The translations under genes and the position numbers were made by a program. A DNA stretch of 64,000 bases from Isoetes taiwanensis. Lineage: Eukaryota; Streptophyta; Lycopodiopsida; Isoetales; Isoetaceae. Every line of letters starts with the position of its first letter. The stretch's first letter is position 1. The stretch lies in the NCBI GenBank assembly GCA_021234155.1, contig JAJEKV010000098.1, positions 3,098,803-3,162,802 on the forward strand. The letters run 5' to 3'. Under the pieces are notes generated by a model. That model saw only the letters and a list, made by a program, of their open reading frames with translations. It was not told the origin of the DNA and did not search any database. This document shows, piece after piece, positions 1 through 64,000 of this stretch.

Positions 1-1036
1 GAGGCGGAAGCGGTGGTCGGTGCAGAGAGGAAAGACTTCGAGAAAGTGATTGCAGATTGCGATTTGCGGCGAATCACGTGTCCGATTTGCTGAATACGCC
101 CCACAACCACATTGGATCTGCCATTGAAAAAGCAGAGGCGAACACAGCGAGAATCCATGGTTAGAAACGACTAAGAAAAAGCAAAGCAATAACAGATTTA
201 ACCCTCGAAATCTGGCAAGGGAAGGTCGAAATAGATCTCTATGTATAGGAAAACCGAGTCCCCTTGATCCACAAACCAGACATAAACAAAGATGCGATCG
301 AGGAAGGAGCGAAGCAATTTCGGAAAACCAACCCGAGCATGATATTGAAAGCTGTTGCGAGGGGCCGATAAAGAGGAGATCGAGAGAGAAGAAGACGCTT
401 TACGTGGAAAAAGGAAGGAATAGAAAAGACCGAAAACCATGAAAACCGGTTGGATCGTGAACCCGAACTCAAGGATACGCTTTCAAACAAAAACAAAAAA
501 GCAAAGAAAGAAAACCTTAAAGACAAGTCATGGCAAAACTCTGTTTCAGACTTATTTGGAGCGAAGCGGCTACCACCTCGATGCGAAGTCACGCAAAACG
601 AAACTAATAAGAGAAAATAACGTAAATAACGAGATTCACACCTTGTAAGGAAAGGGTTCAGGGGAGCATGGGGTGCTTGATGCATCGGGCCTTGTGGAAC
701 CGAAGTTTGTAGAGTTTTGGTGTGTTTTGAAAGTCATGCCTGCCAAAGAAACACCGGATACGCTTGGTGGCGAGGAGATGGAGCGAAAGTGGCGGTACCG
801 CTGTAGAAAATACATGAATCTCTTGTGGCTAGAGGTGGAGCATGGAACCTGGTCAGACAGCAAACACCTTAAAAGAACCCTAGAAACTGGTAGGGCAGAG
901 AAGAAGGAGAAACTAGCTCAAGAGAACGCCGATGAATGAAAATAGGAGAAGAGGCAGAATAAATAGAAGATGTGAGATGAGGCGTCCCCATCCAAGGAAT
1001 GTCGGTTCTATTGCTATCGCAATAGAACCGTGGCAT
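1..1036 (+). mobile_element. 3' portion of a Helentron-like element (left end outside the window)
   Basis: The last ~160 bases match the right ends of the elements ending at 26,879 and 33,478. They share a block beginning 'agctcaagagaacgccgatga', a subterminal CCCCATCCAAGGAATG, a 12-bp-stem hairpin and the terminus GTGGCAT followed by T. The body (1-860) does not match the other two copies, and I recognise no gene in it. The short open frames at 198-939 show no known domain. Element class is inferred from termini only. Confidence 0.55.
1003..1030. repeat. 3'-terminal hairpin of the Helentron-like element
   Basis: Stem CGGTTCTATTGC / GCAATAGAACCG (12 bp, perfect) with loop TATC. It is identical in the other two copies except for the loop (TGTC). 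The flanking GAATG and GCATTC extend the pairing imperfectly. Confidence 0.85.
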
Positions 1037-1757
1037 TCTCTACTTTAAAGTAATATCATAGCTTGTATCTTAAAGTTTAGAATTATCCCACATGGATATC
1101 ACTTTCACCCTAATCCTCTAGAAATCGAGCAGAAAGAGCAAAACAGGCAGTTGCATGTCTGAAATTTTGCCGGGTTGAAATGCCCAGTAAGATCCACAGC
1201 TTCAAGATCAGCAATCTTCTGAAATCTAGGTTTTGGATGCAGGAGCAGTCGCATCGACATTCATCTCCGTGATACTCTGAAGAATTGGCCCCGAATTGGT
1301 CAAGCCACATTGAATTAATCATGAGATTAATCCGGTCCCATTTTATCTTCTTTTGTCCCACCAAAATGTTACCTGAAAAACAAAGAAGGAATGTATAAGT
1401 TATGTAAACACCTCATTGATCCATTTGATGTCAAATTTTGACTGTTCAATGACAGCCTTAGGCCAAATAATCTCTTCATTAAAGATGAGAGAGTTTCTAG
1501 CCTTCCACATTCTCCAAAGGAGGATATAGATTCTCCAATCTTCTGGGATAGTGTGGAAACAAAATATCCACCAAGGCAGTTTCAGAAAGATATGGAATAT
1601 TAAACTCAGTAGCTGCCAGTTCAAGAACCCATTATGACCAAAGGCAATTTCTAAATAGGTGCTCTTCATCTTCAGGCTCCTGCAAACATCTTTCACAGAA
1701 ATTAGGGGAGGTCATGTTCAATCTAAATCTCTTGGAGTTAGTGGCCAGAGCTTTGTG

Positions 1758-3359
1758 CTAGAGCTGCCAGATAAAAGGCTTAATCTTAGGATTGATAGGG
1801 GAATTCCACATAAATCTCAGATTTTCAGAACACCTGTCCACGGAGATATCCCATTTTAAATGTAAGGAAAGAATGTAGCCTCTTGTCAGAAACTTGTAGA
1901 TCAGGCTAACTTTATAGTAATTTTTCCCTTTATGATGCCATTGGATCTCCTCATTATGCCAAATGCCTTGGCTTAAACATGCCTTGATAGCATTATAAAG
2001 TCTCCCATTCTCCTCATCCAAGTCTCTGTCGGACCATTTTCTGCATTGGGAAGGAAAATTCATAGCCAAGCACATGTTGGGATTATTTAGAATCAGAGAA
2101 GGGTTCCAGAAAATTGATTGGTCTTTAGAAAGCCCTTCTTTCCAACTATATATCTTATAAATAACCTTCCAAGCCTTGATCCATTTTTTGATGATGCCTG
2201 GAGTATTATTTGGAACCTTGAAGTCGAAAAAGAGACTGTCAGGCAACTGCATCTTGACATATCTCCAGCCAAAGGGCTTGCATCTAGATAAATAGTGTCT
2301 AACAAGGCAAGACACAGGGTGGTTGATCTTGTTAAAGCCAGCCCTGTAAATATACTTGGCTGCCAGTGCCATACTCTGCTTTTCAATATCAATAATACCC
2401 AATCCACCATTTCTCTTACTTTTCATACACTCTTTCATAGCCACAGGAATCCAAGTTCTACTAGTTCCCCCACTAGCTATAAATCTACCAAGAATGCTCT
2501 GAAGTTTGGAGGTGACCTTCTTAGGTGCTAAAAGAATGGAAGATTGATAAACATGAGAAGAAGATATAACTGAGTTAGCCAAAATTGCTCTGCCATTCTT
2601 GGAAAGAAATTTGTTGTTTATCAGATCAGCTTTCCTATTAAATTTCTCAATGATATCCCCCCATAGCTCACTAGCATTACTTCTCAAAGCAAAAGGAATA
2701 CCTAGAATTTTAGATTTAGTGATAGGAGAGATATACTCACAGCCGAGATTTTGAGCAGAATTCTGCCCTGTTACCTGATTGTATGCTATCAGCTTTGACT
2801 TGGTAGGGTTAATCTTACATCCAGATGTGTTGCCAAAGTTTTGAAGCAGCTCATGAGTGTTGGTGATTGAAGCCTCCTCCATCTTGATATAAAAGGTGTC
2901 ATCTGCAAAATGAGCATTAAGAAATACCTGTTTGTCTGGGAGCTTCAAGCCTTTAATTCTACCATCATTTTCAGATTTTTTGAGAGCACTGCTTAAGGCT
3001 TCCAATACTATAAGGAAGAGGAAGGGAGCCAAGGGACAGCCTTGTTTCACACCTCTTTTGATCTCAAAAAAAGGGCTGCATTCCCCATTGATTAGAACAG
3101 AAGATCTAGAATTCTTGAGAATGGCCAAAAAGATGCTGGTGACATCATGAGAAAATCCCATCTTATGATAACACTTAATCAAAAATCTCCAAGGGACAGT
3201 ATCAAAGGCTTTAGTGATGTCCAATTTGAGGAGGCCAATGTCTTGCTTAGTTTCTTTAGCCCAATTCATACCAATATTGGCCATCACTACATTGTCTAAG
3301 ATGAATCTATCTTTGAGATAGGCTGACTGATTGTTCGAGATGACAATGTTGAGGATCAT
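1758..3359 (-). pseudogene. LINE reverse transcriptase open segment
   Basis: A 533-codon open segment of ORF2 of the surrounding LINE. It carries the RT palm signatures LDITKAFDTVPW (motif A), GVKQGCPLAPFLF (motif B) and HFADDTFYIK (motif C with the FADD catalytic pair). KSKILGIPF and a C-terminal connection region follow. The protein would copy LINE RNA at the nicked target. This piece is open end to end, but it is frameshifted relative to the upstream linker (3,646-4,200) and to the zf-RVT region. The copy is therefore probably inactive, although it is not old. Confidence 0.92.
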
Positions 3360-4199
3360 GAAAATCTGGAGGCAATGGTGGCAGAAATGATCTTATAAAT
3401 AACATTGGTGAGGGAGATTGGCCTGTAGTCAGAAAAAGTAATTGGCTCCTCAACCTTGGGAATAAGGGCAATAAGGCTAGTATTAATTCTGCAGTCCATG
3501 GATCTGAGCATCAGAAATTCATTACACAGATTAGTAATATCAGAGCCAATAATACCCCAAGTTTTTTTTGAAGAATCCAGCAGGTAGGCCATCAGGCCCT
3601 GGGGTCTTACCATTTTCCATACCTGAGACACTTTTGAAAAGTTCCTCATTGGTAAAAAGGAGCTTTCAATGTGTCATTGTGAGTATCTTGAATAATACTT
3701 TGCATGTGGATAAAGTTGTCCATTTCAGCTTCAGAAAATTCATGGTTAATACCCATAATCTTAATAAAACGATTGGAGACAGCTTTTTTAAGATCAATAT
3801 CCTCAGAAAGAGTCATAACATCAGCTTGAATACTATAAATATGATTTCTTCTGATAAAGAAATATTTAGAGCTGGACCTTTCATCTTCCTTAAGCTCCTT
3901 AATTTTGGCTTTAAGCTGCCAACCTTTAGCAATCTTAATTTCCTCCTTTTCAATCTTAAGCTTGATCTCCTCTTGTTGCTCACGAGGGGAGGACTGAAGT
4001 TGAGCTCTAAGATCATCAAGGTACTGCTTACTTTGAGTGTGAATCTGCTTATCCCAGTTCTTGAGCCAGTTCTTGATGCTCTTAGAGGTTTGAACCCACC
4101 AATTCATCCATCCCAGCTGATTATTAGACTTGGGGATTTTGCCATAAATCTGCTCAAAGTCTTTAAGAAAACTATCATGCTGGAGCAGGGAAACATTCA

Positions 4200-4886
4200 A
4201 CTTAAAGAATGAATTTCTCTTAGTGCCATTGGGATTACCATTAATTTGAAGGAGCTGGGGGGAATGATCAGAAATGGTAAAGCCATTAAGATTGGAGACT
4301 CTATCACAACTATGCCAAAAATTTTCACTTATATAGAATCTATCATGAAGACATAGAATAGGATCATTAATTCTATGATTGGACCAACTATAGGAATTAG
4401 GCTGAGTTCTAGCAAGCTTGAGATCATGGCTGAATAAAAGATGATTCCAGGAGTTGGCCTCTTGATTGGTGAGAGGTTTCTAATTGGTACTTCTCATAAA
4501 ATCATGAGTGACCATATTAAAGTCCCCTGCCATGATACAGTTCTCATAAGGGATCCTGTCCAGACTGTTCCTAATGCAATTCCACAAAGAACTTCTTTCA
4601 CTAGGCTGGTACTGAGCATAAATGTTAACAAAGGCAAACTTTTTGAAGTTAATATCTCCATGAAGAATCTGCCACCTGCCACAACTAGCATTCATCATTT
4701 GAATATTAGAAATATTAAGACTATCTCTCCAAGCTATAGATATCCCTGCATAAGAGTTGTTAGCTTTAATAGCCCAAACTTTAAAATTAGAAGGCAAAGA
4801 AAAGGAAATTAGCTTTTCAAAATCATCATCATGAAGCTTATGTTCCTGGAAGAAAAACATGTCAGCTTTTATAGTAGAAAGACAAA
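4200..4886 (-). pseudogene. LINE apurinic-type endonuclease, C-terminal part
   Basis: The reading frame continues from 4,886 to beyond 4,200 with one stop near 4,480. It shows FFFQEHKL (the QE active-site strand), YAGISIAW, FVNIYAQY, MAGDFNMV and SDHSP, in the order of the EEP/APE nuclease family. The first strand (VSWNLQG) is absent here but present at 21.9 kb. Joining the two across one copy of CAAA (TTTG on this strand) keeps the frame open. That is the main evidence that the intervening 16.9 kb is an insertion. Confidence 0.9.
4883..4886. repeat. Target-site duplication CAAA, left copy
   Basis: CAAA directly precedes the left terminal inverted repeat. The same four bases follow the right one at 21,832-21,835. 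One copy is required to restore the LINE frame. Confidence 0.85.
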
Positions 4887-4898
4887 AACAGAGTTGCA
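4887..4898 (+). repeat. Left terminal inverted repeat of the 16.9-kb element
   Basis: AACAGAGTTGCA is the exact reverse complement of 21,820-21,831. Similarity continues as NNN-GAAACG on both ends. Confidence 0.85.
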
Positions 4899-4901
4899 AT
4901 A

Positions 4902-4930
4902 GAAACGAGCGAGGATCGTTGAAACGGGAG
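4902..4930 (+). repeat. Left subterminal GAAACG repeats
   Basis: GAAACGAGC (4,902) and GAAACGGGAG (4,921) lie just inside the left terminus. GAAACGGGAG recurs, also as an inverted pair, inside the right terminus. Clustered subterminal motifs of this kind often serve as transposase-binding sites; that role is inferred here. Confidence 0.6.
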
Positions 4931-7900
4931 CAAAAGGAATATTCCTCGAAGATTCATTTTTTTTTTTCAAAAAAAGGGCTAAAATGAGGTTTAAAAAAAA
5001 AAAAAAACATAAAACTGTATCTTGACCCCCTCAAAATCACTAATTTTGTTGTGCAATGAGAGAATTAGCTATTTCAAAGTGACACTTTTCTAGCAATAAG
5101 AATTTGGATGAAGTATGTTTTTAGAGAGAAGCTCTAATTTGAGGGAACATATATTTTAACCAAAACTTTAAGTGAAGTTTACAACTGAAATTGTAGTATT
5201 TTCAAAAATTGAAGACAAAATCTTCACATTCACATACAAAATTTACAGTCTTTTTACAAGACTTAGTTATGTACAAAAGTGTGAGGAGTGATCACAGAGG
5301 GATCCAGCACATCTTCATCCTCATTTATGCCATCTTCATCACCTTCGCTTCTTTCGCTGTCGCTTGAGGAAGTGCTTGAGTTATCTTCCTCGTCATTTGT
5401 CAGCATCGGATTTTGAAGCATTACCGTAATCTTCTTCATCTTCTTCCTCGTAGCTACATGCCTTCTTAAGTAAATTGATTGTTCTCTGGCGTAAACGATT
5501 GTCAGATTTCAATTTGAAATCATAACATAGAATACTCACTTTGCATATGTCTAGCTCATCCCTATTACCCACTCTCTTGAGTTTTTTCCCCTTGCCTTGA
5601 CTTTTCATTTCTAAATCATATCTCGCCTTCAAAAGCATTTTACGAGCGTGTAGCCATCCAATTGAATCTTGAGTTTAGTCACCAAGCCTTCCTCTTTGAT
5701 GTGGTCAAGTACTTTTTTGCTATCGAAAGGTCGCCCTTTATCATCGTCCTCGGTCGGGTAGCAATCAACATACCTTTGGTAATTTACGTGATATTACTGG
5801 CGGGCTCATTTTTTGCGTCTTGGCGAGGTACATGACCCGATCCTCGTCTTTCTTGGTGGTGCTCTACCGGGTGCTCTTGTAGCATTGCTGGCCTGCACGG
5901 TTAGGAGTTCGTGGAAGGCATTAGGCCAATGGAAAGCTTCCTCCATTTGCTTTAGAGCTAAGTTTTGATTCACAATCGTTTGTTCAGAAAGAAGCTTCTC
6001 CACCACATTTGGTCTTCTTCTAAGAAGTACTTAAAGCCCGAGAAATTCCACTTTCAATTGCTTTTAAGGAGTTAGCCGGTGTTTTTTCTGCTGCTTTGAC
6101 TCTTTTGGGTTTTGAGAGGAAGCTTTTCGGCACGTTCTACTAAGCAAGTGTCGGGGAATATACTTAAGGAAGCAGAACCCCTGGGGTGGACTCGATCTTT
6201 AGTAGTGGTGTATTTCTTCCCTTGTAAAAACTCTGGTCCATCCTTCAAGTAAAAACTTGATGTGGTGTTGAAACGTAATATCGTTCAACTTGTTCCACGG
6301 CTTGTTCTCTAGAGCCCGTCGAGAAAACAAATTCCCTAAAGTCAGCAGTCTCCGGCATGGGAGTGTAAGAGTCTTCAATGATTTGAACCAAAGTAGGAAG
6401 ACAAAAGCCTTCTTCCTTCTTAGACGAACGGAAAATCTGCTGAACATCTTGTCTATCGATCATGAGTGTGCCCTACAAGTAAGAATCCAAGCTTGACATT
6501 TTGAAGATCCCTAGCTCCACTAGCATGGCACGGTAAGCAAAGAGTGTTTGATTCTTGTTCTCCCCGTAGTGTTGTCAAGGCTGCGGTGTAGAGCAGCGGA
6601 GGTAATTGCTCTTGCTCACAAAGCACCTTATTAAGAATTGTAGAGGTTCGGGTCACCATGCAAGTTAGGATAAAGTCAAAAACACATTGCACTTTAGACT
6701 TCCTTTGAAGACCATAGCTCCAACAAAGGTGGACCTTAACAAAGCATTCCTCGGCACATCTTTAGGAATATTCAAGAAATGAGGAATAGTAGTCTTTTCT
6801 GATCCATCCCATCAATCACAAAGACATATCTTTGCGCAGTGGGACGTTCAAGAGCTTTTTTCTGTGCTTAGCAAGCTTCCTTCTCTCGGTCGCTTGTTGG
6901 TCACTTGTCTAGCAAGCTTCGTTTTACGATATCTGATTCAAGAATTCAGGTCAAAACAATTCTTTTGAAACAAGTTAGAGAATGAAGAACTTCAACTTAC
7001 TTTTTCGACCTCGTCTTTTTGCGGTTTCTTTTTGGCTCTTCAATTCTACACACGTTGAGCACCACGGACATCCTATGTTTTTGGGAATTTTCACAAGACC
7101 AAACTGAATTTTCCATAGTCTAGTGAAGTGAGAGTAAGAGATATGTTGAGCCTGAGTGCATGTTTCTTTGTCTTGGTTGAAGACATCTTTTTTGTGATGT
7201 TGTCGTCCAAATGATACATTTTTTGTTTGGCTGACTTTTCACGCGTCTCTCTAAAATATTTCTCCATCAAGCTCTGACACCTAAGGCGTGCATTGTTACA
7301 ACTCTTCCGGCCGCAAAAGTGATCATCAATTTGAGGGGACTTTATCCAATTGATTGTATTGAGACATTCTAGTGGACCCTAGGCGGTGAACAACCACAAA
7401 ACATTTCAAGCACACTTGTTCACCTCTAATGTAGTGCAAGAATGTTTTGCGTCTGGGCCTTATCTTTGTATGCCAAGTAGGCATTTTGATCGATAATGTC
7501 ATCGAACTATACACGTTTCTAATTTCGAAGTTTAGCCATGTTCAATTTGGTGATGCAACCCAATGAGCAAAGCATCTAGTAGTTCTTAGAATTCTCCTCA
7601 TTTTGTTCTCGTCCATAAGGTTTTTCCTTCTCACGGATGAACATGCTCTCAATCCATAATCCACCACTGAATTTAAGGTAGTTTACTGGAGAACATGTAA
7701 TCTCATTGGTCGTTGTTGCCTTCATCTTCGGACGAGAGTTCTACTCTTGCAGTGGCCTCCTCTACCCTCACTGGTGTGTTTCTAGAGGAAAAGAGGCCTC
7801 GTGAAGTCATTCTGGAAAAGGAGGAGGCACGGTGTTAAATGTAGGAGATGGGCCATAACTTTGTTGTGGTAGCAGATGTTGTGGCAGCATCTTGTTGAGG

Positions 7901-8015
7901 AGTTCTTGTAAACATATCTCTTACTGCACTTTGAAACTCTGCAAACCCATGTGTCACAATATTTGTGTGTCGAGGTGTTGAAGCTGCAACATCATCCTCA
8001 TTTGTGTTGAAGTCA

Positions 8016-8019
8016 TATT
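8016..8019. repeat. Target-site duplication TATT of the nested 4.4-kb element, left copy
   Basis: TATT precedes AACAAGGTGAC; the second copy is at 12,444-12,447. Keeping one copy restores an open frame in the surrounding gene. Confidence 0.8.
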
Positions 8020-8053
8020 AACAAGGTGACCTAGCAAACGCACTAATGACCTG
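8020..8053 (+). repeat. Left inverted repeat of the nested 4.4-kb element
   Basis: AACAAGGTGAC, three variable bases, then GCAAACGCACTAATGACCTG. This is the reverse complement of the right end except at the three variable bases. Confidence 0.8.
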
Positions 8054-8419
8054 CATTTGCACCACAAAAAGGAATCTTTCAAAGATTCCCTAAAAAATAC
8101 CATAAATTGCCGCCACTTTTGGGGGGTCAATTAAAAAAATGACCCTAAATTTACGAATTTGGTAGCTATTTTAGGGGTCAAAATTACCAAAAAGTTGGCG
8201 TCTTGTTAATTTGACATCCCCATCTAATTTAGTTGTTTTCGGGACACATACAAAAAGTGGCAAAATGAAACAACCAGCAAATTCTTGACAAATTTTGAAG
8301 ACAAAAAACATTAAAATGGAGCCATTATGCATTTTTATTATTCAAGAAAAGCACACATGCTATCGTGCATGGGCAAGGCACAAAAAATAAAAACACAAAA
8401 GAAACAAAATTACCAAATT

Positions 8420-11400
8420 GCTATGCGCCATAGCGAGGGGATCCTAAGTTTGAAAGACAAACATTGTACAAGTCATGTACGGTGTACAAATACTCAAATT
8501 TTAGTAGCTTACGACCTTTAAGAAGAGCGTGTATTGGAATGTCGTCAGTACTCATCAACTCCTTGATTTGGTCATCACCTTAAACATCTACCATTTTTTG
8601 TAGTTCAAATTTAAAATTGCCCTCCATTTTAAATGCAAACTTCCATTTTTGGGTGTGATGCCATAACATGAATTTTTGGATTTCAATATGCATATTGGTG
8701 TATCAAAACTTAAGTTTTAGGTGTTTTGCAAACTTAAGATATCATGCTAAATCTGGGAGACTACAAAAATCATAATGAATACCACATTGCCAAAAGTTCA
8801 GATGAATGTCCTAAGCATTTCATGGTCACATGAATTTTACGTTTTACAACATTGAAAGTGGCAACAAGGCTCATATATAAGTTATTATAATATTAACATT
8901 ATTGTGAGGCTATGCGTGCATAGCACTATGACTACACAACAATATGTGATGTGGTGGATGTTTGTTAAAGCATTGTGAGGCTATCAGCGCTAGGAAGGAC
9001 CGGTGGACTACACACGAGTGTGAACCATTGGAAAGAGTGTTATAGAATTAACAATAATGCAAAATATCATGACTTAGCACAACGTTATGCATGTGTATAC
9101 CCTTGGCTAAGGAAGACAATGTTACTGAGCTATCTAAGTAGAACCAACTTGAAGACACGAGTTGTCACTTTGCACACCAAAATGTTGTCAAGCTAAGTGC
9201 TCATAGTAGGCCTAGTCAAGAAGATATTGTTAGGATACCTAGATTGCAACCTTTTGTGTAAAAAAAAAAGATAAACAAATAATGGTAGGTTGGGAGGAAA
9301 TTAGGTAGGTAGAAACAAGAACATGGTAGAAAAAATGGGTGGGTAGGAGGTAACACGGTAGGTAGGGGCTATGCGCGCATGGGCAAGTTTTCGATGCTAT
9401 GCGCGCATAGCAAAGTTATACCTACCGGAATTACGTAAATCGGCTTATTGACACGAAGTGAGGAGGAAGATCTTCCTTTCGGGACATTTTTGTTGCATGA
9501 GCCATTTCGGGAGATTTTGCAGCCATTCGGCATTTCGGGAGATTTCGGCATGAGCCATTTCGGGACATTTTTTCGGGACATTTCGGGACATTTTTGGAAG
9601 ATAAAGGAATCGAAGACCTTGCAGTCGTACATGAGCCATGGCTGAGATCTAAAGGTTTGGCCGAGCTATTCCTTGCTTGCTATCCTTATGCTCTGAATAT
9701 CTTGTTTTCATTCTTTGAATAATAGGGTTTTAGATTTGGACGGATTCGAAGGCTTTGTTCGCAGAAGAGCAGGTCGAATGTAGTAATAGGGCGAGATCTT
9801 GAAGTCAGACCTCTTGCAACTGGAGATTTTGCAGCAGGCTTACTTTCTCTAACTCTAGCATGATTGCTGGTAAGAAGATTCTATCTATTGATCTATTAGT
9901 TCTGCCGTTTCTACTCTGAAAACTTATGGAAAAGCATTATAGGACAATCTTGCAGATGAATTTGTTCCTTTCTCTTTTGTAAGATGAGGTTTGAGGTGAT
10001 TTAGAAGGTGATTTCGCAGGTGGATTTTGATGATTTTTCAAGCACTTTCAGGTAAAAATTTGAGATATTCTGAGTTATTTCTTCTCTTTGCAAGTAATTT
10101 CTAGAGCCAGATGCCTGTACTTGCTTTGTTTCTGGAACAGCAACTTGCCTTTAAAAGCATGTTCAGTTAAGTTTATGATTTAAAGAAGCATGTTCAGTTA
10201 ACTTTATGATTAAATTCTTTCAACGTAGTAATTCACTTACGAGTTTTAACATAGTTTTGTTTAAAAATTTGCAGCTAGAACACTTAGTTGCAGGGATATG
10301 ATCAGCATTCTTGGCCTTTTCTTTTATCTGAACTGTCTACCCATGCTCAAGTAAGGTTCTTAGAATATTGTTATAATTCTAGCAAGATCAATTATTTCTG
10401 AAAGATCTCAAGGATTTAATTATTTGGATTCAAGGACCAAGAGGGCTTTGAAAATTTCCTGATTGTTTCTCAAAGGTTTTCCCTCTACAGCTGTACGTAT
10501 TCTTCACATTTTAATTACATTCAATGGAACTGTGATTTTAAATGTTAGCTATGTGTGCACAGCCAAGAGCTTTTAAATATTGTTGCTTGTCTATGCGCGC
10601 ATGGACAAGCGATATATTTTAAAGCTCTACCCAGGCTAGATGTTGACAAAACTAGGTGTTATAGAAATGACATATTATTTAGGAGTTCCTTTCTATGCCC
10701 ACATAGACAAGTGGTACTTTTTGTTTTCGTTGATCCTATGCGCTCATAGGCCATGCCATGAGCTTCTATTATTTGGTCTTTAGTTCTTATTGGGAAATGT
10801 TGAGCAAAGATGCATCAAATTCTAATGCTTGTACACCAGTTAAGAAGTCTACATTTCCGCTTACAGAAGCAAACACCTGGTTTTATATATATTATGTAAA
10901 GATGAACAATTGATCTTTAAAGACTTTAATGTCAGTTGATATGTTGCTTGCTTTGTGATCTTCCTGTAGTTACTTGCTTTGTGATCTTCCTGTAAGTTAA
11001 AAAATATAATAAATGTTGCCTTTTGGATTTCTCATTCGCTTCAATGCAATTCAAATGTATAAATTTTTTTTTTCTACAACTTGTGTTTATGATTGTCTTC
11101 ACAAATGTGGATGTTTTACATTGCAATTAGTCCTTTTAAACATAGTTTACATTTGAGACCAGGGAATAAATTACTAATCGCATATTTTTTATTAGCCAGA
11201 ATGACTTTAGCTAAACTTGCTCGATATTAATCCCAAAACTTTCTGTGGTTTAGCTAAATTCTATATATTTTCCCTCTCATACTTTCTAGCGTTTAGCTAA
11301 ACTAACCCAAATATCATCCCAAAAATTTCTATGGCGTGTCCAACAGAAAATATTATACTTGTTTTCAATTGTTTCCACTTATTCTAGTCATTTTTTTTGT

Positions 11401-12218
11401 GAAAACATTCTAAAATAATGCTAATTAGCAAAGTCTAGGACTCAAATTAATTCATAATGCTAGAAACTAAACTATTAATCATATATTTCTTATAAACTAT
11501 ACTGATGTTAGCTAAACTAGCCCAAAACTCATTCTAAAAGTTTCTATGGTTTAGCTAAACAATACAAAACTTCACTCTCTTACTTTCTAGCGTTTGGCTA
11601 AAGAGCTCCAGAGTTGGTGCGGTCCCGAAAAAAGTTAAGCTAAAATTATTATTTTTTTCCCAATTTTTTCCATTTACTTTAGCCAAATTTTCTTGAAAAT
11701 GTGCTAAAAAATCACCAAATAGCTAAGTTTAGCCCTTAAATTATTCCATGTTTGAGACTCTACAACAGGCATGAATTTTAGATTTGAATTATGCTTGTTT
11801 TACATTGCTATTAGTCCTTTTAAACAAAGTTTACATCTGAGACCCTAAAACAGGCATGAATTTTAGATTTGAAAAGGGAATCCACTTGATACCACTGTTA
11901 AAACGATTGACGAAGATGACAACAACAAAGAAAACCTTCATGCTAAGCAAGTTCCACTTGATATTTAAAACTCTTCGACCTAATCGAGTTCAAGTGCCAT
12001 TATTATTTATTATTTGACTTGCATTCTTTCTAGAGTACTTAAAATTGACTATCTCTGTCTATGCGCGCATAGACAAATCGCTATTCAAAAAGGTTCCGCT
12101 TGACGCTTAAAAACGAAATTGGCCTTGTTTAATGCAAATGTGATGATTACATTTTCATGAGCTTATATCTCTCCTACGTATTTGAACTAATGTGTCTCTC
12201 TCAATGCGCGCATAGGCT
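8420..12218. repeat. Dispersed palindromes, consensus GTCTATGCGCGCATAGAC
   Basis: Copies lie near 8,420, 8,909, 9,369, 9,396, 10,548, 10,590, 10,692, 10,735, 12,057 and 12,203. The best are GTCTATGCGCGCATAGAC (12,057) and GCTATGCGCGCATAGC (9,396). Others carry one to three changes, several of them compensatory (CCTATGCGCTCATAGG, GCTATGTGTGCACAGC). The only other copy I found is at 51,952, in a relative of this element. Confidence 0.8.
9470..9600 (+). repeat. Short tandem repeat of CATTTCGGGA(C/G) units
   Basis: About eight imperfect units, some joined by 'tgagc', lie inside the nested element. An open frame across them (CPEMSRNV-type repeats on the minus strand) is a composition artefact. 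Confidence 0.7.
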
Positions 12219-12410
12219 ATGTGTAATGTATTTTGCAATCTTGTATCATAAAAGCCCATTTTTTGTTCTACTTTGACCACAATATTTTTACGCACTCCAA
12301 AAATGGTTCTTTTCAATGTGCAACCTTTTTTTTTGTTCTTATGTTTTAAAAAATATGCCAAAAGTACCAAATTTTGGTGTTTTTGAAAAAGGAATCTGCA
12401 ATTGCACCAC

Positions 12411-12443
12411 AGGTCATTAGTGCGTTTGCACCGTCACCTTGTT
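12411..12443 (-). repeat. Right inverted repeat of the nested 4.4-kb element
   Basis: CAGGTCATTAGTGCGTTTGC, ACC, then GTCACCTTGTT. The flanking TATT is at 12,444-12,447. The inner extension (12,391-12,410, GGAATCTGCAATTGCACCA) is conserved at 51,750-51,775 in inverse orientation. Confidence 0.8.
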
Positions 12444-13287
12444 TATTGAGAGAAGTTGTGGTGAATCTCGTATTCTTCAGACCGTGCAGCAGACCTTGCA
12501 CTTCTATTCGGTGATGGAGATACGACAAAGGGTGGGGGGAGCCTGTTCCGAGTAACCTTTGCATGTGGAGCCAGTGCACTTTCGGGGGAAGGAACAAAGG
12601 GTAGTGGAAGCATGTTACATACAGGTGGTGATGGAATGAATGGAGGGGGATACCTTTTTTGTGCGAGGACTTGGTGATTTGGAAGGGTTGTGGCAACTGT
12701 TTGTTTGTTTTACGGACTTCGGAGTGTCGAAGACGAAAGCAACGAGGAGGTTGCCGAGGAGCGAGATGGAGAAGAGGTGGTATCATGACAAACAACGTCC
12801 TGGACCAGGGCTCCCTCCGAACTGGACGAACTAGATACTACAAAAGGTGGTGGTAGCTTGTTCAGCACGCGGTTAACCATCTTACAAAGCTGCAAAGCAT
12901 TTGTTAGACATAAGTAAAACACAGAAGTGGTGTGCATTTTGTATTCGGGAATACAAATTGAGTTGTCTCTGTGAAAGGAAGGAAAAGCGTAAGACAAAAA
13001 GAAAGCGCAAATGTATTAGGAATACCACGGTGATTGGCCAATTATAACGTCTTGTATTGATTTCACATAGAACTTGGACAAACGTGTCAGCGTATCTTTA
13101 AAAGGAAAAAAATGCGCCCTCACTTTTCTATTCGACTTAGCAGCTCCGGTCCCCGGACCAGCGCCTCTCCAAATTTTCACTTTCGAGCCGTATTAGATTT
13201 ACATAGGCATACCATGGACGGGTTAGTGCGACTTGTCATTTGTGCGTGCTTTTAATCATTTAAGTTAGACGTACTGTCCTTCTGTCT

Positions 13288-13612
13288 AGCCAAAGTGCAT
13301 TCCCGAATACATTTTTGCTTTCATTGGTAAGCCAAAGTGTATTCCAGAATACACTTTGCCTACCAACTAAAGCCGAAGTGTACCGGGAATACACTTTTGG
13401 CAATCCGTCAAACCAAAGTGTATTAGGAATACACTTTTGCTTAACGATAAAAGCCAAAGTGTATTCCGAATACACTTTGCTTAACGATGAAAGCCAAGGT
13501 GTATTCGGAATACATTTTGGCTAAACGATCTAAGAAAAGTGTATTCCTGGGAATACATTTTGCTTTACTTTGTCGCGGCAAAAGTGTATTAGGAATACAC
13601 TTTTGCTTACTT
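13288..13612. repeat. Array of eight palindromic repeats, period about 41 bp
   Basis: Each unit has arms AAAGTGTATT / GAATACACTTT around a variable 0-4-base centre (CCC, CCA, AGG, CC, CGG, CCTGG and others), separated by about 18 bases related to 'gcttaacgatgaaagcc'. A lone degenerate copy lies at 12,941-12,958. The array is in the presumed leader or first intron of the transposase-like gene. The same motif recurs in introns of the methyltransferase-like gene. Confidence 0.85.
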
Positions 13613-15616
13613 TCAAGGATTGCAATGTTTTTCCTTGTTTTAAGTGTCAAACGCTTGTTTTTCCCCGCTTTTGTTACTTTAGCTGATTATCCCGCTCTAG
13701 TTTACGTTTGCTAACGACACCATTTTACAGACCAAAACCGCCCTGAATAACAACCGCTAAGAAGATCGTGAAGCTTGTCACAAAGAAGCACCGACCACCG
13801 AAGAATCAGGTGGCCCATCCGGAACCAACCGTCTCTGAATGTTTCCAAACTCGGTGGTTCTTTACTAGAGGCCATGGGGGCAAAGTACTCCACACTCACA
13901 TTCTTACACGCGTCAGAAGAGTCCGGGGACAGCGTTACGACGACGACGTCGAATTCCAGTGCATGGGCCATATAAAGAGTGTTGAAAGTGTTGCTGGGCA
14001 GTCTGGACAGCGCAGTAGGCTGTCATTTAATACATCACAGGGGATGTTTGTTCTTGATGAGGCTATGTTGAGGTTGCATTAGAGAAAATATGGGGTCTTA
14101 GAATATCCTCCTAATAAATACTTGAAATTCCACATCAGATTTTGCAATCCACCAATAAGGAGCTTGCTCTTTGTTCAAATGGCATGTCTACGTGGCTAAG
14201 GAAATGCCCAATATATTTAGAAAATAGTGCAAAAGATCTCATGAAGATACGCTAGATATTTGAGAATTGTGGTTAGGTAAGATAGGGGAAATAATTACAA
14301 GGCATTTCTATCATCGAGCATCCAGTAGTTATTATTACATTTAAAAAAATACACAACTCCATTTCGTATCAGCAAAATACGTCTCGAATTTCTCGCAACC
14401 CATTTTCGATTCCCTCTCCTTCCTATCTCCCTATCGAAAGTCCTTTCCGGTTCTCTCTGTTCCCGTTTCCCTCCATTCAGGCTTCCCTATCTCCATTGTA
14501 ACAGGCTGCTTTGTGTTTTGTAATCGATCGTGGAAGCTTGCACTGATAATTTTGCATTGAGAGGTTTCTTGCCATGAATCTTTACTGACATTTTTTTATT
14601 GTCTTGTAGACGATGTCAAGAGTAGGATATGAACTGAGAGCAATCAGTTTGCATGTTTTGGAGATCTGTAAGCATGTTCAGTAACCTGTTTTATGAAGCA
14701 TGTTAAGCAGATAGGTAGATGATAATTCTGGTTTGCATTTTGTCTAACTAACTGTATGTATCTTATTTGATGAAGTAATGATTGGTTTGTGCAGATCTTG
14801 GAGCAAAGCGGACAAGCATAGCCGATGTATGCAAAAATTGATTTGGCGTGCTTTAGCTGTATCTGATAGCTCCAGCACTTTTGCAGGTTATTACTTATTT
14901 GCCAAAAGCCTCTATGTAACTAATGTGGTTGATACAAAATGTTATGGGAAAGCTGGGACCATTTACAAACAAGAACGTAAGCCATGCTTTATTGTGGCTC
15001 CATTATCCTTACACAGTGGCTTTGCCTTAAGGCCCCAAGACAAATTGTTGTATGTTTGTGATATTTCTTGCATTTAACATTCTGCATAGCAGTGCATGAA
15101 GAGCAGTGCATGAAGTGCTAGGACTCTAACAAACTACAAAATCTACTCATTCTTCTTTCTGCTCCAACAGATTCTAAAACTGCATGCCAAATAGTTGGTT
15201 TTACAAGGTTCAAATCCTTGGATAATGGATATCTGAATATGACTGCGTTAAATAGTTCATGATAGCCCTTTTTAATTCTTTTGGTGATCCTTTAGATCCA
15301 TATTACCCTTAAGAAGAAAGTTCAGTTTGCCTTGAAGGTTTGTTTTCAGTTTGCCTTGAAGGATTGCTGGTCTTTGTGGGATGATTTGGCATGTATCCAG
15401 CACATGCATACTGCCCAAAGTTAGATGCAGCGTGCAGATGTTAACCATATGATAGTTGTTAGTATGTAGCTTAGGTTCTCTACTCCATCTAGTTTTGCCC
15501 ACCATTTTGGATATGTATCAGAATAGCATGTTTGGATGTGTATCAGAATAGCAATTTGGATGTGTATCAGAATAACTTGTTTGGATGTGTATTAGAATAA
15601 CAATTTTGGATGTGTA

Positions 15617-15838
15617 TCAGAATAGCTTGTACTGATGAAGCCAGTCAATAGCTCGATTCCAGTCTGACCTGGGAATGGATACAGCCTGCAGAAAAATACA
15701 ACTTATATTGTAAGGTATAATAAGGCGTGAATTTAACATTATACACACCAAATCTAAAGCCAGATTTTTCTTACCGTAACACCAGTAATCGCTTTTATCC
15801 TTTGAGCTCCAAAGCACTTCTCCGGCAGTACAAGCCAA
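15617..15838 (-). other. Possible two-exon coding fragment of unknown identity
   Basis: On the minus strand, a segment ending in ITGVT is followed by GTAAGAAA. A TTTTTCTGCAG acceptor precedes AVSIPRSDWNRAIDWLHQYK in the same phase. The splice sites are good and the joined frame is open, but it is short and I do not recognise the family. It could be a relic of the gene captured in this segment, or chance. Confidence 0.25.
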
Positions 15839-16150
15839 ATCATTCTCGTTTGCCTCTAATAATCAGTTGAACAGAGCAGAGTTTTGGATTTCGTATAGAA
15901 AGTTTGGGATGAAAGTACTTCTAACATTTTTCCGAGAAGAACAAGTTCCCTATTGTTCTGGTGAATTTAATTCACGCGTTGAAGCTGCTGCACTGGGCAC
16001 GAAGTAAGAAATATAGAGCTTACTCATCAAATTGGATATGTTTTATGTTAGAAACAAGTGTATACTCTAGATATAGGACAGAGAATCAACAAAGGATGTT
16101 TAAATTGTTGCATGTTCCAAGGATACAGGTGCATGCTGCAGAATGATTAG

Positions 16151-16597
16151 TTGTTACCTTTGGTGCTAAGTATGATGACGAAATTTGTGATGTGGAGCCG
16201 ATTCAACCCTCCTTATTTGTTCTCCATAACCACAACCACAGCTCTGTTTCTGCTTCTCATTATGCTGTATCATGGGGGTTACATCTCCAACCCCATTCAA
16301 TTTGAAGGGAATCAAGCAATCCCACATCTTATTGATCCCTCTGACTGTCTATCTTCAGCAGATCTGCCAGGAAAATTTCATGGGAAGTCTACTGAGTGCC
16401 CTGAATGTCTGAACCCTCTGAAAGTGTACATGTATGATTTGCCCGGGAAATTCAACTTAGACTTGCTTGTAAGGAATAACCCAGGGCAGCCACTACAGAA
16501 GAAAAGCCTGCCTAAGCCGATTAACTCAGGTTTAAGGAAGCAACACAACGTTGCATACTGGACAACGAGATCCATTACTCCTGGTGGAAAATTATAG
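16151..16597 (+). pseudogene. N-terminal fragment of an exostosin-like (GT47) glycosyltransferase
   Basis: A 148-codon open frame begins with a short cytoplasmic stretch and one hydrophobic segment (residues about 24-41, SITTTTALFLLLIMLYHGGY). That is a type II Golgi membrane anchor. A stem follows, then LKVYMYDLPGKFNLDLLV (residues about 92-109), close to the K-[IV]-Y-[VM]-Y-[DE]-LP-x-x-F motif that opens plant exostosin/GT47 domains. The frame ends at about residue 148 (TTRSITPGGKL), far short of the 400-500 residues usual for the family. No downstream catalytic part is visible on either strand. Full-length relatives add sugars to cell-wall polysaccharides. This is probably a captured first exon. 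Confidence 0.55.
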
Positions 16598-18422
16598 CAC
16601 CCAAGCAACAAAAGCTCTTGCCTTGTCTGCAATAAATTTCAGCATCTAATTACCATTGAAGACATAAACAATCATTGTCAATTATGAAATATTGCCATCT
16701 AAAAGTAACACATACATCAGGAAGAACATCCATATAAAGACCAGATGAAAGTGTGCAGCTAAATTATGGCCAGTTATGCGCAAAAGAGAGTTAAAGACTG
16801 CTAGAACTCATCAACATAATCTTCTTGTTGAGCAGATAAAGTAACGGGATCCTAGAGCTACACATTCCAAAGAAGCTCTGTCATGAATCATGATCCATCC
16901 AAATTGATAAGTTATCAAGCAAGTAGAAATGTCTAACACCTAATCTAGCTAAGAAGCTATCACATACCTTAAGCACATGAAAATATTCAGATAGATACTA
17001 TCGCCACAAATCGCATATTTGCATGACTATCAAATGCAGCCAGCAACATCTTTCCTGCATCAAACAGGTGGCTAAAGCTTGTTGCAGAATCTCATAAACA
17101 AAAATAGAACTACTTTCAAATCGCCTAAAAGCGCAAAATAATGTTAAAGGCTGAACACAAATTCTTACCTGTATGATCCGATGAGCAAGAACACATTAAG
17201 CCATTGCCTCGCTTCATCCAGAGAACAATCAGGACAAACACAGGCACGTCATCAAAATTCCCAGAATGAAAAGCAGGTTTCTGAGGCCTAAATCCGCATT
17301 CAAAAGGGGAAATTTTTTGACATAAAGAAGTGCCGAAACTGAGATCCAAAAGCTTATCTTGAAAAATAGGAAACAACATGTTCTACCTTTTCGAACAGTT
17401 TTTTGTCTATCAGAAGGAAGCTCTGCATCATTTAAGATGAATTGCCATTGTTTCTGCAGATAACTCAGCAGCCTTGTGAATCCTTTTGCTCATAAATCCT
17501 GGTTAGAATTGTATATAAGTCCAGGGAGTTGAACCCTGATAGACAAAAGTGCCTATGTCCAATAGCATGTGGCAAGCACAGTATAATGCCACATTGCATA
17601 TCACAAAGCAAAGATTCTGATCAATGGAATTAAAACGTACTTATCAAGTTGATCACAAGATCCAGCAGTTTAACACTATGAATCTCACAGTCAATTGATG
17701 ATGAATCAAAGCCCTGTGCCCAGAAAATAAATTGTAAACTAGAATGGAACAAGGAAAATTACATGTAGAGCCTATTCCCCTGTTTTAATTTCGAAACTCT
17801 GAGGAGGACAATGAGGTTAGGACGCTTCTCTTCATCCGAGATCCTAAACAGTAGAAACATTTTATAGATAAATATGAAAGACAAGGAAAGCCAAATCGAT
17901 TTTACTAAGCTGCCAAGGTACAACGGTGACCTACAAAGAATAGGAAGAAGCTGGGACTTGGCTATGATGGTGGTGAGGGGAAAAAAAAAAAGAAAAACAA
18001 GAATAATCCTACAAATGGAATTTTTTTTGTTGTGGGAAAAAACGAAGTTTGTTTTTTTTTTCCGAACATTGCCGTATCCACAAATCCTTATTAACTCATT
18101 TTCCCAAATTTTGCTTTATATAGGATTAACTTTACCACAGCCCCTCGAGGTAATCTTTGAAATGTCATATGAAAGCTTTTAAATATGCCATAGACTTCAC
18201 ACACTCTTGAGATCTTATCCCCTAAAAGTCTTTAAATATTGCACGCTTTCAAGAGTCCACGTGGCAGCAGGGGAGCAAAAGAAGGAATAAAAGATTTGAA
18301 AGGGGGTGGGAAAGATATCACAGATTTGCCTTCTTAATGCCAAGAATTGACCCCTAGCCTCATATTATATTTTTCCAAAAAATACAATAAAAATAATTTA
18401 TAATTGCTTAGGGGGACACCAA
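16598..18422. other. No gene recognised
   Basis: AT-rich sequence with short open frames only. A minus-strand frame at 17,125-17,379 contains KISPFECGF but is not credible as a mitochondrial nad3 copy. Poly(A) and poly(T) tracts occur at 17,980 and 18,050. Confidence 0.5.
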
Positions 18423-18487
18423 GAGACCCCATTTTTTCTCTAATGACTAGGGTACAACCAACTCCACTTTACAAGTATGTGGCACAC

Positions 18488-18495
18488 TATATAAA
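18488..18495 (+). promoter_or_regulatory. Possible TATA box of the methyltransferase-like gene
   Basis: TATATAAA lies about 50 bases inside the end of the GT47-bearing segment and upstream of the acidic N-terminal coding stretch. The upstream part of the open frame (from 18,404) may therefore be untranslated. Confidence 0.3.
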
Positions 18496-19459
18496 CAAAC
18501 AAACACTGTTGTCCATTGTACACACTGTAAGTTCTTCGTTTAGTGAAGATTTTACAATTAGTGACACAGAGGAAGAACAAGTGGAAGGCACTAGCAGCCC
18601 ATCTGATAATGAAGGGAGCAAAGAGGATTTTGTGGAGCAAGAGCCACGAAGGCAAGTGCCACGAAACACTGTTGCTGCTAAAGAGCCAGCTAAGAAGAGA
18701 ATGCAGGCATTAGTGATATCGGAAGAGCCAGAAGAAGAACCAAAACAAAAGAAGGCAAGAGGAAAAAACAAAGCCCCTAGTGTGGCTATTAAAGAAAAGA
18801 AGGTCGGCAAGACCTCAGAAAAAATGGCAGCAATAAATAGGGAAAAGCTTGTGCAAGGTGTGATATATTTGCAAGTAACATCAATGAAGCCGCCACCAAA
18901 GAACGAAAACGGTGAGAGGCCTCTTCAAGTTTGGAAGATTTATGCAGATCATTTAAGGAACTTGAAGGACAGGATTAGGAGCAATCCGTATGCTCATGTA
19001 GCTCCTATAGTTGTGCTAGTTGACAGGCAACAGTGCATTAACCCCGCCCAGTATGACAAGGAAAATGCGGATACCTACACGCATTATGTGTTGGGGGGAA
19101 CCACAGCTTCAAAGCAAGGAGGCAACTGTACAAGGAGAAGTTCAACGCGAGGTATCTGACGGTTCTTTGTGCAGTATATTGTGGCCTTACCGACGAAGAA
19201 GCTAAGATCGTTGCCAACACCCACAATGCGGACAACGAGTACAAATTGAAGATGAGCTTCGTGGACAAAATAAGGTTTATGCACAGAGAATTTCTTATAT
19301 TTAAAGAAAAATATATGACGACCTAAAGAAGCCAAAGATACTCCTTGAGCTCAAAGAGGCGCAGCCATAGAGTGTTGTCTAAAAAGCGGCGAGGACAACA
19401 AAAGGACCTCTCTTATTGGCCATGACAACTGGTTCCAGCTTGCTTTTAGAGAAGGAAGG

Positions 19460-19545
19460 GTATGTCCGCATTTTAGTTCAAGTAGCTAGTCCCAGCATTC
19501 TATTCCAGAATACATTGTACTAACGCCACTTGTTACCATGTTTAG
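19460..19545 (+). other. Intron in the methyltransferase-like gene
   Basis: GTATGT donor, TACTAAC branch-site match at about 19,519-19,525 and TTTAG acceptor. The intron itself holds a degenerate palindrome copy (TATTCCAGAATA). A well-formed plant-type intron argues that the gene has lived in a eukaryotic genome for some time. Confidence 0.65.
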
Positions 19546-19874
19546 ATATGGGATTTGCAAAACGAAATTTTTAATATGTTCGAGCGCGGAGACCTCAAAA
19601 GTAAGGGCAAAGTGACAGACAAGAAAAAAGGATCCGATGTTCCAAAAAAAGAAATGACTATCACTGTCTGGAGAGTGCTTCAAGGATTTACAGACATTCC
19701 GTTGTTAGAAATGTTACTGCAAAAGGTTGTGGACAAGGAATTTACATTAGAAGAAATGTCGAAGGAGTTGCACAAGTAAGTCTTTTAGAAAGTTTAGTCT
19801 TTTGTGTCAACGCTCTGTACAGTCCAAAAACTTTAGCCTTACAAATCCGTCTGCAACGCTGAGAAACTGAAGCA

Positions 19875-19993
19875 AAGCCAACGTGTATTCCGGAATACAC
19901 TTTGGCTTAAACAGTAAAGCCAAAGTGTATTCCGGAATACACTTTGGCTTTAACAGTAAAGCCAAAGTGTATTCCGGAATACACTTTGGCTTT
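19875..19993. repeat. Three palindromic repeats GTGTATTCCGGAATACAC inside an intron
   Basis: Three near-perfect copies separated by 'ggctttaacagtaaagcc', itself partly self-complementary. They belong to the same family as the array at 13,288-13,612 but are far less diverged. The intron runs from 19,776 (GTAAGT) to 20,043 (CTGTAG). Confidence 0.9.
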
Positions 19994-21783
19994 TCTTGTT
20001 TGATGTGGTGTTGTTTTGTGATTGCGATAAAGTTCTTCTGTAGACGTGTCCCTGATGTAATTCTTGGTTTGGATGTTGCGACCGGTAAGAACGTCATTAC
20101 ATGTCAAACATGTTTGATGGAACAATTGAATGTGCAAACATGGGAACGGTGCAAGGAGCTTTATCCTATTGCTACATCTGACGAGAGAATTGTTCAGTAC
20201 GCTCCAAATTTTGAAGGCTGGGTAAGCCTGCTTTGGGCGTTTAGGTAGCGTAGATTTGTAAATGTTCTAATTATTTTGTGGATTTACAGAGTAAGAAGAA
20301 AAACAAGGACCTACCAGAAGGTTTCATGCACCTGGTAAGGATTGCTTTCGGGAAGAAAGAACTTTGGCAAGAAGCTGCCGGATTTGTAGAGGTCGCAGAA
20401 AACGGACTATGAAACGTTTACTTTATTCGACCAAAACAATCTTTACTCAATTGTATATGGGAACCGCACCAAGCTTGTAGCGAAAGTGTGAAGCCACAAG
20501 ATTTCACGCTAATCATTGCCTGACATTCCCTACGACTTCAAGATTAAAGACATCGACACGATGACATCCTTTTAAGCATGCGGATTTCAATGAATTCATA
20601 AAAGGCTTAATGAAGATCACTACAGACTAGAAGGTTAGTGGTATTTCACTCAAAGATGCAAGCTGGTCTTGTCGGCCGACCAAAAATCACTTTGGATCTC
20701 CGACCGTCGTTCGGGTTACGAGAACTTAGTCCGCACGCCAGATACGGAATACACTACTTGTTATTTTCTTTTGTTGCTGACCATTGACCTTTCTCTTGAA
20801 GGTACAAAAGCGAATATAAATTATCATGGTGGAGGCCCCGTGCTATTAAGCAAAGTGGAATATCTCAGACGTTGTTCTTACCGGAGCTTCGATGGCAAGA
20901 GGACCATGGAGCATTTCAACACTTCCGCGACCTTGCGACTTCTCAAATGTTTTAGAGTTTCCCCGCAGTTGTTACAGAAGGTAAAGACCCGACAGAGTGC
21001 TGGGGCGTAATTGTGAACCACTATCGAGGCCCCAAAACTCATCAACCATCTCATTGACATGTTTTCTCGTCCAGGAGATTGGGTGCTTGATGCGTTCTCT
21101 GGCTCTGGTACCACCATTGCATGTGCACTCAAGAAGGGCCAAAATTGTGTGGCTGTGGACATAGACAAGGAGGCTGTGAACTTCATTAAGATGAGATTGG
21201 CTGTCTTACCAAACCTTCCTGATGAGAATCAAGAGCTAGGCACCAAATCCTCATCTGATTATGCCAAGATGACATCATCAGAGATTCAGCCACCTCTCAT
21301 GAGCTCTGTTGACGAAGAGGTTGTTTTTGTAGAGCTAAAAGAAGTTGCTCCAGTTGTTAATCCAGAAGACAAAGCTGAAGAAGAACGGGTTAATTCATCG
21401 GACAAGCAGCAGTCGACAACAAAAGAAGAGTCTGAGACAAGCAAGAAGGGTGATGACGAGTATATCTTGGACCTTTGAATTCAAAACTGATTAATAAATT
21501 ATTGTTAGCATTACAACACCACTCAAATTTGATGTGTTACCAAAATATCCGAAATATTTTTTTTTTTTCATCCCACAATTGATGGTTTTTTTTGTAATAC
21601 TTTGATAGATTTACATTGCATTTCGAAAATTTGCCCTTTTCAAGTATGTTGTTTTACAAAAACAAGTTCTCCCCTGCATGAGGTGCCAAAATTAGGGTAA
21701 AAAAGAATTGAACTATTGAAGAATCTCAACCTCAGCCCAAAAAGATCACTTTCTGGATCATGTTGTGTTTTTTACAGGGAATC

Positions 21784-21819
21784 TTTGAAACGGGAGTTGT
21801 GCAACACTCCCGTTTCAAA
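21784..21819. repeat. Right subterminal hairpin of the 16.9-kb element
   Basis: TTTGAAACGGGAGT (21,784-21,797) and ACTCCCGTTTCAAA (21,806-21,819) form a perfect 14-bp stem with loop TGTGCAAC. It directly abuts the right terminal repeat and contains the GAAACGGGAG motif seen at the left end. Confidence 0.85.
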
Positions 21820-21835
21820 TGCAACTCTGTTCAAA
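21820..21835 (-). repeat. Right terminal inverted repeat and CAAA target duplication
   Basis: TGCAACTCTGTT (21,820-21,831) followed by CAAA (21,832-21,835), matching 4,883-4,898. Confidence 0.85.
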
Positions 21836-22700
21836 CCTTTAATCTATCCCTTTTCACATTAGAATTAATGCCTTGGAGATTCCAAGACACACATCTAAGA
21901 TTAATATCCATAAAAATTAGTTTTCTTAGAGATCCTTGAGCTTCTCCTAGATGGCTCAGGGGTCTGTCTTCTGCTGCTTTTCTTTTTTTCTGTAGTAGGA
22001 AACAATTTGCCAAGGATTTATCATTTCTTCCCTTTCCAGGTCCTTATCAATGATGTATTCCAAATAAGCCTGCTCAGATAAACCAGTCTGATTACTGTCA
22101 TAAGGCTCATCCTCATGGGTTTTTGGATCTTGACTCTGGTTGCTTGGATCCGAGTTGTCTTTATCTTCAATGATTTCTTCAATGATGACATTGCTATTAG
22201 TCTTGTTACTGCTCATCTGATCATTCCAGGGTATACAAAGTTGGGCTGGCACAATTATCTTCACCACTTTATCATTCTCCTTGCTGCATTCTCCCTTCTC
22301 AAAAGTGTTCTCTTTTCTCAGATCCCTTTTAGGGCCCCATTCTTTCCTTCCATGAGCTTGATACATAGGAGCTTTTCCCTTGGAATTATCCTTTTTAGAC
22401 TCAATAATTGGGGTTTTAGAGTAGCTGATCTTGATATCCAGGAAGGTGTCCTCATCAATTCTTGAACCAACCTAATGCCATGGTCCAGCACAAAGGTCTC
22501 TCCCAAAGGATATTTCCCAGTCTGATTGCAGCAATCCTGGCAGCCGCAACCTTGGCAATTGAAACTCTAGACATGATGCTTAGAAGGAAAGAAAGGAAAG
22601 AACAAATTTGCAAGGAAACTTCAGATGGGCAAATAATGCCTAGTACCACAGTAACCACTGAACCACTTTGCTCCAACACCTGAGAAGAAAGCAAGTAGCC
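21832..22700 (-). mobile_element. LINE, upstream part (ORF1 C-terminal region and start of ORF2)
   Basis: On the minus strand, an ORF1-like segment has a Cys-rich stretch (CQGCGCQDCCNQ, about 22,555-22,520). A hydrophilic acidic region follows and ends in WQIVSYYRKKEKQ (22,366-21,956). ORF2 then starts with CVSWNLQGINSNVKRDRLKV, the first strand of the endonuclease domain. It stops exactly at the 16.9-kb element. Rejoined at CAAA, the frame continues without a gap into CLSTIKADM at 4,880. This is therefore one LINE interrupted, not two copies. Confidence 0.85.
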
Positions 22701-22959
22701 GGAAAAGAATAGACAACAGGCTTCTTGTGATCACTCTGTTTCGCTACAACAAATTGCCAGAGGACAAAATGAAAACATAAACATGGTCAAAGCCTTCAGA
22801 TCAGACTAGCATGGCCGAAAATGGACTTCATGAGAAAACCTATTATCACCGTGGATAAAATCGGAGTCTAAACAAAATGCCTGAAGATCAATGCTAGAAT
22901 CCCAACAAACCCTGCAACAAAAACGCCGCAAAAAAGGCAGATAGCAGAATATGATGAAA
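22701..22959. other. No gene recognised (possible LINE 5' UTR)
   Basis: Sequence immediately upstream (minus strand) of LINE ORF1. No promoter motif can be supported. Confidence 0.3.
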
Positions 22960-23045
22960 GGATAAACACCCCTGAGGGCCCATTACCTCAGATAAAGGGG
23001 CGAGCCCATTTATCTGAGGTAATGGGCGAGCAAGGGTGTCTATCC
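22960..23045. repeat. Foldback: 19-bp perfect inverted repeat with a second outer arm
   Basis: GCCCATTACCTCAGATAAA (22,978-22,996) and TTTATCTGAGGTAATGGGC (23,009-23,027) are perfect arms around a 12-base loop. Outside them GGATAAACACCC (22,960) and GGGTGTCTATCC (23,034) pair 11 of 12. No gene is nearby; it may be a MITE or a transposon end. Confidence 0.8.
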
Positions 23046-23089
23046 CCTTTAACCGGGCAGGCAAGCTGCCTCATCTATACCTAGAATCT

Positions 23090-23190
23090 GAGCTTCTATA
23101 GCTCAGTTATCATAGCTTTGGAGGGCCAAAGGTCGGTTATCAGAAGTCCAGAGCTCGGTTATCAAGTCCTACCCTGGATTATCAGCATCC
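23090..23190 (+). repeat. Degenerate tandem repeat around GAGCTCGGTTATCA
   Basis: TAGCTCAGTTATCA, AGGTCGGTTATCA and GAGCTCGGTTATCA recur at about 37-45-bp spacing. Confidence 0.5.
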
Positions 23191-25992
23191 GAGGCTGAAT
23201 CCAAAGTTAAAAAATCCTCCCGAAGCTGAATCCAGGGCAAAGTTGCAATGCTGCTTCTCATTTCCCTGTTTCCACTTGCTTGTTATGCCCTATCACAGGG
23301 CAGCAATCAATAGCCAGGGATGCGCTGATCTGAAAGCCTGTCGGTTAAGGACTTTGCACTGGCCACCAGAAGAAAGCAGGACTGTGAAAATAGGTAGCAT
23401 GGCAGGAGAAAAATCCAACAAAACTCTAAACATGGTTGATTAAGTTTACCCAATTCGTTTGGTATTGGTATTCTCGCAATGGTGGAAACTATGATTCTGG
23501 TATTGTATTGTATTATCATGTTTTTTTAAGTGAACTCAATGGTGTGAGGAAGAAAATTTGGAGCCGTGGCTCGAATGGAGAACGAGACGCTGTCAGAATC
23601 AAGCAAGAATGGAAGGAGGGCCACGATGGTCGCTGGCCCTTCCATGCCGCCGGTTTCTGCTGGCATCCGCCAGAACCAGCATGAACACGGAACCAGCATT
23701 TGCTGTTCTGTGTTTTTCTTTTTGCTTTGAATTTATCAACCCACCTTCTACTGAGATTTCTTAGAAGATTCGGCGAACTGCGTTCTATTTCTTAGAAGAT
23801 TCGGCAAACTGCGTTCTAATCGGCGAGTGGGTCCTAATCCGATGAACCTCTGCTTCTGGTGTGAGACTTGGGTTAAATTTGTAGGATCTAAGCTGCTAGA
23901 ATTCTACAGATTTAGAGCAAAGGGTTATTTCTGCCTAGGAGATGCGAATTCGGTTTGTATAAGAAGAAATCTGTCGCTGAATCTTAAAGAAACCCAGGGC
24001 ATGAAAACTGAGGACCCAAATCCGGCACAAAAAGCTGGACAGATTAGATCGAATCTGCAAATAATCTGCGAAGCATTAAACGAAGAAATGGAGGGGGCAG
24101 CAACGCCAATGGTCATCTGTTTTAATTCTGCACCTTTGAAATTTGTATGGGTCGCGGCCTGCAAAAAACAGAGGGCCCTTCATCTGGCATTTAGTGGTCA
24201 TGTTTCCTTTTTAGGTTTTTAGAATGTACGCCCCTTTCTATTTTTAGAAAGGGGCCATTTTCTTAGGGCATAGATAAGAATGCACGCCCCTTTCTATTTT
24301 TAGAGCTCCAGTGGAGCTGTGCTTCTGTTTATTGTGTTAAAAAGCATGAACATGAGTTAAGCGTGCCTCTTCCTTTTTTCGGTAGAGGCGGCAACGACAC
24401 CCAGCGAGGCAGGCTTCGAGGCAGTGCTTTCGGCATAGGCAATAGCAGATGAAGCCCACAGAGGCCCCATCGCTAGCTTTGCTATCTAGGCGAAATGAGA
24501 GGCAGTCTTTGTTAAGATTTGCTGCTGAAATGGATGCTGCCATAGCCGCTTCTTGCATGTAGCCTAATCCTCAGTTTTTTCCTTCGGCCTCTTGATGCCA
24601 TTTGCAGGGTTTTTGTCTCCCACATCCGATTGCTATGAACAGGATTGATTCCGGCCTAGGATTATCTGCACTAGCAGCACATGATTGATTCTGGCAGGAA
24701 GATTCATTTAGGCAGTTCAAGAACTTGGAGTCAGTGCAGGATTGATTCCGGCAGCAACGCCGGATCCATTCGGCAGGCTGGTTTAGCACAAGATGCGTGG
24801 TCCGGTTCAGTGCAGCATTGATGCCTACCATTAGTCCCCCTCCCTCCTCCCCTCCGGAGGATTTTTATACAATGTCGCAATAGACCACTGAGCTTTTTTG
24901 CACCATTGAAAGTGGCGCAGCAATTTCCGGCGGAAAAATCCCTGTTAGTTGATCTGGCACAAATTCCAGAATATACCCTAGATCAATGGCCAGGAACAAA
25001 AGATTATAATAAACCCATAAAGCAGTGGGATGTTTTCATCTTATTTTATGGGCCATTGATGGGGATAATATTCGCTCTCATGTGCCACATCAATGGCCTC
25101 AGTTTTTTTTCCGCCTTCAACCCACGAAAGTTTCAATGGGGCAAATCAAACGAAGAAGAAGCAATGGATCCAAATACACATTGCATCATTCTCAACAAAA
25201 AATTACAGCCGAAGGTTTGAAGCGTGTGAGAGAGGCCTCACCACCAGAGAGCGCCACAAACAGAGGCCTCGTCAGAGAGCGCCGCCTCGAGGCCGATTCA
25301 AATTTATTGCTCGATCTGCGGCCAAACGCAATTCCTCCTGCACAAGGCAGGAAACTGACATAGAGGCTGTGCATGCACCAAGCGTCGTCGGCGTCGCCCA
25401 CAGACAGCCCCCATTTGCCATATTCAAGAAAAGAAACCCTAACAGAAGAGCAGAACATGTAACGGATTTTTACCCCTATGAGTTTGTGTAATTACTATAC
25501 AAGCCAGCAAAACAAGCTCTAAGGAATATGAAAGCGAGGCGGAAGGCAAGCATAGCCATGGCGAAATAAGAAAGAAATGGACTAGGCATGCAAGAGAAAT
25601 AAGGGATCAAACCGAAAGCATGGAGAGCATGGAGATGAAGATGCGCTGATGAAGAAAAGGAAAGACTCCAAGGGGTATATAACAACATAAAACCTTAATC
25701 ACCACGTCAGGTAATATAACTAACTAAATGTCACTGGTTTTTGATAATTACAGTTATTTTCTTATCATTATATGAAGGTAAATTCAATTATACGGGCTCC
25801 CATTGGGAAAAAATTGTTAGTATTAGTATTTTTTTGCTAAGAATACTAATACACACATGATCCCGTTATGTTAAAATTTAGCAATTTCTTAAAAAAATTT
25901 AACGGTTATAGTGCAAATGTTAACCCCTCCTTGAGAGGACATTTAAGACGTTTAATATTTTTTTTTTGCTCATGCACTAACATAACAACACT
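23191..25992. other. No gene recognised; short duplications
   Basis: AGAATGYACGCCCCTTTCTA (+TTTTTAGA) occurs twice (about 24,223 and 24,278). The first copy forms a hairpin with GAAAGGGGC. 'GATTGATTCCGGC' variants recur at 24,640-24,780. Open frames here are short, with no recognisable domain. Confidence 0.45.
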
Positions 25993-26404
25993 TCCTAGGA
26001 TGGGTCCTATGATAGGCATATACTGGCCGAGTGAAGTGGTGTTCTCATTGAGCTTTGTAAAACATTGAGTACAAATGATCCCTCACTAGGGGTAGATAAA
26101 TTTGGAAATATGAACTTTAAATGCTCCGAAACTAGACAATCATCGAGAGCATGATGATACTAAAGAATACAACATAAAAGATAGTTTTATCTGCCACTTG
26201 GTCGATGCAAAGGTGAGAAGACCTGGTGACTGCTTCTCATTGGGAAGAAGAACCACGCCTCCTTAGGTTCTTGAGGAAAACCCAAGCAAATAGTTGAAGC
26301 ACGACCCTACGCACTCTGGCAACCACAAGACCTTAAAAAATCCTGCAGAGTCAAGGCTGAAAGAAAAATAACCCGTCAATGAGTTAGATGCCATAGGCAA
26401 GAAG

Positions 26405-26635
26405 ACTCGGAGGCTCCAGGGCCACGCCGAGAAAGAAACAACAGCCGACCAATCGGGAACCGTCCGCGGAAAATGACCCTCGCGGGAAAAACAACCGATT
26501 AGTGCTGCCTCGGAGGCTACGTTGCCACGCCGAGAGAAAATGAAAAAGAGTTGTGCCTCAGAAGCTAGAGTGCCATGCCGAAAAAGAGTAAACTAATAAG
26601 TATGCCTCAGAGACTACAAAGCCACGCTGAGGAAA
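26405..26635. repeat. Tandem GCCTCGGAGGCT / CCACGCCGAG units
   Basis: Four diverged units, each beginning CTCGGAGGCT or CTCAGARRCT and closing with a CCACGCCGAG variant, so each can fold on itself. Spacing is about 55-110 bp. Confidence 0.6.
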
Positions 26636-26845
26636 TAAAGAATGCAAATTTAAAGGACATAGAAAAGAAAAGGAAATAACGAACATGATCAAATGCAAAA
26701 ACCATCCAGGGAGGGAGGGTGAGAGAAACTGATAGGATAGAGAAGCAGGAGAAATCTAGCTCAAGAGAATGTCGATGATAGAATAGTGAAGAGAGGCTGA
26801 ATAAATAGGAGGAGTGACAAAGGGACGTCCCCATCCAAGGAATGT

Positions 26846-26873
26846 CGGTTCTATTGCTGTCGCAATAGAACCG
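26846..26873. repeat. 3' hairpin of element A
   Basis: CGGTTCTATTGC-TGTC-GCAATAGAACCG, identical to the hairpin of element B. Confidence 0.85.
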
Positions 26874-28298
26874 TGGCATTCCTAGGATGGATCCTATGAT
26901 AGGCATATACTGGCCGATAGAAGAGGAACAAACTCAAAAACTACTCAGCATGGAGACTGAAAAGAAGAGAAGCTAAAGAGAAATATAGTATAAAGAAAGG
27001 GAGAAACGAGTCTACAAGGGTCACTGGAAAGAATACACAGATAAGGCTGATGGGACAGGGGAACAAAATGGATCTAAAAATGGCAACAACAAAGGCACAA
27101 GAACAGACAGAACATCGAAAGAGCCGATGGGGGGAATGACGAGTGAAGAACACATAGAAAGGAAGAACATAATACGGTAGAAAGGAGCCAGGTAAATGGG
27201 AGCCAGAATGGATAGTGGCATGGGAAACAAGGCGACTAAGAAAACAGGCAAGTGAAGCAAAGTAAAAGGTCGGAATAAAAGAGAGTGGAAAAGAAAAAGT
27301 GGAGAAGGTGGACGGGGACTTAACTCAGCAGGAGAAGCGGACGGAAAAAAAGGAATCAATGACCCACATCAATAACGAATAAACAATGAAAAACACACAT
27401 GGAACAAATGAATACATGGAACAAAAGGAAGGATAGAAACACGAACCAACATGGAACTAAAAGAGCAAAAAGAAGTCAACAAACAAACAGAGAGTGAACA
27501 GAAAATGAGCTAGAGACCAGAAATAATGAGGAGCATATAGCAAAAAGGAGCGCAACAAACCTAGAATACAGCAAGTCGAATCTGAAAAATAGATTGAAAA
27601 ATGTGGAATAAAGAAAGGGAGAAACAAGTCCACAAGGATCATCAGAACAAAATGAAACAGAATGCACAGGTGAGGCTAATGGGACATATGAAGCAAGCGG
27701 AACAAATGGAGATAATAAAGACTCAATGCGAAAAACAAAGAAACATAAAAAATTGGACTAAGGGGCCAAAAAGACTGCCTGACAAAAGAGAAAATGCCTA
27801 GAAATAAATAAACCTACTAACAAACTTGAATAAACGAAAATAAAGGCATAAAGTACTTGAAAACTGGAAATCATGGAAAAAATGGAGCAAATTAGGCTAA
27901 AGAACAAAATGAGATTAGGAAGCAATGGTGAATGGATGGACCAAATTGCAAAAACAAGTTTAAAGGATATCAAGCAATGAAGCAATGAATAAGGATATCA
28001 AGCAATGAAGCAGAGTAACATAGAGCAAAATGACAACTGTGATAAAACGGTAAGCATGAGAAAGATTCGCAAAAGACATCAAGTGGAACAATTAGAACAA
28101 TGGCACAAAAGGAGCTAAAGGGACCAACAACAGGCAAATAGCACCAAGAGATTAGCTGTCTATGTGAAGCCGAAGTTAATGTACTTCGAAAAACAAAAAT
28201 AATGGAAATAAATGAGCAAACGAGGCTAAACAATAAATGAGACAGAAGAAGCAATGGCGAGCGGATAGACCAATATAACGAAACATGTTCATCAAGTA

Positions 28299-28525
28299 TG
28301 AAATAATGGGAATAACGACATCAAGCAACAAAGTGGAGTAACCTCGAGCAACACACAACTGTCTTACAAGAACAAAACATAATAATAGAAAACGACATAG
28401 TAATCGAAACATAGTAATGAAAAACAACATAGTAATCGAGAACATAGTAATGGGAATAACGACATCAAGCAACAAGTTGGAGTTTAGAGCAACAGACAAC
28501 TGTCATACAAGACAAAAACATAGTA
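28299..28525 (+). repeat. About 140-bp tandem duplication inside element B
   Basis: ATGGGAATAACGACATCAAG followed by a CAACA...ACAACTGTC...ACAAGA block occurs at 28,309 and again at 28,450. Shorter 'cgacatagtaatcgaaacatagtaatg' repeats lie between. Confidence 0.7.
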
Positions 28526-30049
28526 ATGGAATGCAAAAGATGTCGAGTGAAACAACTAGAACAAGGGTAGAAATCGAGGTAGAGGACGAACCTAAGGCAA
28601 TTGGCACAAAGGAATCATTACTTATGTGAAGCAAAGCCCACCTGAAGCATATGACGGAATAAATGACTGTGGTCTCGATGTACGAAGGGGTCAAAGGAAG
28701 TTATGAAACCTGGAGCAAATATAAGCAAATCCAATGGGACAATGGTTCATCGAAGGTGCCGGGGTGAAAAGGAACTCACCAAGCAAAAGGACCGAAATGA
28801 AATCTATATAACCAACTAGACTAAATTCACAGTTGACATAGAGACGAGCATGCTAAGAAAGGAAAGACCATAAGGGAGTATCAGAAACAAAGAAGCACCA
28901 CGGGATACAACACCATAGACCATGAAAGTTGACCAAGGCCTGCTGGAGGTATCTTCAAAAGAACATAAAAGATGTAGGATGATTGGGACAACAAAGTGCA
29001 GGAACAATATAGAGAATATTCCAAACGCGGCATTAGTCTTCAAAAGAAACATAAGAAACCAATGCTAAGAATGAATCAATGCCCATACATTTCTAGAGAA
29101 GAAGAATGCATCAGATGAAACCATAAAAAATGCCCAAGGCACAACGAAACTTTGCAGTATAAGTATTATCTGCCCAATGCATATGATCAAAATAAGCCTC
29201 AAACATACTATGCAAACGTTGAAAGCCAAAAGAAGTATACAAATGAAACTCAAAATCGAGGATATGAAATTATCTAACATGAATATCACCCACCAAATAT
29301 ATGTAGAACATTACATACCAAGACTTCCACAAAAATGAATGCATAGAAATTCAAACCCTAGTTAAACCTAATACAACAAGTAGTGATGCAAAAGCACTTC
29401 CCGAGCACGTTTTTGGTTCACGACTCCAACTAAATGCACAACTTTGCAAATATAAGAGAAGACGAAGGAATAGTCTCCTACAGGATCACGGACCTCCTGA
29501 ATCCATAGAACATGCGAGATGGGCAATCATCCAAGCCAGAAAGGGCAAAACAACCAGTAAGATGTGTAGAGAGAGCAAGATCACATGAAAAGGGGTGAAC
29601 AAATTAGAACTGACCCAAGATCATATCAAAAAATGCAGTGGTTACCCCCCGAATCAGAATGTAAGCATCGAAATGAAAAATATTAGATAGCTAAACAAAT
29701 GAAAGCCACCCAACACAGACTAATATGCTATGTGAAGAAAATTAGGAGCAGAGGGCAACAACCTGATGAGTCATAACCATTGGCAGTAAGAAACCCCTAG
29801 AATAAACTCAAAGACTAAGCGCATTGTCGATCAAAACACAAGACTACCTCAGGGAGACCTATGAAAGATACGTACTTAAGTAACATGAAAATGAACCACC
29901 TAGTCATGGGGCATTATACAACATGATGAGCTAAATTAAATGACAATAAACAATGTTTGATAAACAAAAATTGTGAGTCTGGTACACGCCCAATGCAAAT
30001 TTCGGCACTGACGAAACACACGAATGAAATGAGATAACAAGAAATGTAC

Positions 30050-30435
30050 CTAGGTTGCGCTAAAAAATCCACAAAATTGGTTGGCCGGCTTAGCCAAAAT
30101 TCACGTGGCAGGTGAATGATAAAAACAAATTTGTCTCAGTTGGGCTCGAAAGAAAGCACAAAAAATATTAAAGGGCAACATTAAAAACCAAAATACGACG
30201 CATACCTAAGTTGCTCTCGAAAATTCCACAAAAAACATGGCCAACATTAAGAAAACGAAAAATAAAACCATATCTAGTCAGAACTCGCATGGCAGGTGAA
30301 TGAGAAAAAAGCAAATTTGTCCCAAGTTGTGCTCGAAAGAATCCACCAAAACATCGAAGGGCCAATGTGCTCAAAAGAATCCACGAAAACATTGAAGGGT
30401 CAACATTAAAAAACAAAAAACAAGACTGATACCTA
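30050..30435 (+). repeat. Diverged direct repeats inside element B
   Basis: 'tacctaggttgc...tccacaaaa', 'cgtggcaggtgaatga...aaatttgtc' and 'aagggcaacattaaaaa' recur two to four times. Confidence 0.6.
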
Positions 30436-30546
30436 GATTGCTCTAAAAAGATAGCATGCTAGTACCCCGACCAAGGACCACTCTGGCAAGCCAATCAAAC
30501 CCCATGTCTTATAAAAAGAAGCAAAAAACAACCAAAATACAGATAA

Positions 30547-30645
30547 CCATGTAACTCATGGATACCAAAGAAGGATAAAATGAATATATTTGATGATGGT
30601 ATCATGGATAACAAAGAAGGATAAAATGAATATATTTGATGATGC
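30547..30645 (+). repeat. 50-bp tandem duplication
   Basis: 'catggataccaaagaagg' with the following 'ataaaatgaatatatttgatgatg' is repeated head to tail with one or two changes. A 31-bp tandem pair ('gacaaggactcaataaagag') follows at 30,722-30,783. Confidence 0.75.
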
Positions 30646-31904
30646 TATGCAAGAACTATGCACCATCTTCCTATCTGCCCCTTCAAAGAATACGTACCTT
30701 CGTTCTGTGGCAGGAAACTAGTAGACAAGGACTCAATAAAGAGAAAAAAGATAGACAAGAACTCAATAAAGAGAAAAAAGATAAACCAAAAAATGTTTCC
30801 TCTTGCACGAGGCATATTCTCACAGTATTCCAAGACTTGTATTGATGGAGGAGAACCTAAACTCACCCATATAGATAACAAACCAAAAAAGCACATGTAC
30901 CTCTTTCGCAGAACATTTTCTTGTAATATTTCGAGAACTCCATGATACACGAACAAGCGAGACAAAAACATCATAATCAAAGGCAAAAACGTTTTCATGG
31001 CATATAAAACAAGCAAAAACAAAAACCTCAAAGATAAAAAACTTACATGGCACACGAAACGAGCAAGACGAAGACCCCAAATGAAACGAAATCGTTATAT
31101 TTACAGTTCAAAAGCAACAATTGACCACGCGTGTAAGCGACAAACGACGTAGTTCAAAAAAGCAAGAAAATAACGACCTTCTGCAGGACATCTCCTTGTA
31201 AGACCATTGAGAAGTTCATGATAAATGAATGAGCGAGACAGGAATATTATACCAAAGACACAAAATTTCATGGTACATAAAATGAGCAAGACAAAAAACC
31301 TCAAAGACAAAACTCTCATAACACGTAAAACGAGCAAAAACTCCAACCATAACAAAAAACATTATATTTATATCTACAGTTCAAAGGCAACAATCCATCA
31401 TAGGTAGTTCAAAGGCAACAATCCATCATAGGTCCTGGAAACAATATATGATCCTAGAAACAATAACGTTATATTCAAAGTTCAACAGGAAATAAAATGC
31501 CCTTTGGTGTAGAACTAAACATTACTTTGACGGGAAGATCAAAGGCAACAAAATGACCTTCGGTGTAGGGTCTAAATACTACTTTGAGCCAAAGACACAA
31601 CCAAATGGTCCACATACTACTTTGACAAGACCAGCCAAAGATACGACCAAATGGTTCACATACAGTATATAAACTTTTAAAATGGATCATGAAAGGACCA
31701 TTTGGATAATGTAAGGGGGAGCAGCAATCTGAAGACGAAATTCACAATCACATAATCTACACCCAAAAATTAGGAAACACCACAATAGTAACCAGTTATG
31801 AAGCGTTGAAAAAGATAAATACATGCGTATCTGAAAGGAAGAGAGACGTCAAGCAAGATGCAAGCCAGATATAAGGATAGAGCAAAACATAGAAAGAAAA
31901 TGAA

Positions 31905-32250
31905 AGTGCAAATGGCACACCGCTGCTTACAATCACATATGTCGCCCAACCAACTTGAACCAAATCAAGGACGTATTAGGCAAACAGCTTGCAGCAATGG
32001 CAACAAAATGAAATGAAGGTGCAAATGGCATATTGTTGCTTACAATCACATATGCTTACAATCACATATGTTGCCCAACCAACTTGAACAAAATCAAGGA
32101 CGTATTAAGCAAATAGAATGAAGCAGAATGAAGGTGCGAATGGCATACTGCTGCTTACAATCACATATGCTGCGCAATCCACTTGAACAAAATCAAGGAC
32201 ATGTAAAGCAAACAGCTTGCAACAATGGCAACACAATGAAATTGTGGATC
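31905..32250 (+). repeat. Three ~115-bp tandem repeats inside element B
   Basis: Each unit has 'gcaaatggca', 'ctgcttacaatcacatatg', 'cccaaccaacttgaac' and 'aaatcaaggacgtatta'. The second unit has an internal 'gcttacaatcacatat' duplication. Confidence 0.8.
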
Positions 32251-33444
32251 CTGAGGCCAACTCACGGCGTCCGAGGTCAATAGGGGCTTGCTTGTCGTAG
32301 AAGATTCCAAGGAGAAGGCTAGGCTCTTGGATATCAAAAGGTACTCCCGATCTACGGTCTGCGCTGCCTGAAAGGGCTAAAAAACATGGAGAAAAAAGCC
32401 GATTCATGCAAAACTAGAATTGCAAGATTAGACTAGAAGAATCGAGAATAGAAGAAAACTAGTCATAGGGAACATAAAAAACCAAACGAAAAAACGTGGA
32501 CAGATTAATAGAAAAGCAAAAGGGTCTGATAAGTAGGCTAGCCTCTGCAATAAAAGAAGATTAAACGATTTCTATCGCCTGCATGGGGCAAATGCCTCAA
32601 AAATTTGTTGCAACATGGCAAATATAAAGAAGACGATGAGTTACAGCTCAACCAGATACATCAAGAATAATCATCAAAGGACATACCTCCTCAGCGACCA
32701 ACAACTTGCAAAGCTCAAATCCACAGGCGTACAGAGGCAAATTATCAGAGATGCTCCAGAACTAATACCAAAGAGCTTACCTGAGCTAAGCAAAACTTCA
32801 AGGAAAACTATTAGAAACAACCAGCAGGAAAAGCCTCAAACCGTTAGAAGACGTTCAGTCGGATCTGTGGCAGAGTTATAGAGAAACAAGCTTATAAACT
32901 GTGCTGGATTCCGATCCACTCAGAAAGAAAAATGCCCAAGGAGCAAATCGCAGCTTCCCAAGCACCGTTGCACATCGATCTAAGCAATGTTGCAAATCGA
33001 TCTGAGTTCTCGTTGCCACAAAAAACCCTAGGTTAAGTCTTTCAAAATTTCCAAAACAGGCTGTATCAAACTGCTGGGTCGCAAAGGAATGCAACGAATC
33101 AAGATATTAAACATCAAAAGCACAAACTGGAAATGTAAAAATAAACAAAATTAGTTAGGGCTACAATCATCGATTCATGTCAAGCCATGATCTCTCTGCA
33201 TCTCCAAACGGAAACCATGGCTTGGGATCAAGTCCTATGCCAAAAGTCGTACTACAGCATGAGATTGAAGCCAGTAACAAACATGAAAACCTAAAAATTT
33301 CCTAATAGTAGATGATTGACAATGAAACTGATAGGATAGAGAAGCAGGAGAAATCTAGCTCAAGAGAACGCCGATGATAGAACAGTGAAGAGAGGCTGAA
33401 TAAATAGGAGGAGTGACAAAGGGACATCCCTATCCAAGGAATGT

Positions 33445-33472
33445 CGGTTCTATTGCTGTCGCAATAGAACCG
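33445..33472. repeat. 3' hairpin of element B
   Basis: CGGTTCTATTGC-TGTC-GCAATAGAACCG, followed by TGGCAT and the presumed flanking T at 33,479. Confidence 0.85.
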
Positions 33473-33478
33473 TGGCAT

Positions 33479-34821
33479 TATGTGTGAACCTAATTTTAAT
33501 AAAATCCGTTACATTAGCCACTAACATAATTAGTGGTGTGAAACTTTTTTTAACTGAATTCGTTATGTTAGTAAATTTAACTTAACCGTTTGTATATGTG
33601 AATGCATTTTTTATCAAATCCATTATGTTAATTTTCGTATTATAATGTTGGTGTGAACTGCAAAATAATTTAGTCATGACAGGTAAGATGTTAAAATTTA
33701 AATGTTAACAAAACTATTCTATTCTATTCCTAAGATGATATAAACTCAAGTCATAGTAACAAGGGGTCCAATAATTAGCATTAAGTGTACCATATTAAAC
33801 AAGATAATCTCCATACGGGATCTAATCATAAAATTCATATATTAATTGCTCGTCTTTGATATGAGAGGTTAATATGAAGTATATAATTTTCAAGATTACA
33901 TAATCTTAAGAGATATTGATGTTTAAACAAATTGGTTCTTGGGGATTTCAAACAAGGCTTGTGAAATGTCCATAATATGATTTGTGAATAAATTTGTGAA
34001 TAGCATGTCTAGTTGAGTTTGGCCTACTTCAAGTTGTGTGAATGTATTTCCTTCAATTTGTGTGAATGGAATTTGTTTCCCTGATAGTGGAAGGGTCCCG
34101 GTCGCAAAACTACAAGTCCCATTTGTTCAAAATCTGATGGATAGCAATAGCCACTAGGATTGAAATGTGAATCTCAGTAAGGATGGTTCCATCACTTAAC
34201 TGAATGGACCTCTCAGTGAGCAGCAGCAGTTGAACTTGCACCAGGAGCAACAATTGAAGTTGCACTAGGAGGGGCTAAGTTGCTTGTAGAGGATTAAATA
34301 CCCTTTGAAAAGTGAGCACCTATGCCACCATCGTGGCTGCAGCAAACCTCTGTTGTCTCACCATGTGGCATTGCCATGTTGGCATGTGCCAGCATCAACA
34401 AGGAGGTTTGTGGCAGATATGTTACAGGCCAGAAAGCTGAAACAAAACAAGAGAAGAAAGAATCCGGGAACAAGGAGAAGGTAAATCTATCAAGAAAAGG
34501 CATCATACAAGTTTCTGCTTGTGGAGCAGAGGGAGCCAAGTCTTTATGGATGGCAATGCCATGGTGGTTGTCTGCACTAAAAAGACAGACTTTGAACTAA
34601 TTACCTCGCTAAACTGTAGAAGCTCTATACAAATCTTGCGCCCAGGGGGTTCACTGTATAGTAGAGAATGTTTGCTTTCTTGAAGTTGAAGAAAGCATCC
34701 CCTTATATGGATGTTTGATAGGGAAAACCCCTTTATACGATTTTAAATTGTTTTAAAATGTTGTACCCCTAACTTAAATTTACCCCATACTTTTCCTTAA
34801 TTATAATAGTCCTTCAAGTTC
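33479..34821. other. No gene recognised
   Basis: AT-rich sequence; the open frames at 34,294-34,600 overlap on both strands and show no domain. Confidence 0.5.
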
Positions 34822-35490
34822 GTGTCTGATCCCGAGCTATTGCAACAATATCTCGATGGTCATTTTTCTCAGAAGATATGGGATGCAGTTACCTTAGCCC
34901 AAGTTAAAACTGGTCATTATCATGCATATATAAATCCCACTTTGGCACCAAGATCACAAGCTTATTTGCTTGTTTTCTTATCCAAGAAAAAGCTTGTAGC
35001 TATTGCATCAATTCGCATAGGGTCCCACAAGCTATGGATTGAGACAGGTAGATGGGAGCGGCCATAATTGCCATGAGAAGTGAGATTATATACATGTTGC
35101 CAGGTACAAGTTATTGAAGATGAAAGCCATACTCTGCTAAGATGTCCTGCTTTTGAGATGGTCAAGGATCATTATTTGACTTTAGTATTCCATTCCATGC
35201 TCCCACAACTTCTTAGAGCCCCATCTGCACATGACTTGGCATTATATATATTTGAGGTTCTAGATGAGCGTCTTCAATTACTGAGCCCTCAGTAGTCATC
35301 ATGGCCTACTTATAGTTTCTTCTTGCTTGTCTAGTATCATCATTACTGCAAAGGTTATTCCCTTGAAAACCTTTCAAGGTAGGGTTTTTTTAATCCTAGT
35401 AGTAAGGGTTGTACTAGGCCATTGTATGGGTCTCATGGCCGCTTGGTCTTTGTGGATGTTAAAAATCTATTCTATTCTATTCTATTCTAA
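34822..35490 (+). mobile_element. 3' fragment of a second LINE family, with structured 3' UTR and (TATTC)n tail
   Basis: One frame with two stops reads AYLLVFLSKKKLVAIASIRI, GSHKLWIETGRW, EVRLYTCCQVQVIEDESHTL and LRCPAFEMVKDHY. This is the His/Cys motif that closes ORF2 in many non-LTR retrotransposons. The 3' UTR has CCTTGAAA/TTTCAAGG (35,361-35,379), a T-run and 'tggtctttgtggatgttaaaaat', then four to five TCTAT units (35,467-35,489). The RT is absent, so this is a 5'-truncated insertion. Confidence 0.75.
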
Positions 35491-35869
35491 AACCTACAAT
35501 TTTAAAGCTAGAAAATTTACGTCGAGCCTTATAATAAACCCCCTCTCTTTCACTCACATGTTTTATACGGTCCAATAGTTTGAACCCCCTTGATCATGTG
35601 GAAATGTCCTCTCGGATAAAAAGAGGGGCATGCCTTGAATTGATGCCTTCATATGTACCACTCCTTATAAAGCCTTGTACAATTATCTCAAGATAATTAT
35701 TGAGTTATGGTGTTAGTTGGCTGCATCAAATATGTAGCACAATAACAGGGGTTCCAAGGGGATTTGATATGGATGTAAAAATTACAATTCCTGAAACCAT
35801 AGACCATATCTCCAGAACAATTGAATGGGTTGTTATAAAAAAAAACATAGATTTAAGATAAAAATCAAT

Positions 35870-35950
35870 CACGTTAGCTCAGTGGTTATATTGGTCAAAG
35901 CAATCTTATCAGAACATTGAGTTATTTTGGTAGAGGTTCGAGCCCCCCGT
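35870..35950 (+). repeat. Possible tRNA-derived SINE head
   Basis: GTTAGCTCAGTGG (A-box-like, 35,874) and GGTTCGAGCCC (B-box-like, 35,935) are about 60 bases apart, as in tRNA genes. The sequence between does not fold into a clean tRNA and no 3' acceptor stem pairs, so it is not a functional tRNA gene. Confidence 0.4.
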
Positions 35951-37282
35951 CTTTCATATTCTAAAACCTTAGGCAAAGTCGTATAGGGGCTTGATATTCC
36001 ATCAAAACCTTAGGTGAACACGTATTTGATATTTCAAAATCATAGGTGCCCCCAATCATAAATAACCATAAGTGAAACGAAAGGTGCCCAGAGGCTCCAA
36101 CATACGCTCTGGGCGTAGAATCGATAGATTCGACGATTATGGTAGTCCAGGGTGCACCTCGTTTAGAATGTGTAGCACAATCACCTTGGGGCTAGTATCA
36201 CCATCTTAGTACGAAAGCCAAATAGCTATAGGTCTATAGACTTCTTAATAATTCACTCCTTATGTGAGGTGAAGCCATAAGGCTTATCTTAAAGGACCCT
36301 GCTATATTGATGAGATAGGTATATGATCTTCGTGTCATGGATTTACCAATAGTCAAGTGATACCATGATGTTTTATAAACTTGTGTTTTCCTTATTGTAT
36401 TGATACTGGAATGGGTGCGTTGAGTGCTCATCATAGGGAGTTTTATGCAAGCAATGGTAGATGAGCATGTTGGCCTATCTTAAGGGATCTTCTAGGGATT
36501 GGTGAGGTTGCATGTGACATTAGTATAGGACAGTGGTAAAATGTTAGCCAACACTCTAGATTCTTAGAGGATTGTAGGTGTTTGTAGTTCCTCCCTTACA
36601 CTGGGTCTACTGGCACGGGGGTTTCATACGATGTATTGTCTAGAGATGGTGGAGAGCATCTAAGTTGTAGATGCTATGGTGGCTTGGAAAGTTAGAACTT
36701 TGGGCTCATACTTACTTGTGATGGGTGGCTTTGCAAATATTTTTCACAGAGCCGTCTAGGTGCAATTTACATCATCTTTTAAACATGGGGGGCTTTTCGT
36801 CTAAAGTTTTTATTGGGGTGATGGGATGAGTTGTTTGGCAAAAATTTAGTGATTCTCTGCCACAACAAGAGGATCTTGATTTGGCTCTATCCATAGTTGC
36901 ACCAAAATGTACTGCTAAGCTTCTGCAATGAACGAAAGAAACAACGAATGAGATGAGTGTAGAAACAACTTCCGAAACAAAAATCTACTAACAATAGATA
37001 ACTAACTTTAATATTTTAATAATAGGGGCTAATCTAGCTCATGTAGATAGCAAGCCAAAATGGTATGCCATTAATCATATGGTAACATACATATTGGTTA
37101 TCAGATTATAAAGTAGAAGACTCCTTGTTAATACATATCAGATTGACCATCTTGTCAATCTAAATCAGTTTCCTCATCTTCATCTTCATCTGACACCCAC
37201 ACATCTTCCACTTCAGTTTCATAACCTTCAGCTTCTTGCAGCTCAAAAAGTTCATCAATATCATCTTCCTCTTAGAGCCTTC
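35951..37282. other. No gene recognised
   Basis: Low-complexity and AT-rich sequence without supported open frames. 37,150-37,260 is an acidic-type GAT/TCT-rich stretch (minus strand Asp/Glu-rich) without context. Confidence 0.4.
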
Positions 37283-38110
37283 TTGGCACGAGCCCTTGGG
37301 GTAAAGTCCACAGTTCCATACCAGATCCTACTCCAGGAGATAGGTTTTCTACCCCTTCAATGGGCTGCATTGGAATGCCATATTATTTACTTCCAGAAGG
37401 TGGTCGCTATGGGTGATACACATTTTCCCAACCTTGCTTTGGACGTAGCAATGGGTCCCCAATGCCTCAAAGCCTGCTGGAAGGACAAGCAAGCTCAATG
37501 GTTGTCACGTTGGGGTGTACAGGCAACAGATGCGTACAGGTACGGACAAAGAAGGATCACAATGCACTAAAGCTGTACCTAGATGCTACTTTCCTTTGCA
37601 AGCTCTCAGGAGCAGATGCTCTGACGCACGTTAAGCTGGCACACTATCAGCAGCAAGTCAATCCTAGGCTCACGAGAAGCCCACACCAGTACTTGTACAC
37701 CCATTTGCTCATGAAGAAGCGCAGACTTATAGCTTCCATTCGCACGGGTGCACATCATCTCCGTATTGAGATTAGGGCATTGGACTCGGGAAGCACGGGA
37801 GGACAGGCTTTGTCAATGTTGCCACTAAGGCGCTATTGAATATGAATGTCATGCCCTCCAGATCTGCCCAGCATTTGCCCATATCCGAGCGCGGTATGTT
37901 CGATAGTGACTGGCCAGCCGTTGCATGAGTTATTGAATATGGCGTCCTGGGTCATACCTCCAGGAGATTATGGATGCACGAACTTAGTTGTGTCCTCCGG
38001 GACAATATTGAATTGTCCTACACAATTGTACAGTGTACCAGCATACTTATTACTGCTAAGGTTTTTCCCTCGAAAAGCCCGGCGAGGGTTTTTAATCGGC
38101 GATAATACAC
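37283..38110 (+). mobile_element. 3' fragment of the second LINE family, second copy
   Basis: Two overlapping frames read VPYQILLQEIGFLPLQWAAL and NPRLTRSPHQYLYTHLLMKK, then RLIASIRTGAHHLRIEI. A third frame reads YECHALQICPAFAHIRARY. This is the same order as in the 34.8-kb copy (SIRxGxHxLxIE, then the ExECHxLxxCPAF motif) but with more N-terminal sequence. Frameshifts fall near 37,500 and 37,800. The 3' UTR hairpin CCTCG...CGAGG is at 38,068-38,091. Confidence 0.7.
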
Positions 38111-38284
38111 TTGCTTCTTACAGGTGCTCCCAAAGGGCATGGCGAATGGGCCCCTTGGCGGATGTCCATGAAACGCGGGGTACTATTGGTCCACGATTGC
38201 GGGGTTGTGTTGGCCCCAATCGAGTCACGGTGGCGGAGTTCGCGGGGGTAAATGGAAATAAAGGCTAGCGGCGGGTAATGGGGG

Positions 38285-38309
38285 GCGCTAATATTATTAA
38301 TATTAGCGC
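38285..38309. repeat. 25-bp palindrome
   Basis: GCGCTAATATTA-T-TAATATTAGCGC, perfect. Two more hairpins follow within 130 bp (TTAACATTA/TAATGTTAA; CGATCCGA/TCGGATCG). The region is unusually GC-rich for the window. Confidence 0.8.
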
Positions 38310-38454
38310 GGCAAGAGCTAGCAGGGATTGATCGGGGCAGAAGACCCATAAACTTACATGGTTAACATTAGTTATTAATGTTAATGTAAGGCCCTAGGGG
38401 CAAATCGCATCGATCCGAGCCCTCGGATCGCCATTCTGGGGAGGGACGAGCCAT

Positions 38455-38463
38455 TATATAAGG
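38455..38463 (+). promoter_or_regulatory. Possible core promoter (TATATAAGG)
   Basis: A TATA-box match follows a run of palindromes and precedes a pyrimidine-rich leader (38,490-38,560). No gene follows; it may be the promoter of a transposon. Confidence 0.3.
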
Positions 38464-38667
38464 CTCTTTCCCCTTCAGGACCGGTTATCGGTGTCTTCTC
38501 CGGCCCGGCTTCCTTCCTTCTTGTAGCTTCCCTCCTTTCCACCTTTCGGTGGGGGCCGCGTCTGTTTCATTTTGTGTTTTGGGCCTTGCACTTTTGTTGT
38601 TGTTCACTTTGCATTTACTATAATAATGTTTTTTGCATCACTATCATGTCATTTTTTTCATATGTTA

Positions 38668-38945
38668 TTTTCCACCCGTTGGGTGATGCTTTCTCCACCT
38701 TTCAGGTGATGATATCTCCACCTGTGGGTGATGCTATTTATTTCCACCTTGAGGGGTGATGCTATTTATTTCCGCAGGTGAGGGTGGGCTATTTATTTCC
38801 ACCTTGAGGGTGATCTTTGTTTATTTCCACCTTGGGGGTGATGCTATTTATTTCCACCTTGAGGGTGATGCTATTTATTTCCACCTTGAGGGTGCGCATA
38901 ATTGTTTTCCACCATTTGGGTGATGCTTCTCCACCTTTTTGGTCT
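38668..38945 (+). repeat. Self-complementary minisatellite, unit TTTCCACCTTGAGGGTGATG + CTATTTA
   Basis: Ten to eleven units of 22-29 bp, each with CCACC...GGGTG (or GGTG) that can form a short hairpin. The three central units are almost identical and the outer ones diverged. Confidence 0.85.
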
Positions 38946-39074
38946 TTGCTTTTTATGTTTCTAATTTGCTCTTCTTTGCGGTTTTTATTGTGCGGCTTGC
39001 CTTGTCCACTGTCATGCATTGTCGTTTTCTAACCATTCACGGGTATTTTTGGGTTCTTTTGAGTTGCTCGCGAG

Positions 39075-39330
39075 GGTTTTTGCGGGTCTTCAGAGGTCTG
39101 CTATATTTGTGTTAGCCATCAACCCACCTTTTTTGGCTCTCGAGGCAACACATTCGGGGATTACGCCATCTTCTGGGGTCCTGCTATATTTGTGTTCGCC
39201 ATCAATCCATCTCCTTCGGTTTTCCAGGCAACACATTCAAGGTTGTTGGCGACCATTTCTCATTAGGGTTTTCCTCGAAAACCCGAAAGGGCGGGGTTTT
39301 TTATCCCGGTGAGAAGTTGTCGCCATTACC
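39075..39330 (+). repeat. About 85-bp tandem duplication followed by a LINE-type 3' hairpin
   Basis: 'ctgctatatttgtgttagcc' with 'atcaaccca...ggcaacacattc' occurs at about 39,097 and 39,182. At 39,258-39,316 'ttttcctcgaaaaccc...gggcggggttttttatcc' resembles the 3' UTR hairpins at 35.36 and 38.07 kb. Confidence 0.6.
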
Positions 39331-39957
39331 CTTCTATATTGCCTGTGCACATTTCTTTTTACGGGGTAGTCCGATATTGTTCCTATGGTCGGCTACCCCT
39401 CTCTATTCTTCAAAACATTGTATACTGCTGCTGTGATGAATGACAAGCCTATTGTATTTTCATTTATCCCTCTCTGCTATCTGGCTTACCTCCTTGCACC
39501 CCATCTTGACCTTAGCAGTTTTAACCCTGATCTTCTCCTTTTCATTGGCCATAACCTCTCTTTTGACTACTTCACCCTCTTTAACATTAACCTTAATCTT
39601 AATTTCTGATTAATTTTAATTTGCTCGATTTATGTTGATTTACATTAACCTTCATCTTAATTTTTCCTCTTAACCTTGCTCTTGTTTGTGCTAACATGTC
39701 TACAACCGCTTTCATATTCATTCCTTCTTTTGTGTTATACTAGCAGACCATATGTGTGGCACTAGCTTTAGTACTGATATGTCGCGGGGTTCCACATGAT
39801 GCAGCTCGTGCTCTCGGCCGCTAGCAATCCTCTTCTTCTCACTCTCACTACGTGCTTCGTGACCCGACTCAACACTTGGAGGTTTCGCGGCGGCGGGGCT
39901 TAGGAAGTTCTCTGGTAGTCGGCCGGTTTTGTGTCTATTGCGAGTCCCTTCCCAGAA
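39331..39957. other. No gene recognised
   Basis: A short hydrophobic open frame (39,385-39,609) ends in low-complexity 'ttaaccttaatctt' repeats; no domain. Confidence 0.4.
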
Positions 39958-40926
39958 TGTTATTTAAATGTAAGTTAGAAAGTTAGCTATGGTTTTTAAT
40001 GGTATTAAAAACGGACACGTGGCATCAAATGGCTCGATGGGTCTTATAAACCTGTTATATATCAGAAACAGGATCGTGGAACAAGCTCGGCTGCCAGATC
40101 TCTAACAGGAGCTCCAGTGCATGAATCTGGATCAAATAAGGGCCTGATCTGGCCGGTTTTGAGCATACAAGACTGTTAGTGAACTCAAGTTAGCAGATTA
40201 TAAAGCTTAGAGGAAGAAACGAGCTGGAGAAGAAAACCGGGTCTTGAAAAAGAAAAGGCCGATTCTGCTAATAGAGTTTGATGTTTGATCCAATAATTGG
40301 GCTGGGAATTCGGATTTGAATTCCGAGGCTGCTGTGAGAATCCTAAAGCAAATTACTACTGCCATGAACGATTTGGGATCAGAGATTTGATAAGCGATTT
40401 GGCTACTTGCACTGATCGGTTGATTCAGGATTGACCCAAGGGGTCGAATTTGCAGCCCAAGGCTGTGCTTGGGATCCTAAGGCAGTTTATTACTGCCAGG
40501 GATCGAATTTGGAGAGAAACTGGGTTGGTGGAATAAGCATCTGATTCTGCTGTAAATGAACTAGGTTTGATTCAAGAACCTGGCTTTGAGTTCGGATTTG
40601 GAATCCGAAGTGAATAGTGTGGCTTGAGGGCAGTCTGATTCTGCCAGGAGCCGGACCAGCACTAGATCCATAGGGTCGATTGGCAGCCAAGGGATGTGTA
40701 GAAGATCACAGGGCAGTTTGATACTGTCAAAGATCAGTCAGGGTGAAGCATCCAATAGGTGCTAACTTCTAGGGGATTCTCTAAAGGAATCCGGGCTTGT
40801 GGGAGTATTCTCCTAGCAGCAAGCCGATAAGACTAGCGCAGGGGATCCGGGATCCAAGGTGGTAGCTAGTCGGCGTCAACACGTGGCAGAGATATTTCTA
40901 TAAGGAAAAATTTTTGCCGTGTAACA
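39958..40926 (+). mobile_element. 5' LTR of an LTR retrotransposon (about 969 bp)
   Basis: It starts TGTTA and ends TAACA, followed after one base by a primer-binding site. Inside are diverged repeats around 'GGCAGTTTATTACTGCC' with 'gggatcgaatttgg' (about 40,345, 40,480, 40,625 and 40,705). The matching 3' LTR and internal genes are not in the window. Confidence 0.7.
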
Positions 40927-40927
40927 G

Positions 40928-40939
40928 TGGTATCAGAGC
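40928..40939 (+). promoter_or_regulatory. Primer-binding site (initiator tRNA-Met type)
   Basis: TGGTATCAGAGC, the usual plant primer-binding sequence, lies one base after the LTR end. Confidence 0.8.
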
Positions 40940-40984
40940 TGTGGCTGTGAATCTAGTTTTCTGGGAAAATCTAGATTTGATGGC

Positions 40985-43900
40985 GGAAATGGACGAGAAA
41001 AGTTCTGTCTTCCAAACCACATAGAGGCCCGTGCGGAGTGGAGTAATCTCTTAACACTTCCAGTAAAAAATTCCCCGCAACCCAATTTTAACAGCATTTT
41101 ATATAAAAAGCCCCACCTGATACTATCGTATGACTTAGTAAAATCCAACTTGATATAAGCTACTTTTTGACTGTGTTTTTAGCCCAATACATTACCCTCA
41201 AAAGGCTGCTGCTATATTGTGCGAGAATGTTCCTTCACGGGAGAAAACATTTGGGCCGAGGGGAGATAGTTTCTACAAGTATGGGCTTTATTTTCTCTCT
41301 GCCATTCCCTTTGCTATTATCTTATAGAATGCGACAAACGGCAATGATGATGGGTCTCCGGTCATTGATAGTCGTGGGTCTTTTCCCTTTGGAATCAAAA
41401 TGATACAACTTGTATTTAGCTTGGGATCGGTAATTACGCTTGTTGGAAGTATATAATGAGAATACATGGGTTTAATCCATTCCCAATAAACTGAAAAACT
41501 CTATTGGAATCCCATCCATCCCCGGACACTTCTCTTTGTCGAGGCGATATTTTGATGCAAATCATCTATAGATAGTGGCGGCTCAACATTTGGTGTTGCT
41601 CATTTGTTATATTTGGAGACACCTTGGAAACCACTAACTCTTCAAACTCGTCACGGAGCGGCATACGCTTCTCAGAAGAAGCTTTGAAAGTGATCGTGAA
41701 GAAACTTATGAAGCCCATCACAACTTTTAGTATCGACCCATCATCAAGTGTAATGCTAGATAATGTTGTTGACCATCTCTTACGCTTGGGGGGGCTTAAA
41801 GAAAAACTTAGAGCATTTATACGCTTGTCTAAGCCAAGTTAAACCTGCCTTTACGTTCTCGCCGGTCTTAGTCTCCTCGACTTTTTAATCTCATCCATTA
41901 ATTTTTTCTCTTACGTACCATCATTGGGACCCATTTGCTCTGAGGGTTGTCAATTATTTGTATAGTTTGTCCAAAGATGCTCTCTCCTCTGCACTTTTTC
42001 TCTCCCCACAGTTTAGCAAATTGCTTAATATTTGCTAGTCTTTGCTTGATTAAAGTCTTCATGCACGAGTCTTTTATAAATGCCGCTTGCCAAATTTCTT
42101 TGCATTTTTTTTGCGATAAAAGCGGGGCTCTTTCGGATACTTGATATTCATTTTAAACACTTGTTCTTGAGACTTTTTTTCCTACATTTCGGCTGAAATT
42201 ACACGAGGATTATGATCGGATATCGCATTGTCGGTCGCGGTTTACTCTCACAGTGTTGGGGAAGTGGCGAGTGTATTGTAATTCATGTAACACACTGTCA
42301 TGTCTAGCGTAAGCTCTACCTGTCCCACCCAACCATTGCACCATGTGAAACCTTTATCCCCCCTCGCTCAATAAATCCCGTCTATCAATTTACCCCTTTG
42401 CTCTTTTTCAAAACCATTAACAATGTCGGATGTTGCACTGCGATACGTAGCCCGATATCTCCACCATATTAAAATCGGCGGCATTAACCATGCTATGTGA
42501 TTACCAAGACTTTTGATTTTATAATCCGAGGGAGGCCCATAGTGCACCTCTTCCCCTAGGATTATTATCGGCGTAAATATTTAAAATTCCCCATGATTGG
42601 TTGTTCTGGCGCCACACAATGATGGACCACCTTCCAAATCTATCGACATAGATGTTGTCACCTTAACCATGTTTTCCATGCGATTAAGGTACACACTAGA
42701 TTTTTTCCTTTCTTGAGACAATTCCAACATACTCATTCCCTATTATTTTTAAGCGAGGGACATCATCCTTCCTCCTTCTTACACTTGTGTTCTTGAAAAC
42801 ATATGATATCGCGTTCACTCTCTTTAGTGCTAGTGAAAGCGCATTTGCTTTTAAACTCAGAAGACTTTACTCCTCGATATTCCAGCTCACGATTTTGAAA
42901 TTCATTATGAGTTTTAAGAGTATGGCCAACACCTCTATTTTCCACATCTAGTTTCCTTCAATAGCAACTCACCACCAGGGGTTTGCTAAAAGAAATTTGA
43001 GGCTTTTTTTCTTTTCATCTCACCCATCTTTGTCTACATACACATTTGCATCCATCTTATTCTTCTTGCCTATTAAAGCGAATGGGTTATCCAACATTTC
43101 CATCATCTGGCTGTATCTATTTCGACCCTTGAAGTTATCCTTGTGTATCACCAAAGCCATTTTGGGTGCCACACATCATGTGTATCTTTTTTGTTGTGCT
43201 GCGCAAGCTCCCCTTCTCTAAAAAAGTTGCCTCAGGTGATATATTTGAACCTTGGCGACAATGGGCGTTAGTTTTAAAGGCCACTTTGTTTTGGGAGCCT
43301 CACGAACTTCGGCAATATTTCTAGCTCTTGTCGCGTGTTTGGAGGCTACCACTTGCCACTGAACCTCCCGATTGGGATGTCCTCTTTGGATTTTGGACTA
43401 TTATGAGGCGTATTTTCAAACATATTTTTCGGGAATGGGTGAGAATGAGGAGATGGCAGCAGTTGTTTCTAGAGTGGGTGTAAATGGAGGGGTGACAATA
43501 CCTTTGGAGAGGTTCAAGTGTCCTTGACTAATTTCTTTATGTGTAACACCAGTAGGTAACAGCGAGGGTTCACGCTCTCTATCTTTGGCCACTGGAGGCA
43601 ATGTTGGTGCGACTTGATTACACCTTCTAGCTCTAAGTTGGGGAACATCCTCCTTATTTCCCATCCATTTATGAGCTTAAGTAAAAATTTAAAGCAACAC
43701 ATTCAGCTTTTCTTGTCACTCCTTTGGGGATATGTGGATTATTTGGGATAGCAAACAGTTCTAGGCCCCTTCGCAATTGAATGTGACACGTATGAGCCTA
43801 GTGTGTTAGCAATAGACTTTAAGAACTCTGGAACTAGCAAGTCTAGTGGTAGATCTTCTATTTCAAACCAACATGGGATTTTGATAGCGGTTTGTTTAGG

Positions 43901-43993
43901 AGAGCTTTGGCATATAGAAGCCCGTCTGAGAATAAAGTCTCGCAAAGGGTCTGCTGCTCGGGCAACTAGCCTATCTGGTTGCTTCACAATCAA
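40985..43993 (-). mobile_element. Degenerate LINE (DUF4283-type ORF1, endonuclease, start of RT)
   Basis: On the minus strand, IPCWFEIEDLPLDLLVPEFL (about 43,880) is the DUF4283/ORF1 motif of plant LINEs. DIICFQEHKCKKEEG (about 42,790) is the endonuclease QEHK strand. MDFTKSYDSIRWGFLYKMLL (41,148-41,089) is RT motif A. The element ends within the RT at about 40,985, close to the LTR primer site, so its 3' half is missing. Many stops and frameshifts make it much older than the LINE at 1-5 kb. Confidence 0.7.
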
Positions 43994-44440
43994 ACATAAT
44001 AAGAAAGAAGTTGTTGCCCGATTGCCTTACGCGATTGGTGTTGGGAAAACCTAACCTCTTCAAGTGTGTTGATAGCCCGCGTGCTTAATCTGCGCAGGTC
44101 CAAGAATCCCCCGTAAAAAGCCTACAACCGGCTTGAGATCAAGCTTTCTAAATACTTTTATGCACCTCGTGATTAATTTCTGCCACTGGAAAATTATCTT
44201 CTACCTCCACAACTCTGTTGGTGCCAATGGCCATTCCTGGTTTAGTGCGTCTAATTTCTGTCCCAAGGTTCTGACTGAGGCCCATCTCAACCATTTGGAG
44301 CGCCTCTGTGACTCTTGTGCTTCTATTCTTATCTTGAATGTGGTTCTGAATCCACTCTGAAAATCTCGACTTATTTACTACTCTCTTTGAATCACATCCT
44401 TTCCACGCTGAAGCTTTTGGATGACCACCTATGCTTTCTG
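43994..44440. other. No gene recognised
   Basis: Short frames without domains; probably 5' sequence of the decayed LINE. Confidence 0.35.
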
Positions 44441-44514
44441 CTGCCTTTTCTGCCTGATAAGCATCTACCCTCTCATCAGTTTGATGTATCCCGGTTTTTG
44501 ATATAGTGGAGATG

Positions 44515-44895
44515 TGCAGATATGGCTTTTCTTTTAACTTGTCTTAGAGATGCCCAGATATGGCTTTTTTTTTTTTAACTTGTCTCCTCTTTTAACTTGT
44601 CTCCTCTTCCCTGTCTCTCCACATGTGCTGCCTACCTTATGTGCTGCCTATCTGGTTTGACAATCATTACTACCAAGCTTATTACTACCAAGCTTTCTAA
44701 GACCCATATGTGCTGCCTATCTGGTTTGACAATCATTACTACCAAGCTTTTTAAGAACCTTTGCCCCAAAAGTTGCAAATGAAGTATTGCCTATTAAGGA
44801 AAAAAAAGGACTCGTGTCTTGCCTCTCAATCCGGAGTCCTTTTAGGAAGAAAAAGGACTTGTGTCTTGCCTCTCAATCCAGAGTCCTTTTAGTTT
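44515..44895 (+). repeat. Set of short tandem duplications
   Basis: 'tgtgctgcctatctggtttg' with 'acaatcattactaccaagctt' occurs twice (44,638; 44,709). 'aaaggactcgtgtcttgcct' with 'ctcaatccggagtcctttta' occurs twice (44,806; 44,852). 'ttttaacttgtctcctc' is repeated near 44,570-44,605. Confidence 0.75.
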
Positions 44896-45052
44896 CTCTC
44901 AGATGTTGGAGCAAAGCATGGAATGAGCGGGTAAAAGGAAAAACAATGCAAGTCATCTCTATTTCATGACAATTCAGGCGGTCAATTTCAAAGTACCCAT
45001 TTCTGATCAGCTGAAAATAGTGACTATTTGACTCTACCTTCAGCACCATGTT

Positions 45053-45082
45053 TTCTATGGTTAACTGGTTTTAACCATAGAA
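45053..45082. repeat. 12-bp perfect inverted repeat downstream of the aquaporin gene
   Basis: TTCTATGGTTAA / TTAACCATAGAA with a 6-base loop, 165 bases past the stop codon on the gene's 3' side. It could affect 3'-end structure; no function is shown. Confidence 0.7.
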
Positions 45083-45246
45083 TAATTGGTATTAACCAGC
45101 TTTTTCTATGGTTGCACATGGGGTTTTATGTCACATTGGACTCCATTCCATTTATGTGTGATGCACCTTGTCTTCAAGAACTATATATACAATATTAACG
45201 TTCAGGATAGATATATCAAATTTGTGTCTAGTTGAGGAGCTGAGAC

Positions 45247-46465
45247 TTAAATTTCTTGAAATTTGCACACCCCATTCTTCTTGCTAGGTCCCTTGGCGCG
45301 CATCAGAGTGTACACTCCAGCACCTAATTGAGCTCCTAGAATTGGGCCAACTATATACACCCACAACCCTCTGTAGTTATTAGCTGCAACTGCTGGGCCG
45401 AAAGTGCGCACTGGATTCATTGATGCTCCAGAGACAGGCCTGTGACAAAAGTAGTAACATATATATGAGCCCCTAAGGAACCTGATTAAAAATATCAGTA
45501 AGTTTAAGAAATTACTTTGTTACGAACTGTTTACTCACCTTGCTATCAAATTGTTGAGATACACAGTGGCCCCCACAGCTATGGCAGCAAGCTCTCCAAC
45601 CTGCAAATGTAAGGCTTAGAACAAGTTGAAGATAGAAAATATTTTACTAGTGTTGCAAGGAACTCACAGCTCTAGTGTCAGTTGAGACCGAAGTTATAAC
45701 AAACATTAATATGCATGTAACTAGCACCTCAAAACAAAGGGACTGCATATCACCGTTAGCAGGAACTGTCACACCTAAGCTTTCTGCAGGTGAATACAGA
45801 ATCTTTAGTGCATATGAAGCCAATAAAGATCCCAGTGTTTGGGACACAATGTAGAAAGGAACCTGAAAAATAATGTTCAAGATCAGAATTTTGAATATGC
45901 AAAAAAGGAACTAACAAACAAGTTTAAACATGCACAGATCGGTCAGTAAGTTTATGTTAGATATAGTAATCAGCAAGTAAAAATAATTGAACATGGAGGT
46001 AAGGTAAAGAATAGAAATGAGGATAGGATTTAGGGTTAAGCTTACATGGCCCCATGGGAAATGGCGAAAAGAAGCAAAGGCAAGAGTTACTGCTGGATTG
46101 ATATGAGCTCCTGAAATATGCCCCGTTGCAAGAATAATAATTACAACTGGAAGTCCAGAGCCAGCAGCACAGCCCTGGATTCCAAGACTACCACTTTGCT
46201 GATCAACTATACCAGTTCCTGCTGCCGCTATGAGCAGAACAAAGGTGCCTACAAACTCCGAAAAGCACTGTACAAAGATAGAACAAAACAGAGCATTCAG
46301 GATCAATTCAAGGGAATATAACATAAGAAGTTATGAAGGTTTTAAATGGCAAACCTTTTTCATGATGGAAGCACAGGGAGAGTCGTCTTCTTCCAGGGCG
46401 TCACAAGAGCTCGCATCTTCGGGATCTGCATCGATGTCAGTCTGGAACTTGGTATAGCCAGGCAT
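45247..46465 (-). CDS. NIP-type aquaporin, NPA/NPV class (NIP5;1/NIP6;1-like), five exons, intact
   Basis: Exons (minus strand): 46,465-46,355, 46,267-46,046, 45,862-45,668, 45,600-45,539 and 45,439-45,247. Together they are 783 bases, 260 residues, all with GT-AG introns and consistent phase. Four introns match the usual plant NIP layout. The protein has a short acidic N-terminus ([10 protein letters not shown]...), [17 protein letters not shown] (TM1), [17 protein letters not shown] (first NPA), [33 protein letters not shown] and [20 protein letters not shown] (second motif NPV). An NPA plus NPV pair and [12 protein letters not shown] are features of the boric-acid/metalloid-permeable NIP II group. 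The residue aligned with the first selectivity position (Ala in NIP5;1 as I recall it) reads Ser here. It is a plasma-membrane channel by family. The start is the first ATG in the frame of exon 1; an upstream exon cannot be excluded, because TTTTCAG lies 40 bases before it. Confidence 0.9.
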
Positions 46466-46589
46466 GGCTGTGTGCGACTCGATGCCGGAGCTGAAAATAC
46501 AAATGTTGCCAGGGATAACCTACTTGTTACTTTTTTTTCTCTTCAAAAGTTTGTTTCAAAAATAATCGTCTGTTCGTAAAGACATCGTA

Positions 46590-47048
46590 GGACCATGGGG
46601 AGAAATCCAGATTATCGTATCAATATCTTGCAAGCCTAGTGTTTGTCTTATGCTCTACATTTGTAAGTAGTAGGAGCATAGCACCATGAGATGATCTTTT
46701 GTACCTAAATAATGGAGTTTGTTAGTGCTAGAATTTCCCCTATGGCACATGCCAACTGGCCTTGGTACCTGTTGACAATATTATTCTCACCCACCTGCCT
46801 TCACCAACTAGATGACCATGGGGAGAAATCCTAGCCAGAATCAAATTATCGTATCAACTCTTGGTCCATATCTTGCAAGACAAGTGTTGTCTTATGCAGT
46901 TGTAAGTTGTAGGAGTATAGCACCATGAGATGATCTTTTGTACTTATATTTTGGAATTTGTTGGTGCTAGAATATCCCCTAAATGATGGCACATGCCAAC
47001 TGGCCTTGTTACATGTTGACAATATTATCCTCACCACTTGCCTTCACT
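46590..47048. repeat. 220-235-bp tandem duplication upstream of the aquaporin start
   Basis: Two direct copies (46,590-46,812 and 46,813-47,048) begin 'gaccatggggagaaatcc' and share 'agcaccatgagatgatcttt' and 'ggcacatgccaactggcctt'. The near copy begins about 125 bases upstream of the aquaporin ATG, so the pair occupies the likely promoter. Confidence 0.85.
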
Positions 47049-47323
47049 ACAACTGAAGGACAAATTTGTCAAATAACTTACCAATCGTGACATAATAAAA
47101 TCATCAATTGCCAAAACCATCTCACATGCTTACGAACTATGTGTTGGTTGTTCAACGTGTCTCACTATTATAGGGTTAGCTTGCTTCGTGGCAAAACCGG
47201 ATCCTAAAGCCCTTTTTCCACAACAGTCTTATTTTATGACACTCACATTTTTATAAGACATCCCTTTGGGCTCCATGTCATACATAAGGCATGTCTTAAA
47301 ATAATTAGTTTTCCATTCTTTTA

Positions 47324-47365
47324 ATATAAGACACATGTCTTATTGATATAAGATGTGTCTTATAT
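47324..47365. repeat. 42-bp near-palindrome
   Basis: Arms ATATAAGACACAT / ATGTGTCTTATAT around GTCTTATTGATATAAG, itself partly self-complementary. Related 'ataagac'/'gtctta' words lie at 47,220-47,310. This is a MITE-like remnant. Confidence 0.6.
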
Positions 47366-48975
47366 TCACAGTTTTCCACTTTACAAGAAAATTGACACAA
47401 TTCAAATTCCCCACATGCGAAATTTGAACATGGCAATAGCAGATCAATGCTTACTCAATCATGCACTTCCAGGCATTCTTCTCTAGCGTTTTACTCAGGT
47501 GCTCTCAGGCTTTCTTCTCAGGCGCTCAAGTGCTCTCAAGCATTCTTCTCAGACGCCCCAACATTTCTCTGCCGCTCTCAGGCATTATTTTCAGAGCATT
47601 GGAAAGATTGAATTAGAGGTGAGTTCAAGACAAGACTTCCAAGATTGGTCCTTTTGAATTCAAAACTGCATGTTCATTTTAGTAAGAATTCTATGTCTGT
47701 TTTTGGCTAGTCGTCTTTAACATTAGGCTGAGCTTGACATGATAAGGGAGATTGTTATCCATTAGACATTCAGCTAGTGGGGTATCATAACAGAAAACTA
47801 TCCTTCAAGATCATAGTGGTAATTCCCTTTAGCTAAATTGTAGGTGCAATCAGCGGTCATAATGTATTTCCCCTAAAACCTCACAAGCAAAGAAAGAGCA
47901 TGGAGTGATCATATCTGCAAACTTTCTCCAACATGTCGAGCAAAAATTGAAGGCATATACAAAAGGAATTGTATCGCATGTGTCGAGATTCCAGCTCCCG
48001 ATCAAAAGCAAATCCCCATTTACATAGGCGCATTTACAGAACTGAGGAAAGCTTTGTGCGAAGCCTGGAATCAGGGGCAGCTTTATCCAGGATGTGCTTT
48101 ATAAAAATGAATCCAACATATATAAATGAAACGACGCTCTCTTTTTCACAAAAGGAATTGCTTGAACAATGCAAAGAACCATTGTTTGCATTGACACTCA
48201 TAAAAGAGAAGATTATTTGTGATTGCATTCCATCTCCTGCAAACTCCCTGCATTATAGCATGGCCTTGGTATGAAATCCAGCCTAAACAAAGCTTACCCA
48301 ATCTGAGCAGATTGAATGTCGTTCCATGATTAAGTATATTTCGATGGGCAACCCACAATGCATTAGCAATTTTATTTTTAACAACTCACTTAAAGGTCTA
48401 AATTGTGTTTGTTGCAAACATGTGGAGGGGAATCCATCATTAATATCTCTACCGACTCATTTACATATTTGAATTTTGTTTCTTTCAAACATGTGGGGTG
48501 GAATCCATTCTTAAGATCCAATAGCTTTGAATTCTGTACCGAGAATACATCTTTAATCATAGTTTTTTAGTTCCAAGGCCCTTTTGGTATATCTAATCTC
48601 TCATCAAATAACGTCAGATCTTAAGGCCAATTTGTTTGTTTTCAATCTCCTGTTCATCTAAGAAATTGTTCTGTATATTCCTTGCTAGTAGTTGCCCTCT
48701 CACTTTTGCGGTTCTAGCTTGAATTTCTAAAAGGTACGGATGTTTCTGGTTTATACCTCAAAGGATGGACTTAAATATACCAATCGCTGCCCTTTATTAT
48801 TGCCAAATGGACAACTATGACTTGATATTGCTTGGCCTCCTGTAATTTCCTCATGGCCAATATAGGGCATGAAATGTTGGACCATTTTTAATAGAGAGGA
48901 TTGAATCATAGGATAGCTCATCTAGGCAATTGTGACTTGATATTACCTTAGCCTCCTTTAATTTCTTCACAGATA
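47366..48975. other. No gene recognised
   Basis: A minisatellite-like 'caggcattcttctcag' run (47,465-47,590) and AT-rich sequence. The open frame at 47,969-48,274 has no recognisable domain. Confidence 0.4.
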
Positions 48976-49110
48976 TATATAGAAAGAAAGAAAGAAAGAA
49001 TGATTTTTATCATCCACTTAGACCAATCGGCCTATGCCCAGAAGGAGCGCAGCAAACTTATTACTGTTCGGGATAAAAAACCCCCGCCCCGAAGGATTTT
49101 CGAAATAGAG
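48976..49110 (-). repeat. LINE 3' UTR fragment with (TTTC)n tail
   Basis: On the minus strand, 'cttcggggcgggggtttttt' leads to 'taataagtttgctg', 'gccgattggtctaagtggat' and 'gataaaaatcattc', then (TTTC)n. This is the same 3' UTR plan as at 35.3 and 52.1 kb. Confidence 0.65.
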
Positions 49111-51738
49111 TATGAAATGTTAAGGTAATGTATTTGCTTTATTAAAAGCAAATCTTAATATACCATTTGAAAATCATGAGCTTTAGAATATAGGACCATG
49201 TTTACCTCTCAAAAACTATTGCCGTCAAGAAAACGCACGGAGAGCTTAAGTTTAACTTATTGAGCTCAGCTTAACATTAGAACAACAAACATGCATTGTC
49301 TCTTTAAAATGAATTCCAAAGTCAAGAACAATTTGAAACATTGATATACCCAATCAAAGAGAGAAGATAAAGCCATCAAGTTGATCGGTCAAAAGTAATG
49401 AAAGTTTAATAGATGTAGAAGCAGCCCCCATAGGTACATGGATCACATGTTCATCTCATCTGTATTGAACATTATACACGTATCTTTTTGAAAGGAAATC
49501 ACAGAAAAATAGAATATTTGAAATAGACAAATGACAAATTTAGTGGAATTTGACCTCGAGCTAGAAACTGTGGAAACTGCCAAAATTACGTTCGAAATTG
49601 CTTTTTACAATTTTTTTTGTCGAGAAAAAATGTTTCAATAAAAAATAGGGGATTGTTTAGGTGGCAAACCATTGCAAGACAAAAGCAAAAAACAAGACAT
49701 TAAAACAAACAAGAAAAACTTTGAATTATTTCGTTTGGTATTTGGGGACAGTATTTCATGCATGGTTTTGCCTAAATTTTGGGGGCGTAGTGTATGCAAA
49801 ACCATAGTCAGACTGTATTTTTTGAGTGATTTGAGCTGATTGTTGGGCAGTCAAAATAGGATTCCAAAATTAGGTCTGGGATGTGATTATTTTGGCATTG
49901 TTGTGCAATGGATATCGGCACTTTAGATACTTCAGATAGGGCTTCCCGCCTCATTCTCTACAACCTAGGAAGACCCCGAGCTTTCTTCCCCGAGCTGCTG
50001 GCTATGGCAGAATCGAGCAAGAAATACTTGGACAAAAGCCATGTTCTATGATTTGCATAGAAATATTTAGGGTTTTGCAGTTCTGGTGATTTTGACCCTT
50101 TGAGCATTGCAAGTGGCCGCACATCCGACCTATCTGGCCTGGAAATATATATAGCTCTAGGGTGCAAGGGTGCTGATGAATAGAGTTGTTTGAATTGAAA
50201 GCAGCCATAACAGTTTGTTTGTCTTCAAGCGCATAAATACGTACTAGTGTCGGGACTCAAGATTAAAGGGCCAGAGTTTTGAGGTATTTGTTATGGCGGA
50301 GAATTCCAAAACTTGGTCGCACATCATTTTACTTGTAAAGTGCTTGAAATAGACAAATCATTTTTCAAGTAATATTCAGACAGCTTAGAAGTGGACCCAG
50401 CAGAGTAAAAGTGGACTTAAAATAATCTGAAGCCAATCCGGCAGTTCTCGCAGTTCCTTGTTTTGTGGTTATGGGATTTGTGAGTTCTAGTTTCATCCAC
50501 CGACTTATTGCTGTTTTTTTTTTTTAACCAAAATAACAACATCTCCCATAACACACCAAAACAAAGACCTTTGGACTTCTCTTTGCTCTGCATCAAAATT
50601 CATTTGGAGGCTCTGGTTTGGTCATCGTATCCCTCTATGCAAGAAGGCCATCAAACTAGTTTTGCATTGACCATTATTAATCCCTCAGCCCCCCCCCCCT
50701 TCGAGGATACAAGATTTATAATTTTTCTATCAATAAAAAGTGCCCCGAAGATCTTCTAGAAAAAGTCTCATCCGTTGTTTTATCCTTTGCAGCCTTTTCC
50801 AAATGCTTCTCCTTTTCTACGTGGATTATTGGTAACATGGGATGCCTTTAGATATCTTTGTTGGCCCCTTCCATCCATATCCTATTGCAATTCCATGGTG
50901 GTGGGCACCACTGCCGTCAAAGCTGTTAGCACCTCCACTTGCATTTATCCCCGTATACAGAGGCGATGGGTCTTTGCAGATGTCAATTATAGAAAAGCTG
51001 GCTTGGAGTTGCCCCAAAAATATTCACAAGGACAAGTATTTTGTGACCTCCATATATTGCATCCCATTAGTCACAACTCCTCCCACTGCCAAATGGGTGG
51101 CACTTGCCAAAATCCAATTGGGTTTCTACATGGCGCTAGTTTTGGGATAAGTTGTTCCATGCCAAAGTTTTTGTGCTTTGGTGAAAAATTACCCATAGGT
51201 GCCTACGTGCTATGTCGTAAGATATCGCTATGATCGTTGCACGTCTGCAGTATACATACTTTGCCTTTCAGACATTAACTCTTGAGCATTATCACTTTGA
51301 TTGTCTAGAAGTTCAATCATCTTGGTCCTGGCCATGAGGTTTATTGAACAGTGCACTGGATAGCCAATGCATCCTCTTTGGCATTCTACCCTAATGCATG
51401 GCTTCCAGCTAGGCAGAAGCATTTCATCTTTGTTCTAGTTGACTCTTGTGGTCAATATGGAAGCCTCGAAGACAATATATTTTTCAAAGCACTTATTTTT
51501 TTGCTCGTGGAATTATTGCTATAGCCCAAGCTAAGATACTAATAACATATAGATGTTCTCCCCTTGAGTCAAACCTGAAAGACCCCACTGGCAGCATCAG
51601 TTCATCCCCTTACATAGAGACGATGGGTTCTGGCAGGCGTTGTCTCTATCAAACATGGTATGAAGCGGGTCGCCTACTATCTTGGCCTGAATTTCAGGCA
51701 AGATTCCTGCTTTCTCGTTGGGATGTGTCTCTACGGTG
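49111..51738. other. No gene recognised
   Basis: Short open frames (50,775-51,233; 51,446-51,859) show no domain I can name. 'atccccgtatacagaggcga' (50,948) and 'atccccttacatagagacga' (51,606) are a diverged pair, so this is probably old transposon sequence. A poly(T) tract is at 50,511 and a C10 run near 50,690. Confidence 0.4.
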
Positions 51739-52093
51739 CAAATGCACTAATGACCTGTGGTGCAATTGCAGATTCCTTTTTCAAAAACACAAAAATTCGG
51801 CACTTTTGACCTATTTTTATAAAAACAAGTACCAAACAAAGGTGCAACAGTTCAAATAGGGCAATACTAAAAGCGAAGGATACATTTTGCTTTAAGTCAC
51901 ACTAAAAAATACACTTTTTTAGGATACAGAAATGCAAAGGAAAGTAAGAATGTCTATGCACGCATAGACTTTAAAGTTATATTTCAATAATTGAACAGAG
52001 TAATATAGGCACACATAATAATAAACTTCTTTTCACACATTAAATATCAAGGGGGACGTCCTCCTCAACAAGTTCTTCATCTGAATTCGTAAG

Positions 52094-52215
52094 AGAATAG
52101 AATAGAATAGAATAGAATAGAATAGAATAGAATAGAATATGATTTTATCGTCCACGGAGACCAACTGGCCTATGGAACCTTAGTAGAGACATCAGGAATA
52201 ACTTCCTTAGAGTCT
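52094..52215 (-). repeat. LINE 3' end with nine TATTC units
   Basis: (GAATA)9 on the plus strand (52,094-52,140) is followed by 'tgattttatcgtccacggag' and 'accaactggcctatgg'. This is the reverse complement of the 3' UTR end seen at 35.45 kb. Confidence 0.75.
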
Positions 52216-52539
52216 AAGGCATACTTGAAGGTGTAATAACTTAAGTTATATAGTGCCAAAAATTTAGGGCATGCACTAGCTATAGAAATTCTTAAACATG
52301 TATTCATAACATTACACAACCGAGTTGAATGATGCTTAACTAGTTGAACAATGGTCCCTTCACGAATAATACTTTATGAGATGTATGTGGAATGTGTGAG
52401 CAAATAGGAAACAAAAGCCACAAACAAATTAGTCACAACACAACCAAAGACATGGAAAAAAAAGCTGCTAGCTATGGTTGTGGAGGAAATGTTGGTGAGC
52501 TATGCACATAGAGCAACTAGAAGAGAAAACGGTTGTCAT

Positions 52540-52591
52540 GTTATTGCCTCCGTGGACACTAAAAACCTATTCTATTCTATTCTATTCTTTA
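52540..52591 (+). repeat. LINE 3' end with TATTC tail
   Basis: 'cctccgtggacactaaaaac' followed by four TATTC units. Confidence 0.65.
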
Positions 52592-52970
52592 AGGATAAAA
52601 AAATTGCCAAGCTAAGCATGCAAAACCTACAAGGTGGAAAAGAATATAGCCAAGCTTGTGCACATAACCAACGTTGAGAAAAAGAAAAGGATATAGCTAG
52701 GGCAAAGGTTGTCGACTACATTAGGACCTTTTCAAACTATAAATGCAAAAAAGAAATAATTGAAATGTATGTAGGCAAGTTAGAACCAAAATTAAAAGGA
52801 TGTGGCATCCAATGACTAGGTTAGGAGTAAAATATCTAGGTATGAAAATATTGGGTGGGATGTGGCGAGTACAAAATTAGTAGAAAATTAGTAGGCTGTT
52901 AAAAAAATGGGTAGGTAGAATTTTAGTCGGTAGGTGGTGTATATCGCATGAACAGATCTTTCTTATGCTA

Positions 52971-55700
52971 TCTTGCGATAGTAAAAAAACTTTCCCCTCG
53001 AATTTTCTTCTTATCTTCAAAAGGGGCTTTTCCAATTTTTGTGGCTTTGATTTGTGACGAAAAATGAGTTGAGGTTGGATTTTGCGGCACAGGTTGATTT
53101 ATTCCAAAATGGGGCAATATTTTGCGATACTGATTAACATCCCTCGGGAACCCGATAGTTGAAGCAAGCCTTAAGTTTGTGATTGAAAAGAAATTATGAA
53201 GACTCATTAGGCCTTTGTCGGGTTTAAGACCTTTATCGAAAGCAATAAGGCGTTTTGTTTCCAAAATGGACGAAATCTCTTTCTATGTCCCTGCTGTTTG
53301 AATATCACCATAAAACCCCATTGTCAGAGAGATGAGTGAGAGATCTGGCTAAGACATGAGCTAAGATGCCGCTAAAAGATGCCTCTAAGAGATCACCGAG
53401 ATGTTGGTGCCATAGCTACACTATTCAAGAATGATTATTAGAGAAGCGAAGCCCGGTATTTATCGCCTGAACCACCTAAAACCACATTGAGAAAATATGC
53501 AACAGCCATTCACTTGGATTATCTAGGCGGCTTCCACCAGCCCAGCACAGGAGAAGATTAAATTCGGCCAACAAAGACCAAAATAGGTGACGGAAACCAA
53601 GGGCGTTCTTTAAAGCGAAACGCTGGCGGGATAGCGCTGTGCTCGGCGCTGTGAACTTCGTCAGCTGAGACATTTTGTAGCGGGCTGGAGCGAAGGTTTT
53701 CAGCATCATGGCGCCATTTGATGAGTTCTGTGCGAATGAACTTTGAGAAAGGTTAACAAGCAGAGGTACGTATTCATGCTGGATTAGGCAATGAGCGGAA
53801 CAGCAAGGATTTTTGATTTATAATGGCGACGAGAACGAACGGAACATCGGCCGCCTTTATAGCACCGTTTGAACTCAAAGTTTCATTTTTCATCGCTGTC
53901 GCGTTGCGGTGCACATTTTGTTTTGGATATCATTTTATGATGCGGCTTTTACCGCTTTGTTATGGATTTATGCTTGAGTCGTGGAAGCCCGCGACATTTC
54001 ATTTTTAGCTTTCACTATTGATGGGGTTAGATGGTTCTCCTTTCCGTGTCTCGAGATGAATTTTCCTTCAGTAGATCGTCCCGGCAAAACCAAGCTTTAT
54101 TTTGGCTTTAAATGGCGCTCATGTCGTGGAGATCATGCATTCCGTGACACAAAAGTAGCCGTCAGGGGTTTTGGGAGATCACTGAAGAATGTTTTTCTGA
54201 TGCGTTTCGACGCCAGAATCATGGGTAAATTTTGTCGCACTTGTTGCGCTGGAAGGTCAGCAGAAGAATTTATCTTATGGTGCTGGGCGTTGGTATTGCT
54301 GAATGCCATGGGCATCGAAATGCGAAAACAGGCACGTAAATGGTGTCGCTACATCTGGAATGCGAATCGGGTGAAACCTCGGTTTACGTGGTACGTAATG
54401 GCTGCGAGAATCAGGTTGGCTACCAGAATATCTCGCGGTGGTTGGTGTCCGGAACGCTGCAAAAGTGTAATGCTGAACATGGTATGATCTTTCGTATATG
54501 CCGCTCGCCGCGCTGAAATGTTCGGAACTCTGATCGCTCTAACGTTATGGGTTCATGCGATAAACTTCCTGAAAGAACGTTGCTGGCGGTACATTCGGGC
54601 TGCGGTAAATACCGAAAGATCTCATCTCAATATGCAGCAACCTCGGCTAAGCGGGCGATTCCATCGCGGAATACGGTTGACCGAATATTCGGGAAGTTAT
54701 CCATCTTCCAGGCATTTATTCGCCATGGGCGACTTCGGGCGAAGAATATTAACTATGGGTAATAACATATCGCGGTCAAAATGGTCGGGAATGAAACCAG
54801 TTCGAATATCCTTCGTATCAACATGATTCGTCTACGCGCGAATAAAGAACGCGGTACGCGCTCAGAATGAACCATGAAATATGGCGGCCACAGTTGAACC
54901 GGTGATATGGGCTTCATCTTTGTTAACAAGTTACCGCCAGCTTTTGAGCACCATCGTCAAAAAAAAAACGCATGAATATCGTTGGGCACCTTCAGATTCG
55001 CTCTGCGATGGGTCCATCAGTGGAAAGGATAATGAATTAATGCTGGCTGCGGATCAATATGTACACATAGATGAATGAACGTTTACAAATCTTTATACGT
55101 TAACCGGGATACCGCATCGCGAAATAAATAAGAATGACGAAAACGGCGGGAATAAATCAGAAGGCAAAATGGATCGGTATTCAGTCATTATGACAAAGAT
55201 ACGACCATTCTACGAAGCAAAGGAACAAAATAATGACATGGTTTTAGCAGCGTCAAACGCGAATGAACATGCAGGGCATTTGAATGAATCAACGCACGGT
55301 GGGATCCGATTCAAGGACGGGGATGAACTCGGCCTCATCCATCGCCGGATGAAAAGCTCGGCCCTCGGTACGCTAACAAACATTGTCTACTCAGTACGAT
55401 GGCGCATCAAATGAAAAATTGGTGAAACCGCAGTTCGACTTCATAATCAGAAAGAACCCTTCGACAATGGAAGGCGAAGATGTAGATATGCGTTCAATCT
55501 GGCATCTCGGCACCCTATAGCGGTCAGATGTTAGAATAAAACAACCAGGCAAATTGAATGTCTGGAGGTGTAAGTGTTTATATCCATGCAGCATGTGCAG
55601 GGCTAACTGAGCCAAAAAGTACTTGTCGCGAAAAGATGTCTTGCTTCTATCATGAGAGATGTAAACCAATTGGTGGGTAAGATTTCTTGGTCGTTATTTG
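52971..55700. other. CpG-rich stretch, no gene recognised
   Basis: From about 53,500 to 55,500 CG dinucleotides are visibly more frequent than in neighbouring DNA, and open frames appear on both strands, the longest at 53,981-54,487. None shows a known domain and the frames do not continue into each other. This may be a recently inserted or weakly methylated element. Confidence 0.35.
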
Positions 55701-56459
55701 CTGGATTCTTTGCCTTAACAAAATTTAGAGTTGATGAAGCCTTGATTGACACCTTTGATGCTTTATCTATTTGGAGTTCTTGGTCATGCTTGTTCCTATG
55801 ACATCTATTGCCTTTTTCTTTGGTACAAACGTATACTTTCTTGATTCATGTAAAGAATTATAATAGCAGACTCCCTATATAATACATGAACTTGCATGAT
55901 AGAAGTATATTAGGGTGTCCCTTAAAAAGTATCATTTAATTGATAAAAATTTACCTAAAAAAGGTGTAAACAATAGGTACTACCTATGGGTTAGATAACC
56001 ATCAGCCATGCAATTCGTGACAACCTAGATGTAATATGTTTTCATTCTTTTGCGTTTATCTCTTATGTCTTGTAGTTTTTGATGAGTTATGTTCTTTCTA
56101 CCTTTAGTTTTTCAAGCCCCTTAGACCTTAGACATTGATATTCTTCTTTATCCTATGTGCATTACATGCATCTAGATCTTCATCGCCAGCTGCAGTTGTC
56201 CTTAGTTGGGGCGGTGAGTGGTGAGTCTTTTTCTGTTCGGCCAATTTTGTATTTGTATTTTACGAGTTTGACCCCGAATCATTTCATTAGATTAGGCTGG
56301 TTCGGATCCTTGGGGAGGAATAAGCAATATATCGTACTGTCTCGTTATTTTATCTCATTAGTGTTCTTCTCATAGTACATTCACTACAATTATATCAATC
56401 TCCCCTCCCCTCCCCTCCCCCTCCCCTCGGTTTTACTTTTCTTTTTTTAAAAAGTGTTT
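55701..56459. other. No gene recognised
   Basis: AT-rich; a CCCCT microsatellite is at 56,401-56,428. Confidence 0.4.
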
Positions 56460-56725
56460 ACATTATATTTGCATGGAGCGTGCAACGGCCCCTCCTTGGA
56501 GGTTTTGATGGTATGTTGAGTGACACTCGTGATAACCACTAGCCCCATAGAGATATATTGCTTGCGGCACTCAGTAAAACCCTTTGGCGGTTTTGATATT
56601 ATGTGTCTTGGTGATGACCCCCGTTCTTTCGGATGGATGCGATCCGACAATGATTATCTTGTATAGTCTGCTGTTGGCTAATATTTTGGGTACTTTGAAA
56701 ATCTATTCTATTCTATTCTTTAGAA
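56460..56725 (+). repeat. LINE 3' UTR fragment with TATTC tail
   Basis: 'aaaccctttggcggttttga', 'ttctttcggatggatgcga' and 'tactttgaaaatctattcta' then TTCTATTC units, following the same plan as the other LINE tails. Confidence 0.55.
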
Positions 56726-56792
56726 GCGGTTGAAAGTATTTTATGCATGCCTTTTAAAAGGATTTGTTCAAAGGCTGATTTGTGAGAGAGGT

Positions 56793-57060
56793 ATTTTTGG
56801 GTTGCCCTAGGAGGCAAGCCCCTCGTTATGGGTATGGCGGGCATATTCAAGTATATCGCTGGCATATACACAGCATATCTTCGATGGCCCTTAAAGCGGC
56901 TCTTTGCACGTAAATGCTTTCGGTCATCCGGCCCCATTATCGACTGCTACACAAGCGGCTATGGCTGGACCCAAGGCGCGCTTCTGTTTTAAGCCCTTCA
57001 AAACCCATTCGGCTATGGTGGACCCCAAAGGCACCTCATTTCATACGCCGGATGGCAGGA
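56793..57060 (+). repeat. Dispersed repeat, copy 1 (starts GGGTTGCCC)
   Basis: Aligns with 60,207-60,460. Shared are the opening TTGGGTTGCCC...GGGGCAA-type hairpin and CCCTCGTT, then GGGCATATTCAA, GGCATATAC/CTAGCATATC, CGATGG, GGTCATC, CTACACAAGCGGCTAT and related words. No coding domain. Confidence 0.6.
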
Positions 57061-60000
57061 CAGGCTGCTGCTGCTACCCGCATTATCCTTGGCTATATAA
57101 GTGGCATGATCTGACGTTTACGCTTTCGGTGGACTACTTCGCCCGAGATTATCTTAAGATGAGAGTTAACTTCCGTTGTCTGCCCGTAAAACATTCCATT
57201 TGGAAGGCTAACTACGGTCCAAAGCGTAGGAATCTTTGGCGGAAGACCGAGGCCTTCTTGCCATGGAAATGGCAGTTAAAGATGAAGGTGAGTTCTATTT
57301 CATCTTCTAAGATTTAGGTTGATAAAGTTTTTGTTTGAAATGCTTGGCAGGCTATGAGCAATACCGCAGGAGGGATTCTAGTTGGCATGCCTATCTAAGC
57401 CTCTTATGCCCCACAAAGTCTTTAAAACATGGATTAGATGTCTGAGATAAAGCGTTGATAGAACCGATTCCCCTTTAAAGATACCACAGTCTTGTGATTT
57501 GCGAGCGGTCGTGCCCTTAAACACATGGGTTCTCGACTTTCAAATCCCGAGATTGCGCCTATAAATCTAACAAGGTGGCCAGATGGGACGATTCAATGGC
57601 TATGAGTATTTAGGCCGGAAGGTAGAGGCCTCTATCACGCACCCGGAAATGGGTGGCATCGTAGATCTAAATATAGATAAAACAAGGAGTATGGGCAAGG
57701 ATTTCATTCCTTCTGCGGCCTTGGGGCCCCAATCAAAGTCCTTTGATCATATATTTCCATGGGGTAGCTTTGCCCATTCTTACCTTCTTGGGTGCTCCTG
57801 TGGGCATGGCGCAGAATTGCTCTTTCATGCTGCGGTAATTATTAACGTGAATTCTGGAGAGAACACGAGTTCAAATGTCAGCTCCATATGAGGGATGGTT
57901 TGTAACCCTGAAATGACTTCAAGCTTAGGTTGAACAAAGATTGTTTCATCTACTTAAGAACGCCTCAAGGAGGCGGTTAAAGGTTTTAATGGGGACAGCT
58001 CGGGTGGAAACATTGCTCATCATGTGTTGAGTACATGAGAACATTGTTTAGAATGCAGGACTGTTGTAGTTGCTGGAAATATTTTTAATTTTATATTTGG
58101 TGGGACCTAAAGCTTCCTCCTAGGTTGCGGCATCCATAAGATCACAAAATAGTTCTTCCCGCCTTGCACTTATGATGATGCGCTATCACAGTCTCTGCTC
58201 CTCGTACGCCGGTGAACAAATACAAAGTTGAAGGCTTGAGCTTGGAGTGGCGGCTGTACACTATTTCCTTTAGTTTGAATTGGCGAAGGCTTGCTGCGGG
58301 GAGATGCGCTTTCTTAGAGCCAAGTCGCATTATAAGCGAGACAAATGCGTTAATAATGATCTTGATAAAGCGGTTATCAAATCGGATTTGGTTCCCCTTG
58401 GCCGGTCGAGTTGACAATACAACAGCAATAATAATTGCTCAAAATTTTGGAACCACTCCCAGGTTTTAGACCGCAATGATAATAATTGCTTTCCGGAGAT
58501 TTTGGGACCATCAGTGCAATAAATTAGATACTTCTTTGGTAACTATTGATTGTTGTATGTGTTGAATATCGGTTGATTTTATTTTAGTTCCGGTGTCGGT
58601 AATTGAAGTTTCTGTCATTATGTTTTATGTATGAATTGGCCTTTATGTTTCGTCCTTCCCTCTACCCCTTCTCAGTTCATGCGGAACGCTGAACAACTTG
58701 ACTAAGTCTTTCAAGCTAGAAGTGTTCTTGAAGTGATGCAGCGGACCCTTTGGGTAGTCAAAACTTTGAAATTTGGAGTTATAGCACTGTGCCTTATTTA
58801 TGTGCTATTGGGTTGTCGTAGGCCTTGATTGACGTTGATTGTGTTTATGCAATGGAAAGAAACCGATTGTTGCAGAATCCTACTATTGCTTCCTCGAGGA
58901 CAAAAAAGATTTGGTATGGATTTCAAAGAAAAGTGCTTACAGATGTTTTGTGATTGACTCGGGTGGACCATCTATTATCGATATACCAAGTTCAACCTCT
59001 TTATCTTTGTCCAAGTTTTTTGATTATCTGAGTTGGAAAATGTTTTCCTTGTGCTGGAGAACTGGAGAAGGCCTTGATAGGTTTCAAACCTCGAGAATGT
59101 TATTGGAGGAGGGAGGATTTGGGTGAGGGGAACTATCAAGATAGTAAACTAAGCTATTTGAACCTTTGTCATTTTAGTTAAAGATGGGTTGTATGATACG
59201 TTGTGAGTGGTTGGTGCTTGAAAGAAGATAAAATAACACAGTCCGGTACGCAATCTGAAAGCGAGACCATCATGCAAAACACTTGAGCGTGTTTGATACA
59301 CATTAAATTATTAGGTAATGTTAAAACATTTTTGTTGATATATTTACATATTTATTTGCTATAATGTCCGTTTTCATATCATTCTTTTGACAAAATTAGC
59401 TCCTGAGTATCGTCACCATTATGAGCTTTTTATCTTGAAGAAACCGGTTGATATGTCCACGGTACTTTGGACATGAAAATTTCGCGACATGGGCAAGACC
59501 ATTGTTGACAGAAGAAGCAAAAGAAGGCTCAAAGCTTGGTAGACCACAGACGGAAACAAGTTTCAACTTCGATAACTTGGCAAGAGTAAACAATTGCTTC
59601 ATGTGTGTGCAACGAAGTTTTATAGGCCTTTATGGGTGGTGAGGTGCAACTTGAAGATGGTCTAGAATGATTGAGGATACAAGAGTGATGGAATCATATG
59701 CAGGAAATGCCGGTATGGCGGGAATCTGTCAGCTATGTAAGGGAGAATATTTTTCGGCAAATATGGGATAATGGATCAGTTCGCGAGATAGTAATGGGGA
59801 TCTTTTAAATTTTGTCATTAAGAAGCCTTGTCCGAGGTTTTCGAAGCATAATGCCTCTTTTTCACATAAGATCTAAGGCAATTAAAAGTGTCTAAAGGAA
59901 TTAATCATGAAATGAGAAAAATATGCGGGATTCCCTCAATTGGCAACATTGGTGGAAGCGACACAGTGGAAGCTCTCAATTGACCTTGGTTGGTAAAATG

Positions 60001-60206
60001 CTGAATTAGGCTACATGAAAAGCATTTGCCACTTTCGTTTAATATCCACTTTCATTTCATGTAAACATTTACATTTTAAATATTATCTATAAAATTTGGA
60101 TGTGTATATGCATTTATCCTTCTAGAGTCCACACTAAAGCACCTTGCTGATGCAATTTGGAATATTCTTTATTATTTCGCCACAATGGTGCAAATAATAT
60201 TGTTTT
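57061..60206. other. No gene recognised
   Basis: Open frames at 57,583-57,891, 58,142-58,469, 58,839-59,126 and 59,396-59,642 are short and without recognisable motifs. GAACGCCTC/GAGGCGGTT (57,959) is a small hairpin. Confidence 0.4.
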
Positions 60207-60460
60207 GGGTTGCCCCTGGGGGCAAACCCTCGTTGCTCTATTAGGTATGTGGGCATATTCAAATTATGTTTGGCGCCACTAGCATATCGCGATGGTACTA
60301 AAGCCATTGCTTTTGTAAGTAGTGGTCATCAGCTCCGTGCTTATATTTTGCTACACAAAGCGGCTATCGCCCGGTTTGGCTATAATGCACCTCGGTCTGC
60401 CCTCCCTTTAAGCGCCTTCCATCGAGGGGTTACGGCGAGTTGAGCACATGTTGTATCCCT
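60207..60460 (+). repeat. Dispersed repeat, copy 2
   Basis: Second copy of the repeat at 56,793, beginning TTGGGTTGCCCCTGGGGGCAAACCC, which can fold as GGGTTTGCC-type arms. Confidence 0.6.
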
Positions 60461-62999
60461 TCCTTACATACCCTATAGGGGCATCTCATCTCCCACATAA
60501 TTTCATTATGCAGCTCTTGGCCGATTTGGGAGATTTTTTGCCTTCTTTCTTTACCGCTCAGCTCATCCAAACAGGTGATATAATGCTACTTGACTATGGG
60601 CCAGGAAAGCTCCTTTTATTCATCCGGTATGGATTCTTTCGCTTTTCTTGATATGTTTTATCTGTCTATGAACCCTAAAGTCTATAATCTATGGAGGCAG
60701 TTACCAGTTGCATGTGGAGGTATCGGAGTTTAGGATTTGCATATGCACATCAAATGGTAGCAGAGCCGATTAGTAGGATTCAAAGCTGAAATCAGATGTG
60801 TTGCGAGCGTCTCACGAGCCGAAAATACCGTCCAGAACCTTTAGTTTTATGGAATGCTTTAACTTTTGGCGGAAGCGAGAGATAAACATGGTAGCATAAT
60901 AGAGGTTCAACTACACTTCATTCAGTTGTCTACTGCTCATATATGGCGGAAGATATGTGAGGCAGAGATGCATCATGACCGAATATAACATGCTTGCCGT
61001 ATTGATCAATTAGGAAGCGGGCGCAGAGATCTACGGAGATTGCGAATGCGTATGCTGCTGCCAACACCAGCATGGGAGAACTAAATGTAAAGGGATTGCC
61101 TTTTGCAACTAAGATGCCGCATTGATGAAATGATGAAGACTTAAAGGTAGGCCCGATTGGTCACCCCAACTATCTCCCATAAATATAATGCATCATTAAC
61201 AAGCCCAAAGTGAACATAGCAAAATGCAAGCAGGTTATTGAATCGGCTCATATTAATTTGAGACTTATTGTTTTATTAAAGTCCTTGCTCATTGTGGAAG
61301 TGATTGCAATATCCTTAGTCTTGGATGATGATTCATTTTGTCTACCTTAGCATCTATAGCCAGATAGATATATATATATATAGAGGATTTGTGTGATATA
61401 ATTTTTATTACAATATCATGGAAACCAATTAGCAATTGTGAAGAATATTAGCAACACCCACGACACGAGAGTACCCACGGACTTCCCATAGATACACAAA
61501 GCAACCCGGACATGCCTTATCCATAACAACAGTAATTGACAACATCTAGGAAAGATTTTGGTTATTGAGATGGCGATGCACCAGCAGAGACACCAATTCT
61601 AGGATGCCAAATATTTACGGACAATGGTATGATTGACCTGGATGAACAATCTACTACCCAGTACTTGAAGCATTTGATTATTAGCTTCAAATTACTTCAA
61701 AACAAATTTTAGATATAGTTAATGCCATTTCCCTTTGCCGAGGAAAACAAGAACTTCATCATGCCACAAAGTTTAAACTTCATCTTATGCCAAAAGTTTC
61801 AAGCGGCTTGGTTTGCTCTTTAAGCTGCTACCTTTTTGCTCCATCCATCCATCCATCCGCAGGCTGAGTTGATTGGCTTTGGTATAGCTTTCCTTGTGGT
61901 CTTCTGAGATCCTATACGAGCTATATTATATTTACCCTCATCCATGTGGGTTTGTGTATATTCCAAGTATATGTCGATTATGCTTTCGAAACACTTGACT
62001 TTCAAGTGTGATTTAAGCCATTTCACTCTTTCCGGTCCGGGAGAACGGCCTACGTCTTGCCGGCCTGTATTTGTCACGGCCCATGGGCTTATCATAGAGG
62101 ATTTTACCTATGGTTTGTCACTAGAGGGTTTCTTTGAAAACAGTAGCGGGATTTTTAATTCCAATGAAGCGCCATCAATATTTTTCATTGCCCTACCACT
62201 CTATGATATGGCACATTCTCGGGGGAGTGGCTCAAGGACTTGTAGAAGGAATCACGGTCTTGATACCAAATTTAAAGCTTAGACAAAAAGAGCACTTAAG
62301 AAATTAGATTAAAACATTGGATATTTTAAAGAAGCTAGCAACCAAAAACTATTAAACTCATAAAAATAAATCATGGTTGAGAAACAAAAATTGGAAAGCA
62401 TGACGTTGCTGCTTCTTCTAATGTTTGTGGGCTTCTCAATGTTATATTGAGGCAAGTTGTGCATAGGGCATCGAGAGTTAATAATTAGGTTCACTCCTTC
62501 AATTCTTTATGCCCAATTTGTAGAACTGCACCTCAATTAATAAAGCATTGTTTTGTGCTCTACGGGGACCTCTACACAATCTTTTTTTCGGACTCGTCTT
62601 ACAAGTCAACAAATTCTTCTGAGCATTTTCCCTAGCAGATAGCCTTGCTTCAATACCATATGGAAACGCAGGTAAATGCGATCTTTAACGATTTGCATAC
62701 TCCTGCCACAGGTCTCTACCAAAAATCAAATCTCGTCTGCATGACCAGTATTTGGTTTCAAAGATGTCAAGGATGAGGTTTGGGATTATCTCCACCTCCC
62801 CTGAATTCTCATTGTATTAATATCTTCTTATTAATAAAAATATTCTTTCATTCTACAGCAAAAGCATTGGGCACTTAATAATCTTCCTTGATGAATACTG
62901 ATGTCCACAAGTTCTATCTTATTGTCATTCTGCTATAAACATTTGCTTTGGTAGGCTCAATATCGGATCGCTTAACACCGTTACCCCGTTCAAGCATTT
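60461..62999. other. No gene recognised
   Basis: TGGTAGCAGAGCC at 60,756 resembles a primer-binding site but has no LTR end before it. Microsatellites (TA)n at 61,368 and (CCAT)n at 61,840. The open frame at 61,944-62,282 has no known domain. Confidence 0.4.
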
Positions 63000-63023
63000 C
63001 ATAAATTATGCTTCTAAGTGCAT

Positions 63024-63990
63024 CTAAGCTGAAGCTCGGCGTCGTTCTAGTTGCTTCCTCAGATCTTGATGCACATCGAACCAATGCCTCAATAGGCGAT
63101 ACACGTGTAGCATAAACCATCTTTGGCTCCCTGGGTGGTATTTTTCACAGAGGCCAAGGTATTCTAGACACAAAGTAGGTGCATCAAAATTGTCCCCAAT
63201 ATAATCTCTAGACTGACAGGGGTGCTGCTAAACTTCGAGAGGAAGCCTGTAAAACACTTAGGATTATCAAGCAGAGCATTACCTGATAGGACACCATCTG
63301 CTCCAGTTTCACTTAAACATTTAGTTACATCATTTATGTGGTAAATATTTCCATTTGCCAGCACTGGTATTTGGACAGCCTCTTTTATAGCTTTAATCTG
63401 ACCCCATTCTGCTTTATTAGTCCTAAGAATTGCAGTTTCTTGTTCTTCCATGGGCAGCAAAGTTACGCAGCCTGATTCCTCCAACGCATCCGTTGCGTAT
63501 GCCACGTTTTTGTCTGCTTCAGGAGAAACTCTAATTTTGTACAGGAAACAGGTATCTCCAGGTTGGATGCCATTTTAGAAAAACAATGAGACTAATTGTA
63601 AGTTATCCATTAAAAGCGATCCATAATTGCCTCGACAAGCTATCTTCTGAGGACGCCTGCAATATCATCAACACAAGGTATAAGTGTTAGTAAGCAGTAA
63701 TCAAAATGCAAATGTTGATTTCAATGTAACCTATTAATTATAATGATTGAAGACCTCGTTGGCTAAGCTTAATTATCCTGAATTCTGACATTTGACAATT
63801 CACATTAAAATGATACACTTACCTAGATTAAGATCAATGTAAATGTATAATAATGGTTCTACTATTTATTGCAGCTGCCAATAGTAATCTGGATCATTGC
63901 CACAAAGAGCTGCACAAATAATGGTCTATCCTCCTGCCATCAAGCGCTGCAATAAACATATGGCTTCTAGCATTTTAATGAACATGTAAT
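63024..63990 (-). pseudogene. tRNA-dihydrouridine synthase (DUS1-like) pseudogene
   Basis: Minus-strand pieces in order: DRPLFVQL...GNDPDY and IVEPLLYIYIDLNL (63,940-63,820) end at a GTAAGT donor. After a GCAG acceptor come RPQKIACRGNYGS and LLMDN (63,657-63,610), then NLEIPVSC, KIRVSPEADKNVAYATDALE, HGRTR, KAEWGQIKAIKEAVQIPVLA, NGNIYHINDV, GADGVLSGNALLDNP (to about 63,240), and APTLCLEYLGLCEKYHPGSQ with LLRHWFDVHQDLRKQL, stopping at 63,024. The order fits DUS1-family enzymes that reduce uridine 16/17 in tRNA D-loops using FMN. The GCPQ cysteine (catalytic in Dus enzymes) reads Arg (CGT). Frames shift at least five times, including around HGRTR. This is therefore a pseudogene with an intron retained, not a retrocopy. 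Confidence 0.75.
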
Positions 63991-64000
63991 GTTGTGAATC

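Follow-up and report, generated by a model that had tools for sequence, protein, structure and literature searches.

Structure of the Insertion and Its Host LINE

The window is a 64-kb stretch of DNA from the quillwort Isoetes taiwanensis, and it contains a DNA transposon inserted into an older LINE. The interval between the transposon ends is 16,945 bp long. The ends, the target-site duplication (TSD) and the host are arranged as follows.

1758..4886, minus strand: host LINE ORF2 (reverse transcriptase; the endonuclease part adjoins the insertion), RVT_1 E 2.9e-25, placed by frame
4883..4886, no strand: left TSD, CAAA
4887..21831, no strand: whole interval, an 8,148-bp core plus two nested insertions
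4887..4898, plus strand: left TIR AACAGAGTTGCA, 12 bp, exact, with the motif GAAACGGGAG downstream at 4921-4930
21820..21831, minus strand: right TIR TGCAACTCTGTT, exact inverse of the left TIR
21832..21835, no strand: right TSD, CAAA, flanking the right TIR
21836..22471, minus strand: host LINE, start of ORF2 and the preceding ORF, placed by the frame across the joined flanks

Across the whole 64-kb window, AACAGAGTTGCA and its inverse TGCAACTCTGTT are the only two perfect matches to the TIR. The initial annotation had set the ends of a transposon within a LINE from the TIR, the 4-bp TSD and frame restoration, and this is borne out: CAAA lies on both sides, and excision of the element with one CAAA joins the flanks as ...NVKRDRLKVCLSTIKADMFFFQEHKL..., in a single minus-strand ORF2 frame. 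The flanks at 4.88 and 21.84 kb are also adjacent in other copies of the LINE, the joined site being aligned continuously in all 40 copies scored from 384 candidates. The six empty sites that were fetched all read AGACAAACC or AGACAAACT, with one CAAA each.

A Multi-Copy Family with Conserved Ends

The window element is a member of a multi-copy transposon family. A scan of the 1.66-Gb assembly gave 129 matches to the 23-nt left end, at up to 3 mismatches, versus 1 to the reversed pattern, and 278 versus 0 for the 25-nt right end, with some members common to both sets. End pairs were chosen by eye among the matches listed, about 100 places per listing. Fifteen elements, the window copy included, were fetched with both ends, and 14 of them have a perfect 4-bp TSD, with 13 different TSD sequences; the exception, C1095, has a mutated left TIR. 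The TSD is perfect in five of six further pairs, the exception being C1056 (36.4 kb), which brings the family to 19 of 21 end pairs among the matches listed; the family keeps the true ends of the window copy. A sister family with like ends has a perfect 4-bp TSD in 10 of 10 pairs, two of which share one site.

Core Element and Nested Insertions

The outer ends of the "16.9-kb transposon" first annotated are correct, and its size as a unit is not. The size was overstated because two later insertions enlarged an element of 8,148 bp, whose inner sequence is colinear with full-length copies. Both insertions are missing from 13 of the 14 other copies (these 13 retain the site; the fourteenth, C1039, is unaligned there), and a single 16.9-kb unit is therefore rejected. 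The interior is organized as follows.

5266..8019, minus strand: DUF7869 transposase gene, main part, located by tblastn and decayed, with PF25273 at 6456-6761
8020..12443, no strand: nested insertion 1, 4,424 bp, TIR AACAAGGTGAC, TSD TATT, sister family
12444..13015, minus strand: upstream end of the DUF7869 transposase gene, severed by nested insertion 1 (12444-12447 is the second TATT; the coordinate does not fix the start codon)
13747..14076, plus strand: methylase exon 1, first part, interrupted by nested insertion 2
14077..18445, no strand: nested insertion 2, 4,369 bp, inverted ends CATTAGAGAAAA, an element different from insertion 1
18446..19459, plus strand: methylase exon 1, second part, resuming after nested insertion 2, with the ParB-like region
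19546..19775, plus strand: methylase exon 2, ends inferred from GT/AG sites
20044..20221, plus strand: methylase exon 3, inferred
20290..20760, plus strand: methylase exon 4, motif IV DIPY; the 3' end is approximate and the window copy has a broken frame
20802..21478, plus strand: methylase exon 5, motif I FSGSGTT, PF01555; 5' end inferred

Nested insertion 1 has no match to the transposase or the methylase, and its end pattern has 823 genome matches versus 0 for the reversed control. For nested insertion 2, a possible 2-bp TG is the only sign of a TSD. Captured host genes as cargo of the element were considered and rejected, the exostosin-like fragment (PF03016, E 0.025) being located in nested insertion 2.

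The DUF7869 Gene

The first annotation gave the ends of the element without its identity, which can now be added as a likely DUF7869 transposase together with a predicted ParB-like DNA methylase, encoded head to head on opposite strands in the window element and across diverged families. The window copy of the transposase gene has decayed, with two stops and many indels relative to the open copy C1034. Its match to PF25273 (E 4.1e-5, 23.7 bits) falls under the 26-bit cut-off, while C1034 matches at E 1.9e-50. The frame is open across the site of nested insertion 1 in copies C1034 and C1095.

The predicted model of the DUF7869 protein has a DDE-transposase (RNase H) fold, with SETMAR and Mos1 as top structural matches. 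Three acidic positions are conserved, the first being D42 or D45 and the third D164 in 30 of 30 loci. As modeled, the protein is likely an RNase H-fold DDD/E transposase. Residues of about 385-495 form an apparent candidate BAH domain at the C-terminus, as judged by fold. A PDB sequence search with the transposase gave 0 matches at E ≤ 10, and a viral-structure search gave two unnamed matches at E ≤ 0.001. Identity to Mos1 and SETMAR, both mariner proteins, is only ~10%, and mariner duplicates a 2-bp TA whereas the quillwort element duplicates 4 bp. Labels of MuDR, hAT and mariner are ruled out by TSD length as these groups are usually defined.

The DNA Methylase Gene and the Palindromes

The N4C/N6A methylase domain (PF01555) is recognized in the family at E 3.8e-18 (66.7 bits, cut-off 26.7) and in the window at E 5.3e-14 (21017-21475), with an atypical motif IV (DIPY). 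The ParB-like region gave weak profile matches and its ParB-like motif was recognized by eye; the bacterial protein P0142 (ParB_N plus PF01555) was matched at E 4e-4 over 13% of the query, and the ParB-like half, when used in a profile search of the PDB, had an unrelated coiled coil as its best hit (E 0.16). Genome-wide candidates number 9,902 DUF7869 loci and 1,443 methylase loci, of which 150 each were scored. The C-terminal half of the methylase is 89-93% identical to those of nine other families, with synonymous sites near or at saturation, and the between-family dN/dS is ~0.02 (median 0.024, from 20 usable of 45 pairs). Within the family, pN/pS is only moderately under 1. From these sequence comparisons, a predicted bacterial-type DNA methylase gene seems to be preserved by selection. 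Partner-like proteins are found in Ceratopteris and among proteins labeled Gb_, which we take to be from Ginkgo; the AF2 model of the latter methylase has a pLDDT of 52.6.

Palindromes lie at three places in the element.

13288..13609, no strand: palindrome array near AAAGTGTATTCCGGAATACACTTT, ~41-bp spacing, between the transposase and methylase genes
19874..19993, no strand: second array of palindromes with a 42-bp period, within the intron that separates methylase exons 2 and 3
21784..21819, no strand: palindrome TTTGAAACGGGAG...CTCCCGTTTCAAA, adjoining the right TIR

Each of 15 copies has an array in at least one of these two positions. The folding of 21774-21831 has a z of -5.3 versus dinucleotide shuffles.

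Classification and Nearest Known Systems

The TIRs with a fixed 4-bp TSD, the single-copy empty sites and the predicted RNase H-fold transposase with three acids are features of DDD/E cut-and-paste transposons. Sola elements are defined by a 4-bp TSD and a DDD rather than DDE triad, and both the 4-bp TSD and the third acid, D, fit this definition. By analogy in TSD, triad and gene layout, rather than by comparison of transposase sequences, the element most likely represents a Sola-1-like lineage of vascular plants. Assignment to another DDD/E superfamily, either undescribed or a known one with a 4-bp TSD (Ginger, Academ), is a serious alternative that we regard as unlikely. PF25273 carries no transposon name and the likeness to Sola-1 was drawn from TSD, triad and layout, which leaves room for such an assignment; the TSD and triad argue against it, as does the ParB-methylase opposite the transposase, an arrangement described for Sola1-1_Ec32 (PMC12477816).

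Sola1-1_Ec32 is a 21.5-kb giant DNA transposon of the brown alga Ectocarpus, which encodes, opposite the transposase strand, a 1104-aa protein with a ParB-like domain and an N4C/N6A methyltransferase (PMC12477816, 2025); the giant transposon families of this genome commonly contain nested insertions. A predicted methylase with a putative ParB-like part lies opposite the transposase in the quillwort element as well, and its nested insertions recall those of the giant Ectocarpus families, whereas the quillwort element has an 8.1-kb core and a vascular-plant host; the likeness is drawn from the published description. The same paper mentions green- and red-algal transposons with similar ParB-methylases, citing Iyer 2011 and Petroll 2025, again in algal rather than vascular-plant hosts. 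The pairing of transposase and ParB-methylase is therefore already in print for algae and is not wholly new. Retrotransposons with acquired cytosine methyltransferases (PMC5890265) resemble the quillwort element in having a DNA methyltransferase on a mobile element under purifying selection, but they are retroelements with C5-cytosine enzymes, in contrast to a DNA transposon with a predicted beta-class N4/N6 enzyme.

Proposed Mechanism

Beyond the exact ends, 4-bp TSD, copy family, empty sites, two head-to-head genes and nested insertions that are observed, the interval as a whole is very probably a decayed copy of an 8.1-kb DDD/E cut-and-paste transposon that works as proposed here. The DUF7869 protein would cut at the AACA...TGTT ends and join these ends to target sites staggered by 4 bp. 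From the gene on the other strand would come a DNA methylase of the ParB-like/beta-class N4C-or-N6A type; it would bind and mark the DNA of the element itself, with the two palindrome arrays as possible sites, and the mark may help in self-recognition, in the control of expression or in evading silencing by the host. Once in the LINE, the element presumably received two insertions, first named a non-autonomous sister transposon and the other an element of a different kind, and its genes fell into decay.

A broader proposal is tentative, and we hold it to be possible rather than probable: transposons of vascular plants (a lycophyte, with hints from a fern and the Ginkgo-labeled set) may long keep a working prokaryotic-type methylase, whose ParB-like part would bind the phased palindrome arrays as parS-like sites, with 6mA/4mC written there as a private epigenetic mark alongside a BAH-bearing transposase.

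It is improbable that the transposon picked up the methylase by chance as a passenger, with no part in how the element works. Its catalysis is predicted only, motif IV is atypical and the within-family pN/pS is moderate, all of which would suit a passenger; its head-to-head position with DUF7869 across diverged families, the low between-family dN/dS, the partner-like proteins in Ceratopteris and the Ginkgo-labeled set and the same layout in Ectocarpus (PMC12477816) argue against this. That the 16.9 kb is a chance pair of TIR-like words around unrelated repeats has a negligible probability, since the material of three origins in the interior, which might suggest it, is outweighed by the 40 continuous LINE copies, the perfect TSD in 19 of 21 family end pairs among the matches listed and the colinearity of the interior with full-length copies, which refute it.

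Significance

With this element, PF25273 (DUF7869) gains a likely transposase identity tied to verified element ends, and the ParB-methylase transposon layout in print for algae now extends to a vascular plant, where it is present in many copies. Both the reality of 6mA/4mC in plants and the enzyme that writes it are debated; a transposon-borne methylase with a defined locus makes this question testable. No paper on DUF7869 was found in a literature search, although such searches missed one relevant methylase-transposon paper and the absence thus weighs little. PF25273 proteins occur in Ceratopteris, Riccia, Adiantum, Chara, Mytilus, Branchiostoma and Antedon, and share most of the domain's length with the quillwort protein, with the GHTH..D and LDN motifs conserved. 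Among the matches listed they are annotated as hypothetical or uncharacterized and in one case as a "cellulase". If the transposase reading is true, DUF7869 would be a widespread transposase under a DUF name, from Chara to molluscs, and "hypothetical proteins" of these types in lycophytes, ferns and gymnosperms could be relabeled as mobile-element genes.

Ends of the element and its host LINE

The initial annotation described a 16.9-kb transposon in a LINE, with exact 12-bp TIRs, a 4-bp TSD and restoration of the LINE reading frame, and this finding is confirmed and extended here. The TIRs and the CAAA duplications are as described, and removal of 4887-21831 together with one CAAA brings the start of LINE ORF2 back into one frame, the host LINE carrying a reverse transcriptase. 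All 40 LINE copies that were scored, out of 384 candidates in the genome, align with a 193-nt query over the restored site, and a single CAAA occupies the empty site in all six LINE copies fetched, one of which has a substitution immediately following it. The ends thus stand but the size does not, as the core measures 8,148 bp once two nested insertions are subtracted. The features of the element are as follows.

4887-21831: whole interval, core element and nested insertions (transposase on minus strand, methylase on plus strand)
8020-12443: insertion 1, with its own TIR AACAAGGTGAC and TSD TATT
13288-13609 and 19874-19993: phased palindrome arrays, in one or both places in 15/15 copies
14077-18445: insertion 2, with inverted ends CATTAGAGAAAA

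Nested insertions

Alignment with the family copy on contig C1077 is colinear with two interruptions. The site of insertion 1 is uninterrupted in 13 of 14 other family copies. Its end pattern has 823 genome matches (control 0), and end pairs of its family, the sister family, show a TSD in 10/10 cases, two of them sharing one duplicated site. Neither the transposase nor the methylase finds a match in insertion 1 by tblastn at E 1e-3, and insertion 1 is therefore non-autonomous. Its likely autonomous partner is a 21.7-kb element on contig C907 (7622347-7644037; TSD TATG), which has the ends of insertion 1 and contains a DUF7869 match; the sister family therefore probably has the same transposase type as the window family. 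For insertion 2, no TSD was found except a possible 2-bp TG. It also holds a fragment with a weak likeness to exostosin (PF03016, E 0.025).

A transposon family in the quillwort genome

The finding widens to a well-delimited transposon family in quillwort, in which a DUF7869 transposase is accompanied by an accessory methylase gene. Across the assembly (1,658,258,908 bases, 1,110 contigs), the left-end pattern has 129 matches against 1 for the reversed control and the right-end pattern 278 against 0, counts that partly overlap, each including some of the other. End pairs were chosen by eye among about 100 listed matches per end. Some ends, for example on C952 and C1068, stand there with no partner in view. 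A perfect 4-bp TSD flanks 14 of the 15 whole elements fetched, the window's among them, with sizes of 4.1 to 21.4 kb. Of six additional pairs, the longest spanning 50.9 kb, five have a TSD and the sole miss is C1056 (AACA vs AATA by eye); another of the six, C1096, has a variant right end. On C1087 (30167-81071; L095, L096), the CTAG duplication is perfect though the ends lie 50.9 kb apart.

Pairing of transposase and methylase

When the best 150 of 9,902 DUF7869 candidates were compared with the best 150 of 1,443 PF01555 candidates, 24 pairs lay no more than 30 kb apart, where uniform placement would give an estimated 0.8 or so and a 100-130-kb control band has 2. Head-to-head order is seen in 22 of these 24, and 17 have a spacing of 5.1-6.0 kb, two of the 17 being window-family copies. 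Two DUF7869 proteins, P0060 (Adiantum) and P0095 (Riccia), are annotated with an rve integrase or cellulase domain, combinations that may be gene-model fusions.

The methylase gene and the palindrome arrays

The methylase gene, on the plus strand, contains introns, its exons being inferred from GT/AG sites. From N- to C-terminus, the predicted product comprises an N-terminal region, a ParB-like region, a label that is weak by sequence, and a beta-class N4/N6 methylase. The methylase domain matches PF01555 (E 3.8e-18) and the phage family phrog_67 (E 2.4e-21). In beta-class enzymes a DIPY-type motif precedes an FSGSGTT-type motif, and here DIPY is followed by FSGSGTT. Of the 15 window-family copies, 12 keep an intact FSGSGTT and 8 an intact DIPYG; some frameshifts may be long-read assembly errors.

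A composite methylase probe matched three proteins, all labelled Gb_, which we take to be Ginkgo biloba. A three-sequence profile matched 24. Five of these are Gb_ proteins, and one is Ceratopteris KP509_1Z236600, which has the ParB-like half alone; the others are unnamed ENA proteins and weak matches of bacterial type, among them a ParB_N plus PF01555 protein. Phage methylases share 24-28% identity with one Gb_ protein (in the 12 matches listed, of 536).

The palindrome AAAGTGTATTCCGGAATACACTTT, with up to 4 mismatches, occurs in 15/15 family copies, 2 to 15 times per copy, at a spacing of about 41-42 bp in two clusters, one between the two genes and one in an intron. At the same tolerance it is absent from shuffles and from the rest of the window. 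The palindromes are candidate binding or methylation sites.

Selection

The methylase C-part was fetched at ten pairs other than window-family copies; FSGSGTT is present in 10/10 and DLPYG in 8/10, with DLSYG in one and one not covered. Nine usable loci are 89-93% identical to C1077 in amino acids. Over loci taken from best matches and open frames, the methylase C-half looks more constrained than the transposase core, since its dN from C1077 is 0.042-0.067 (dS 2.1 to saturated) against 0.19-0.24 (dS saturated) at 28 of 30 transposase loci, which are not the methylase loci; the two closest have dN 0.03-0.05. Within the window family, pN/pS, pooled over non-independent pairs, runs from 0.24 (ParB-like part) to 0.68 (BAH-like part). 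The methylase gene is apparently under purifying selection.

Relation to known elements

Sola elements are defined by a 4-bp TSD and a DDD triad, and both also fit the quillwort family. A 2025 Ectocarpus paper (PMC12477816) presents the same transposase/methylase layout in the element Sola1-1_Ec32 and, because of this likeness, Sola-1 would most likely be the home of the family. A narrow literature search found no vascular-plant case of the layout in print; the quillwort family adds a vascular plant to a layout already described in algae.

Other features of the window

The segment 26001-34000 has a strong, strand-asymmetric AT skew (0.46, 0.41, 0.36 and 0.21 in 2-kb bins). Two exons lie on the minus strand, one of a major intrinsic protein of aquaporin type (45911-46330; PF00230, E 1.4e-16) and one of a dihydrouridine synthase (63164-63574; PF01207, E 2.9e-17).

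Follow-up and report, generated by a model that had tools for sequence, protein, structure and literature searches.

A two-gene DNA transposon with terminal inverted repeats (TIRs) lies within the window, the 64,000-nucleotide stretch of the Isoetes taiwanensis genome analyzed here. It is flanked by a 4-bp target duplication and encodes a DUF7869 transposase and, divergently, a protein combining a weakly ParB-like part with a beta-class amino-methyltransferase. The host genome holds very many relatives of this element. Their palindrome arrays are a concrete candidate target for self-marking. The window copy comprises the following features.

4887-21831, no strand: whole element, two nested insertions included (ends common to other copies; flanking CAAA; LINE frame closes)
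4883-4886, no strand: target duplication, left copy, CAAA (flank letters)
21832-21835, no strand: target duplication, right copy, CAAA (flank letters)
4887-4911, plus strand: left TIR, AACAGAGTTGCAATAGAAACGAGCG, read against other copies
21807-21831, minus strand: right TIR, minus-strand reading AACAGAGTTGCATTTGAAACGGGAG, read against other copies
5263-12880, minus strand: decayed transposase gene (DUF7869), broken by nested element A; matches cover 5269-7664, the start and stop being set by eye
6453-6761, minus strand: transposase piece with DUF7869 match (E 4.1e-5, just under the Pfam cut-off)
8020-12443, no strand: nested element A with AACAAGG termini and CTATGCGCGCATAG-type palindromes; TATT duplication (4 bp) at 8016-8019 and 12444-12447
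13337-13600, no strand: palindrome array between the divergent genes, six more or less perfect GTGTATTCCGGAATACAC-type sites (letters read)
13733-19459, plus strand: large methylase exon, in two parts around nested element B, with the N-terminal domain and the ParB-like one; matches at 13795-14076 and from 18443, start estimated by eye
14077-18445, no strand: nested element B, which splits the methylase exon; TIR arms of 43 nt, 77% complementary
19546-19775, plus strand: methylase exon 2, borders by eye
19883-19984, no strand: palindrome array in the intron after methylase exon 2, with GTGTATTCCGGAATACAC present three times in perfect form at 42-bp intervals (letters read)
21017-21478, plus strand: open stretch with the AdoMet-binding methylase end (DAFSGSGTT); PF01555 N6_N4_Mtase, E 5.3e-14; stop at 21476-21478

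The span 4887-21831 is a single DNA transposon, as evidenced by its matching termini (imperfect TIRs of about 25 bp) and the CAAA duplication. It sits inside a LINE that is recognizable by an RVT_1 match at 1758-3392 (E 2.9e-25) and a weak endonuclease match at 4480-4953 (E 8.5e-4, below the cut-off). When the flanks are joined with CAAA kept once, a reading frame of 204 aa runs through the junction uninterrupted. The borders are exactly those proposed in the initial annotation. Without both nested insertions and one TATT the element measures 8,148 bp, which agrees with the earlier estimate of about 8.1 kb. Nested element A showed no match to either the transposase or the methylase and is read as a non-autonomous relative. 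Nested element B interrupts the methylase exon at the point where copy L007 reads on, and it contains a weak exostosin-like fragment; no target duplication was seen around it and it matched neither the transposase nor the methylase.

Both genes are decayed in the window, with 26 stops over 782 positions for the transposase and 13 stops over 913 covered positions for the methylase, some perhaps from matches running into introns. In copy L001, Pfam matches DUF7869 at E 2.2e-51. Candidate acids of the transposase lie in VVIDGMD, LQLDN and VGHTHDQID and are kept in most of the 13 copies; the structure model of the DUF7869 exon reached a mean pLDDT of 35, and a literature search did not find the name DUF7869. 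The methylase, at least 943 aa long, is a beta-class N6/N4 DNA methyltransferase according to PF01555 (E 9e-18 in L001). Motif IV, D(L/I)PYG, is present in 10 of 13 copies and FSGSGTT in all 13. Its introns are GT-AG. It belongs to the same enzyme class as bacterial CcrM (E 6.1e-10), MboIIA (E 1.1e-8) and RsrI (E 7.7e-7) and PHROG family 67 (phrog_67, E 5.2e-27). Enzymes of the PHROG 67/CcrM type are bacterial or phage, and the 12 phage records listed, out of 1,004, are 24-28% identical.

Profile searches of the window and of L001 matched N6_N4_Mtase and DUF7869 as the initial annotation named them, but its ParB assignment fared less well. A Pfam search of the ParB-like part returned no ParB match, and the likeness to phrog_1033 ('ParB-like partition protein') is weak, with matches in 3 of 7 members and a best E of 1.5e-4. 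DUF6551 matched the same part at E 0.011 or weaker. Searching the PDB with the ParB profile placed unrelated DHFR-TS chains first (E 0.003) and sulfiredoxins behind them (E 0.8-1.2), and the structure model of the ParB exon had a mean pLDDT of 36. Phage tblastn with the ParB part yielded three records at E 6-10, which is not significant, and a search for viral relatives by alignment pattern gave 45 matches, none of which was confirmed.

The two genes travel together across the genome. We found 24 transposase-methylase pairs within 30 kb compared with 0.8 expected. Some relatives of the element have 10-12 kb between the two genes. The divergent layout described for the window recurs: of the 24 close pairs, 23 have their genes on opposite strands, and in 22 the transposase is upstream of the methylase on the other strand. 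All 12 fetched pairs (L001-L012) align mutually over both genes, with the methylase in the same place and on the same strand. Both termini are reached by eight of them and by the window copy; 4-bp duplications, scored by eye, flank all nine of these, the 4 of 13 copies without one end being left out of this score. In each of the nine copies with both ends, the termini enclose the methylase gene. One transposon family thus encodes the two genes within one set of termini, as first noted in the window, and the outcomes named as refuting the initial annotation (no methylase inside these TIRs, or one that landed there by chance) did not occur.

Because L001-L012 were picked for having both genes listed, they are uninformative on frequency. 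Among random transposase pieces a first query found the methylase in 19 of 26, and random methylase pieces held the transposase in 6 of 8. Of the seven transposase pieces without it in the first query, L030, L033, L036, L043 and L049 hold palindromes; L032 and L042 hold none. One further match, in L049 and partly over an acidic low-complexity stretch, brings the count to 20 of 26. Four 'control' loci (L013-L016) were defined by transposase matches without a listed methylase; three do carry a methylase relative in the same place, 43-51% identical over the ParB part. In the fourth, L016, the only match is N-terminal, 26% identical (E 1.5e-5) and located at the edge of the piece. The type-A palindrome word described below is absent from all four.

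These data bear on whether the methylase is functionless passenger cargo, contamination or an insertion unrelated to the element. In favor of this are the decay of the window copy and the stops, one or more per copy, that interrupt the matched parts of the methylase in 11 of 12 fetched copies, although introns overrun by the matches may account for some of them. Yet the shared place and strand in 12 of 12 pairs, the relatives at three further loci and the purifying selection described below largely refute this explanation, which we regard as very improbable. A chance separate insertion is ruled out by the excess of close pairs, the shared ends and the random pieces, and contamination by matches on many contigs, the GT-AG introns and the position of the window copy inside a LINE.

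Analysis of dN/dS indicates purifying selection on both genes. In the ParB region omega has a median of 0.10 and spans 0.03-0.50, from the 24 of 78 pairs that were usable; in the MTase domain the median is 0.22 and the span 0.03-0.77 (22 of 78 pairs). Usable pairs numbered 18 of 78 for the whole methylase and 78 of 78 for the whole transposase. Saturation at synonymous sites or a shortage of codons removed the remaining pairs, so the methylase medians describe closer pairs; pairs share copies and hence are not independent.

Palindromes of several types occur in the family, sharing the frame TAT, six variable bases, ATA. Their cores are type-specific (TCCGGA, AAATTT, GCGCGC and, weaker, GAATTC), and the words are GTGTATTCCGGAATACAC for type A, CGGTATAAATTTATACCG for type B and GTATGAATTCATAC for type D. 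Exact sites of types A, B and C number 1,474, 4,415 and 185 genome-wide, and the reversed control gave 0 for each. Type C is based on two sampled loci, one with a matched methylase, and on nested element A. Type D has 64 sites, few of them in any one element, where the reversed control gave 11; it is a weak type beside type B, and both type-D loci also carry one type-B site each. In eight complete copies we counted 51 perfect 14-bp palindromes versus 4.7 in base shuffles. Information content is 1.28 bits at six palindrome positions outside the selecting word and 0.34 in the spacers. Clusters within 10 kb of listed gene matches numbered 7 of 29 for type A, 1 of 14 for B, 0 of 41 for C and 5 of 24 for D, as sampled from the first 50 sites listed per word and 300 gene matches, the best 150 per gene.

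Type-A copies have the array between the genes, in the shared promoter region, in 13 of 13 cases and palindromes in methylase introns in 11 of 13, L001 and L006 having none there. Helical phasing of the arrays is no more than a hint, since arrays descend from one another by inheritance and duplication: with all spacings counted, 10.5-bp phasing is strong (R 0.73 for type A and 0.45 for type B), but with distinct spacings only p is about 0.26 for type A and 0.3 for type B, and a period of 13.9 bp suits type A just as well. The CpG of the type-A core reads CG 105 times, TG 30, CA 29 and otherwise 11. Since this decay is almost only by transitions, dead copies were probably 5mC-methylated there, and any protection was temporary.

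Across the 35 loci compared, the palindrome that prevails at a locus and the place of that locus in the ParB tree are in agreement. A single branch separates 24 type-A loci from the 11 others, and the eight type-B loci form one clade (support 0.98). From 47 loci given, of which four (L017, L019-L021) had been fetched for their type-A word, the tree kept the 35 with a match of at least 80 aa and left out 12; the decayed, long-branched L021 and L035 were retained. Methylase genes have been swapped between elements with very similar transposases and the core word is constant throughout type A, so the agreement is seen at the level of type. Binding of the palindromes by the transposase or by some other linked factor would produce it too.

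We infer that the likeliest function of the methylase is to bind its own arrays and mark the element against silencing, a reading to which we give somewhat less than an even chance. A ParB-methylase dimer would bind palindromes of its own type and modify adenine, or less likely N4-cytosine, in or near them. The mark would keep both divergent promoters open against host 5mC silencing. Own-type palindromes would restrict this help to the element's own kin, as VANC does by another chemistry for VANDAL elements, which are Mutator-type. More tentatively, the family may represent a transposon superfamily with its own sequence-addressed marking, in which the methylase recognizes its own palindrome arrays, sets 6mA (or 4mC) and excludes silencing. 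Specificity would shift by joint replacement of core and enzyme, with methylase genes reshuffled, much as bacterial modification enzymes and their sites diversify.

A rather unlikely alternative is that the transposase binds the palindromes as operator or enhancer sites, as known for Spm TnpA and Ac sites, and that the methylase acts elsewhere on the element. The arrays do sit in the promoter region common to both genes, and palindrome type is linked to the transposase as tightly as to the methylase. However, they are found mid-element and in methylase introns, away from the ends, whereas known subterminal transposase sites cluster at element ends. The same placement weighs against a role in timing transposition, with hemimethylated post-replication DNA as the active substrate, in the way Dam methylation times IS10 transposition. 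A bacterial-type amino-methyltransferase under purifying selection and linked to a transposase would suit such a role, but no palindrome copy occurs in the 75 bp read at each terminus, and we consider it improbable. We think it decidedly improbable that the methylase limits its element, marking own copies for quieting so that copy number stays tolerable. The bdelloid N4C methylase is tied to transposon silencing in the account of PMC8885841, but the carrier copy would draw no obvious gain and selection on the methylase is strong.

If marking by the methylase is correct, the element would supply a land plant with DNA methylation other than 5mC, the occurrence of which is contested, and the arrays would predict its exact sites for long reads. 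Among ways in which transposons escape silencing, VANC was the one worked case found in our literature search. The Isoetes family has very many copies and offers a candidate enzyme and a candidate site, each with natural variants, so that self-recognition can be tested by swapping types.

The initial annotation knew of no described class with this combination, but a precedent has been published for Ectocarpus Sola1-1_Ec32, in which the strand opposite to that of the transposase encodes a protein with ParB-like and N4C/N6A methyltransferase parts (PMC12477816, 2025). Self-binding and self-modification of the transposon by such proteins is already proposed there. The citing passage of PMC12477816 also reports the same kind of accessory protein from green and red algal transposons (Iyer 2011, Petroll 2025). 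Our literature search found no land-plant case and no palindrome arrays reported. Going by its description, Sola1-1_Ec32 resembles the Isoetes element in being a DNA transposon with both domains in one protein opposite the transposase. It is one 21.5-kb family of a brown alga with a 1104-aa protein, whereas Isoetes, a vascular plant, has an 8.1-kb family plus relatives and a protein of at least 943 aa. Compared with that description, the palindrome arrays and mosaic methylase genes are additional features of Isoetes. Sola elements are characterized in PMC10741241 by a 4-bp target duplication, a DDD-type transposase, TIRs of 11-1124 bp and lengths of mostly 2-9 kb. The 4-bp duplications of all nine two-ended Isoetes copies, window included, share this trait, and the TIR of about 25 bp and length of 8,148 bp fit.

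The N4C methylase that marks transposons in bdelloid rotifers is of bacterial type (PMC8885841); it is likewise a beta-type amino-methyltransferase (PF01555) acting on transposons in a eukaryote. As described, it is a host gene with a chromodomain, whereas the Isoetes gene is transposon-borne with a ParB-like domain. In unicellular eukaryotes 6mA is reported to mark transcriptionally permissive chromatin (PMC12695648). VANDAL21 of Arabidopsis encodes VANC, an anti-silencing protein reported to cause loss of DNA methylation (PMC5735166, PMC10398659). Both systems, as far as these accounts go, pair an element-encoded accessory protein with arrays of short words in noncoding parts and introns, and the word differs between related VANDAL families as palindrome types do here. 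The VANC words YAGTATTAY and AGTTGTCC are not palindromes whereas the Isoetes words are, and where VANC removes DNA methylation, the Isoetes methylase would add a mark.

The element under study lies within a LINE (RVT_1 match at window 1758-3392, E 2.9e-25) and has itself received two insertions:

Window 4887-21831: DNA transposon, inside a LINE.
Window 8020-12443: nested A, with its own TATT duplication.
Window 14077-18445: nested B, splitting a methylase exon at the point where L007, another genomic copy, continues.

The terminal bases are AACAGAGTTGCA on the left and, facing them, TGCAACTCTGTT on the right, with CAAA flanking the element on either side. Rejoining the flanks with a single CAAA gives a 204-aa frame continuous over the join, which confirms positions 4887 and 21831 as transposon ends, as initially annotated. 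Removal of both nested segments leaves 8,148 bp, in agreement with the earlier estimate of about 8.1 kb. The termini of nested A read AACAAGG and include the family's AACA; a 4-bp duplication flanks it, and it carries the C word in CTATGCGCGCATAG-type palindromes; no transposase or methylase gene was matched inside it. It is probably a non-autonomous relative inserted into its own kin. Nested B is bounded by imperfect 43-nt terminal inverted repeats, with no target duplication visible. A fragment of it weakly resembles exostosin GT47 (E 0.025, below the cut-off) and is perhaps captured host sequence. Pfam detected N6_N4_Mtase at window 21017-21478 (E 5.3e-14) and DUF7869 at window 6453-6761 (E 4.1e-5, just under the cut-off). 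This copy is decayed, with 13 stops in 913 covered positions of the methylase and 26 in 782 of the transposase, some perhaps from matches reaching introns.

From the genome (1,110 contigs, 1,658,258,908 bases), the 150 best-scoring methylase candidates out of roughly 1,444 were compared with the 150 best-scoring DUF7869 candidates out of roughly 9,907; they form 24 pairs at most 30 kb apart, against 0.8 expected under uniform placement. The genes lie on opposite strands in 23 of these 24 pairs, and the transposase is upstream of the methylase in 22 (17 at 5.1-6.0 kb, 5 at 10-12.4 kb). Twelve compact pairs (L001-L012) were fetched, and all align mutually and with the window across both genes. 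Both termini, with the consensus AACANNRTTGC..., are reached by the window and 8 of the 12; L005 is without its right end, L008, L010 and L011 are without the left, and one base is changed in the right terminus of L006. By eye, the nine complete copies are flanked by the 4-bp duplications CAAA (window), TTAA, TAAG, AAAC, ATAT, GACC, ACCT, GCTA and CATT. The right termini of L001-L012 and of the window copy (about 21780-21831) hold a long imperfect hairpin, AAACGGGAGTG-TTGCAG-CACTCCCGTTT, apparently absent from the left end by eye.

Since the fetched copies had been chosen for holding both genes, random draws were also tested. A methylase was present in the 3.1-kb upstream piece of 19 of 26 transposase hits drawn from 134 unfetched ones; one further random hit (L049) had a match to a type-B query lying partly over an acidic low-complexity stretch. 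In the other direction, 8 methylase hits were drawn among 126 lacking a listed partner, and 6 had a divergent transposase at the expected place. Even among four loci chosen to serve as 'no methylase' controls, a methylase is present in three (43-51% identity over the ParB part), and the fourth has a 26% N-terminal match only, at the edge of its piece. The proximity of transposase and methylase is not chance pairing, and the proposal that both genes co-occur between shared termini holds.

The methylase of L001 reads through five exons with GT-AG borders and is open for at least 943 aa, excluding a short upstream first exon that was not located. It matches phrog_67 'DNA methyltransferase' (5.2e-27), CcrM (6.1e-10), MboIIA and RsrI, and its motif IV precedes motif I, as in beta-class enzymes. 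DAFSGSGTT is retained in all 13 type-A copies and motif IV DLPYG (DIPYG in L007) in 10, the exceptions being the window (DIPYD) and L008 and L010, whose frames are broken at the motif. Aspartate in motif IV suggests N6-adenine, and not N4-cytosine, as the target. The ParB-like half of the proposed fusion is a weaker assignment, based on phrog_1033 (3 of 7 members match, best E 1.5e-4), phrog_723 (3 of 7, best 0.015), weak DUF6551 matches and a GGNHSFKA / GGTHSYKA motif. Against the PDB, its profile ranked sulfiredoxins (E 0.8-1.2) below unrelated DHFR-TS chains (E 0.003). In the transposase, the aspartates in VVIDGMD, LQLDN and VGHTHDQID would fit a DDD enzyme. Its C-terminus (for example in L011 and L001) holds a stretch like FWIAKVLDTVKEEGLVTKFKIHWLATRSENAFEGRYELEM that looks chromo- or Tudor-like by eye and had no Pfam match.

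Out of 78 pairs, 24 were usable for the ParB region, 22 for the MTase domain and 73 for DUF7869, with median omega of 0.10, 0.22 and 0.07, respectively. The transposases of L002, L003, L004, L008, L009, L010 and L011 are very alike (0.00-0.23 of four-fold sites different). Their methylases fall into the groups L003, L004+L008+L010, L009+L011 and L002, mostly 0.4-0.8 apart at four-fold sites, with L002 nearer L004, L008 and L010 (0.15-0.48). The L002 and L012 methylases are alike from the ParB region onward (0.08-0.22) and differ by 0.66 in the N-terminal domain. Given such segment-wise mosaics, methylase genes were probably exchanged, whole or in part, between elements. Within L001-L012, the transposase and methylase of one element differ in history, closely similar transposases accompanying strongly diverged mosaic methylases.

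Between the two genes, all 13 type-A copies, the window included, carry GTGTATTCCGGAATACAC-type repeats, which also occur in the methylase introns of 11. Over 104 sites, 57 of the 71 spacings below 100 bp are 41-43 bp, and mean information is 1.28 bits at the six palindrome positions outside the selecting word versus 0.34 in spacers. The exact type-A 24-mer has 1,474 genomic sites (reversed control 0); eight sites away from listed genes all lie in DNA that belongs to the family beyond the arrays too, three by 262-410 bp only. In relatives this position is occupied by other words: CGGTATAAATTTATACCG with 4,415 exact sites and GCTATGCGCGCATAGC with 185, neither found in its reversed control, and the weaker GTATGAATTCATAC with 64 against 11 in the control. 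All four words have TAT and ATA equidistant from the centre and vary in their six central bases, which are TCCGGA, AAATTT, GCGCGC or GAATTC (types A to D). When 35 ParB regions are placed in a tree and each locus is labelled by its commonest word, a single branch sets the 24 type-A loci apart from the remaining 11, which comprise 8 B, 2 D and 1 C. The 8 B loci form one clade (support 0.98) with the 2 D loci beside it; inside A, branch support is often low. Both D loci hold one B word each as well, and the window's two C words sit in nested A. Type-D elements carry further CGATTTT-type repeats of about 20-21 bp besides the palindromes (L013 7086-7351, L014 1824-2175).

The ParB-methylase may recognise its own word and mark the element against silencing, a reading to which we give slightly less than even weight. 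It is based on purifying selection, close linkage and clade-matched arrays in the promoter region and introns, together with the precedent of VANC, the anti-silencing protein of Arabidopsis VANDAL elements (available text of PMC5735166), and the known link between 6mA and permissive chromatin (available text of PMC12695648). Two observations count against it. Of 70 changed type-A cores, 59 are transitions at CpG, so dead copies probably became 5mC-methylated; and the palindromes are linked as closely to the transposase as to the methylase. That the palindromes are instead operators bound by the transposase is the less likely alternative.

In the open-licence papers searched, among them the available text of the Isoetes genome paper (PMC8566536), we found no report of land-plant elements of this kind or of palindrome arrays in such elements. 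The 4-bp duplication and the size of the present element fit Sola as described in the available part of PMC10741241 and, on these two features, make it a candidate member. The initial annotation knew of no described class for the element, a view that does not hold: according to the available text of PMC12477816, a Sola1 element in Ectocarpus encodes a comparable two-domain protein on the strand opposite its transposase, and this kind of element is therefore already known. Cases from green and red algae (Iyer 2011, Petroll 2025) are cited there as well, and the idea of self-marking is already voiced.
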